Shown here piece after piece: positions 1 through 33,843 of a DNA stretch of 33,843 nucleotides (positions are counted from its first letter, which is position 1; every line of letters begins with the position of its first letter). Made by a program: the position numbers and the translations under genes. The notes beneath the pieces were generated by a model. It was not told the DNA's origin, ran no database searches, and was given only the letters and a program-made list of their open reading frames with translations. The stretch spans positions 1 through 33,843 of the forward strand of contig CASEBP010000018.1 in assembly GCA_949285275.1 (NCBI GenBank), read 5' to 3'. The DNA is from an uncultured Oscillospiraceae bacterium (GTDB taxonomy: Bacteria > Bacillota > Clostridia > Oscillospirales > Ruminococcaceae).

Positions 1-56
1 GAACCTGCGGCATCCTGCTCCCAAAGCAGGCGCGCTACCAGCTGCGCTACACCCGG
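1..56 (-). tRNA. tRNA-Pro (anticodon TGG), 3' end cut by window edge
   Basis: Read on the minus strand, the sequence gives a 5' acceptor arm (CCGGGTG, 56-50), T8-A9, a D arm with GCGC stem, and an anticodon arm whose stem CCTGC/GCAGG encloses loop TTTGGGA, so the anticodon is TGG (Pro, codon CCA). The variable region and the start of the T arm (GGTTC) follow; the rest lies beyond position 1. It has its own promoter at 148-177 and is divergent from the Thr/Tyr tRNA pair. Confidence 0.93.
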
Positions 57-147
57 ATATGAAGTTGCCCGGAGGATACTTTTTAAAGCAACCGCGCCTG
101 CGCCAATTGCAGGCATGAGGTTCATTTCGGCCCATAAATTAAAGAAT

Positions 148-177
148 ATTATACCGTATCCCCATCAAAAATGTCAA
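148..177 (-). promoter_or_regulatory. Promoter of the tRNA-Pro transcript
   Basis: On the minus strand TTGACA (177-172) is followed after 18 bp by a perfect TATAAT (153-148). The predicted start lies near 141, giving a leader of about 85 nt before the mature tRNA-Pro. A GCCTGC/GCAGGC hairpin (96-114) sits in that leader; its role, if any, is unknown. Confidence 0.8.
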
Positions 178-225
178 TCGGTTTATCGCGGCCAAACCGG
201 AGGACAAAATTTGTCCAAAGACCTA

Positions 226-254
226 TTGACTTCTTGAATTTCCTATGATATAGT
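226..254 (+). promoter_or_regulatory. Promoter of the tRNA-Thr/tRNA-Tyr operon
   Basis: TTGACT (226-231), a 17-bp spacer and TATAGT (249-254) form a near-consensus sigma-A promoter. Its predicted start near 261 is about 20 nt ahead of tRNA-Thr. The region 57-225 between the two divergent tRNA promoters shows no open reading frame or other structure I would call. Confidence 0.78.
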
Positions 255-281
255 ATTTCTTGCTGTTAGTTACCTTAGCAT

Positions 282-357
282 GCTGGTGTAGCTCAGTCGG
301 TAGAGCAGCTGATTTGTAATCAGCAGGTCGGGGGTTCAAATCCGTCCACCAGCTCCA
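282..357 (+). tRNA. tRNA-Thr (anticodon TGT)
   Basis: A complete 76-nt cloverleaf. Acceptor GCTGGTG (282-288) pairs with CACCAGC (347-353), followed by discriminator T354 and encoded CCA (355-357). The D stem is GCTC/GAGC, the anticodon stem CTGAT/ATCAG with loop TTTGTAA gives TGT (Thr, codon ACA), and the T arm carries GGTTCAAATCC. It reads codon ACA and is co-transcribed with the tRNA-Tyr 23 bp downstream. Confidence 0.96.
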
Positions 358-380
358 CCAGTTGAACAAGGTAGGAACAT

Positions 381-466
381 GGGAGTGTTCCCGAGTGGCC
401 AAAGGGGGCAGACTGTAAATCTGTTGGCTTACGCCTACGGTGGTTCGAATCCACCCGCTCCCACCA
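381..466 (+). tRNA. tRNA-Tyr (anticodon GTA), class II with long variable arm
   Basis: An 86-nt class II tRNA. Acceptor GGGAGTG (381-387) pairs with CGCTCCC (456-462) including one G-U pair; discriminator A463 and encoded CCA 464-466 follow. The anticodon stem CAGA/TCTG holds loop CTGTAAA, giving GTA (Tyr). The long variable arm (ggcttacgcc region) is typical of bacterial tRNA-Tyr. A strong terminator follows within 10 nt. Confidence 0.96.
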
Positions 467-470
467 AGAA

Positions 471-505
471 AAGCCCGCCAGTTTTGGCGGGCTTTTTCGT
501 TTTTC
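471..505 (+). terminator. Intrinsic terminator of the tRNA-Thr/Tyr operon
   Basis: The stem AAGCCCGCC / GGCGGGCTT around a short AGTTTT loop is followed by a T-rich tract (CTTTTTCGTTTTT). It begins 5 nt after the tRNA-Tyr CCA end. Confidence 0.9.
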
Positions 506-516
506 CCTATGCGCCA

Positions 517-553
517 AACCGGCACAGAGCGATGGTGCTCTGTGCCGGTTTTT
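517..553. terminator. Second hairpin terminator, possibly bidirectional
   Basis: A perfect 14-bp stem (517-530 with 537-550) with a 6-nt loop is followed on the plus strand by a T tract (549-553). It backs up the tRNA terminator. On the minus strand it lies just after the stop of the CoA-transferase gene but has only a short T run there, so termination in that direction is less certain. Confidence 0.75.
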
Positions 554-568
554 CAACGGTCCGGAGGA

Positions 569-1891
569 TCAATAAAACGCTTCCTTCGCGTACTGGGTCA
601 ATTCTTCGCGGAAATCCGGATGCGCGATCGAAATCATCGCTTCTGCCCGCTCCCGCAGCGAGAGTCCAGACAGCTTGACGACGCCGTACTCGGTCGCGAC
701 ATACTGAATGATGGTGCGAGGCGCCGAAACGGTGCTGCCGCCCGGAATAAACGGAACAATATTGGATTTGAGCGTTCCGTCCTTGGCTTTGCGGGCCGAA
801 TTGATGCAGATGAACCCCTTTCCACCCACCGAACGGTAGGCTCCCTCCAGGAAGTCCATCTGCCCGCCGATGCCGGACAGCTGACGGGTCCCCGCCGATT
901 CAGCATTTTCCTGCCCCATCAGGTCGAGCTGCACACCGCCGTTGATGCTGATGACATTTTTCATCTGGCTGATCCGCTCGGGAGAATGGACATAATCCAG
1001 ATCGCCCGGATGGAAAAGCCCGGGATTCTCTTCCAACCAATCATACAAATCCTGCGAACCCATCGCCAGGTTCCAGGTGCTCAACCCCTTGTCGATCTCC
1101 TTGCGGGCATTGGTCAGCTTGCCCGCGCGGTACATCGCCAGATAGGCATCACTGATCGTACCGGTGTGGCAACCCAGATCCTTCAGATCGGACTCGGCGA
1201 GCATCGATGCGACGGTAAAGGGAACTCCGCCCACACCCAGCGACAGAACCGCGCCGTCCGGAATCTCATTGACCACCAGCTTGGCGATCGCAATATCGGT
1301 AGGGCTGGGATCCTTATAGCTCCGCAGCGGAAGCGGCTCATGCTCCCCTTCCACGATGTAATCCGCTTCAGACAGATGCACCCGGTGAGAACCGTCCACT
1401 CCCTGCAGCCGCGGATAGTGCTCATTGATCTCGAACACGACGGTTCGGGCGTTTTCAAAGATGGTCCGCCAGGTGTAATTGGAAATTCCCAGACCGCAGT
1501 AGCCATTTTCATCCGGCCGGGAAACCGGTACAAATGCCACATCGGTGCGGATATGATAGCGGTACAGATCAGGAAGCAGCCGCAGCATCGTCGGCATGAA
1601 CCGAACCAGTCCACGGCTTTGCAGCTTGCGCTCGTAGTCGCCGATATGCCAACTGTAATAGTGGAAGCTCTCCTGTTCCGGATCGCATTCAACCACTTCA
1701 ATCCGGGGACGGATCACAAGCCCGCCGCGGATCTTGACGTCTTTGATCTTCCCCTTCTGCGCCGCCAGCGCCTTATCGAGCAGCTCCGGAAACCCTGCAC
1801 CGAATCCGTAGTCGACCCAGTCACCTGAGCGCACAGCCTTCTCTACCGCCGCTTCGGGGGTCATGAATTTGCTTTTATACTCGTTTGGCAT
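569..1891 (-). CDS. Acetyl-CoA hydrolase/transferase family protein (4-hydroxybutyrate/butyryl-CoA CoA-transferase-like) lacking the catalytic Glu
   Basis: 440 residues from the ATG at 1891, chosen because GAGAAGGGG lies just upstream; an in-frame ATG at 1945 would add 18 residues without a good site. The chain aligns by eye along its length with the family of Clostridium aminobutyricum 4-hydroxybutyrate CoA-transferase and butyryl-CoA:acetate CoA-transferases: LSLGVGGVP (217-225), SINGGVQLDLMGQ, SGIGGQMDF, GGKGFICINSA and IAHPDF near the end. Family members move CoA between short-chain acids through a glutamyl-CoA thioester. The expected HSE/HTE catalytic motif reads HTG here (residues 242-244; codon GGT at 1160-1162), so the thioester-forming Glu appears to be absent. 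It may be inactive, use another residue, or have a different activity. Monocistronic with its own promoter. Confidence 0.85.
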   Translation of the reverse strand: MPNEYKSKFMTPEAAVEKAVRSGDWVDYGFGAGFPELLDKALAAQKGKIKDVKIRGGLVIRPRIEVVECDPEQESFHYYSWHIGDYERKLQSRGLVRFMPTMLRLLPDLYRYHIRTDVAFVPVSRPDENGYCGLGISNYTWRTIFENARTVVFEINEHYPRLQGVDGSHRVHLSEADYIVEGEHEPLPLRSYKDPSPTDIAIAKLVVNEIPDGAVLSLGVGGVPFTVASMLAESDLKDLGCHTGTISDAYLAMYRAGKLTNARKEIDKGLSTWNLAMGSQDLYDWLEENPGLFHPGDLDYVHSPERISQMKNVISINGGVQLDLMGQENAESAGTRQLSGIGGQMDFLEGAYRSVGGKGFICINSARKAKDGTLKSNIVPFIPGGSTVSAPRTIIQYVATEYGVVKLSGLSLRERAEAMISIAHPDFREELTQYAKEAFY

Positions 1892-1925
1892 AGACGATAC
1901 CCCTTCTCTGTTCTGATTTATTTCC

Positions 1926-1954
1926 ATATTAGTACAAAAATTCAATCATGGCAA
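1926..1954 (-). promoter_or_regulatory. Candidate promoter of the CoA-transferase-like gene
   Basis: Minus-strand TTGCCA (1954-1949), a 17-bp spacer and TAATAT (1931-1926). The match is moderate, but spacing is ideal and it lies about 35 bp ahead of the chosen start codon. Confidence 0.5.
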
Positions 1955-1982
1955 GCCAAATTTCGAAAAAGAATGTCAAGAT

Positions 1983-2012
1983 AGAAAAACAGCGCGGCGA
2001 ATTCGCCGCGCC
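1983..2012 (-). terminator. Intrinsic terminator of cysK
   Basis: A perfect 20-bp palindrome (1992-2011, GCGCGGCGAA/TTCGCCGCGC) is followed on the minus strand by TGTTTTTCT. It begins 20 bp after the cysK stop. Confidence 0.85.
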
Positions 2013-2031
2013 TGCCTTCCTGCTGTCCGGA

Positions 2032-2961
2032 TCATTCAAACATCGGCCCGGACAAATAGCGCTCCCCCGTATCGGGGAGAAACGCCACAATCCGCTTGCC
2101 CCGGTTTTCCTCCCGGCGGGCGAGCTGCGCCGCGGCAAAGACAGCGGCACCCGATGTCACCCCCACCAGAAGTCCCTCACAGGCCGCCAGCTCCCGCCCG
2201 GCCGCCAGTGCATCTGCATCGGACACCGGAATGATCTCATCGCAGATCTGCGGATCAAAGTTTTTGGGGACAAACCCCGCGCCGATCCCCTGCAGCTGAT
2301 GTGGGCCGGGTTTCCCTCCCGAGAGGACCGCGCTGGAAGCGGGTTCTACCCCGACGACCTGTATCACCGGATTCTGCTCCTTGAGATACCGTCCGGTTCC
2401 GCTGAGGGTTCCGCCCGTTCCAACCCCTGCCACAAAAATGTCGATCATTCCATCGGTATCCCGCCAAATCTCCGGTCCGGTGGTTCGGTAGTGGGCCTGG
2501 GGATTGGCAGGATTTTCAAACTGACCGGGCATAAAGCTCCCCGGGATTTCCCGCAGGATCTCCTGCGCTTTTTCAATGGCACCCTGCATGCCACGGACCC
2601 CGTCGGTCAGCACCAGCTCAGCGCCATAAGCCGCCAGCAGCCGCCTGCGCTCGATGCTCATCGTCTCCGGCATGGTCAGAATGACGCGATAACCCTGTGC
2701 CGCTGCCACCATCGCCAACCCCACGCCGGTATTGCCGCTGGTCGGCTCCACGATGACCCCGCCGGGCGGGAGCAGCCCTTTGCTGCGGGCGTCCTCAATC
2801 AGCGCGAGCCCGACCCGGTCCTTCGCACTGCCACCGGGATTCATCGATTCCACCTTCCCGATCAGACAGGCCTCGATCCCATGCCTGCTTTCGTAACGGC
2901 TCAGCCGCATCAACGGGGTATTGCCCACCAGCTCGGTGACATCGGCCGCTATTCGTTGCAT
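2032..2961 (-). CDS. cysK: Cysteine synthase A (O-acetylserine sulfhydrylase)
   Basis: 309 residues; the usual family length. A PLP-dependent fold-type II enzyme that joins O-acetylserine and sulfide to make cysteine in the cytosol. The PLP lysine is K47 in NPGGSAKDR; TSGNTG binds substrate carboxylate, and GTGGTLSGTG cradles the cofactor phosphate. Family members more often have SVKDR, so SAKDR is a small variation. The start ATG at 2961 is preceded by GGAGGG at good spacing; a start 5 codons upstream has no site. A strong promoter (2994-3022) and terminator (1983-2012) make it a single-gene unit. No cysE is adjacent. It could also be a close paralogue with other beta-replacement substrates. 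Confidence 0.93.
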   Translation of the reverse strand: MQRIAADVTELVGNTPLMRLSRYESRHGIEACLIGKVESMNPGGSAKDRVGLALIEDARSKGLLPPGGVIVEPTSGNTGVGLAMVAAAQGYRVILTMPETMSIERRRLLAAYGAELVLTDGVRGMQGAIEKAQEILREIPGSFMPGQFENPANPQAHYRTTGPEIWRDTDGMIDIFVAGVGTGGTLSGTGRYLKEQNPVIQVVGVEPASSAVLSGGKPGPHQLQGIGAGFVPKNFDPQICDEIIPVSDADALAAGRELAACEGLLVGVTSGAAVFAAAQLARREENRGKRIVAFLPDTGERYLSGPMFE

Positions 2962-2993
2962 CACGCTTCCCTCCATTTCGGCTATTCTTTTTT

Positions 2994-3022
2994 ATTATCC
3001 GGTAGCCGCTCGGTAAAGTCAA
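2994..3022 (-). promoter_or_regulatory. Promoter of cysK
   Basis: Minus-strand TTGACT (3022-3017), a 17-bp spacer and GATAAT (2999-2994). The predicted start is about 25 bp ahead of the cysK ATG. I see no T-box or other leader structure in the short leader. Confidence 0.75.
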
Positions 3023-3089
3023 TCCCTACCTGCAAAGCGGGCAGCAGGCGCATCCCCGCGCACCGGGGAAAACCTCTTCACTGCCGCGA

Positions 3090-3118
3090 TTGACAACCGC
3101 ACAGGACAAGGCTACAAT
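3090..3118 (+). promoter_or_regulatory. Promoter of the HD-domain gene
   Basis: TTGACA (3090-3095), a 17-bp spacer and TACAAT (3113-3118), followed by AGGAGG at 3142-3147 and the ATG at 3157. It diverges from the cysK promoter about 70 bp away. Confidence 0.85.
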
Positions 3119-3156
3119 AGGGGAAAAGATTTACTGTTGTCAGGAGGAATCGCAAA

Positions 3157-3729
3157 ATGGCCGATCTCATTTCCCGCGAGCAGGCATGGGAACTTCTCAC
3201 CACCTATAACAAAGAACCCTTTCACCTGCACCACGCTCTCGTACTCGAAGGGGTCATGCGCTATTTCGCCAATGAGCTGGGTTATGGCGACGAGGCGGAA
3301 TTTTGGAGCCGTGCCGGTCTGCTCCATGATCTCGACTTCGAGCAATACCCCGAGGAGCACTGCGTACGGGAGCAGCAGATCATGCGGGACGCCGGCATTG
3401 ACGAGAGGCTGATTCGTGCGGTGGCCTGTCACGGCTGGCCCCGCCACTGTGAATTCAAGCCGGAACACGAGATGGAAAAGGTCCTCTTTGCCGTGGATGA
3501 GCTGACCGGTCTGATCGGGGCGGCCGCGCTGATGCGCCCGTCCAAGAGCGTTCAGGACATGGAGACAAAATCGGTCAAGAAAAAGTTCAAGGACAAAAAA
3601 TTTGCAGCCGGATGTTCCCGGGATGTGATTTCCCAGGGCGCCGAACTGCTCGGCTGGGAGCTCGACGATCTGATCGAGCGGACCATCCTGGCTATGCGGA
3701 GCTGCGAGGAGGCAGCAGCCGCCTATTGA
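3157..3729 (+). CDS. HD-domain (HDIG-type) putative phosphohydrolase
   Basis: 190 residues, start supported by AGGAGG 9 bp upstream. The HD superfamily binds divalent metals and usually hydrolyses phosphomonoesters or phosphodiesters of nucleotides. Visible ligands follow the family pattern: H26 in the first helix, H57-D58 (LLHDLDF), H92 (ACHGW) and D114 (AVDELTG). This subgroup of stand-alone HDIG proteins around 190 residues is widespread in Clostridia, and its substrate is not known to me. The C-terminal part has a Lys-rich stretch (SVKKKFKDKK) before an acidic helix. It is transcribed alone between a strong promoter and a strong terminator. Confidence 0.85.
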   Translation: MADLISREQAWELLTTYNKEPFHLHHALVLEGVMRYFANELGYGDEAEFWSRAGLLHDLDFEQYPEEHCVREQQIMRDAGIDERLIRAVACHGWPRHCEFKPEHEMEKVLFAVDELTGLIGAAALMRPSKSVQDMETKSVKKKFKDKKFAAGCSRDVISQGAELLGWELDDLIERTILAMRSCEEAAAAY

Positions 3730-3747
3730 ATCCCGCTTCCGTAACAA

Positions 3748-3785
3748 AAGGCGCGCCGGAATTCCGGCGCGCCATTTCTTTTTCG
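3748..3785. terminator. Bidirectional terminator between the HD gene and glycerate kinase
   Basis: A perfect 24-bp palindrome (3750-3773, GGCGCGCCGGAA and its complement) has T-rich sequence on both sides: ATTTCTTTTT on the plus strand and CTTTTGTTA on the minus strand. It serves two convergent genes. Confidence 0.88.
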
Positions 3786-3786
3786 G

Positions 3787-4923
3787 TTATCCTGCAAAGG
3801 TTTTGAGCAACCGAAGGATGTTATCCATTGTGAAGGACAGATTCTCCCGCGAATGGGTGCGGCTGATCGAAAAGTCCTGCGGCAGCCGGTTGATCGGGAA
3901 GATCGCCGAAACTCCCTGCCCATAGGCCGGTTCAATCCCTTCATCGGCGCCGCCTACCACGGCGACCACCGGTTTGTGCTGCTGTGCAGCCCGCCGGGCT
4001 ACCCCGATGACCACCTTGCCGCGCAGGCTCTGGCCGTCGATCTTTCCCTCTCCGGTAAAGATCAGATCGGCATCCCGGATGATCCGATCAAATCCGACCG
4101 TATCGAGCACTGTCTCGATGCCCATCTGCAGCTTGGCACCAAAGAAGGCGATCATTCCGGCGCCCATTGCACCGGCCGCACCGCCGCCGGGGACCTTCGA
4201 CAAATCCATCCCCAGATCCCGCCGGATCACCTCACAGAGATGAGCCACCCCGCGGTCAAGTGCCTTGACCATCGCGGGATCCGCTCCCTTCTGCGGACCG
4301 AAGACCGCCGATGCGCCGGAAGGCCCGTACATCGGATTGTCAATGTCACACATGGTAACCACTTCGATCCCGTCGAGGGCGGTACTGCGTCCGCTCATAT
4401 CGATCCGGTCGATGTCGATCAGGGTTCCACCGGTGGGGATAAAGCTCTCCCCTGCCTTGTTGTAAAACCGGACACCAAATGCCGCCGCAGCGCCGCAGCC
4501 GCCGTCGTTGGTGGCACTTCCGCCCAGCCCGACGACCAGACGGGAAATTCCGCGCCCCGCCGCATCGAGGATCAGTTTCCCCACCCCATAGGTGGTGGTT
4601 TTACAGGGATTCCGGCGATTCTCTACCAGCGGAAGGCCCGCGCAGCCGGCCATTTCCACGACGGCCGTCCTCCCCTCGTCGATCAGGCCGTAAAATGCCT
4701 CCATCGGCTCAAAATAGGGATTTTCCACCGTCAGGAAGACCTTTTCGCCCCCCACCGCAGTCAGGAACGCATCGACGCTCCCCTCTCCGCCGTCGGCCAC
4801 CGGGATGGATACCACGTCGCAGCCGGGAAAATGAAAGGCAATCCGTTCCTTCATCAGCGCACAGATATCGGTGGAGGAAAGGGTTCCTTTGAAGGAATCG
4901 GGAATCAGTACCGCTTTTTTCAT
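3787..4923 (-). CDS. Glycerate kinase (GarK/GlxK type)
   Basis: 378 residues, the usual length. It phosphorylates glycerate with ATP, in this family mostly giving 2-phosphoglycerate, which feeds lower glycolysis. Diagnostic motifs are PDSFKGTLSS near the N-terminus, VADGGEGS, GLGGSATNDGGCG, GPQKGAD and FTGEGKIDGQS. The start at 4923 follows AAGGAGA with a 7-bp gap; an in-frame ATG 6 bp upstream overlaps that site and is less likely. It lies 43 bp downstream of larA on the same strand with no terminator between, so the two are probably one operon. That pairing suggests a 2-hydroxyacid route in which a racemase makes the stereoisomer the kinase accepts; this is inference. Confidence 0.92.
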   Translation of the reverse strand: MKKAVLIPDSFKGTLSSTDICALMKERIAFHFPGCDVVSIPVADGGEGSVDAFLTAVGGEKVFLTVENPYFEPMEAFYGLIDEGRTAVVEMAGCAGLPLVENRRNPCKTTTYGVGKLILDAAGRGISRLVVGLGGSATNDGGCGAAAAFGVRFYNKAGESFIPTGGTLIDIDRIDMSGRSTALDGIEVVTMCDIDNPMYGPSGASAVFGPQKGADPAMVKALDRGVAHLCEVIRRDLGMDLSKVPGGGAAGAMGAGMIAFFGAKLQMGIETVLDTVGFDRIIRDADLIFTGEGKIDGQSLRGKVVIGVARRAAQQHKPVVAVVGGADEGIEPAYGQGVSAIFPINRLPQDFSISRTHSRENLSFTMDNILRLLKTFAG

Positions 4924-4966
4924 CGTCATTCTCCTTCCGAGTGCAGTAACAGGGAACATCCCCGCT

Positions 4967-6250
4967 CTATCCGACAATCACCGAAACGCCATCCGGAATC
5001 GCCAGAATCTTCGAGTTCTTTTTCCCCTTTGCGGCAAGAATACCATCCGCCAGCGCCAGTGCCTCGGGCAGCGAATGAGCCGGGATCATGTGCAGCTCCC
5101 TGACCATCTCGTCGGGTGCATCCGACACAAAGATCACTGTGGAACGCATCAGCAGCCGCGCAAAGATCTGCGACTGCCACTGATCGACGATCGTTTCCTC
5201 CGCCGGCGTAGCGAGGAAGCCCGCCATCATCCTGTGGAGGTCCTTTTCCCGGTGGAAGGTTTCATAGAAGCTCTCTCCGCCGTGGCCATCCCCAGACTGG
5301 GCAAGCATGATGGTCACCCCGCCCTCATTGACGGTCGCCTCCGCCGCAGTCATCCCCTTGACCGCCTGGTAGATGTTCTGATCGAGCGGATAGCCCCCGT
5401 TGGTCGAGATTACAATGTCCGACCAGACCGGATGTACCCGGCAGTGCTGAAGCAAGAATTCCCGCCCGCGGATATGCGCTGCATCGGCGTCCCCCGCCAC
5501 CGCAAAGATCGCCTCCTTGCGCTGGTTGATCACCACATTGCAGATGAATGCCAGCCGGGCGGCACGGGCGGCATAGAGCATATCGGTATGGATCGGATTT
5601 CCCTCCACCACACCGGTGCGGGCGTTGGGATGGTCGATAAAGGCGGCATTGTGGTTGTAAAGCACCGTCTTGCGCGAAGCGATCCCCGGCAGAACGCTTT
5701 TGCGTCCGCCCGAAAAGCCCGCGAAGAAGTGCGGCTCGATGAATCCCTCGGCGACCAGCAGGTCCGCCTCCGCAGCCAGCCGGTTGATCCGCAGTTCCCC
5801 GCCCGACGGAAGGGTACCGAGGCTGACCAGCATCGCTTCGTCATCGCAGTCGTGCAGCACGATCTGTTCCCGCTCGACGATCTCCGGTCCGAATTTATCG
5901 ATCAGCTCCTGCCGGGTCGGTCCTCTGTGGCAGCCGGTAGCAATCAAAAAGGTGATCTGTGCGTCGGGATTTCCCCTGCGGATCTCCTCGAGGAGCAGCG
6001 GTGCAATCACCTTGGACGGAACCGGACGGGTGTGATCCGAGGCAAGAATGACTATCTTCTGCTTCCCGCTGGCCATCTCACACAGCCGCGGCGTACCGAT
6101 TGGATGCTCCAGCGCCTCCCGCACCAGTTCCTGCTGGGATTTTCCGGGATCGTAATCGTGCATCTCCGACACCAGCTTCCCCGCATAGCGGTCGTCCGGG
6201 ATCGCAAGTTTCAAGTAAGTCTTTCCATATGGGAATGTTACAACCGGCAT
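4967..6250 (-). CDS. LarA-family nickel-pincer 2-hydroxyacid racemase
   Basis: 427 residues, matching the family. Lactobacillus plantarum LarA uses a nickel-pincer nucleotide to racemise lactate. The key residues fall at the same numbers here: D72 and R75 in SDHTRP, H108 (GCHRG), H174 (EPHFFAG), cofactor-tethering K184 (GGRKSV), Ni-ligand H200 (NHNA), and Y294/K298 (NIYQAVKG). The protein should therefore be catalytically competent if LarB, LarC and LarE, which build the cofactor, are encoded elsewhere; none is in this window. Family members act on lactate and several other 2-hydroxyacids. The downstream glycerate kinase makes glycerate a reasonable candidate. The start at 6250 has GGGGGA upstream; a longer 541-residue reading has no support. 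Confidence 0.92.
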   Translation of the reverse strand: MPVVTFPYGKTYLKLAIPDDRYAGKLVSEMHDYDPGKSQQELVREALEHPIGTPRLCEMASGKQKIVILASDHTRPVPSKVIAPLLLEEIRRGNPDAQITFLIATGCHRGPTRQELIDKFGPEIVEREQIVLHDCDDEAMLVSLGTLPSGGELRINRLAAEADLLVAEGFIEPHFFAGFSGGRKSVLPGIASRKTVLYNHNAAFIDHPNARTGVVEGNPIHTDMLYAARAARLAFICNVVINQRKEAIFAVAGDADAAHIRGREFLLQHCRVHPVWSDIVISTNGGYPLDQNIYQAVKGMTAAEATVNEGGVTIMLAQSGDGHGGESFYETFHREKDLHRMMAGFLATPAEETIVDQWQSQIFARLLMRSTVIFVSDAPDEMVRELHMIPAHSLPEALALADGILAAKGKKNSKILAIPDGVSVIVG

Positions 6251-6311
6251 ATGGTGTGTTTCCCCCTTTTGCTGTTTGGGCGAGCATGGTTCCCCCGCCC
6301 CTTTGTTTATC

Positions 6312-6320
6312 AGTATAGCA
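6312..6320 (-). promoter_or_regulatory. Candidate extended -10 promoter for larA-glycerate kinase
   Basis: Minus-strand TGC followed directly by TATACT (6317-6312) gives an extended -10 element about 60 bp ahead of the LarA start. I find no convincing -35 hexamer. Confidence 0.5.
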
Positions 6321-6467
6321 CAGGATGTTATGGTACGCCAGTCTGCAAGGCGAAAAGAAATCCGGCCCATCGGAAGAAAAATTTTGTGAACCGGCAGGAA
6401 AATCGCAAGATTTTGCCACCTGTTAGACGAAAGCCTCCAAAACGGGGCTTTGAAAGGGGGAAACAAC

Positions 6468-6800
6468 ATGAAGCGCAGCCTTTTTCTGCTGCTGACAGCC
6501 ACGGTGTTGATCACCGCGATGGCAGTGCCCGCCGCGGCCGAATATGTCGCCTGTCTTTCCGACGGGGAGCATGCCATGAGCGACTGGGTCAAAATTGCAG
6601 AAAATGAGGATGGATCGGTCGTTTACGAGCGAGTTTGCAGCAAATGCGGTTACCGGCAGAAAGGCTTCGGGGGAAGCGATTCCTCCGCCGGCGTCGCCAC
6701 CACCCGCGGTCTGCCATCTTCTGAAAATCTGGCCGTCACCACCTCACTGGATCAGCCGTCCCTGATCGCGCCCAATCCTTCCACTGGCGCTATCGCCTGA
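6468..6800 (+). CDS. Small secreted protein, function unknown
   Basis: 110 residues from the ATG at 6468, preceded by GAAAGGGGG; an upstream in-frame start at 6450 lacks a site. Residues 1-24 form a clear signal peptide (KR, hydrophobic core, then VPAAA) with likely cleavage before E25. The mature chain of about 86 residues has a CxxC pair (CSKCGY, C58 and C61) and a further Cys at 29 next to DGEH, so a small disulfide or metal site is possible. The C-terminal half is Ser/Thr/Pro-rich and looks unstructured. I do not recognise the family. It stands before the ABC operon but is separated by about 170 bp holding a long hairpin. Confidence 0.75.
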   Translation: MKRSLFLLLTATVLITAMAVPAAAEYVACLSDGEHAMSDWVKIAENEDGSVVYERVCSKCGYRQKGFGGSDSSAGVATTRGLPSSENLAVTTSLDQPSLIAPNPSTGAIA

Positions 6801-6832
6801 TTTTTTCACATTTCTCCTTCTTTTTCATTTCG

Positions 6833-6880
6833 ACAATATCGCCGGGCAGGCGGATTACCCCGTCCTGTCCGGCATATTGT
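6833..6880. repeat. Long interrupted inverted repeat between the secreted protein gene and the ABC operon
   Basis: ACAATAT-c-GCCGG-g-CAGG (6833-6850) pairs with CCTG-t-CCGGC-ATATTGT (6864-6880) around a 13-nt loop. Neither strand has a T tract after it, so it is not a classical intrinsic terminator. It may be an mRNA stabilising or regulatory hairpin. Confidence 0.6.
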
Positions 6881-6932
6881 TCTCTGTGAAAAGAAAATTG
6901 CTTCCTGTCTTTCCCATTCGCCGGTTTTGCGC

Positions 6933-6938
6933 TATAAT
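6933..6938 (+). promoter_or_regulatory. Possible -10 element for the ABC operon
   Basis: A perfect TATAAT lies 36 bp ahead of the ATG of the ATPase gene, with AAGGAG between them (6961-6966). No good -35 hexamer is visible at the right distance. Confidence 0.4.
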
Positions 6939-6974
6939 AAGGACGGTTACCGCTGTTCATAAGGAGATGCCGCC

Positions 6975-7676
6975 ATGCTGACCCTGCAATCGGTTTCCAA
7001 AACATATCCCGGTGCCGGCCAAATTTTGCGCGAGGTCAGCCTTCACCTTGATGCGGGCCAGGTTCTTTGTCTCGCAGGACAAAATGCCGAGGGAAAGACC
7101 ACCCTGCTGGAGATTGCCGCCGGCCTGCGTCATCCCGACGCCGGGGAAATTCGCTGCACCGGACGGTATTCCCTCGTGCCGCAGCGTCCCGCCCTCTTTG
7201 CGGAACTGTCGGCCAGCGACCATCTCGCCCTATGGTACGCCGCTGCCGGCCGGCGTGACCGTCCCTTTTTCCCGGGCTCCCCGGAGGAATTGCTCGGATT
7301 GCGTGCTTTTTCCCACACCCGGGCAGGGCGCCTCTCGGGCGGAATGCGCCAGCGGCTGTCCATCGCGACGTCCCTCTGCTGCCGTCCCGACGTTCTGCTG
7401 CTCGACGAGCCGTTTTCGGCCCTTGATCCCGCCGGAATCAACACCCTGTTTTCTCTTCTGCAGCATTTTTCCGCCGCAGGCGGTGCCGTCCTCTTTTCCT
7501 GCCATGACCCGCGGCAGATCGCCGCACTGGCCCACGGCCTGCTTATCCTGCAAAACGGATCGCTGCAGGGACCGTTCCCCCTTGATCCTGCCCATCCGGA
7601 TGAATCGGCCCGGAAGATCTTTGATCTGCTGCGGCCGGATCCTCCGTCGTCTACGTTCCCTACTCATTCTATTTAA
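6975..7676 (+). CDS. ABC transporter ATP-binding protein
   Basis: 233 residues, a full single nucleotide-binding domain. Visible motifs: Walker A GQNAEGKTT (35-43; the usual PNGAG is QNAEG), Q-loop in SLVPQRP, signature LSGGMRQRL, Walker B VLLLDEPFSALDP, and the switch His in SCHD. All residues needed for ATP hydrolysis are present. The start is set by AAGGAG 8 bp upstream. The stop is 15 bp before the next gene and the following two permeases are tightly spaced, so it should power that system. The match is to the ABC-2 export class rather than importers, as no soluble substrate-binding protein is nearby. The substrate is unknown. Confidence 0.9.
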   Translation: MLTLQSVSKTYPGAGQILREVSLHLDAGQVLCLAGQNAEGKTTLLEIAAGLRHPDAGEIRCTGRYSLVPQRPALFAELSASDHLALWYAAAGRRDRPFFPGSPEELLGLRAFSHTRAGRLSGGMRQRLSIATSLCCRPDVLLLDEPFSALDPAGINTLFSLLQHFSAAGGAVLFSCHDPRQIAALAHGLLILQNGSLQGPFPLDPAHPDESARKIFDLLRPDPPSSTFPTHSI

Positions 7677-7691
7677 AAAGGAGAACCGATC

Positions 7692-9233
7692 ATGGAAACG
7701 AATGAAGAGATGATGCAGTCCCTCGAGCCAAAGCCCAACCGCAGCAAACTTCCGATCCTGGCCGCTGTCGCTGTTGTTGTGATTTGTGTCGCCGGGGTTG
7801 TCGGCTGGAACCTCACCCGCACTGACCCCAAAGCGACGGTCACCGAAGCGCTCACCACCACCTTTGAGCAGCCCCGCCAACGGGTTGAGGCCCTCGGAAA
7901 GCAGTATCCTGCCATCTCGGCGGCCGACTCCATCTCGTCGCTGGAATCTGCTTATCAGATCGACTATTCCTTCGGCTTTGCAGGGCTTGAAGGGATTCCC
8001 TATGCCAATATGATCAACGCCTTTCTGTCGGACAGCAGCCTGAACTTCTCGGTCGTCCAGGACCTGGCCGCCAAGAGCTCGGGAATGCAGATGTCGGCCA
8101 ATCTGATGGGGCAGCCCTTCTTTGAGGGAAGCTATTTCCTCACGCCCGACCGGATGACCCTCTCCTCCCCCACGCTGCTGAAAACGGCTGTTTCGATCAA
8201 TCCTGAGTCCTTTACCCAGGAATATCCGAACAGTGCGCTTGGAACGCTCTATCCCCTCGACGCTGAACAGCTGGAGATGATCGACACCCAGCTGGAACTC
8301 TACCGCACCCAGATGCAGATGATCGATCCGCAGATGGCGACCCGCCTGGAAGAGAATCTCAAGACGATCGGGCTCGGTCTGCTGGATCAGGCCACCTTCT
8401 CGGCCCTCGAGGAGAAAGGCCATTACCAGGTTACCCTGCCCGGCGATGCGGCGCGCAACGCCCTGATCGAAATGATCCAGCTGTGCGTCAACACCTGTTA
8501 CTCCGAAGCGTTTCTCAATATGCCCGCTCAGTATGAGGGCGGTATGACGATGCAGGAACAGCTCGATGCGTCCTATGCGGCTATTCCCTCCCTTGAGATG
8601 ACCGCCGATCTGACCATCGCCGATCGGATTATCACCGCGGCAACGATCACCCTCACCCATCCCGTTCAGGAGGGGGAGGAGGCTCCGTTTGAGACGATCC
8701 TGCTGACCTACGACAAGACCGATGAGGGCAACCACTCCTTTGACCTGTCCCTCTCGGGCGGCTCTTCCGACGGATTTAGCGCCGTACTGGACTTCCTCTC
8801 CGCGGAGGAAAACGACCGCTACATCGAGGCCATGTCGCTCAACGCCGCTCTCACCGACAGCGATCTGTTTGATCTGACCTGGGATTTTTCCACCGGAAAG
8901 GATGGATCGGTCAGCCACCAGGCGTCGTTCTTCCTTCCCTCGGCGGACTCGAGCTTTTCCTTTACCGCTGACGGAACGATCACCGGAAAGGACGGCGATT
9001 TCTCCGCCAACTTCCCCGCTGCGCGCTTTGCCTTCGCCTCCGGAGATTCCAGCGAAGAGATGGCGGTCCTGCTGGATATGGCGATAACGGTCGGCGCGCC
9101 TGTGCTCACGGCCGACCCCGCCGCGCAGGATCTGCTCGCCCTGAGCGAAGAGGAGATCGCCGCCATCTCCCAGGAGATTTCCGGCAATGTCAGCGCCCTG
9201 CAAAATCAGATTTACAGCCTGCTGTTGAGCTGA
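7692..9233 (+). CDS. Membrane-anchored extracytoplasmic protein of the ABC operon, function unknown
   Basis: 513 residues, start supported by AAAAGGAG. Residues 1-19 are polar and cytoplasmic, residues about 20-40 form one strongly hydrophobic segment (LPILAAVAVVVICVAGVVGW), and the remaining 470 residues should lie outside the membrane. There is no lipobox, so it stays anchored by the helix. The ectodomain is acidic and rich in alternating beta-type segments (for example FDLSLSGGSSDGFSAVLDF), with one close Cys pair (LCVNTC). I do not recognise a named domain. Its place between the ATPase and the permeases, with 15- and 32-bp gaps, suggests a dedicated accessory or cargo-handling subunit. 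Confidence 0.8.
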   Translation: METNEEMMQSLEPKPNRSKLPILAAVAVVVICVAGVVGWNLTRTDPKATVTEALTTTFEQPRQRVEALGKQYPAISAADSISSLESAYQIDYSFGFAGLEGIPYANMINAFLSDSSLNFSVVQDLAAKSSGMQMSANLMGQPFFEGSYFLTPDRMTLSSPTLLKTAVSINPESFTQEYPNSALGTLYPLDAEQLEMIDTQLELYRTQMQMIDPQMATRLEENLKTIGLGLLDQATFSALEEKGHYQVTLPGDAARNALIEMIQLCVNTCYSEAFLNMPAQYEGGMTMQEQLDASYAAIPSLEMTADLTIADRIITAATITLTHPVQEGEEAPFETILLTYDKTDEGNHSFDLSLSGGSSDGFSAVLDFLSAEENDRYIEAMSLNAALTDSDLFDLTWDFSTGKDGSVSHQASFFLPSADSSFSFTADGTITGKDGDFSANFPAARFAFASGDSSEEMAVLLDMAITVGAPVLTADPAAQDLLALSEEEIAAISQEISGNVSALQNQIYSLLLS

Positions 9234-9265
9234 GTTCCGCTCGCTTTTAGAAAGGAGAAGGAAGG

Positions 9266-10387
9266 ATGCGCCTTGTTTTTACCGGCCTTTGGATTGGCCT
9301 TCGCAAGAGCGCGGCGCCGTTCCTTCTCCTTTTTTGCGCGCTGGGGGCGGTCCTGTGGATCGTCCCCACGGTCGTCCTGCGGCAGGACGATCTCCAGCCA
9401 GTGCAGATCGCCGTCGTCGATGAAGCGCCCGGAGAATTTTCGGACCTCCTCCTCTCGTTGGCCCGCAGCCAGGCGAAGGGCATCGCAGAAATCACCGCAC
9501 TTTCGCCGCAGGATCCGTCCGATGGTTTTGCCGCCGTCCTGGTGCTCCCGGAAGGGTTCTGGCAAAGCGTGATGCAGGGCGGCTCCTGCACACCGGTTCT
9601 GCGGGTCTCCGCTTCCTCCCCGCTGGAAGGACTCTGGACCGTTGCGCTCGCCCGCTCGGCTGCCCGATCGATCGAAACGGCTCAGCGGCAGATCAGCGGC
9701 GCGATCGCACCGCTGCAGCAGGCTGGCCTCACAGGGGAAGCGCTGCAGCGCGCGATTTTGCAACTCGATATGTCGCTGCTTGACCGCTATCTCGCCCCAA
9801 ACAGCCACAGTGAAACGGTTCGGCTCTCTGCCACCGGTGCGCTGACCCTGCCCGAATATCTGCTCTGCAGCGGAATTTCGGCGCTGGCCTTCGGTGCCAT
9901 CTTCCTGCTGTGGGAGGGCGTCTCGGCACTGCGCGGATTTTCGCTCCTGTCCCGCCGCACACAGCCCTTCGCCTCGGCGCTGCTGCTGTCTGGGATCCTG
10001 TCGGCGGCGCTCTGGCTTCCCGTCGCCGCGCTGCTGGCCGGCGGAAGGCCCCGCTTGCCTGCGCTGCTGCAGCTATGGCTGCTTTATACCGCTGCGCTGC
10101 TGCTGCTCACTTCGCTGCCATCCCGCGGGTGTTGCGCCGCCGCATCGGTTTCTCTCGTCCTCGGCCAGGCACTGTTCGGCGGAGGCCTCTTTCCGGAGGC
10201 ACTGCTTCCTTCCGCACTGGCCCGCGTCGCCGGATGGTTTCCGCTTTCGCTGGGGCGCCGTGCGCTGGCCGCCGCCTGTTTTGCGGGGGAAGCCCCATCC
10301 ACAGCCATTTGCCTGCTGCTGGCCGGAAGCTGCCTTCTGCTCACGGTGATCCTCTGGTTTGGCCCCCGAAAGGAGGGATCCCCGTGA
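9266..10387 (+). CDS. ABC-2-type membrane permease, first of two
   Basis: 373 residues, start set by AAAGGAGAAGGAAGG. Topology is one N-terminal helix (about 15-37), an extracytoplasmic region of about 150 residues, then five or six helices from about residue 190 to 368. This one-plus-five layout with a large first outer loop matches the ABC-2 permease family that includes Na+ exporters, daunorubicin-type exporters and YhgE-like proteins. The outer loop has a long helical part rich in Gln and Ala (SIETAQRQISGAIAPLQQ). Its stop overlaps the GTG start of the next gene, so the two are translationally coupled and may form a heterodimer. The substrate cannot be named. Confidence 0.8.
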   Translation: MRLVFTGLWIGLRKSAAPFLLLFCALGAVLWIVPTVVLRQDDLQPVQIAVVDEAPGEFSDLLLSLARSQAKGIAEITALSPQDPSDGFAAVLVLPEGFWQSVMQGGSCTPVLRVSASSPLEGLWTVALARSAARSIETAQRQISGAIAPLQQAGLTGEALQRAILQLDMSLLDRYLAPNSHSETVRLSATGALTLPEYLLCSGISALAFGAIFLLWEGVSALRGFSLLSRRTQPFASALLLSGILSAALWLPVAALLAGGRPRLPALLQLWLLYTAALLLLTSLPSRGCCAAASVSLVLGQALFGGGLFPEALLPSALARVAGWFPLSLGRRALAAACFAGEAPSTAICLLLAGSCLLLTVILWFGPRKEGSP

Positions 10388-11388
10388 ACCGGCTGCTCTT
10401 TCTGCTGCATTGTCTTCTGCTCTGCGGCAAGCGTCAGCTGCGTCTGACGGCCTTTCGGGCGCAGGCGATTGCCTTTGTGGCGCTGACGGCGGGATTCCTT
10501 TGGCTCTGTCCCCAGCCTCAGGGAAGCGGCCTGACCATCGGCATACTCTTTGATCCACAGGACGCTGCCCTTTCCGCTGCCTTTGCCCCACTCGAGCAGG
10601 AGGAGGGCATCTCCTTTCGCTTCTACCGTCCGGGTGAGGAGGATCAGCTGCACCGCGATCTGTTGACCCAGATTCTGCACTGCGGCTATCTCATCGATCC
10701 CGCTGCCGATCCGCCGGTCACAATCTATGAGACCGACGGCTCCTACCTTCGTCCGGTGGCCGATCAGCTGGTTTTCGCTGCCCTCTTTGAAACCGAGGCC
10801 CCCCTGGTTACCGCCGAACTACTCGCTGCGTCGGGCGCCGATCCCGCCCTCTTTTCCCCTGGGGAGGCCGGTTCGATTCAACCAGAGGTGCTGCAACAGG
10901 GGCTTGCCGATCCGGCCGATGGCCTGCTGGATCTGCGTCCGCTCTTTTCAGCGGTCCTGTGTTCGCTGCTGCTTTTCTTCGGGTGGTTCGGCGGGCTCTT
11001 TTCCCCGGCGGATACCGGCGTCTTCTCCCTGCTGGAGCGTTCCTGCCCCGGTGCCGGGCGGATCGCCCGCCTCGCCGATGCCCTTGCCTGTACGCTGTTG
11101 CTGGGACTGGAGCTCGCCCTGCTGCTTGTCATCTCTCCTTCCCTGCGCGGCCTGCTCTCCCCTGCCGCATTTGTTTTGCTGACGGCGGCCGCCGCCGCTC
11201 TGCATCGGACTGCTGCTGCGCTGGCGTCCCGGTTTCCCCGCGGAGTCCTTCCGGCACTGCTGATCGGTCTGCTGTGGACTTTGGTGTCGGTCTGTTTTTC
11301 AGGCGCACTAATCGACCCCACTTCCCTCCCATCTGCCGGGATACTGCGGTTTCTGTCCCCTGCCTGGCTATTGTCCCGGCTGGGCTGA
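10384..11388 (+). CDS. ABC-2-type membrane permease, second of two
   Basis: 334 residues from a GTG at 10384 that overlaps the previous stop codon (GTGA) and follows AGGAGGG. Longer readings that begin inside the previous gene are not supported. The layout repeats that of its neighbour: one helix (about 20-42), an outer region of about 130 residues, then five helices. The outer region is shorter and acidic. The two permeases are similar in architecture but show little obvious sequence similarity by eye, consistent with a diverged heterodimer served by the single ATPase at 6975. Confidence 0.78.
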   Translation: MNRLLFLLHCLLLCGKRQLRLTAFRAQAIAFVALTAGFLWLCPQPQGSGLTIGILFDPQDAALSAAFAPLEQEEGISFRFYRPGEEDQLHRDLLTQILHCGYLIDPAADPPVTIYETDGSYLRPVADQLVFAALFETEAPLVTAELLAASGADPALFSPGEAGSIQPEVLQQGLADPADGLLDLRPLFSAVLCSLLLFFGWFGGLFSPADTGVFSLLERSCPGAGRIARLADALACTLLLGLELALLLVISPSLRGLLSPAAFVLLTAAAAALHRTAAALASRFPRGVLPALLIGLLWTLVSVCFSGALIDPTSLPSAGILRFLSPAWLLSRLG

Positions 11389-11418
11389 TCTATCCTCACA
11401 TCAAGGGAGTCCTGAACG

Positions 11419-11838
11419 ATGTGGCTCATCCTCGCCATCGCCTCTTCCATCTTTGCCGCCTTGACCTCCATCCTTGCCAAGATAGGGCTTTCCGGCATCA
11501 ATTCCACACTTGCCACTGCAATCCGCACCACGGTGGTGCTGGCCATGTCCTGGGGCATGGTGCTGTTGAGCGGCGCCGGCCGGTCGGGCGCACTGACCGC
11601 TATCAGCAGAAGGAGCTGGCTCTTTCTCATCCTATCCGGTCTGGCAACGGGCGCTTCGTGGCTGTGTTATTACCGTGCGATACAGATTGGCACAGTCTCC
11701 CGTGTCGCTGCGGTGGACAAGCTGAGCATTGTTATCACCGTTCTGCTCGCCGCCGTTCTGCTGGGCGAGCCGCTTTCTCTGAAACCGGCACTGGGTTGCC
11801 TGCTCATCGCAGGCGGCACCCTGCTGATGGTCCTCTGA
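11419..11838 (+). CDS. EamA-family (drug/metabolite transporter) half-size membrane protein
   Basis: 139 residues, one EamA unit of five helices rather than the ten of full-length members. Typical features are the first helix WLILAIASSIFAALTSILAKIG, the SWLCYYRAIQIG segment and the VLLGEPLSLKPALGCLLIAGG end. Single-unit members are thought to dimerise to make a full carrier. The start ATG at 11419 has only a modest AAGGGAG site. It lies 30 bp after the second permease, so it may be read from the ABC operon, and it ends at the terminator at 11853. Substrate unknown. Confidence 0.85.
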   Translation: MWLILAIASSIFAALTSILAKIGLSGINSTLATAIRTTVVLAMSWGMVLLSGAGRSGALTAISRRSWLFLILSGLATGASWLCYYRAIQIGTVSRVAAVDKLSIVITVLLAAVLLGEPLSLKPALGCLLIAGGTLLMVL

Positions 11839-11852
11839 TCCAGCCAAACAAA

Positions 11853-11890
11853 AAAGCCCGGAAGCCATATGGCTTCCGGGCTTTCTGTTT
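11853..11890. terminator. Bidirectional terminator between the EamA gene and hppA
   Basis: A 32-bp perfect palindrome (11853-11884) centred on CATATG, with stem AAAGCCCGGAAGCC. T-rich sequence follows on the plus strand (CTTTCTGTTTT) and on the minus strand (CTTTTTTGTTTGG). It ends two convergent transcripts. Confidence 0.92.
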
Positions 11891-11893
11891 TCC

Positions 11894-13999
11894 TCACAGA
11901 TTCAGCGAGAAATTGACGATCAACGCAGCAAAGACGATCGAAACGGTCGAGAGCAGCTTGATCAGAATGTTGATCGACGGACCGGAGGTATCCTTGAAAG
12001 GATCGCCCACCGTATCGCCAACCACAGCGGCCTTGTGGTTGTCCGAGCCCTTTCCGCCGAGGTGGCCCGACTCGATATACTTCTTGGCATTGTCCCAGGC
12101 GCCGCCCGAGTTGGACATCATGATCGCCAGGATAAAGCCCGAGGCAGTCGCGCCCATCAGCATACCGGTCACCCCGTTAACGCCGAGAGTGAAGCCAATG
12201 ACCAGCGGCACGATAATCGCCATCAGCGAGGGGGCAAGGATTTCCTGCTGGGCGCTCTTGGTACAGAGATCGACGCAGGTGTGGTAATCCGGCTCGGCAG
12301 TGCCTTCCATCAGGCCCTTGATCTCCTTGAACTGCCGGCGCACCTCGGTCACGATGCTCATTGCAGCCTTACCGACCGAGGACATCGTCATCGCAGCAAA
12401 GACAAACGGCAGCGCCGCTCCGACAAAGAGGCCGACCAGAACCGACGGGTTGGTAATCGACAGGTCGAGGACAAGATCCGGCTTCAGTGCGCGGCACTGA
12501 TCGACATAGGCCGCAACCAGCGCAAGGGCGGTCAGGGCAGCCGAACCAATGGCAAAGCCCTTGCCGGTGGCAGCGGTGGTATTTCCGAGCGAATCGAGGG
12601 CATCGGTGCGGTCACGGACACTCTCATCCATGCCGGACATCTCGGCAATTCCGCCGGCATTATCAGCGACCGGTCCGTAGGCGTCGGTCGCAAGGGTGAT
12701 TCCGAGGGTGGAAAGCATACCGACCGCAGACAGACCAATGCCAAACAGGCCCTTGGCAAAGCTGGTGGTGTCATTGGTGACGCCGCCCGACACAACGAAA
12801 CTGACCATAACGGCAATACCGATGATGACAACCGGGATCGCGGTAGACATCATGCCCAGCGAAAGACCGCTGATGATGATGGTGGCCGAACCGGTCTCGG
12901 ACGCCTCGGCAAGCTTCTGGGTGGGCTTATAGGTATCGGAGGTGTAATACTCGGTGAAGTAACCGATCAGGTTTCCAGCGAGCAGTCCGACAAGGATCGC
13001 AACAAAGAGCCCGATCTGCTCTCCGCCAAAGGCATACTGGATCAAGAAGTAAGATGCGACAGCAACCAGGGCGCTCGCAATATAGGTACCCTTCCGCAGC
13101 GATCCGAGCAAGCTTCTCTGGCTGGCCTCCTCGCCGGTCTTGACAAAGAAGGAACCGATGATCGAGGCAAAAATGCCGATCGCCGACAGCGCCATCGGGA
13201 CCGCCATACCGACCATGCCAAAGCCGGCCGAAACCGCCAGTGCCGAAGCGGAAAGCCGGGCGCCAGCATAGGATTCGTAGAGGTCAGCGCCCATACCGGC
13301 AACGTCACCGACATTATCACCGACGTTATCAGCAATTACAGCGGGGTTGCGGGGGTCATCCTCCGGGATTCCCGCCTCCACCTTGCCGACAAGGTCGGCG
13401 CCGACGTCAGCCGCCTTGGTGAAGATGCCGCCGCCCACTCGGGCAAACAGCGCCATCATCGAGGCGCCCATGCCGAAGGTGAGCATCAGCGCAGCAATCT
13501 TGGTGGCCTGCTCCGCCTCGGGAAGATCGGCATAGACCACATATTTCAGGAAGTAGAACCAAAGGCTGGTGTCAAGCAGGCCGAGGCCGACCACCGTGAA
13601 TCCCATAACCGAACCGGCGGAAAACGCAACCTTCAGCCCGCTGTTGAGGCTGTGGCTCGCAGCAAAAGCGGTCCGGGCATTGGAGGAGGTGGCGATCTTC
13701 ATACCGATATAGCCCGACAGAGCCGAGAAGAATCCACCGGTCACGAAGGCAAACGGGACAAAGATTTCCATCTGTCCCATGAAGCTCAGGACGATCATCG
13801 CCACAAAGACGACCGCGAAAAATTTCGCGACGCCCGAGTACTGCCGCTTGAGGTAAGCATTCGCTCCCTGGCGGATCGCCGCGGCGATCTTCTGCATCAG
13901 TTCGTTGCCCTCACTCTCACGGAGCACCTGTTTCGCGCGGTAATAGGCGAACAGCAGCGCTGCCGCTGCACCGACTGGCATAAGAAGGATGAGATCCAT
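11894..13999 (-). CDS. hppA: K+-dependent membrane pyrophosphatase, probably Na+-pumping
   Basis: 701 residues with about 16 membrane helices, the standard size. It couples PPi hydrolysis to cation export across the cytoplasmic membrane. The catalytic signature [19 protein letters not shown] begins at 198 and runs into [12 protein letters not shown] (224-235). Ala476 and Gly479 in [10 protein letters not shown] are the residues found in K+-dependent enzymes; K+-independent H+ pumps have Lys and Thr there. The gate glutamate in DLYESY (E242) matches Na+-translocating members such as that of Thermotoga, so Na+ pumping is likely but not proven. AAGGAG precedes the start. The upstream promoter overlaps an 11-bp inverted repeat. 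Monocistronic. Confidence 0.96.
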
Positions 14000-14056
14000 C
14001 GTTTTACACTCCTTGTTTCTTCCTTTTCTTTCCTGGCCTTGGATTGCTATGATTTC

Positions 14057-14106
14057 AACCCAATAAATATAACGTTAGTTTATTGGGTTAGGAACCGCTT
14101 TGTCAA
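14057..14106 (-). promoter_or_regulatory. hppA promoter with overlapping inverted repeat (candidate operator or leader hairpin)
   Basis: Minus-strand TTGACA (14106-14101), an 18-bp spacer and TAAACT (14082-14077). A perfect 11-bp inverted repeat, AACCCAATAAA (14057-14067) and TTTATTGGGTT (14079-14089) with 11 bp between, covers the -10 box and the predicted start. It could bind a dimeric repressor or fold at the 5' end of the mRNA. Confidence 0.6.
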
Positions 14107-14171
14107 GACATCTGTGAAAATCAGCGCAGCACACGGACAAAAAATTGATTTTTCCGCCGCACAACTACGAT

Positions 14172-16151
14172 TTATACGCTGCTCTGGGGAATCAGCCCGG
14201 ACCGGTAGGCATCAAGCAGCAGGGTCAGCGTTTTGATCTGCCCCCGCAGCTGTGCGCCGATATCGGTGTCCGAGACGAGCCGGCGCCGGGTGGAAACCTC
14301 AAAAATATTGGAGGTGGAGAGGATATCAGTATTGAGTTTGACCGCATCGGCGATCCCGGTAAAGGGGCCGTGGGAAACCAGCCGCATCCCATAGGAATTG
14401 TAGATCAGCGTATAGCCTGCGATGCCGGTCGTCTTCTGATAAGCCTTGCAGAACCCGCCGTCGATGGTCAGCACCCGGCCTCCGCATTTGATTGGGCTCT
14501 CCCCATCCTTGGACTTGACCGGGATGTGTCCGTTAATGATATGGCCCTGGTCCGGCTCCAGGCCAAATTCCTCAAGGATCCGCGCCACCGTCTCGGGGTT
14601 GTCATAATGGCGGTAGTAGGGATTTTTCGGCTCCTCATGGGCGCTCTTATCCTCAATGAGCATCCGTTCAAAGGTGGTCATCCGCAGCCGCCCGAAGATG
14701 GGGGAATTCTTTCCGCACCAGAGCCACCACATGAAGTCTTCGCCGTCCTTCTTCTCCCGGGAGCCGCGCGGAGCAAAATACCCGGAGCGGACCTTGCGCT
14801 CGCAGAAGTCAAACAGCCGTTTCCCCCACAGCCGCTGGCCGTCAAATTCGAACCGTTCGAAGGAGCCGTCCTTGGTCAGCGGGACGCACCCGTGGAACAT
14901 CAGGTTCTGATTATAGCGGCGGTAGAACGCCCCTTTGTCAAGCAGAAAACGCACATGGCTCTGCAGCTTGTCGCTGCGAAGGAAGGACGCCCGGATTGAG
15001 CGCATCAGATCCTTTTCCTCATCGGTCAGTTCATAGGGGTTCTCCGGATCGATGGTCGGGAAATCCCGGTCCCGAAGCGGATAGACCTTTCCCTGGATCG
15101 TCACGGTACCGTCCCGGAAATTGATCTTGTCGAGCATCATCCGGTCGTCCATGTCATACTCGGGATGACGGGCGATGATCTGGCCTTCGAGCTTGAGCTG
15201 CATGATCGCCGCTGCCTTGCGGAGCTTGGCAACCAGCTCGACATCGTTGAGGCCGATTTTGTCCTGCTCGAGCACCTTGGGCTTGAAGGCCATCGAATCG
15301 CCGTAGGTCTTCTCCGCGAAGGTGGTCAGCGCACGCAGGCTGATTCCGTACCCGTTCTCCAGGGTGTCGACGTTGGCGTAGGACAATGAGACGTTGAGCA
15401 CGTTGGCGATACAGGCCTCATTGCCCGCCGCAGCCGCCATCCAGAGCATATCATGGTTGCCCCAGACAAAATCGACCGCATGGTGGGACCGGAGCAGCTC
15501 GATGATATCCTCCGCGCCGGGTCCCCGGTCAAAGATGTCCCCAAGGATATGCAGCTGATCGACCGCCAGGCGCTTGATCAGGCCGGACAGCGCGGTGATA
15601 AAGGCATCGGCCCGGCCAACATCGACAATGGTCGAAAAAATCCTCCGATAATAGGACTCCTTGTTCTTCTCATGGTCGGCGTGCAGCAGCTCGTCGATGA
15701 TGTAGGAAAAGTCGGGTGGGAGCGCCTTGCGGACCTTCGACCGGGTATACTTGGAGGCAACCACCCGGCAGATCTCGATCAGCCGCACCAGCGTCTCGTG
15801 GTACCATGCCGTGAGATCATCCGCGTGTTCGGCCCGCAGCGGGCCCAGCTTATGATGCGGATAGTAGATCAGCGTCGCAAGCTTGGACCGTTCCTCCTCC
15901 GACACGGTATCAGCATAGAGCAGGTCGATCTTTTCCCGAATTACCCCCGAGGCGTTGTTGAGAATATGGGCCACCGCCTCATATTCGCCGTGCAGATCAC
16001 TGATGAAATGCTCGGTTCCCTTGGGCAGATCGAGGATCGCCTCCAGGTTGATGATTTCGGTGCAGACCGATTGTATACTGGGAAACTGTTTGGCAAGAAG
16101 GCGCAGAAAATCAAGGGTTTCCTCGGTAGTGAGGTTGTTTTGTGTCAACAT
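14172..16151 (-). CDS. fbp: Fructose-1,6-bisphosphatase class III
   Basis: 659 residues, close to the 671-residue Bacillus subtilis enzyme and unlike the short class I and II forms. It dephosphorylates fructose 1,6-bisphosphate for gluconeogenesis in the cytosol. The fold is a calcineurin-like metallophosphatase: SDLHGEY (51-57), GDIFDRG (204-210) and GNHD (231-234) supply the two-metal site, and NGHIPVK with GGRVLTIDGGFC lies near the C-terminus. The start has AGGAGG at good spacing. The leader holds a terminator hairpin downstream of a candidate promoter, see 16203-16262. Its neighbour hppA removes PPi, which fits biosynthetic flow, but the genes are separately promoted. Confidence 0.96.
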   Translation of the reverse strand: MLTQNNLTTEETLDFLRLLAKQFPSIQSVCTEIINLEAILDLPKGTEHFISDLHGEYEAVAHILNNASGVIREKIDLLYADTVSEEERSKLATLIYYPHHKLGPLRAEHADDLTAWYHETLVRLIEICRVVASKYTRSKVRKALPPDFSYIIDELLHADHEKNKESYYRRIFSTIVDVGRADAFITALSGLIKRLAVDQLHILGDIFDRGPGAEDIIELLRSHHAVDFVWGNHDMLWMAAAAGNEACIANVLNVSLSYANVDTLENGYGISLRALTTFAEKTYGDSMAFKPKVLEQDKIGLNDVELVAKLRKAAAIMQLKLEGQIIARHPEYDMDDRMMLDKINFRDGTVTIQGKVYPLRDRDFPTIDPENPYELTDEEKDLMRSIRASFLRSDKLQSHVRFLLDKGAFYRRYNQNLMFHGCVPLTKDGSFERFEFDGQRLWGKRLFDFCERKVRSGYFAPRGSREKKDGEDFMWWLWCGKNSPIFGRLRMTTFERMLIEDKSAHEEPKNPYYRHYDNPETVARILEEFGLEPDQGHIINGHIPVKSKDGESPIKCGGRVLTIDGGFCKAYQKTTGIAGYTLIYNSYGMRLVSHGPFTGIADAVKLNTDILSTSNIFEVSTRRRLVSDTDIGAQLRGQIKTLTLLLDAYRSGLIPQSSV

Positions 16152-16202
16152 CGCGTTCCTCCTGTCACTCTGATCTGATCGGTGTCAAAAGGCGGAAAAG
16201 AC

Positions 16203-16230
16203 AAAAAGAGTCCCCGGTATCCGGGACTCT
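16203..16230 (-). terminator. Intrinsic terminator upstream of fbp
   Basis: The stem AGAGTCCC/GGGACTCT (16207-16230) with GC-rich inner pairs is followed on the minus strand by TTTTTGTCTTTT. It lies 52 bp before the fbp start and 207 bp after the DegV stop. Because a candidate promoter lies between DegV and this hairpin, it may act in the fbp leader. Confidence 0.8.
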
Positions 16231-16253
16231 CAGGGGATGCAGAAGTCAATTTC

Positions 16254-16262
16254 ATTATAGCA
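16254..16262 (-). promoter_or_regulatory. Candidate extended -10 promoter for fbp
   Basis: Minus-strand TGC directly followed by a perfect TATAAT (16259-16254). No clear -35. Predicted start is near 16247, upstream of the terminator hairpin. The rest of 16263-16436 holds an imperfect GC hairpin at 16375-16406 and nothing else I recognise. Confidence 0.5.
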
Positions 16263-16436
16263 CATATTCTTCCATGAGAAAGAAAAAATTTGCCGGCCGC
16301 ACAAAATTGTCGTGTCGTCCAAACCGCCGCATCTAAAATGCCTTTCCTTTATCGGTTTTGCCCATCAACCGGCCGGGCGCCGGAACTGCTTTCCGTTCCG
16401 ACGCCCTCCAAACCAATGGCCGCAGACCGCAGCCGT

Positions 16437-17279
16437 TCAATAACTCAGCAACAGCCCCTGATCTCCGGCATAAAAGGAGGTCAGGCAGGCACATTCGAGC
16501 ACCGTGAAATCGGTGATCCCATAGGTCTCCCGGATTAATCCGCTCAGAGAAGCGGCCCCATCAGGATTGCCGCAGTGGGTAATAACCACTGGTGTCTTGG
16601 CAGAAATCGGCTTGATCTTTTCCATCAGCGCCACCATCCGCTCGATTGCACGTTTCTCTCCCCGCGGCTTTTCCAGGACCTGGATGGTCCCGTTGCTGTT
16701 GCGGGCAACGGCACGGATGTTGAGCGCCGACGCCAGCAAGCCGGTGACCGGACTCATTCGTCCGTTTTTAATCAGCGCATCAAAGGTCGCAAGGGAAAAG
16801 AGGATAATCATCGTGTCGCGGTACCGCTCAATCTGCTCGACGATCTCCTCAAAGGAGAGGCCCTGTTCGATCAGCTCCCGCAGGCGGCGCAGAATCAGCA
16901 CCATCGAACCGGCGGTCGAAAGACTGTCCACCACATGAATGTGGTGATCAGGCGCCTCGTCGTGAACCAGCTGCATTGCCTGCAGCGCGGCATTGTAGGT
17001 TCCGCTCAGATGGCTGGAGATCGTGACAACAAAGCTGTTCTTCGCCTGGCGCAGCTGCGCCGCAAAGTCGGCCGGGCTGGGACAGGCCGTGGAAGAAGGG
17101 CCCTTTGATTCCCGCACCGCCCGCAGCATGTCGCGGGGATCCGTCTCCGGCAGGTCGATGAATTCCCGGCCGTCGACCAAAATCTTTAACGGCACCGTGG
17201 CAAAATAGAGGTCGCCCGCATCAAAAAGCGTATCATTGAGATCACAGGAGCTGTCTGCAATCAGGCCCCATTCTTTCAT
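16437..17279 (-). CDS. DegV family fatty-acid-binding protein
   Basis: 280 residues, the standard family length. DegV proteins bind a long-chain fatty acid between two domains and, as FakB, present it to the kinase FakA for phosphorylation and phospholipid synthesis. Visible signatures are IADSSCDL at the N-terminus, VPLKILVDG, the ACPSPADF segment, VVTISSHLSGTYNAA, HVVDSLSTAGSM and KNGRMSP. The start ATG at 17279 is set by GGGAGGG 6 bp upstream; a TTG one codon earlier is less likely. No fakA is in the window. A strong promoter lies at 17342-17370. The exact fatty acid preference cannot be told. Confidence 0.93.
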   Translation of the reverse strand: MKEWGLIADSSCDLNDTLFDAGDLYFATVPLKILVDGREFIDLPETDPRDMLRAVRESKGPSSTACPSPADFAAQLRQAKNSFVVTISSHLSGTYNAALQAMQLVHDEAPDHHIHVVDSLSTAGSMVLILRRLRELIEQGLSFEEIVEQIERYRDTMIILFSLATFDALIKNGRMSPVTGLLASALNIRAVARNSNGTIQVLEKPRGEKRAIERMVALMEKIKPISAKTPVVITHCGNPDGAASLSGLIRETYGITDFTVLECACLTSFYAGDQGLLLSY

Positions 17280-17341
17280 CAAATCCCTCCCGGGTTGTGT
17301 TTGGTTCCGATCCGTCTGCAGCGCCGGCGGATATCGGTTTC

Positions 17342-17370
17342 ATCATACCCTACCGAGCCGAAAATTGCAA
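17342..17370 (-). promoter_or_regulatory. Promoter of the DegV gene
   Basis: Minus-strand TTGCAA (17370-17365), a 17-bp spacer and TATGAT (17347-17342), about 60 bp ahead of the start codon. Confidence 0.7.
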
Positions 17371-17414
17371 GAAAAATACCAGGAAGTGGGGGATCCGGCC
17401 GAAATTCCTGTGTT

Positions 17415-18248
17415 TCAATCCTCCCGGGTGGTCAGCAGCCGGTATATCTCTCCCTTACGCAGTCCCGTCTCTGCCGCCGCCTGCCGCGCCGCCGCCGAAG
17501 GACTCATCCCCTCTGCCATCAGATGGCGAGCCAGCTTTGCGGCCTGTTCCGGGTCGCACGGGGCCGAGGACGGGGCCGAAGTCCCCTCCACAATCAGGAC
17601 AAACTCGCCCCGGGGCTCGACGGTGTCATATCGCTCACAGGCCTCCTGCAGGGTAATCCGAAGCATCTCCTCGTGCAGCTTGGTCAGCTCCCGGCCGAGC
17701 GCGATCCGACGCTGTCCGCCGAACGCGGCGCACAGGTCGTCCAGCGTGGCACGCAGCTTGTGCGGCGCTTCATAGAAGATCATCGTTCGCCGCTCCGCCG
17801 TCAGCTCGGAAAGCCGTGACCGGCGCTCCTGCCGGTCGACCGGAAGAAACCCTTCAAAGCAGAACCGTACCGAAGGCAGCCCGGACAGGGCCAGCGCCGT
17901 TAGCGCCGCCGTGGGCCCCGGCGCTGAAAGAACCAAAATCCCCGCCTCGGCACAGAGCCGCACCAAATCCTCCCCAGGATCGGAAATCGCCGGCATCCCC
18001 GCATCGGTGACCAGCGCACAGTCCTCCCCGGCAAGAATCCGGGCAACGATCTGCGGTCCCCGCTCGCGCATGTTATGCTGATGGTAGCTGACCATCGGCT
18101 TACTGATTCCGAAATGGCTGAGCAGCTTGCGGGTGACCCGAGTATCCTCAGCGGCAATGAAGCTGCACTGCTCCAGCACAGCGGCCGCCCGCGGTGAAAA
18201 ATCCCCCAGATTCCCGATCGGCGTACCGACCAGATACAGTGTGCCCAT
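17415..18248 (-). CDS. rsmI: 16S rRNA (cytidine1402-2'-O)-methyltransferase
   Basis: 277 residues, normal length. It 2'-O-methylates C1402 in the decoding centre of 16S rRNA with S-adenosylmethionine. The tetrapyrrole-methylase fold shows GTPIGNLGD at residues 9-17, AAEDTR, the VTDAGMPAISDPG loop, SAPGPTAALTAL and the GFLP segment. The C-terminal helical part (MSPSAAARQAAAETG) is typical. The start has GGAGGAA upstream. It follows trmN6 by 5 bp, so both are translated from one message, the same order as Bacillus subtilis yabB-yazA-yabC but without a yazA gene between. Confidence 0.95.
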   Translation of the reverse strand: MGTLYLVGTPIGNLGDFSPRAAAVLEQCSFIAAEDTRVTRKLLSHFGISKPMVSYHQHNMRERGPQIVARILAGEDCALVTDAGMPAISDPGEDLVRLCAEAGILVLSAPGPTAALTALALSGLPSVRFCFEGFLPVDRQERRSRLSELTAERRTMIFYEAPHKLRATLDDLCAAFGGQRRIALGRELTKLHEEMLRITLQEACERYDTVEPRGEFVLIVEGTSAPSSAPCDPEQAAKLARHLMAEGMSPSAAARQAAAETGLRKGEIYRLLTTRED

Positions 18249-18253
18249 CCTTG

Positions 18254-19015
18254 CTATTCCTCCATCCGATAGATTGCGCGATACTCCTCACCCGGCTCCC
18301 CGTCCGGTCCCAAAAGGACCAATGCGGGCAGCCAATTGAGCTGTTTTCCGCCGCCCAGCACCGCCTCAACCAGCAACAGTTCCGGCGGTTCCCCCGCCCG
18401 GGTGCAAACCGGCCGAAGCCGTTTGGGCTCGAGCCGTACCGCCCGCATCGCCTCAAAGAGATCCGGCAGTCGCTGCGGCTTCCAGCAACAGCAGAACCGC
18501 CCCCTAAATCGCAGCAACCGCGCTGCAGCCGCTGTCACTTCGCCGATGGTAGCTGTTGCCTCCTGCCGGGCGGCCCGTCGGGCCGGATCCTCTGGCTCAA
18601 TTCCTTCTCCACAGGCAAAATAAGGCGGATTGCAGATGACCAGATCAAAGCCCCCCGCCGGCAGATCGGGCTCTTTCGCCAGGCAGCGCAGATCGGCCCG
18701 AAGCGCCGTTATCCGTCCGGCCAGGCCGTTCTCGCTGACGCCGCGCCCAAGCAGCCCGAAGGCTTCGCCGTCCAGCTCCACACAGACGACCCGGGCAGGC
18801 GCAGGCTCCCCCTCGGCAAACCACAGCAGCGTCGCCGCGCCGCAGCCCGCACCCAGCTCAACGCAGCGGTCCTGCGCCCGGGGCTGCGCGAAGCGGGAAA
18901 GCAGCACCGTATCGGTGCCAAAGCGGTGGCGCCTCGAAAGAAAAACCGAGATGCCTGCCGCGAGAATCATGCGCTGCGGCTCATCGCTCCACCCGCCGCT
19001 GGGCCGGTCGTTCAT
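18254..19015 (-). CDS. trmN6: tRNA1(Val) A37 N6-methyltransferase-like (YfiC/YabB family)
   Basis: 253 residues. A Rossmann methyltransferase with SAM motif VELGAGCGAATL (52-63) and the catalytic NPPY (about 130) that marks N6-adenine or N5-glutamine transfer; the FGTDTVLLS segment near the N-terminus is characteristic of the YfiC/YabB group. The E. coli relative modifies A37 of tRNA1-Val. The start ATG has GGAGGAAGCAGG upstream. It is only about 30 bp downstream of a terminator-like hairpin at 19047-19098, so its transcription probably depends on read-through from further upstream or a promoter I could not find. Substrate in this organism is inferred by family only. Confidence 0.88.
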   Translation of the reverse strand: MNDRPSGGWSDEPQRMILAAGISVFLSRRHRFGTDTVLLSRFAQPRAQDRCVELGAGCGAATLLWFAEGEPAPARVVCVELDGEAFGLLGRGVSENGLAGRITALRADLRCLAKEPDLPAGGFDLVICNPPYFACGEGIEPEDPARRAARQEATATIGEVTAAAARLLRFRGRFCCCWKPQRLPDLFEAMRAVRLEPKRLRPVCTRAGEPPELLLVEAVLGGGKQLNWLPALVLLGPDGEPGEEYRAIYRMEE

Positions 19016-19046
19016 CCTGCTTCCTCCATCCTTTTTCCGAAACTAC

Positions 19047-19098
19047 AAAAAGGAAGCCGCTGCAGACGACCGGGTCGAATACAGCGGCTCCCTTTTTT
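19047..19098. terminator. Terminator after the ferredoxin gene
   Basis: AAAAAGGAAGCCGCTG (19047-19062) pairs with CAGCGGCTCCCTTTTT (19082-19097) with one mismatch, around a 19-nt loop. The minus strand ends CTTCCTTTTTG. It separates ferredoxin from trmN6-rsmI and may be only partly effective, since no promoter is visible between it and trmN6. Confidence 0.75.
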
Positions 19099-19113
19099 GT
19101 TTTCCAGTCTTGA

Positions 19114-19284
19114 TCAGGCCTGAGCCGGAGCGCCGACAGGGCAGGTGCCCGCGCAGGCGCCGCAGTCGATGCAGAGATCGGGGTTGATCTGGTACTGGCC
19201 GTCAGCCTCGCTGATCGCGCCGACAGGACATTCGCTCTGGCAAGCGCCGCAGCTGATGCAAGCGGAAGAAATATGATATGCCAT
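19114..19284 (-). CDS. 2[4Fe-4S] ferredoxin
   Basis: 56 residues, the clostridial ferredoxin size. Two CxxCxxCxxxCP motifs are complete: C9, C12, C15, C19 and C38, C41, C44, C48, each followed by Pro, giving two low-potential [4Fe-4S] clusters for electron transfer. Each cluster-bearing half repeats the other (CISCGAC and CIDCGAC), the known internal duplication. AGGAGG precedes the start by 9 bp; longer readings through the upstream region are not supported. It has its own promoter and terminator, so it is likely expressed strongly and alone, although it sits inside the ricT-trmN6-rsmI block. Partner enzymes are unknown. Confidence 0.96.
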   Translation of the reverse strand: MAYHISSACISCGACQSECPVGAISEADGQYQINPDLCIDCGACAGTCPVGAPAQA

Positions 19285-19315
19285 TGGAAATACACCTCCT
19301 TTGATTTTCACCGCT

Positions 19316-19343
19316 ATCATATCATATCTTCGGGAAAAATCAA
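19316..19343 (-). promoter_or_regulatory. Promoter of the ferredoxin gene
   Basis: Minus-strand TTGATT (19343-19338), a 16-bp spacer and TATGAT (19321-19316); a second overlapping TATGAT lies 5 bp upstream. The leader is about 25 nt. Confidence 0.65.
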
Positions 19344-19375
19344 AGGGCTTTTGAAAAAAATCATCAAAAGAAAAG

Positions 19376-20539
19376 TCAGGAAGGCGTTCCAGTCTCTCCA
19401 CCCTGCGGCGGGGAACTGACAGGAGCGGTGTTCTCTCCTTCAATCGGCCGCTTGCCGCCCGAACGGCCGCGTCCCCCTCTGCGGCGGCGCGGACGGGAAC
19501 GTTTGACGGGCTCTCCCCCTGCCTGCGGCGCATCCTCCGCTGCGTCCAGGGCTTCCGGCTGCTGGGACTCCTCGGGCTTCACGCCGTGGGGCTGCTGAAC
19601 GGCACCGTCTGCCGGTTTTGCACTGCGCGGAGTGCGCGCCGGACGGTCTCCGGCCGTCTTGCGCTCGGCCTTCTGTGCCGGCTGCGCTCCGCCCTCCTCC
19701 GCCGGCCGGGATGTACTGCGGGGATCGTCCCGCAGCGACGTAATCTCCCGCCGGGAGAAACTCTTGAAGACAAATCCCTCCCCCGACTCGATCTTGACCT
19801 TGAGTGCGCCGGTCAGGAGGTTGGTGATTTCACAGACCACCCCATTTCCCTCGGGGGTGGAGACCGGGGTTCCAACCCGCGGAGTACTGCGAAGCAGATC
19901 CTCATAGGCGTGCTGTTCATACTTCAGGCAGCACATCAGCCGCCCACAGCTGCCGGAAATCTTGGCCGGATTCAGCGAAAGCCCCTGTTCCTTTGCCATC
20001 TTGATCGAAACCGGCTGGAATTCTCCGAGGAAACTCGTGCAGCAGAACTCCCGCCCGCAGATCCCGAGTCCGCCGAGCATCTTGGCCTCGTCACGCACCC
20101 CAATCTGGCGCAGCTCGATCCGGGTGCGGAAAACCCCCGCCAGATCTTTGACCAGGTCGCGGAAATCCACCCGTCCATCGGCGGTAAAGTAGAAGAGGAT
20201 CTTGCTGTTGTCGAAGGTATATTCGACGTCGACCAGCTTCATATCCATCTTGTGTTCCAGGATCTTGCGCTGGCAGATTTCAAACGCACTCGCTTCGCGG
20301 CGGCGGTTCTCCTCCATCTGCGCGATATCCCGGGCATTCGCGATCCGCACCAGCTTCTTAAGCGGCCGGACGATCTGCTCCTCTGCTACTTCGTGGTTGG
20401 AGGCCGCGACCAGACCGCATTCGATGCCGCGGGCCGTCTCAACGATGACCGCCTGATCGGCCGTGACGGCAATCCCACAGGGATCAAAGTAGTAAACCTT
20501 CCCCCCGTCTTTGAACTTAACTCCGATTACCTCTGCCAT
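19376..20539 (-). CDS. ricT: PSP1-domain protein RicT (YaaT) with long basic C-terminal tail
   Basis: 387 residues. In Bacillus subtilis RicT joins RicA and RicF in an iron-sulfur-bearing complex that supports RNase Y-dependent mRNA maturation and sporulation phosphorelay. The PSP1 core covers about residues 1-265, with conserved Cys motifs GICGREFCCTSF and SCGRLMCCLKYE. The B. subtilis protein ends near 275; here about 110 more residues follow, rich in Pro, Glu and Ala, with a strongly basic RG patch at about 345-365 (RPRRRRGGRGRSGGKR) that could bind RNA. holB lies 72 bp upstream on the same strand, as in other Firmicutes. Neither ricA nor ricF is in this window. Confidence 0.93.
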   Translation of the reverse strand: MAEVIGVKFKDGGKVYYFDPCGIAVTADQAVIVETARGIECGLVAASNHEVAEEQIVRPLKKLVRIANARDIAQMEENRRREASAFEICQRKILEHKMDMKLVDVEYTFDNSKILFYFTADGRVDFRDLVKDLAGVFRTRIELRQIGVRDEAKMLGGLGICGREFCCTSFLGEFQPVSIKMAKEQGLSLNPAKISGSCGRLMCCLKYEQHAYEDLLRSTPRVGTPVSTPEGNGVVCEITNLLTGALKVKIESGEGFVFKSFSRREITSLRDDPRSTSRPAEEGGAQPAQKAERKTAGDRPARTPRSAKPADGAVQQPHGVKPEESQQPEALDAAEDAPQAGGEPVKRSRPRRRRGGRGRSGGKRPIEGENTAPVSSPPQGGETGTPS

Positions 20540-20611
20540 GACAATACCCTTTCCGTACGCCGGGCACGGCGTGATTTGATCCGGCCGCCCACGCGGTCCG
20601 GAAACAGCAAT

Positions 20612-21568
20612 CTATTCTCTGCGGCGGCCGGATGAATGAGCCGCCGTCTGCACCAGACGGCCGGCCGCCACCGCCGAAAGCAGCGCGAGCCCGACGTTTT
20701 GCCCGGCGCGAAACTGCATTTCTTCTATTATAGCAACAATTTCCCCACACTGCAATGCGGAAAGCTCACCTGCCCCGAGCGCGGCAATGGCGCGGCAGCG
20801 AAACACTTCGAGCAACCTCGCCAGGCCCTCCCGATCCCGCTCATACCCCGCAAAGATCCGCATCAACTCGTAGCGCTGGCAATGAACGGTATACTCCAGC
20901 AGCGACGCCCCATCCCGCTCGATCTGCTGGGCAACCGGGTCAGAAAGGGAAGCCAGCGCCTGTCCCACCGTCTCAAAGCCCTCCGCCAGCCGGGAGAGCA
21001 GCTGCGGATCCTCCCCGGGACGCAGCACCTGCAGCGCCGAAAGCCGTTCCGGCGCCGGAAGCTCCCGCAGCGGAAGTATCGTCGCCCGGGACCGCACCGT
21101 TTCCAGCAGTGAACCGGCTGATGGGACGGTAAAGAGAAAATAAGCGGCGGCTGGAGGTTCCTCAATCAGCTTGAGCAGGGCGTTCTGGGCGGCGACGGTC
21201 ATCCGCTGCGCCTCGGGAATCAGAAAAACCCGCCGTTCAGCCTCATGCGGGGCAATCCAGGCGTTCTCCCGGACCTGGCGCACCGCATCGACCCCAATCG
21301 ACTGCTTTTTCCCTTCGGGCAGAACTTCGGTCAGATCGGGGTGAATACCCTTGTTCATCTTATGGCAGGAAGGACAACTGCCACAGGGGGTTTGCCGGGA
21401 ATCGCCCGGCCTGCGGCAGAGCAGCATCGCCGCCGCCTCCCGGGCCAGCGTCCGTTTGCCGCTGCCCGGCGCCCCCTCAATCACCAGCGTATGCGGAAAA
21501 CGCCCGCCGTCCCAAAGGGCGGCGAGCGTCCGGTATGCCTCCTGCATTTCCAGCAGCGTCCTGTTCAA
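20612..21568 (-). CDS. holB: DNA polymerase III delta-prime subunit
   Basis: 318 residues. Part of the clamp loader that places the beta sliding clamp on DNA. Walker A-like GAPGSGKRT (32-40), a zinc-finger-type CGSCPSCH, the LLKLIEEPP helix and a sensor-type VRSRATI are visible; the usual SRC reads SRA. The C-terminal collar region is less conserved. The start is a TTG at 21568, supported by GGGAGG 8 bp upstream; the next in-frame ATG at codon 8 has no site. It follows darA by 20 bp and precedes ricT, the conserved Firmicutes order. Confidence 0.92.
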   Translation of the reverse strand: MNRTLLEMQEAYRTLAALWDGGRFPHTLVIEGAPGSGKRTLAREAAAMLLCRRPGDSRQTPCGSCPSCHKMNKGIHPDLTEVLPEGKKQSIGVDAVRQVRENAWIAPHEAERRVFLIPEAQRMTVAAQNALLKLIEEPPAAAYFLFTVPSAGSLLETVRSRATILPLRELPAPERLSALQVLRPGEDPQLLSRLAEGFETVGQALASLSDPVAQQIERDGASLLEYTVHCQRYELMRIFAGYERDREGLARLLEVFRCRAIAALGAGELSALQCGEIVAIIEEMQFRAGQNVGLALLSAVAAGRLVQTAAHSSGRRRE

Positions 21569-21588
21569 TCCGCAGTCCTCCCGCCGGA

Positions 21589-21912
21589 TCAGAGCTTCTC
21601 AAACCGCTCGACGTTGGTGACAAAGATGGTCGCGCCGCCCACCTGGACTTCCACCGGGAAGGCGCTGTACATTCCCACCCCGTACGACGCAGAGGAAGGA
21701 ACCAGCTGGGTGCGTTTCTTGGAGTGCTTCCCGATGAGTTCGATCGCCTCATCGACCTTTTCATCATCGGTTCCGCAGAGGAAGGTCGTGTTTCCGGCCA
21801 GCAGGAAACCGCCGGTCGTCGCCAGACGGGTTACCTGAAAGCGCGCCTTGGTCAGCGCCGACTGAACCCGGTTGGCGTCGTCGTTGGATACAATCGCAAA
21901 GATCAGCTTCAT
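21589..21912 (-). CDS. darA: Cyclic-di-AMP receptor DarA/PstA (YaaQ)
   Basis: 107 residues, close to the 109 of Bacillus subtilis DarA. A PII-like trimeric cytosolic protein that binds the second messenger c-di-AMP; its downstream target is not settled. The pattern MKLIFAIVSNDDANRV, then TRLATTGGFLLAGNTTFL, then the VEVQVGGATIFVTNVERFEKL end is diagnostic. GGAGGT precedes the start. It heads the darA-holB-ricT run. Bacillus has yaaR between darA and holB, which is missing here. Confidence 0.95.
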   Translation of the reverse strand: MKLIFAIVSNDDANRVQSALTKARFQVTRLATTGGFLLAGNTTFLCGTDDEKVDEAIELIGKHSKKRTQLVPSSASYGVGMYSAFPVEVQVGGATIFVTNVERFEKL

Positions 21913-22045
21913 CGAATGCCACCTCCGTCAGTTTGAATCCAGCGCCCTATGCAATGCACAGGGACTGCTGTTTCTGTCTTTATTTTACCACATCGCCTGC
22001 CAAACCGCCACCTCTTTTTTTGCCCGGGCGAAAAATCTCGGACGC

Positions 22046-23104
22046 TCAGTGGCCGCGCCGGTTTTTCCAGTGGCGGATCCGGTCGTTGAGGGCGATCGCC
22101 GTGTCAACCATAGCGGCCCGCAATGGACGGTAGACGCAGTCAAATTCCCCCGCCAGCTCATCAAGCTGTCCGTTAAAGCCCTTCTTGAAGCGGTACAGGC
22201 CGTACATGGGATTGTTCTCGGGGTTGAGATTGCCCGACACCCCCTGAAAATCATAGACGCTGCACCCCGTTTCCAGCGCCCAGCGGATCATCTCCCACTG
22301 CATCAGATAGTTGGGCATATGATTGCGGCACTCGTTATCCGACGCCCCGTAGACATAGCAGGTCTTGTTGCCGAAGTTGGTGGTAATCGCGCCGGAAATC
22401 GCCCGTCCTTCGTAAAAGCCCATATAGAGCCGCGCATGCTCCCCCAGGGCCGACAAAAACCGCTCAAAATACGCCCTGGGACGGATGGCAAAGCCATCCC
22501 GTTCCCCGGTCAGCGTCATCAGCCGCATGAATTCATCGAGGTACTCGGTGCCGACCGGCCGCACTTCCACCCCGTCGCGAACCGCGATCTTCAAATTGCG
22601 CCGGGTCTGCTGGGTGAGGTTCATTCGCAGTTCCTCTTCCCCACGTCCCTGCAGATAGAGCCGGTAGTTGAACCGCGCCTGGATCGTCTCGAATCCCTCC
22701 GGCCCGTAAAAGCGGCGAAAGCCCAGCTCCCGGGCGATGGCGAGAAATTCCTCATCCGAGGCCGGAACATCCGGATCCATTTTGAAGGTATGGGCATGAT
22801 ACCGCCGGGCCAGCTCGTCAACTCCCGACTTCAGGCAGCGCAGCACCTGCCGGTCGTGCAGATCACAGACCGGCCCGCGCGGCGCATAGAGAAAACAGGT
22901 GCCGATCAGCGGGATCTTCTGGATCAGCACCGAAACCGAGCCGATAATCTCCCCTGCATCATTCCGGCAGGCAACCGCCTCAAAGCCCCAGTTGGATTTG
23001 ACCTTCCGCCAGGTACTGCACTGGGTAAAGCTGCTCTGCGGATGGGAGGCGACAAACCGGTCGAGCTCGTCATATTGAGAAGGGGTTAAAATTTCCGCGT
23101 TCAT
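22046..23104 (-). CDS. FemAB-family aminoacyltransferase (peptidoglycan cross-bridge type)
   Basis: 352 residues from the ATG at 23104, set by GGAGG 9 bp upstream; a longer reading adds 25 residues with no site. FemABX proteins use aminoacyl-tRNA to add residues to the peptidoglycan stem peptide at lipid II. Visible family features: SSFTQCSTWRKVK, the FLYAPRGPVCD strand, NLTQQTRRNLKIA, the GAITTNFGNKTCYVYGAS core, the NYLMQWEMIRWA helix and YDFQGVSGNL then YGLYRFKKGF. Tandem GNAT-like folds are expected. Which residue it adds cannot be told. It has a divergent partner at 23321. Confidence 0.9.
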   Translation of the reverse strand: MNAEILTPSQYDELDRFVASHPQSSFTQCSTWRKVKSNWGFEAVACRNDAGEIIGSVSVLIQKIPLIGTCFLYAPRGPVCDLHDRQVLRCLKSGVDELARRYHAHTFKMDPDVPASDEEFLAIARELGFRRFYGPEGFETIQARFNYRLYLQGRGEEELRMNLTQQTRRNLKIAVRDGVEVRPVGTEYLDEFMRLMTLTGERDGFAIRPRAYFERFLSALGEHARLYMGFYEGRAISGAITTNFGNKTCYVYGASDNECRNHMPNYLMQWEMIRWALETGCSVYDFQGVSGNLNPENNPMYGLYRFKKGFNGQLDELAGEFDCVYRPLRAAMVDTAIALNDRIRHWKNRRGH

Positions 23105-23227
23105 GGAACAGATCCTCCATCCTGTTTGGGAGGGCGGGTTTCCCGCCGCATTTCCGTTTATTATGGCATATTTTTTCACAAAAGGGAAGGGGAAATCGCC
23201 CTTTCACAGGACAGGAGCCGTTAAGTG

Positions 23228-23236
23228 TGCTATAAT
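23228..23236 (+). promoter_or_regulatory. Extended -10 promoter of the sensor-like gene
   Basis: TGC followed by a perfect TATAAT (23231-23236) without a clear -35, about 85 bp ahead of the ATG at 23321. On the opposite strand TGC-CATAAT (23168-23160) is a weaker counterpart for the FemAB gene. Confidence 0.55.
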
Positions 23237-23320
23237 AGCGGCAGAAACGGCCCTGCGTCCGGCACGCCGCACACCGGACGAGTGACGGGGCCACACGGCC
23301 CAGAAAGGAGCGATCGGAAG

Positions 23321-24244
23321 ATGAGTGAACCGGCACACGGCATTTCCCCTGAACAAACCGAACAGGATACACCGAAGAAAAAGCGAGGAATCGTGTTTCT
23401 GCTGCGAATCATCGCTGTCATCGCCGCACTGCTCGCTGTGGCGGGCCTTGCCATCCCGCAGCTGCGAAAGAGCAGCGCCCTCGGCGCGGTCGGCGAACGG
23501 GTTCTCGCGGAGATGACCCCCTTTTCGGTGGCTGTCTCCTATTACTCCGGTGAAGATCTCTCCCGGCTCTCCCAGAAGCAGGATCCCACCGATGCGGGTT
23601 ACCGGAAGATGGCGCAGCTGTTCGAACAGATCCGGATCCTGCAGGGATACGACCGGCTCTACCTGCTCTGCCGGGACGGGGAGCGGCAGCTGTTCTATCT
23701 GGGGGATGGACAACCCTTCCCGATCGGGTCCTACAAGCCGCTCAAAACCATCCTTGACCGAATCTACACCGGAAAATCCACCGGTGCCTACGCCAAGGAC
23801 CTGATCACCCGGGAGGATGGCAAAAAGGCCGCCGCCAGCTGCATCCCGCTGTACGGAAACGGACGGACGGTGCTGGCCGTGCTGGTGGTGGAGGCCGATC
23901 CCGGCAACACCAATTACCATCTGGTCGGCCCGATCAACCTGCATCTGGTCGGACTGGTCTCCGGCGCGCTGCTGCTGGTCTGCCTGCTGCTGCTCTGGCT
24001 GATCCGCAAACGCCGTCTTGCCCAGGCACAATGCCCGGAGGCGGCAGAGCCGTCCGAGGAACCGTCTGATCCGCTTTCTCCCTGCGGACAGCCGCAGACT
24101 TCCCCCTACGAACCGGAGTCGGACGCCATCCCCTCTGCGCCTGAGCCGGTTAGCGGGTCCGGCCCGGCATCACAACATCCGCAGTCGGCACCCGTCTCCC
24201 CGCAGGATCCTCCGCAGGCTGACCCGCCTGACACGCCGCTATGA
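23321..24244 (+). CDS. Two-TM membrane protein with extracytoplasmic sensor-like domain, no output domain
   Basis: 307 residues, start set by AAAGGAG 10 bp upstream. A polar N-terminus with KKKR leads to helix 1 (about 23-45), an extracytoplasmic domain of about 160 residues, helix 2 (about 208-228, LVSGALLLVCLLLLWLI), and a cytoplasmic Pro/Ser/Glu-rich tail of about 79 residues. The outer domain, with regularly spaced strands such as YDRLYLLCRDGERQLFYLGDG and a final AASCIPLYGNGRTVLAVLVVEAD, resembles the single-unit CACHE folds of bacterial receptors, but no kinase, cyclase or methyl-accepting domain follows. Its stop overlaps the start of the alkyltransferase gene (ATGA). Confidence 0.72.
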   Translation: MSEPAHGISPEQTEQDTPKKKRGIVFLLRIIAVIAALLAVAGLAIPQLRKSSALGAVGERVLAEMTPFSVAVSYYSGEDLSRLSQKQDPTDAGYRKMAQLFEQIRILQGYDRLYLLCRDGERQLFYLGDGQPFPIGSYKPLKTILDRIYTGKSTGAYAKDLITREDGKKAAASCIPLYGNGRTVLAVLVVEADPGNTNYHLVGPINLHLVGLVSGALLLVCLLLLWLIRKRRLAQAQCPEAAEPSEEPSDPLSPCGQPQTSPYEPESDAIPSAPEPVSGSGPASQHPQSAPVSPQDPPQADPPDTPL

Positions 24245-24555
24245 GCGCCTTTTACGACGCCGTCTACCGCGCGGTGGAGCGGATTCCCCGAGGCAAGGTG
24301 GCGACCTACGGACAGATCGCCCTGCTCTGCGGAAGGCCGCGCGCTTCCCGTGCGGTGGGATGGGCGCTGCATCAAAATCCCCTGCCCGGAATCATCCCCT
24401 GTCATCGGGTGGTCAACCGCAAGGGGGGAATGGCTCCTGCTTTCGCCTTCGGCGGCCCGCAGGTACAGCGCGGCCTCCTTGAAGCAGAGGGGGTTCCTTT
24501 CCTGCCGGAGGGCCAGGTTGATCTGTCCCGGGCGCTCTGGACACCCGACTTTTAG
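24241..24555 (+). CDS. Alkyltransferase-domain (MGMT/Ada C-terminal-like) protein with intact acceptor Cys
   Basis: 104 residues covering only the C-terminal DNA-binding and acceptor domain of O6-alkylguanine-DNA alkyltransferases. It has the helix-turn-helix Arg finger region (RASRAVGWALHQNP) and the active-site IPCHRVV with C54, so unlike ATL proteins, which have Trp there, the acceptor Cys is kept. It is therefore either a minimal alkyltransferase or a recognition protein that evolved separately. The ATG overlaps the previous stop (24241-24244), so translation is probably coupled to the membrane protein upstream; I cannot explain that pairing. A GC-rich hairpin follows. Confidence 0.88.
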   Translation: MSAFYDAVYRAVERIPRGKVATYGQIALLCGRPRASRAVGWALHQNPLPGIIPCHRVVNRKGGMAPAFAFGGPQVQRGLLEAEGVPFLPEGQVDLSRALWTPDF

Positions 24556-24577
24556 GTTTCTTCGGACAGACGCAATC

Positions 24578-24620
24578 CGCCCCGCCGTACAGCCGGTTAA
24601 AACCGGTATGCGGCGGGGCG
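24578..24620. other. GC-rich hairpin at a convergent gene end
   Basis: CGCCCCGCCG (24578-24587) pairs with CGGCGGGGCG (24611-24620), with an inner CCGGTT/AACCGG stem. No T tract follows on either strand, so I list it as a probable but non-classical transcript end between the alkyltransferase gene and the IclR gene. Confidence 0.6.
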
Positions 24621-24643
24621 TTGCCTATCAAGGTGCAAAGGCA

Positions 24644-25372
24644 TCAGTAGCCCAGCTCCTGCGAAATCCGCAGGGCAAATTCCTTGGTCTTAAGGGCCAT
24701 CTCGATCATCAGATCGGGATCGATCCGGGCGGCAGGGCCTGAGACATTGAGCGCCGCAACCACCTTACGCCCGGAATCGAAGATCGGCGCAGCGACCGAG
24801 ACCACCCCTTCTTCCCGCTCGCTGCGGCTGGTGGAATAACCGAGCGAACGGATCTCTGCCAGCCGGTCGACCGTGGTATAGGGGTCGACCTCCAGCAGCT
24901 CCTCGATGACGTTGGGGGGCTGGTAGGCCAGCAGCAGCCGTCCCGAAGCGCCCCGGGTCAATGGCAGCCGGTCTCCGATGTTCAGGATCCGCTTGAGCGG
25001 GTGGGTACTCTCAATCCGCTCGATGCAGACCCGGTGCCCCTTGTTGGGAACGTAGAGTCCAACGCTCTCATTGTAAATCTCTCGCAGCTGCACCATGTAC
25101 GGAACCGCGATCCGCCGGAAATCCATATGGGAATAGCAGAGGGTGCCCAGCCGGGCAATGCTCGGTCCCAGATAGTACCGCTGGGTTTCCTCGTCGCGGT
25201 AGAGATAATTGTATTTTTCGAGGGTCGCCAAAATCCGGGATGTCGTACTCGGCGGCAGATCGATCTCCCGGGCGATTTCCACGAGAGAAAGGCTCAGCTT
25301 CTCCTTGGTAAAGCAGTTGAGCATCCGGAGCGCGCGCTCGATTACCTTAACACTGGCATCCGCGCTGGCCAT
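24644..25372 (-). CDS. IclR-family transcriptional regulator
   Basis: 242 residues, the usual length. An N-terminal winged helix (about 1-70: RALRMLNCF, LSLVEIAREIDLPPSTTSRILATLEKY) binds DNA; the C-terminal domain (about 85-242: YNESVGLYV, LTRGASGRLLLAY, GVVSVAAPIFDS, AALNVSGPAAR) binds a small effector, in this family often an aromatic or organic acid. The start follows GGGAGG. It is divergent from the thioesterase gene, and a 15-bp palindrome overlaps the thioesterase -35 box, a plausible binding site. The catabolic operon from 27385 is another possible target. Effector unknown. Confidence 0.93.
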   Translation of the reverse strand: MASADASVKVIERALRMLNCFTKEKLSLSLVEIAREIDLPPSTTSRILATLEKYNYLYRDEETQRYYLGPSIARLGTLCYSHMDFRRIAVPYMVQLREIYNESVGLYVPNKGHRVCIERIESTHPLKRILNIGDRLPLTRGASGRLLLAYQPPNVIEELLEVDPYTTVDRLAEIRSLGYSTSRSEREEGVVSVAAPIFDSGRKVVAALNVSGPAARIDPDLMIEMALKTKEFALRISQELGY

Positions 25373-25412
25373 GAAGCATTCCTCCCGACATAAAATTCAT
25401 TTTCGCGTAGTT

Positions 25413-25441
25413 ATTGTATCATCAATTGCCAAACGGGTCAA
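25413..25441 (-). promoter_or_regulatory. Promoter of the IclR gene
   Basis: Minus-strand TTGACC (25441-25436), a 17-bp spacer and TACAAT (25418-25413), about 40 bp before the start codon. Confidence 0.75.
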
Positions 25442-25463
25442 GATGAGCAAAGAGTTTTGGACG

Positions 25464-25497
25464 CGGGTTGACAACCCGGCGTCGAACAGAGTAAAGT
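25464..25497 (+). promoter_or_regulatory. Thioesterase promoter with a palindromic candidate operator
   Basis: TTGACA (25468-25473), an 18-bp spacer and TAAAGT (25492-25497). The perfect palindrome CGGGTTG-A-CAACCCG (25464-25478) covers the -35 hexamer, 22 bp from the IclR -35 box. A regulator bound here would block the thioesterase promoter and could also affect the IclR gene. Confidence 0.65.
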
Positions 25498-25557
25498 ATT
25501 GCTGTGGCCCCCGGCGCGGAGCCGTTTGTCCGCGCCTTGATCAAAAGGAGGAATTGG

Positions 25558-26058
25558 ATGAGCTCTCCCGCAACCGAACAGATGCGTCAGCGGATTCTGT
25601 ACTATCTTAACCATGTCCGCAACGGCAGCCGCGACTGCCTGAACCAGCGCTTTTTTTATGAGCTGGTCGACTGCAGCTTCGAGGAACAGTGGCTGACCTT
25701 GCGCTACCGCACCGATGATTGGATGCTCAATCCCGGCGGCGTGGTACACGGCGGCATCATCTGTACAATCTTTGATATCTCAATGGGTACCACCTCTCTG
25801 GCGCTCGGGGAAATCTATAACCCCACCGTCAGCCTCTCGGTGGATTTTCTCAGCCCCATGCCCAACCATGAGCAGATCCTGCTCCACTGCCAGTGCAACC
25901 GGCTGGGGAAAACCCTTTCCCACCTGACCGCCCGGGCCACCGTCGAAAAGAGCGGGGTCCTGTGCGCCACCGCTGCGGCCATCTTTTACCGCGGCGGCGG
26001 TGAACGCCTTGAGATCGGCCCCGAAGGCAAGGTCGCCGTACGCAAGCCTATCCTGTAA
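25558..26058 (+). CDS. PaaI-type hotdog thioesterase
   Basis: 166 residues from the ATG at 25558, set by AAAGGAGG 7 bp upstream. A single hotdog domain with the PaaI-family motif VVHGGIICTIFDISMGTTS, in which His-Gly-Gly and the downstream Asp (FDIS) form the active site, followed by TVSLSVDFLSPM and the GKTLSHLTARATVEK strands. Family members hydrolyse acyl-CoA or aryl-CoA thioesters in the cytosol. The divergent IclR regulator hints at control by an organic acid or its CoA ester. It ends at a strong terminator, so it is a separate unit from the catabolic operon. Substrate unknown. Confidence 0.87.
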   Translation: MSSPATEQMRQRILYYLNHVRNGSRDCLNQRFFYELVDCSFEEQWLTLRYRTDDWMLNPGGVVHGGIICTIFDISMGTTSLALGEIYNPTVSLSVDFLSPMPNHEQILLHCQCNRLGKTLSHLTARATVEKSGVLCATAAAIFYRGGGERLEIGPEGKVAVRKPIL

Positions 26059-26077
26059 CCTGCCCACTGTGCAGCAA

Positions 26078-26118
26078 CGCCGCGAAAACCGGTAACCGGT
26101 TTTCGCGGCGTCTTTCTT
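26078..26118. terminator. Terminator between convergent thioesterase and LysR genes
   Basis: A 33-bp near-perfect palindrome (26078-26110) with stem CGCCGCGAAAACCGG is followed on the plus strand by TCTTTCTT. The minus strand side has only a weak T run. Confidence 0.85.
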
Positions 26119-26127
26119 ATGCGGCTG

Positions 26128-27036
26128 TCACAGCAGGTATTTTGGATCGACAATCTGTCCGCGCTTCTCCAAGCAGAACCGGATAAACCGCTCCAACTGC
26201 GGAGAAATATTGGTATCCTTCCGGTAGAGAAATCCGAACTCCCGCTCATAGTTGAACCCCTCGAGCTTGACCATCGCCAGCTGTCCCTGCCGGATATTTT
26301 CCTGCGTCAGGATCAGCGAGAGAAGGCTGATCGTCTGGTTACGCAGGACCAGATCCTTGATGGCCGCCTGGCCGTTTGAGGTAAACACCTGCTCGAGGAC
26401 AACCCCGTTCTTCCGGATGACCTGCTCGAAAGCCTCCCGGATGTTCGAGCTGCGCGGAGGAACGGTGATCTTCTGGTCGACCAGCTCAGAAAGCTGGACA
26501 CAGGATCGGTTGGCAAAGGGGTGACTGACATGGCAGCACAGCGAGACCGGGTCACGAAAAAGCGGAATGGAGGTCAACAGCGGGTTCTCATTGGCGGGAA
26601 GCGGCATAGCGGCCAGATCCAGCTCATAGGAGAGCAGCTGTTGCTGCAGCTTGTCATGGTGATTGATCGTCAGGTCGATCTCGATTTCGCTGCCCGCCTC
26701 CTTCTGAAACTCAAGAATACAGGGGCTGATGAAGGTGGAGGCAATCGAGAAGGAGGAACCCAGACGAAAGCTACGTCCCTGGCCTGCTCCCAGCGAGCTC
26801 TCCATCTCCCGATAAAGGCTCAGGATCTGCCGGGCATAACTGCAAAGCCGCAGCCCCGACGGCGTCAGGGTCAGCGGCTGTTTGCTTCGGTCAAACAGCA
26901 GAATGCCATACTGCTTTTCCATGCCGGTGATGATCTGTGAAACCGAGGAGGGGGAGATATAGAACTTCCGTCCAGTTTCGCTCATATTGCCGGTTTCCGC
27001 CACATCCAGAAGAATTTCCAGCTTATGTTCGGTCAT
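26128..27036 (-). CDS. LysR-family transcriptional regulator
   Basis: 302 residues. The N-terminal winged helix (about 1-60: LEILLDVAETGNMSETGRKFYISPSSVSQIITGMEKQYG read as helix-turn-helix) and the two-lobed effector domain (about 90-300) are complete. A linker helix (LCSYARQILSLYREME) joins them. The start at 27036 has GGGAGGGAAGGG but at a long gap, so translation may be weak. It is divergent from the catabolic operon that begins at 27385, the classical arrangement for a LysR activator and its target, so it most likely controls that operon in response to its substrate. This is inference from position. Confidence 0.93.
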   Translation of the reverse strand: MTEHKLEILLDVAETGNMSETGRKFYISPSSVSQIITGMEKQYGILLFDRSKQPLTLTPSGLRLCSYARQILSLYREMESSLGAGQGRSFRLGSSFSIASTFISPCILEFQKEAGSEIEIDLTINHHDKLQQQLLSYELDLAAMPLPANENPLLTSIPLFRDPVSLCCHVSHPFANRSCVQLSELVDQKITVPPRSSNIREAFEQVIRKNGVVLEQVFTSNGQAAIKDLVLRNQTISLLSLILTQENIRQGQLAMVKLEGFNYEREFGFLYRKDTNISPQLERFIRFCLEKRGQIVDPKYLL

Positions 27037-27384
27037 CGGAGAAACACCCTTCCCTCCCCAAATTGTAATACCAATTATATTAAAGCATCTGTAGGCAGAA
27101 ATGTAAAGCGTTCGGGGACTATGACACCATAATTCACATATTCATCCCATTATTTTAGCTATTTCGATGCCTGATTTGATGATTTACCCTAAAACAGATG
27201 ATTCCTCTGTGGCAAACAGGACAGCTTTCACATATTAGATTTTACTTAAAGTTACCGGCTTTTCCCCCGCTTTCCCCGCGTTGACAAGGAAACGGCAAAC
27301 CTGTACAGTGAAAATCAAAGGAATATTTGACGTCTTTTGGCCCGCTTCCATCCGGGCCAAATCCATAAAAAGAGGGGGAAGAGC
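27037..27384. promoter_or_regulatory. Divergent regulatory region between LysR and the catabolic operon
   Basis: This 348-bp gene-free stretch is visibly more AT-rich than its surroundings. On the minus strand, TTTACA-17-TTTAAT (27107-27079) is a LysR promoter, with AATTG-6-CAATT (27061-27076) near the start site. On the plus strand, TTGACA-17-TACAGT (27281-27309) is the operon promoter. A 10-bp direct repeat TTCACATATT occurs at 27133-27142 and 27227-27236, 94 bp apart, which is about nine helical turns. These are candidate sites for the LysR protein or another activator. Confidence 0.65.
27281..27309 (+). promoter_or_regulatory. Promoter of the catabolic/TTT operon
   Basis: TTGACA (27281-27286), a 17-bp spacer and TACAGT (27304-27309), giving a leader of about 70 nt before the first gene at 27385. 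No terminator is visible before 33685, so this promoter may serve all seven genes. Confidence 0.8.
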
Positions 27385-28113
27385 ATGGCTGAAAAAATGA
27401 TGGTTGTTGCGGCGCACATGGGAGATTTTGTCTGGCGCTGCGGCGGTTCAATCGCCAAATATGCCCAGGAAGGCAACGAAGTCCTGGTACTTGTTCTGTC
27501 AAGCGGCATCCGCGGCGAAGCAAACGACTACTGGAAGCAGCCCGGCGCCAACCGGGAAGACGGTATTGCACAGCGCCTCGCAGAGGGGCGCAAGGCAGCC
27601 CAGATTCTGGGGGCAAGCGATTTTCGGTTCTGGGACCTGCCCGATTATCCGATGCCGTCCGGCGTGGAAATCGTCGAAAAGCTGGCGCATCAGATTCGGG
27701 AGTTCCGGCCGGATTTTGTGGTTACCCACGATCTGCACGACACCTACAATCCCGACCACGACACCGTGCGGCAGCTGGTCCGTCAGGCCTACGCCACCGC
27801 CTTTGGCGCCGGATTTCAGGATGGGCTTCCGGTGGCACCGCGGAGAATGACCCTCTTCGGGTTTGAGCCGCACAATACCGAACTGTGCGGCTTCTGTCCC
27901 GGACTGTATGTGGACATCACCGAGCATATCGAAACCAAGCAGGCTGCCATGCGGGTCTTCAGCAGCCAGCCCGCCATGTTTGCCGCCTACATGCGTAAGG
28001 CGGAAATTCGGGGCTCCGAAGCCGCAGCCCGCTGCGGGCGCACCGGCTGCCAGTACGCGGAGGCCTTTTCGCTGGGCGGCCCGATCGGATTCACCGGCCG
28101 GTTCGTCTGGTAA
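27385..28113 (+). CDS. PIG-L/LmbE-fold protein resembling 4-oxalomesaconate hydratase (GalB), copy 1
   Basis: 242 residues from the ATG at 27385, with GAGGGGGA upstream. The metal site of PIG-L deacetylases is AHPDDE; here it reads AHMGDF (H11, D14). The metal-binding His and second Asp remain but the first Asp, the deacetylase general base, is Gly. The following VWRCGGSIAKY resembles the GalB hydratase group as I recall it. A distal metal histidine lies in NPDHD. GalB hydrates 4-oxalomesaconate to 4-carboxy-4-hydroxy-2-oxoadipate. With an aldolase of the matching type two genes downstream, a hydratase on a polycarboxylate is more likely than deacetylation. Copy 2 follows 43 bp later. Confidence 0.78.
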   Translation: MAEKMMVVAAHMGDFVWRCGGSIAKYAQEGNEVLVLVLSSGIRGEANDYWKQPGANREDGIAQRLAEGRKAAQILGASDFRFWDLPDYPMPSGVEIVEKLAHQIREFRPDFVVTHDLHDTYNPDHDTVRQLVRQAYATAFGAGFQDGLPVAPRRMTLFGFEPHNTELCGFCPGLYVDITEHIETKQAAMRVFSSQPAMFAAYMRKAEIRGSEAAARCGRTGCQYAEAFSLGGPIGFTGRFVW

Positions 28114-28156
28114 CCCAAGCAAGAACAATCTTTTGAAAAAGAGAGGAGTCAACAAC

Positions 28157-28879
28157 ATGCAACAGGAACGAGTTTTGGTTGTCAGCGCCCATGCCCTGGA
28201 CTTTTTGTGGCGCTGCGGAGGAACCATTGCCAAATACACCCGGGAGGGAAGCACGGTCCGGATTATCAACCTGACCAACGGCGCACGGGGCGAATCGAAT
28301 GAACTGTGGAAAAAGAACCCGGGGATCACCGCTGAGCAGATCACGGCGGAGCGCAAGCGCGAGGCACAGCAGTCATCCCAGATGATCGGCGCAGAGATCC
28401 AGTTTATGGATTGGCAGGACCATATGCTCGAGCCCAATCTGGATCGTACCTTACAGCTGGCTCGTGAGATGATGCAGTTCAATCCCACCATCATCCTGAC
28501 CCACTTCACCTCCGACCCCATGAACCCCGATCACCCGACAACGGCGCAGATGGTCATCGAGGCGTTCCGCTGCGCGCAGACCTCCGGCGTTTTCCCCGGA
28601 GAAACGCCCTGCGGCCCCGCCAAAATCTTTATGTTCGAACCCGCCTACCCTGAGGTGGTCGGCTATGTCCCGGACGTCTACATCGATATCACCGATACGA
28701 TGGAGCTGAAGATGAAGGCGATGGAGGCGGGCGGTGCACAGAAGGTCCTCGCGCAGGCCTATGATAAGCGCAACGGATACCGCGGGCATCTGGCCAGCAA
28801 ACTGTCGGGCAACAAGAGCATCAAATATGCGGAAACCTTCCAGCGATTCAAGCCCTATGTCGGGGACCGGTTCTGCTGA
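28157..28879 (+). CDS. PIG-L/LmbE-fold protein resembling 4-oxalomesaconate hydratase (GalB), copy 2
   Basis: 240 residues, start set by GAGAGGAG 8 bp upstream. The metal motif is AHALDF (H12, D15), again keeping His and the second Asp while the deacetylase base Asp is Leu; LWRCGGTIAKY follows, and NPDHP holds the distal His. It is a clear but diverged paralogue of the gene before it: shared blocks include RCGG.IAKY, RGE.N, NPDH, FEP and DITD/E, while other regions differ strongly. The two may form a heteromer or act on successive or stereoisomeric intermediates. The next gene starts 27 bp later. GalB-like function is inferred from motif and context. Confidence 0.78.
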   Translation: MQQERVLVVSAHALDFLWRCGGTIAKYTREGSTVRIINLTNGARGESNELWKKNPGITAEQITAERKREAQQSSQMIGAEIQFMDWQDHMLEPNLDRTLQLAREMMQFNPTIILTHFTSDPMNPDHPTTAQMVIEAFRCAQTSGVFPGETPCGPAKIFMFEPAYPEVVGYVPDVYIDITDTMELKMKAMEAGGAQKVLAQAYDKRNGYRGHLASKLSGNKSIKYAETFQRFKPYVGDRFC

Positions 28880-28906
28880 GATGCCGGGCAAAGGAGGTTC
28901 GTTGTT

Positions 28907-29572
28907 ATGTCACGGAACATCGGATGCCGCATCATTCAAACCATCGAGCGCCCTTCTCCGGAGTTGATCGAAGCCTTTCGGGGCATCCCGTCGAGCAATA
29001 TTGGCGACCAGATGGGCCGGTTTTATTGCACCAATTCCTCGATCCGATCCTTCAACGCCTCTCCGCTGCTGGGCCCGGCCTATACCGTCAAGGTCCCGCA
29101 GGGGGATAACCTGATGGTCCATATCGCGCTGGAGCTCGCACAGCCGGGCGATATTCTGGTAATTGACGGAGAGGGGGATCTCTCCCACGCCCTGCTGGGG
29201 GAAATCATGGTTACCTATGCCCGGCAGCGGAAGCTGGGCGGAATGGTGGTCAACGGCTGTATCCGCGACACCGAGGCCATCTCCCAGCTCACCGACTTCC
29301 CCGTCTACGCGATGGGAGCAACCCCTCAGGGTCCATACAAAAACGGGCCGGGCGAAATCAACGTCCCTGTCTGCTGCGGCGGCCTTGCCGTTTTGCCGGG
29401 GGACCTCCTGGTGGGAGATGCCGACGGGGTGGTGGTGATCCGCAGAGAGGATGCCGCTTCACTCGTAGAGGTCGCACACAAAAAGTTTGATTCGGAGACA
29501 CAGATGCTGCAGACAGGGCGCATCAACCGCGGCTGGGTTCAGGAAGCCCTCAAGGGCATTCCCCTTATGTAG
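28907..29572 (+). CDS. RraA/HMG-CHA aldolase-family protein
   Basis: 221 residues, start set by AGGAGG 9 bp upstream. The fold is shared by RraA, a regulator of RNase E, and by the class II aldolases that split 4-hydroxy-4-methyl-2-oxoglutarate or 4-carboxy-4-hydroxy-2-oxoadipate (CHA) to pyruvate plus a second oxoacid. Visible blocks are SSNIGDQMGR, the GPAYTVKVPQGDNL strand, GDILVIDGEGD, GGMVVNGCIRDTEAI, whose Arg-Asp pair serves the substrate and metal site in the aldolases, and GDADGVVVIRRED. The neighbouring hydratase-like genes produce CHA in the GalB pathway, so aldolase is the favoured reading; no RNase E context is present. Confidence 0.85.
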   Translation: MSRNIGCRIIQTIERPSPELIEAFRGIPSSNIGDQMGRFYCTNSSIRSFNASPLLGPAYTVKVPQGDNLMVHIALELAQPGDILVIDGEGDLSHALLGEIMVTYARQRKLGGMVVNGCIRDTEAISQLTDFPVYAMGATPQGPYKNGPGEINVPVCCGGLAVLPGDLLVGDADGVVVIRREDAASLVEVAHKKFDSETQMLQTGRINRGWVQEALKGIPLM

Positions 29573-29619
29573 AAACAGAAAACCGGCGCATTCCAACGAA
29601 ACAAAGGAGGGTTGCTCGC

Positions 29620-30099
29620 ATGGATTCACGCGAAAAATGGTTCCGGCAAGGAAACTACATCACCGGCGGACTGTTTGTCGCCCTGGGGCTGTTTATGTCG
29701 ATCTACGCACTCACCCAATACAGCTATATGGACCGCTATTCCCTGGGTCCCGCATTCTATCCGGCCTGGATCGGAGGTTTCATCGTCCTTCTCGGCCTCC
29801 TGATCATCTACCAGAACCATAAAAACCGTTATCTGGAGCAGAAGAAAAAGGTTCCCACCCGGGAAGCCGCCAACAGGATGGCGCTGTTTGTCATAATGTG
29901 TATTCTGTTCCTGGTAGTGGTCAATTTCCTGGGGATGGTCATCTCCCTGATTCTTTTCCTGCTGGCGGTCAACCGGATGATTGCCCAGAATACATGGAAA
30001 CGTTCCATCCCTATGGCTGTTCTCACAACCCTTAGCATTTATCTGGTATTCCACGTTATCTTCTACATCAACTTCCCCGAAGGGTTCCTCGGGTTTTAA
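29620..30099 (+). CDS. tctB: Tripartite tricarboxylate transporter small membrane subunit
   Basis: 159 residues with four helices (about 15-35, 45-65, 85-122 as a pair, and 130-152), the usual TctB build. AAAGGAGG precedes the ATG. TctB partners the large subunit TctA and receives substrate from TctC; the system is an Na+- or H+-driven secondary transporter for citrate and many other carboxylates. The motif YSLGPAFYPAWIGG after helix 1 is typical (PxFfP type loop). It is followed 19 bp later by tctA. The substrate cannot be told from this subunit. Confidence 0.9.
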   Translation: MDSREKWFRQGNYITGGLFVALGLFMSIYALTQYSYMDRYSLGPAFYPAWIGGFIVLLGLLIIYQNHKNRYLEQKKKVPTREAANRMALFVIMCILFLVVVNFLGMVISLILFLLAVNRMIAQNTWKRSIPMAVLTTLSIYLVFHVIFYINFPEGFLGF

Positions 30100-30118
30100 T
30101 GAAAGGAGGGGGTTCTGA

Positions 30119-31621
30119 TTGGATATTCTGGAAAACCTGCTCGCAGGCTTTCAAACGATTTTCTGCCTTGACACGATGATCTATCTGTTTGTCGGCACCT
30201 TTCTGGGTACAATTATCGGCGCGCTCCCCGGAATGGGGGCGAGCACCGGTACCTCCATTCTGCTGCCGCTGACCTTCTCGATGTCCCCGCTCAACGCCCT
30301 GGTTATGCTGATGGGGGTCTATTACGGCACCCAGTACGGCGGGTCGCTGACGGCGATTCTCATCAATATTCCGGGCACCTCCTCTTCCGCCATCACTGCG
30401 GTGGACGGCTATGCGCTGATGAAACGGGGCAAAGGTGCCATCGCACTGGGCGCGGCGCAATTCTCCTCCTTCATTGGCGGTATGATCAGCACCGTTCTGC
30501 TGACGGTCTGCGGCGTCTCGCTGGCGCGGGTGGCGCTCAAGTTCAGCGCCCCGGAGTATTTTGCACTGACCCTCATGGGCCTGACCCTCGTATCAGGCCT
30601 GACCGGAAACTATCCTGCCAAGGGCTACATGATGATGCTGTTCGGCATGGCGCTCGGCTGCGTCGGCATCGACACCGTCTCCGGCATCGAGCGGTTTGCC
30701 TTTGACAGCCTCTATCTGGTAGACGGATTTAAGACTGTCCCCATCCTGGTCGGACTGCTGGGATTCAGCGAACTGCTCGGCACCATCGAAAAAGGACCGA
30801 AGAACCAGGATAATCAGGGGCTGACTACCAAGGTTCGGGTCGCTGATATGATTCCGAGCCGGCGCGACTGGAAGGAAATCCTCCCCTCGTCGCTGCGCGG
30901 TACCGTCATCGGCTTTGTGGTCGGAGCACTTCCCGGCGCAGGCGCCACCATCTCTTCGGTACTGGCCTACGGCTACCAGAAGAAGCGTACCCACAATCCC
31001 GACTTCGGAAACGGAGCGGTGGACGGGGTGTCGGCGGCCGAATCCTCCAACAACGCTTCGACCGGCGGCGCAATGGTTCCCATGCTGGCGCTGGGCATCC
31101 CCGGATCCCCCACCACAGCGATTCTGATGACTGCGCTGGTCATGTTCGGCATGAAGACCGGGCCGCAGCTCTTTACCACCAATGGGACGACCATCTGGGC
31201 GGTCATCGCAAGCATGTACATCGGCAATGTATTCCTGCTGGTCATCAACATCCTGATGGTCCCCCTGCTCATCTTCATTCTGCATCTCGCACAGGACATC
31301 CTCACCCCGCTGGTCGCAGCACTGTGCATTGTCGGCGTATATTCCCTTTACGGACGGATTTTTGATGTGGGCATCATGCTGCTCTTCGCCGTCATCGGTT
31401 ACTTCTTCAAAAAGTTCAACTTCCCGATCCTCCCGTTGATCCTCGGCGTAATTCTGGGACCGACGGCAGAATCCTCCTTCCGGCAGGCTATGGTCATGTC
31501 CGGCGGAAGCGTCGGGATCTTCCTGACCCGCCCCATCTCCTGCATCATGCTGCTGGTTTGTGTTGTCAGCTTCTTCTACACCCCCATCAAGGAGAGACTC
31601 CGTTCCAAAAGCGGGCAATAA
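30119..31621 (+). CDS. tctA: Tripartite tricarboxylate transporter large membrane subunit
   Basis: 500 residues, the standard TctA length, with about 11-12 helices. Signature blocks are GALPGMGASTGTSILLPLTF, YYGTQYGGSLTAILINIPG, then GALPGAGATISS, and SNNASTGGAMVPMLALGIPGS, which form the two conserved halves of the transport core. The start is a TTG at 30119 after GGAGG with a 9-bp gap; the first downstream ATG is far inside helix 1 and would truncate it. It is the translocating subunit of the operon's transporter, placed in order B-A-C. Confidence 0.95.
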   Translation: MDILENLLAGFQTIFCLDTMIYLFVGTFLGTIIGALPGMGASTGTSILLPLTFSMSPLNALVMLMGVYYGTQYGGSLTAILINIPGTSSSAITAVDGYALMKRGKGAIALGAAQFSSFIGGMISTVLLTVCGVSLARVALKFSAPEYFALTLMGLTLVSGLTGNYPAKGYMMMLFGMALGCVGIDTVSGIERFAFDSLYLVDGFKTVPILVGLLGFSELLGTIEKGPKNQDNQGLTTKVRVADMIPSRRDWKEILPSSLRGTVIGFVVGALPGAGATISSVLAYGYQKKRTHNPDFGNGAVDGVSAAESSNNASTGGAMVPMLALGIPGSPTTAILMTALVMFGMKTGPQLFTTNGTTIWAVIASMYIGNVFLLVINILMVPLLIFILHLAQDILTPLVAALCIVGVYSLYGRIFDVGIMLLFAVIGYFFKKFNFPILPLILGVILGPTAESSFRQAMVMSGGSVGIFLTRPISCIMLLVCVVSFFYTPIKERLRSKSGQ

Positions 31622-31648
31622 CCCTTTGTGTACAGAAAGGAGATCACT

Positions 31649-32674
31649 ATGAAAAAGTCATTGGCTCTGCTCCTGGCGTTATGTCTCGTCGTTGCGGCAA
31701 CCGCCTGCAGCAACTCGTCAAGCAGCTCCGCTCCCGCCTCCCAGGCATCCGAAGCGGCGCCGGCCTCTTCCACCGAGGCGCAGGGATCCTACACCCCCCA
31801 GAAAAACATCACCATCTTCGCCCCCTACAGCGCAGGCGGCGGTGTCGATATCTGGGGCCGCAACTTCAGCGCCATGCTGGTCAGCACCGGTATTGTCGAC
31901 AACAACTGGGTCTATGAAAATGTCAACGGCGGAACCGGTCAGGTTGGTCTGGGAACCGTTGTCTCGCAGTACCAGGGCAAGGACAGCGTTCTGATTCCGA
32001 CAGCGACCAACTACCTGATGACCCCCTATATCCAGGGCAAGGAGTACAGCTATAAGGATCTGACGATGGTAGCACAGCTGGTTGTGGACTACCGGGTGTT
32101 CGTCACCTCGGCTCAGTCGGGCTACACCTCGATGGAAGATCTGATTACCGCCTCGAAGGACCATGAGCTGGTAGCTGCTATTTCCGGTGTGGGCGGCATT
32201 GGACATATCGCGATTGAACAGTTCAAATCGCTCTCCGGCGCCTCGATCCGCAGCGTCCCGTTTGACGGCAACGAGGATACCATCGCCCTGCTCGGCAACC
32301 AGGTGGAGCTGGGCAATCTGGCACTGAGCGAAGCACTGCCTCACATCCAGTCCGGCGATCTCATCGCGCTGGCCGTAACCTCCGAAGAGCGCCTGCCCGC
32401 CATTCCCGACATCCCCACCTGCACCGAGCTGGGATATGACATCACCTTCAAGACCGGCCGCGGTGTCGCCATGCCGGGCGGCGTCAGCGACGAGGCGCGT
32501 GATTACTGGATCGATAAGCTCCAGCAGCTGGTCGAAACCGATGAATTCAAGGCCTATGCCGACAACTCCTCCAACACCATCGCCTTCCTGGCGGGAGAGG
32601 ATTATGTCGCCGACCTGGATCGCGACTATGAAGCAATGAAGGTCATCATGACCGACCTGGGACTGGCCGGCTGA
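31649..32674 (+). CDS. tctC: Tripartite tricarboxylate transporter substrate-binding lipoprotein
   Basis: 341 residues from the ATG at 31649, with AAAGGAG upstream. Residues 1-19 are a lipoprotein signal with lipobox ATAC and lipidated C20, then a Ser/Ala/Pro-rich linker to about 45. The rest is the Bug/TctC fold with NITIFAPYSAGGGVDIWGR, which replaces the common PAGGGTD ligand loop, and YENVNGGTGQVGLG, SVPFDGNEDTIALLGNQVELG and EERLPAIPDIPTCTELGYD. It captures substrate outside the cell membrane for TctAB; the Asp in the ligand loop suggests binding of a carboxylate with water-mediated contacts, as in known Bug proteins. It is the only extracellular component. Confidence 0.95.
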   Translation: MKKSLALLLALCLVVAATACSNSSSSSAPASQASEAAPASSTEAQGSYTPQKNITIFAPYSAGGGVDIWGRNFSAMLVSTGIVDNNWVYENVNGGTGQVGLGTVVSQYQGKDSVLIPTATNYLMTPYIQGKEYSYKDLTMVAQLVVDYRVFVTSAQSGYTSMEDLITASKDHELVAAISGVGGIGHIAIEQFKSLSGASIRSVPFDGNEDTIALLGNQVELGNLALSEALPHIQSGDLIALAVTSEERLPAIPDIPTCTELGYDITFKTGRGVAMPGGVSDEARDYWIDKLQQLVETDEFKAYADNSSNTIAFLAGEDYVADLDRDYEAMKVIMTDLGLAG

Positions 32675-32726
32675 GCCAGCCTGCCGGGCAGCGATCGAAT
32701 TTGAAGAAACGGGGAACATCTTACTT

Positions 32727-33626
32727 ATGGAAAACCTGATCGGATTAATTGGATTCGGAGAAGCAGCCTCCAGCATGGCCCGGGACTTCCATGCCGCCGG
32801 GGTTCAGGGGCTGTGGGCCTATGACATTCTGTCCAACAGCGAAACGCACGGCGCTTCAATCCGTGCGCGGGCAAAGCAATACGGCGTGACACTGGCCCGC
32901 AGCATCGAGGAACTCTGCGCGCAAACCACCTACCTTCTCGCCTTTACCAGTCCCGCCAGCGCCGTACCGGTCGCACAGTCGGCCATTCCGCTGCTTCGGG
33001 CCGGACAGACCTATGTGGATCTCAACTCCACTTCACCCGACATGGCAGTTCAGATGGGGAAGATCCCCTGTGCGGATGGGGTCGGCGTCTGTGACGGCGC
33101 CGCCCTCGGGAACGTACAGAAGCTGGGGAATAAGGTTCCCGTTGTCGTCTGCGGCACGGGGGCGGAGGCCTTCCGGCGGGATCTGACCCCTTACGGGATG
33201 GACATCGAGGTGCTGGATGCGCCGCTGGGCGCGGCCTCCGCCATGAAAATGCTCAAGACCGTCTACTCCAAAGGCCTGCAGCAGCTGGTTTTGGAATACC
33301 TGCTAGCCGCCCAGAGCTATGGCATCCTGGAACAGATGGTCAACGGCGTCCACAACCCGATGGAAGGCAAAACCCTGGCGGAATACGCTGATGAAGCGAT
33401 GCCGCGTCTCTTCCTGCACGCACAGCGCCGGGCCACCGAGGTCGCCAACGCAGTGGAAACGGTAGAGCAAGGTGGGCTGGAACCCGTGATGACCCGCGCC
33501 GCACAGACAGGGTTTGAACGGGTTGCGGCGCTGCATCTGACGGAACAGTTTCCGGATATCGGCCAGATGAATTACCAGCAAATTGCACAGGCAGTGCTGC
33601 CTTATATGAAGAAGAAAAGCAAGTAA
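32727..33626 (+). CDS. 3-hydroxyisobutyrate dehydrogenase-like NAD(P)-dependent oxidoreductase (DUF1932-type C-terminus)
   Basis: 299 residues. The N-terminal Rossmann domain has GLIGFGEAASSMA (6-18) for the dinucleotide, AYDI after the second strand, and VDLNSTSPD matching the substrate loop of beta-hydroxyacid dehydrogenases. The proposed catalytic Lys lies in AASAMKMLKTVYSKG. The C-terminal helical part resembles the DUF1932 phosphogluconate-dehydrogenase-like domain. Such enzymes oxidise 2- or 3-hydroxy acids. As the last gene of the operon, 52 bp after tctC, it probably oxidises the imported acid or an intermediate before hydration and cleavage. The ribosome site (GGGGA) is weaker than others. 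Terminator hairpins follow. Confidence 0.83.
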   Translation: MENLIGLIGFGEAASSMARDFHAAGVQGLWAYDILSNSETHGASIRARAKQYGVTLARSIEELCAQTTYLLAFTSPASAVPVAQSAIPLLRAGQTYVDLNSTSPDMAVQMGKIPCADGVGVCDGAALGNVQKLGNKVPVVVCGTGAEAFRRDLTPYGMDIEVLDAPLGAASAMKMLKTVYSKGLQQLVLEYLLAAQSYGILEQMVNGVHNPMEGKTLAEYADEAMPRLFLHAQRRATEVANAVETVEQGGLEPVMTRAAQTGFERVAALHLTEQFPDIGQMNYQQIAQAVLPYMKKKSK

Positions 33627-33684
33627 ACGATCCGACTGCCTACTCGCACAAAATGCGGTAAAACGAGCCTTTCCCATATGCGAA

Positions 33685-33713
33685 GCCCCCGTATGGAAGA
33701 ACCATACGGGGGC
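33685..33713 (+). terminator. Hairpin after the catabolic operon
   Basis: GCCCCCGTATGG (33685-33696) pairs perfectly with CCATACGGGGGC (33702-33713) around a 5-nt loop. Only a weak T content follows (CTTGCTG), so it may act with the stronger terminator at 33768. Confidence 0.65.
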
Positions 33714-33767
33714 CTTGCTGTAGTTCAAAAGCCAGAGGCAATCTTCCCATTTCCTTACTCCCCCGCG

Positions 33768-33806
33768 AAAAAAAGCACCCCGTCGCCATGACGGGGTGCT
33801 TTTTCA
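33768..33806. terminator. Strong intrinsic terminator at the right end
   Basis: AAAAAGCACCCCGTC (33770-33784) and GACGGGGTGCTTTTT (33790-33804) form a perfect stem with a 5-nt loop and T or A runs on both sides, so it works in both directions. No gene can be called in the last 37 bases; a minus-strand gene ending just beyond the window is possible. Confidence 0.9.
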
Positions 33807-33843
33807 AGAGTGCCGGCATCAACCTATCTTCCCGGGACGTCGC

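Follow-up and report, generated by a model that had tools for sequence, protein, structure and literature searches.

What does an operon built around relatives of gallate-breakdown enzymes do in a bacterium that probably lives without oxygen? GalB and RraA-type aldolases are known from aerobic aromatic breakdown. In the window, the whole 33,843-nucleotide stretch of Oscillospiraceae DNA that was analysed, two PIG-L proteins and an RraA-like protein are encoded together with an importer and a dehydrogenase (Table 1). The favoured answer, which is given about an even chance, is that the operon serves the inducible uptake of a polycarboxylate, which is then turned into pyruvate and another oxo acid by hydration and cleavage ("hydrate and split") without oxygen.

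Table 1. Genes and candidate signals of the operon and its flanks
Feature	Position	Strand	Evidence
PIGL1 (PIG-L)	27385-28113	+	PF02585 1.6e-29
PIGL2 (PIG-L), predicted GalB fold	28157-28879	+	5cgz 1.3e-39
RraA-like class II pyruvate aldolase (HMG/CHA type)	28907-29572	+	PF03737 6.4e-47; NF004850; 3noj
TctB, small membrane subunit, TTT importer	29620-30099	+	PF07331 8.9e-21
TctA, large membrane subunit, TTT importer; TTG start	30119-31621	+	PF01970 4.8e-147
TctC, substrate-binding subunit	31649-32674	+	PF03401 2.6e-23
DUF1932 NAD(P)-binding dehydrogenase, 6-phosphogluconate/beta-hydroxyacid dehydrogenase kind	32727-33626	+	PF09130 4.4e-11
LysR-type regulator, divergent from operon	26128-27036	-	PF03466 7.5e-38; PF00126 2e-13
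Sigma-70-like promoter candidate	27281-27309	+	TTGACA-17-TACAGT, 10/12
Two hairpins 3' of last gene, terminator candidates	33680-33804	+	fold -30.5 (first) and -21.6 (second) kcal/mol

All seven genes are present on one strand, as the sequence-only reading had described, separated by gaps of 43, 27, 47, 19, 27 and 52 bases and with a clear GGAG-type site upstream of five of the seven starts. Their GC and GC3 match those of six other genes in the window. From its divergent position, the LysR gene is the likely regulator. The single promoter proposed for the operon has a candidate that ends 75 bases upstream of the PIGL1 start, but a scan of the whole region returned four such sites against 3.1 expected, which is not above chance, and the operon promoter is therefore only plausible. 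Downstream, the first hairpin lies within 33670-33720 and the second at 33775-33799, followed by T5; neither is listed by a consensus terminator scan. With these hairpins behind its last gene, the operon appears to terminate within the contig and to be complete there.

Pfam names the PIG-L family for deacetylases, and the NCBIfam BshB models match, far under their cut-offs (68.8 of 182.5 needed, for PIGL1). The two PIG-Ls might on these grounds be true N-deacetylases or deacylases acting on an imported conjugate, with the RraA protein and the dehydrogenase incidental, but this is scarcely credible. The top PDB match of both is GalB (5cgz) of Pseudomonas putida KT2440, at 3.4e-38 for PIGL1 and 1.3e-39 for PIGL2; the next matches reach 7.5e-09 and 2.2e-09, a lead of about 30 orders of magnitude. 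On whether structure places such proteins with the N-deacetylases, the AF2 model of PIGL2 (pLDDT 93.9) sides with GalB, with a TM of 0.95 and an rmsd of 1.3 to 5cgz against a TM of about 0.77 for the next deacetylases. The general-base Asp of deacetylases (AHPDD-type) is replaced by Gly in PIGL1 and Leu in PIGL2, and both have the His, Asp and His metal ligands and the RGE Glu. The GalB structure paper is said to describe a GalB-type hydratase in these terms, with the deacetylase base Asp replaced and the His/Asp/His ligands kept. Among 17 other PIG-L genes taken as a control, 15 have the deacetylase Asp, none has the GalB Glu or His, and none is surrounded by the set of PIG-L, RraA, DUF1932, TctA and TctC. 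By sequence, then, both PIG-Ls are nearest to GalB and not to deacetylases, and PIGL2 is so by predicted structure as well.

Kinship with GalB is not the same as hydratase function. The catalytic residues of GalB are taken here to be Glu-48 and His-164, which are positions 44 and 160 of the 5cgz chain, where the numbering is shifted by 4. PIGL1 has both equivalents and, with the full GalB catalytic set kept, is likely to be a hydratase. PIGL2 has the Glu, but the His of the FEPH motif is Ala (FEPA), which makes the earlier designation of "two GalB-like hydratases" too strong: the relationship to GalB holds for both proteins, the hydratase set for PIGL1 only, and PIGL2 is a protein of predicted GalB-like fold. 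PIGL1 falls in a clade of tandem PIG-Ls (support 100/98) in which the FEPH His is kept in only five of eight rows, and two further tandem copies have lost metal ligands. In the same tree, GalB and the PIG-Ls of the window belong to separate clades.

The RraA-like protein matches 3noj, the HMG/CHA aldolase LigK/GalC, at 4.5e-30. It belongs to the same fold family and is identical to it at eight of ten checked active-site positions (R40, N71, H75, G101, R123, D124, G144 and K147); it differs by Glu for Asp102 and Pro for Thr145, both of which are seen in other aligned neighbours. Judged by these residues, it looks like a competent pyruvate aldolase, and to that extent the CHA-type aldolase-like enzyme of the sequence-only reading is borne out. 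The LigK/CHA models of NCBIfam (TIGR02798 and NF006731) stay below cut-off, at 121.5 of 304.5 and 136.2 of 179, and only NF004850, an unnamed subfamily, is above it among the NCBIfam models listed. CHA is therefore not implied as the substrate, and the proposed pair of products, pyruvate and oxaloacetate, for which a CHA intermediate is needed, is left unsupported.

The food of the operon could instead be HMG or a methyleneglutamate-type compound, although this is distinctly unlikely. PMC5065237 describes the RraA aldolase class as acting on HMG as well as CHA. The FEPH His is Asp or Ala in the PIG-Ls of Moorella, Oscillibacter and three Chloroflexi, as well as in PIGL2, which points to a different side chain, and a Chloroflexi cluster (L090) that combines PIG-L and RraA with a family-3 solute-binding ABC importer, two DHDPS-family proteins and an aminotransferase fits a methyleneglutamate route. 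However, PIGL1 retains the GalB His, the window operon has no aminotransferase, and nothing here ties such a compound to these organisms.

The importer is a complete tripartite one, as first read: Pfam identifies all three subunits of a TctABC tripartite tricarboxylate transporter. TctC matches PDB 4x9t at 9.3e-28, as well as chains of terephthalate-binding proteins, and carries the sequence PYSAGGG, presumably part of the motif taken as carboxylate-binding in TctC/Bug proteins. The dehydrogenase scores 43 bits against the PF09130 cut-off of 25 and falls just under that of PF03446 (20.2 of 21). Its PDB matches, 4ezb (3.2e-36) and 3qsg (3.3e-33), indicate an NAD-binding fold, with IGFGEAA at residue 8 and, within MKMLK, a Lys174 that is assumed to be the catalytic lysine.

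The order of steps in the favoured hydrate-and-split route, and the kind of acid that enters it, can be inferred from these families. TctC would bind the acid outside the cell and TctAB would bring it in. With NAD(P), the DUF1932 enzyme may then oxidise one of its hydroxyls to yield a 2-oxo acid that carries a conjugated double bond, or the enol of that acid. Judging by its kept residues, PIGL1 would add metal-bound water to the double bond in the manner of GalB, the gallate-pathway hydratase of 4-carboxy-2-hydroxymuconate, and the resulting 4-hydroxy-2-oxo acid would be split by RraA into pyruvate and a second oxo acid, which would be oxaloacetate if the intermediate were CHA. PIGL2, with its GalB fold but without the catalytic His, would most likely act on another intermediate than PIGL1 does.

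Like the window operon, the GalB-GalC-GalD gallate pathway of P. putida KT2440 joins a PIG-L hydratase to an aldolase of the RraA fold, with a LysR-type regulator. In contrast, the window operon has neither a dioxygenase nor GalD, and adds a TTT importer, the DUF1932 dehydrogenase and a second PIG-L lacking the His. No ring-cleaving dioxygenase of the LigB or glyoxalase-fold types was found within 8 kb, and no PrpF (GalD-type) tautomerase beside the operon. The sequence-only reading was correct about the absence of both from the surroundings, but a GalD relative does exist in the genome: a single PrpF gene lies on another contig (C124), adjoining an IclR gene whose product is 50% identical to the IclR of the window, with an MmgE/PrpD gene nearby.

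It might be argued that the operon encodes just the lower steps of a conventional aerobic pathway and that the dioxygenase lies at another place in the genome, or in the portion that the assembly, 92% complete, does not cover; PrpF is indeed on another contig, a LigB-domain protein exists, and the searches were for LigB and glyoxalase-fold types. This is nevertheless highly improbable. Neither the LigB search nor the glyoxalase-fold search, the latter run without a positive control, found an aromatic ring-cleaving dioxygenase in the genome. The sole LigB-domain protein is an AMMECR1 fusion adjoining a radical-SAM gene; we take this protein to be of the AmmeMemoRadiSam type rather than an aromatic dioxygenase. 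Across nine of nine genomes, neither the glyoxalase-fold search, again without positive control, nor COX1 gave a match.

GalB-like PIG-Ls are rare in relatives (8/396 of a family sample at 1e-20, the window's genome included). RraA lies no more than 8 kb from PIG-L in 63 of 75 neighbourhoods, and five of the 75 combine PIG-L, RraA, DUF1932, TctA and TctC, against 0/17 in the control. The co-conservation that had been put forward as a check is thus found, across Bacillota, and the grouping of these gene families exceeds chance. Two PIG-Ls with RraA, TTT and DUF1932 occur in no row of the 75 except the window. In two more loci of the phylum sample, PIG-L, RraA, DUF1932 and DUF6282 are accompanied by a TRAP importer instead of TTT. 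A dioxygenase lies within 8 kb in 28/41 loci of the known GalB clade, 4/18 of the Bacillota clade and 0/4 of the PIGL1 clade. In the four Bacillota cases, close relatives of the module in Paenibacillaceae carry a glyoxalase-fold dioxygenase, so that within Bacillota the module is not oxygen-free throughout. DUF1932 is present in 15/41 GalB-clade loci and is therefore no marker of an anaerobic route.

Among the closest arrangements are DUF6282-PIG-L-RraA clusters of Bacillota (Geosporobacter, Fusibacter, Lutispora, Moorella and Paenibacillus), which share the core enzymes of the window and have TAXI/TRAP or TTT importers, GntR and often DUF1932; TTT, PIG-L, RraA and DUF1932 come together in four such loci besides the window. 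The window differs in having LysR and two PIG-Ls and lacking DUF6282 and GntR. Tandem PIG-L clusters in Yanshouia hominis, Spirochaetales (Spiro_12) and Solobacterium encode sister proteins of PIGL1, with a carboxylate importer and/or RraA near. They have three PIG-Ls, some copies of which are without metal ligands or the His, and two of the three clusters have a D-2-hydroxyacid dehydrogenase for DUF1932.

Another possibility is that the operon lives off the products of ring cleavage, such as 2-pyrone-4,6-dicarboxylate (PDC), 4-oxalomesaconate or its enol, which oxygen-using neighbours release from gallate or protocatechuate; it would then be a gallate lower pathway that starts at the importer. 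This would suit a GalB-like enzyme and a CHA-aldolase-like one that are combined with a carboxylate importer and have no adjoining dioxygenase. The DUF6282 protein of the related modules is modelled with an amidohydrolase-superfamily fold, the superfamily to which the PDC hydrolase LigI presumably belongs. DUF6282 occurs in 16/73 loci, PrpF in 28/73 and both in none (p 1.2e-4, kinship ignored), as if one replaced the other. According to PMC12314914, a Pseudomonas mutant accumulates PDC without using it up, so PDC can persist as food for others. Scavenging is unlikely all the same: no DUF6282, lactonase or PrpF gene adjoins the window operon, its aldolase is under the CHA-specific cut-offs, LigI and LigJ are absent among the 50 listed solved matches of DUF6282, and the dehydrogenase would be left without a role.

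That an importer of organic acids is paired here with relatives of the last two enzymes of aerobic gallate breakdown suggests a use for hydrate-and-split chemistry in bacteria that open no ring with oxygen. Tentatively, at somewhat less than an even chance, these operons may form an undescribed oxygen-independent class in anaerobes, built from interchangeable parts. The parts, proposed just as tentatively, would be an importer (TTT, TAXI-TRAP, TRAP, CitMHS or sometimes ABC), an NAD dehydrogenase (DUF1932 or D-2-hydroxyacid type), at least one metal hydratase or hydrolase (GalB-type PIG-L and/or amidohydrolase-fold DUF6282) and an RraA aldolase ending at pyruvate. On that view, what aerobes use as the lower part of gallate breakdown would be a single branch of a wider scheme. 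The conserved, control-tested pairing with importers in anaerobes would offer a biochemical context, open to assay, for DUF1932, DUF6282, NF004850 aldolases and His-less PIG-Ls, with a small set of acids named as test substrates, and would correct the annotations "PIG-L deacetylase" and "RraA" in gut and soil anaerobes.

Exchange of parts is seen among the related operons, where DUF6282, a different dehydrogenase or an importer of the TRAP, CitMHS or ABC kind comes in. Many of the importers are of carboxylate type (TTT, TAXI/TRAP, and CitMHS/DcuC-like in Solobacterium), but some loci (L056, L059 and L090) use ABC importers, which are not carboxylate carriers. On another contig of the same genome, a DUF6282-RraA-2-hydroxyacid dehydrogenase-TctB-TctA-TctC cluster repeats the plan of the operon with two parts swapped.

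The seven genes of the operon lie on the + strand near the end of a contig (C18) that is the entire window and one of 175 in a genome of 2.01 Mb (completeness 92%, contamination 0.9%). Intergenic gaps are 19-52 bases, and from its sequence the operon looks complete within the contig. All its products score above the Pfam cut-off: two PIG-L proteins (PIGL1 and PIGL2), an RraA-like protein, TctB, TctA and TctC, which form a tripartite (TTT) importer, and a DUF1932 enzyme; the divergent gene, likewise above cut-off, encodes a LysR protein. The seven-gene, one-direction operon described in a sequence-only reading is thus borne out. That reading also placed the genes behind a single promoter, which agrees with a sigma-70-like site 75 bases 5' of the first gene, but the promoter scan as a whole was at chance level. 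Two hairpins 3' of the last gene are absent from the list of the consensus terminator scan. The operon genes have the same GC and GC3 as six other window genes, and base composition gives no signal of horizontal transfer. Elsewhere in the window, a 16-pair hairpin between convergent thioesterase and LysR genes is likely a two-way terminator.

The PIG-L family includes both deacetylases and the gallate-pathway hydratase GalB, and a general-base Asp tells the former from the latter. In a PDB search, GalB (5cgz) was the top match of both PIGL1 (3.4e-38) and PIGL2 (1.3e-39), and other PIG-L structures, mostly deacetylases, matched at 2e-9 or weaker. The fold evidence comes from PIGL2, whose model (pLDDT 93.9, 27 sequences) superimposes on 5cgz with a TM of 0.95 and an rmsd of 1.3; its next structural matches are deacetylases with a TM of about 0.77. 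A structure search that might have placed PIGL2 with true N-deacetylases came out for GalB. When GalB active-site positions were compared across the PIG-L proteins of the scored neighbourhoods, PIGL1 and PIGL2 were both found to retain the His, Asp, His metal ligands and the Glu of the RGE motif, and to lack the deacetylase Asp, which is Gly in PIGL1 and Leu in PIGL2. The GalB-type Glu and His are at chain positions 44 and 160 in 5cgz, four lower than what we take to be the catalytic Glu-48 and His-164. PIGL1 keeps this His, part of a FEPH motif, and so has the full residue set. In PIGL2, however, it is Ala (Asp in the Moorella and Oscillibacter proteins and in three Chloroflexi proteins), and because of the missing His a plain GalB role for PIGL2 appears unlikely. 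The description of the pair as two GalB-like hydratases thus holds for their nearest relative, and for the residues of PIGL1 only. At 37% identity, they are not recent copies of each other.

A genome scan with an alignment of eight PIG-L proteins yielded 69 loci. These, together with the window and six more and minus one fragment locus, gave 75 neighbourhoods, scored within 8 kb, among which Yanshouia hominis is counted twice. RraA is found near PIG-L in 63 of the 75, and the combination of PIG-L, RraA, DUF1932, TctA and TctC in five: the window, a congener (G002), a Clostridia MAG, Paenibacillus radicis and Moorella mulderi. Two further loci from the phylum sample carry DUF6282, PIG-L, RraA, DUF1932 and TRAP genes. 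The control comprised 17 of 20 weak matches of the same PIG-L searches, all from the window's class, first assigned as deacetylase-type by low identity and only afterwards examined for residues. None of the 17 has RraA, DUF1932, DUF6282, PrpF, TTT or TRAP within 8 kb, and none has the GalB Glu or His; the deacetylase Asp is present in 15, with Gly in the other two (L163 and L166). Gfo/Idh/MocA (LigC-like) matches do occur in 7/17 control loci. Co-conservation of the gene set is thereby upheld, and sequence, residues, the fold of PIGL2 and the neighbourhood control together lead us to reject a deacetylase reading as very improbable. GalB-like PIG-L proteins are rare in the sampled relatives: counting the window's own genome, they were found in 8/396 genomes of the family sample (1e-20) and 4/398 of the phylum sample (1e-35), and a PIGL2 query of the order sample (1e-30) found the window's own genome alone among 394.

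A PIG-L tree with 77 rows places PIGL1 among tandem PIG-L proteins of Yanshouia hominis, Solobacterium and a Spirochaetales MAG, a clade of eight rows (100/98), five of which keep the FEPH His. PIGL2 has Moorella mulderi as its partner (86/86), and Oscillibacter joins them less tightly (95/58). Known GalB belongs to a separate group of 42 (98/96) with Pseudomonadota, Bacteroidota and Actinomycetota rows and five of the eight Chloroflexota rows. Several window and tandem rows have long branches, making their exact positions uncertain. The tandem arrays in Solobacterium and in Yanshouia hominis each include a copy that has lost metal ligands, with His replaced by Arg or Thr; such copies look like retained non-catalytic partners.

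Just one of the listed NCBIfam models, that of the unnamed subfamily NF004850, has its cut-off exceeded by the RraA-like protein, which scores below the cut-offs of the LigK/CHA models. Compared with the HMG/CHA aldolase structure 3noj, 8 of 10 checked active-site positions are kept, with Asp102 changed to Glu and Thr145 to Pro. Roles for Arg123, Asp124 and further residues are described in PMC5065237, as is the action of this aldolase class on both CHA and HMG. TctC is similar to solved TctC/Bug proteins, including terephthalate-binding chains, and the DUF1932 enzyme to 4ezb and 3qsg, structures without assigned function.

The window organism is probably an anaerobe, like its group. COX1 gave no match in any of the nine genomes of the set and matched in 8 of 14 control genomes. 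One congener, Yanshouia hominis (G004), was isolated from human faeces, according to PMC8140505.

Gene content around the PIG-L proteins differs between clades. Counts of dioxygenase, PrpF (the GalD family) and importer genes are lower bounds because some contigs are short and two dioxygenase families (glyoxalase-fold and LigB) were covered; on this basis, a dioxygenase is near PIG-L in 28, PrpF in 27 and TTT/TRAP genes in 3 of the 41 GalB-clade loci, and the corresponding counts for the 18 loci of a Bacillota clade (99/97) are 4, 0 and 12, all four dioxygenases being from Paenibacillaceae. The Pseudomonas dioxygenase operon may lie further from PIG-L than the scored distance. Dioxygenase, importer and RraA are found in 0, 2 and 3 of the four PIGL1-clade loci, and in 0, 1 and 4 of five loci grouped by a FEPD motif rather than as a clade. 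A glyoxalase-fold dioxygenase-like family of about 320 residues, unlike the LigB type, accompanies GalB/RraA pairs in Paenibacillaceae, Bacteroidota and Chloroflexota.

A dioxygenase hidden elsewhere in the genome would make the operon the lower half of an aerobic pathway. The search covered LigB and glyoxalase-fold families, leaving room for intradiol and other types. However, the only LigB protein in the window genome is an AMMECR1 fusion adjoining a radical-SAM gene, an AmmeMemoRadiSam-type protein rather than an aromatic dioxygenase, and a Brevibacillus glyoxalase-fold query found no match in 9/9 genomes, a set without a positive control; we consider a hidden dioxygenase very improbable. 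As the sequence-only reading stated, neither a dioxygenase (of these two families) nor a GalD-like gene stands beside the operon; the genome does have one PrpF gene, on contig C124, adjoining an IclR gene and near an MmgE/PrpD gene. This IclR protein is 50% identical to the IclR protein of the window, and the shared type, with the PrpF and MmgE/PrpD context, hints at a linked acid pathway.

In the proposed route, the importer would bring in a polycarboxylate, and the dehydrogenase would oxidise it to a 2-oxo acid bearing a conjugated double bond. PIGL1 would add water to that bond, and the RraA-like protein would split the hydrated product into pyruvate and a second oxo acid: oxaloacetate if CHA is the intermediate, a second pyruvate if it is HMG. 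PIGL2 may take another intermediate. Families, residues and co-conservation are observed; from these we infer all the chemical steps. Alternatively, the substrate could be ring-cleavage products made elsewhere, or acids of the methylene-glutarate type. Oxygen-independent polycarboxylate import with hydration and splitting is a reading we hold at even balance, weakened by ABC importers in related clusters, by those members of the PIGL1 clade that lack the His, and by a dioxygenase search that spanned two families. A good part of the original interpretation is supported, with the structure and co-conservation tests in its favour. We regard the operon as a variant of the known lower pathway of GalB and GalC; it may also offer a glimpse of a larger modular scheme.

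Related clusters exchange parts and keep the overall plan. DUF6282 is found near PIG-L in 16/73 loci and PrpF in 28/73, never together (p 1.2e-4, uncorrected for kinship). DUF6282 was modelled (pLDDT 93.7) with the fold of the amidohydrolase superfamily, and several of its His and Asp are conserved; its best structural match is 2i5g (TM 0.65/0.60). That it is a LigI-type lactonase stays a guess, because LigI and LigJ are not among the best 50 of 1648 matches. DUF6282 is absent from the window and from the tandem PIG-L loci, for which an obligate partnership is ruled out. In the window genome, contig C138 carries in a row DUF6282, RraA, a 2-hydroxyacid dehydrogenase, TctB, TctA and TctC, and contig C29 has RraA with DUF6282 and DctM-type TRAP genes. 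In one relative (G760), DUF1932 and DUF6282-PIG-L flank two-part fumarase-type hydratase genes that share their orientation, and in Solobacterium a CitMHS/DcuC-type carrier follows three PIG-L genes. ABC importers in two loci (L056 and L059) and a Chloroflexi cluster (L090) argue against a purely carboxylate theme.

Coordinates of individual features
Location	Position	Strand	Feature
Window	24644-25372	-	IclR gene
Window	26077-26111		16-pair hairpin
Window	27385-33626	+	Seven-gene operon
L133 (G000:C124)	4925-5704		PrpF-adjoining IclR gene
L043 (Yanshouia hominis)	10636-11454		PIG-L copy without metal ligands
L058 (Solobacterium)	369-1001		PIG-L copy without metal ligands
L136 (G760)	7317-8695		Two-part fumarase-type hydratase genes
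L111 (Oscillospiraceae MAG)	9968-12908		Truncated PIG-L, TctA, RraA
L054	8066-9025		Glyoxalase-fold dioxygenase-like gene
L052	8771-9751		Glyoxalase-fold dioxygenase-like gene
L076	4552-5511		Glyoxalase-fold dioxygenase-like gene
L068	11345-12298		Glyoxalase-fold dioxygenase-like gene

By title, no GalB/RraA/TTT operon in anaerobes appears among the matches listed from the open-licence literature; the part searched has no mention of DUF6282 and mentions DUF1932 only in two works on allergens and autoantigens. PMC9241852, whose subject is Sodalis ligni of an anaerobic lignin consortium, names 4-oxalomesaconate hydratase.

Three Chloroflexi loci (L086, L090 and L109) pair a FEPD-type PIG-L with RraA. 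L090, alone of the three searched with Pfam, also has two DHDPS-family genes, an aminotransferase and a family-3 binding protein with its ABC importer; these loci may represent a version of this chemistry derived from amino acids. In an Oscillospiraceae MAG, the start of a PIGL2-kind PIG-L (60% over 58 residues) meets a stop after 70 codons, either a broken gene or an assembly fault, and directly precedes TctA and an RraA 51% identical to that of the window. The 2 Mb window genome has eight RraA-like genes, at least four of which (C18, C138, C29 and C37) have TTT or TRAP genes nearby. Eight is a high count for a protein that annotations frequently call an RNase regulator.
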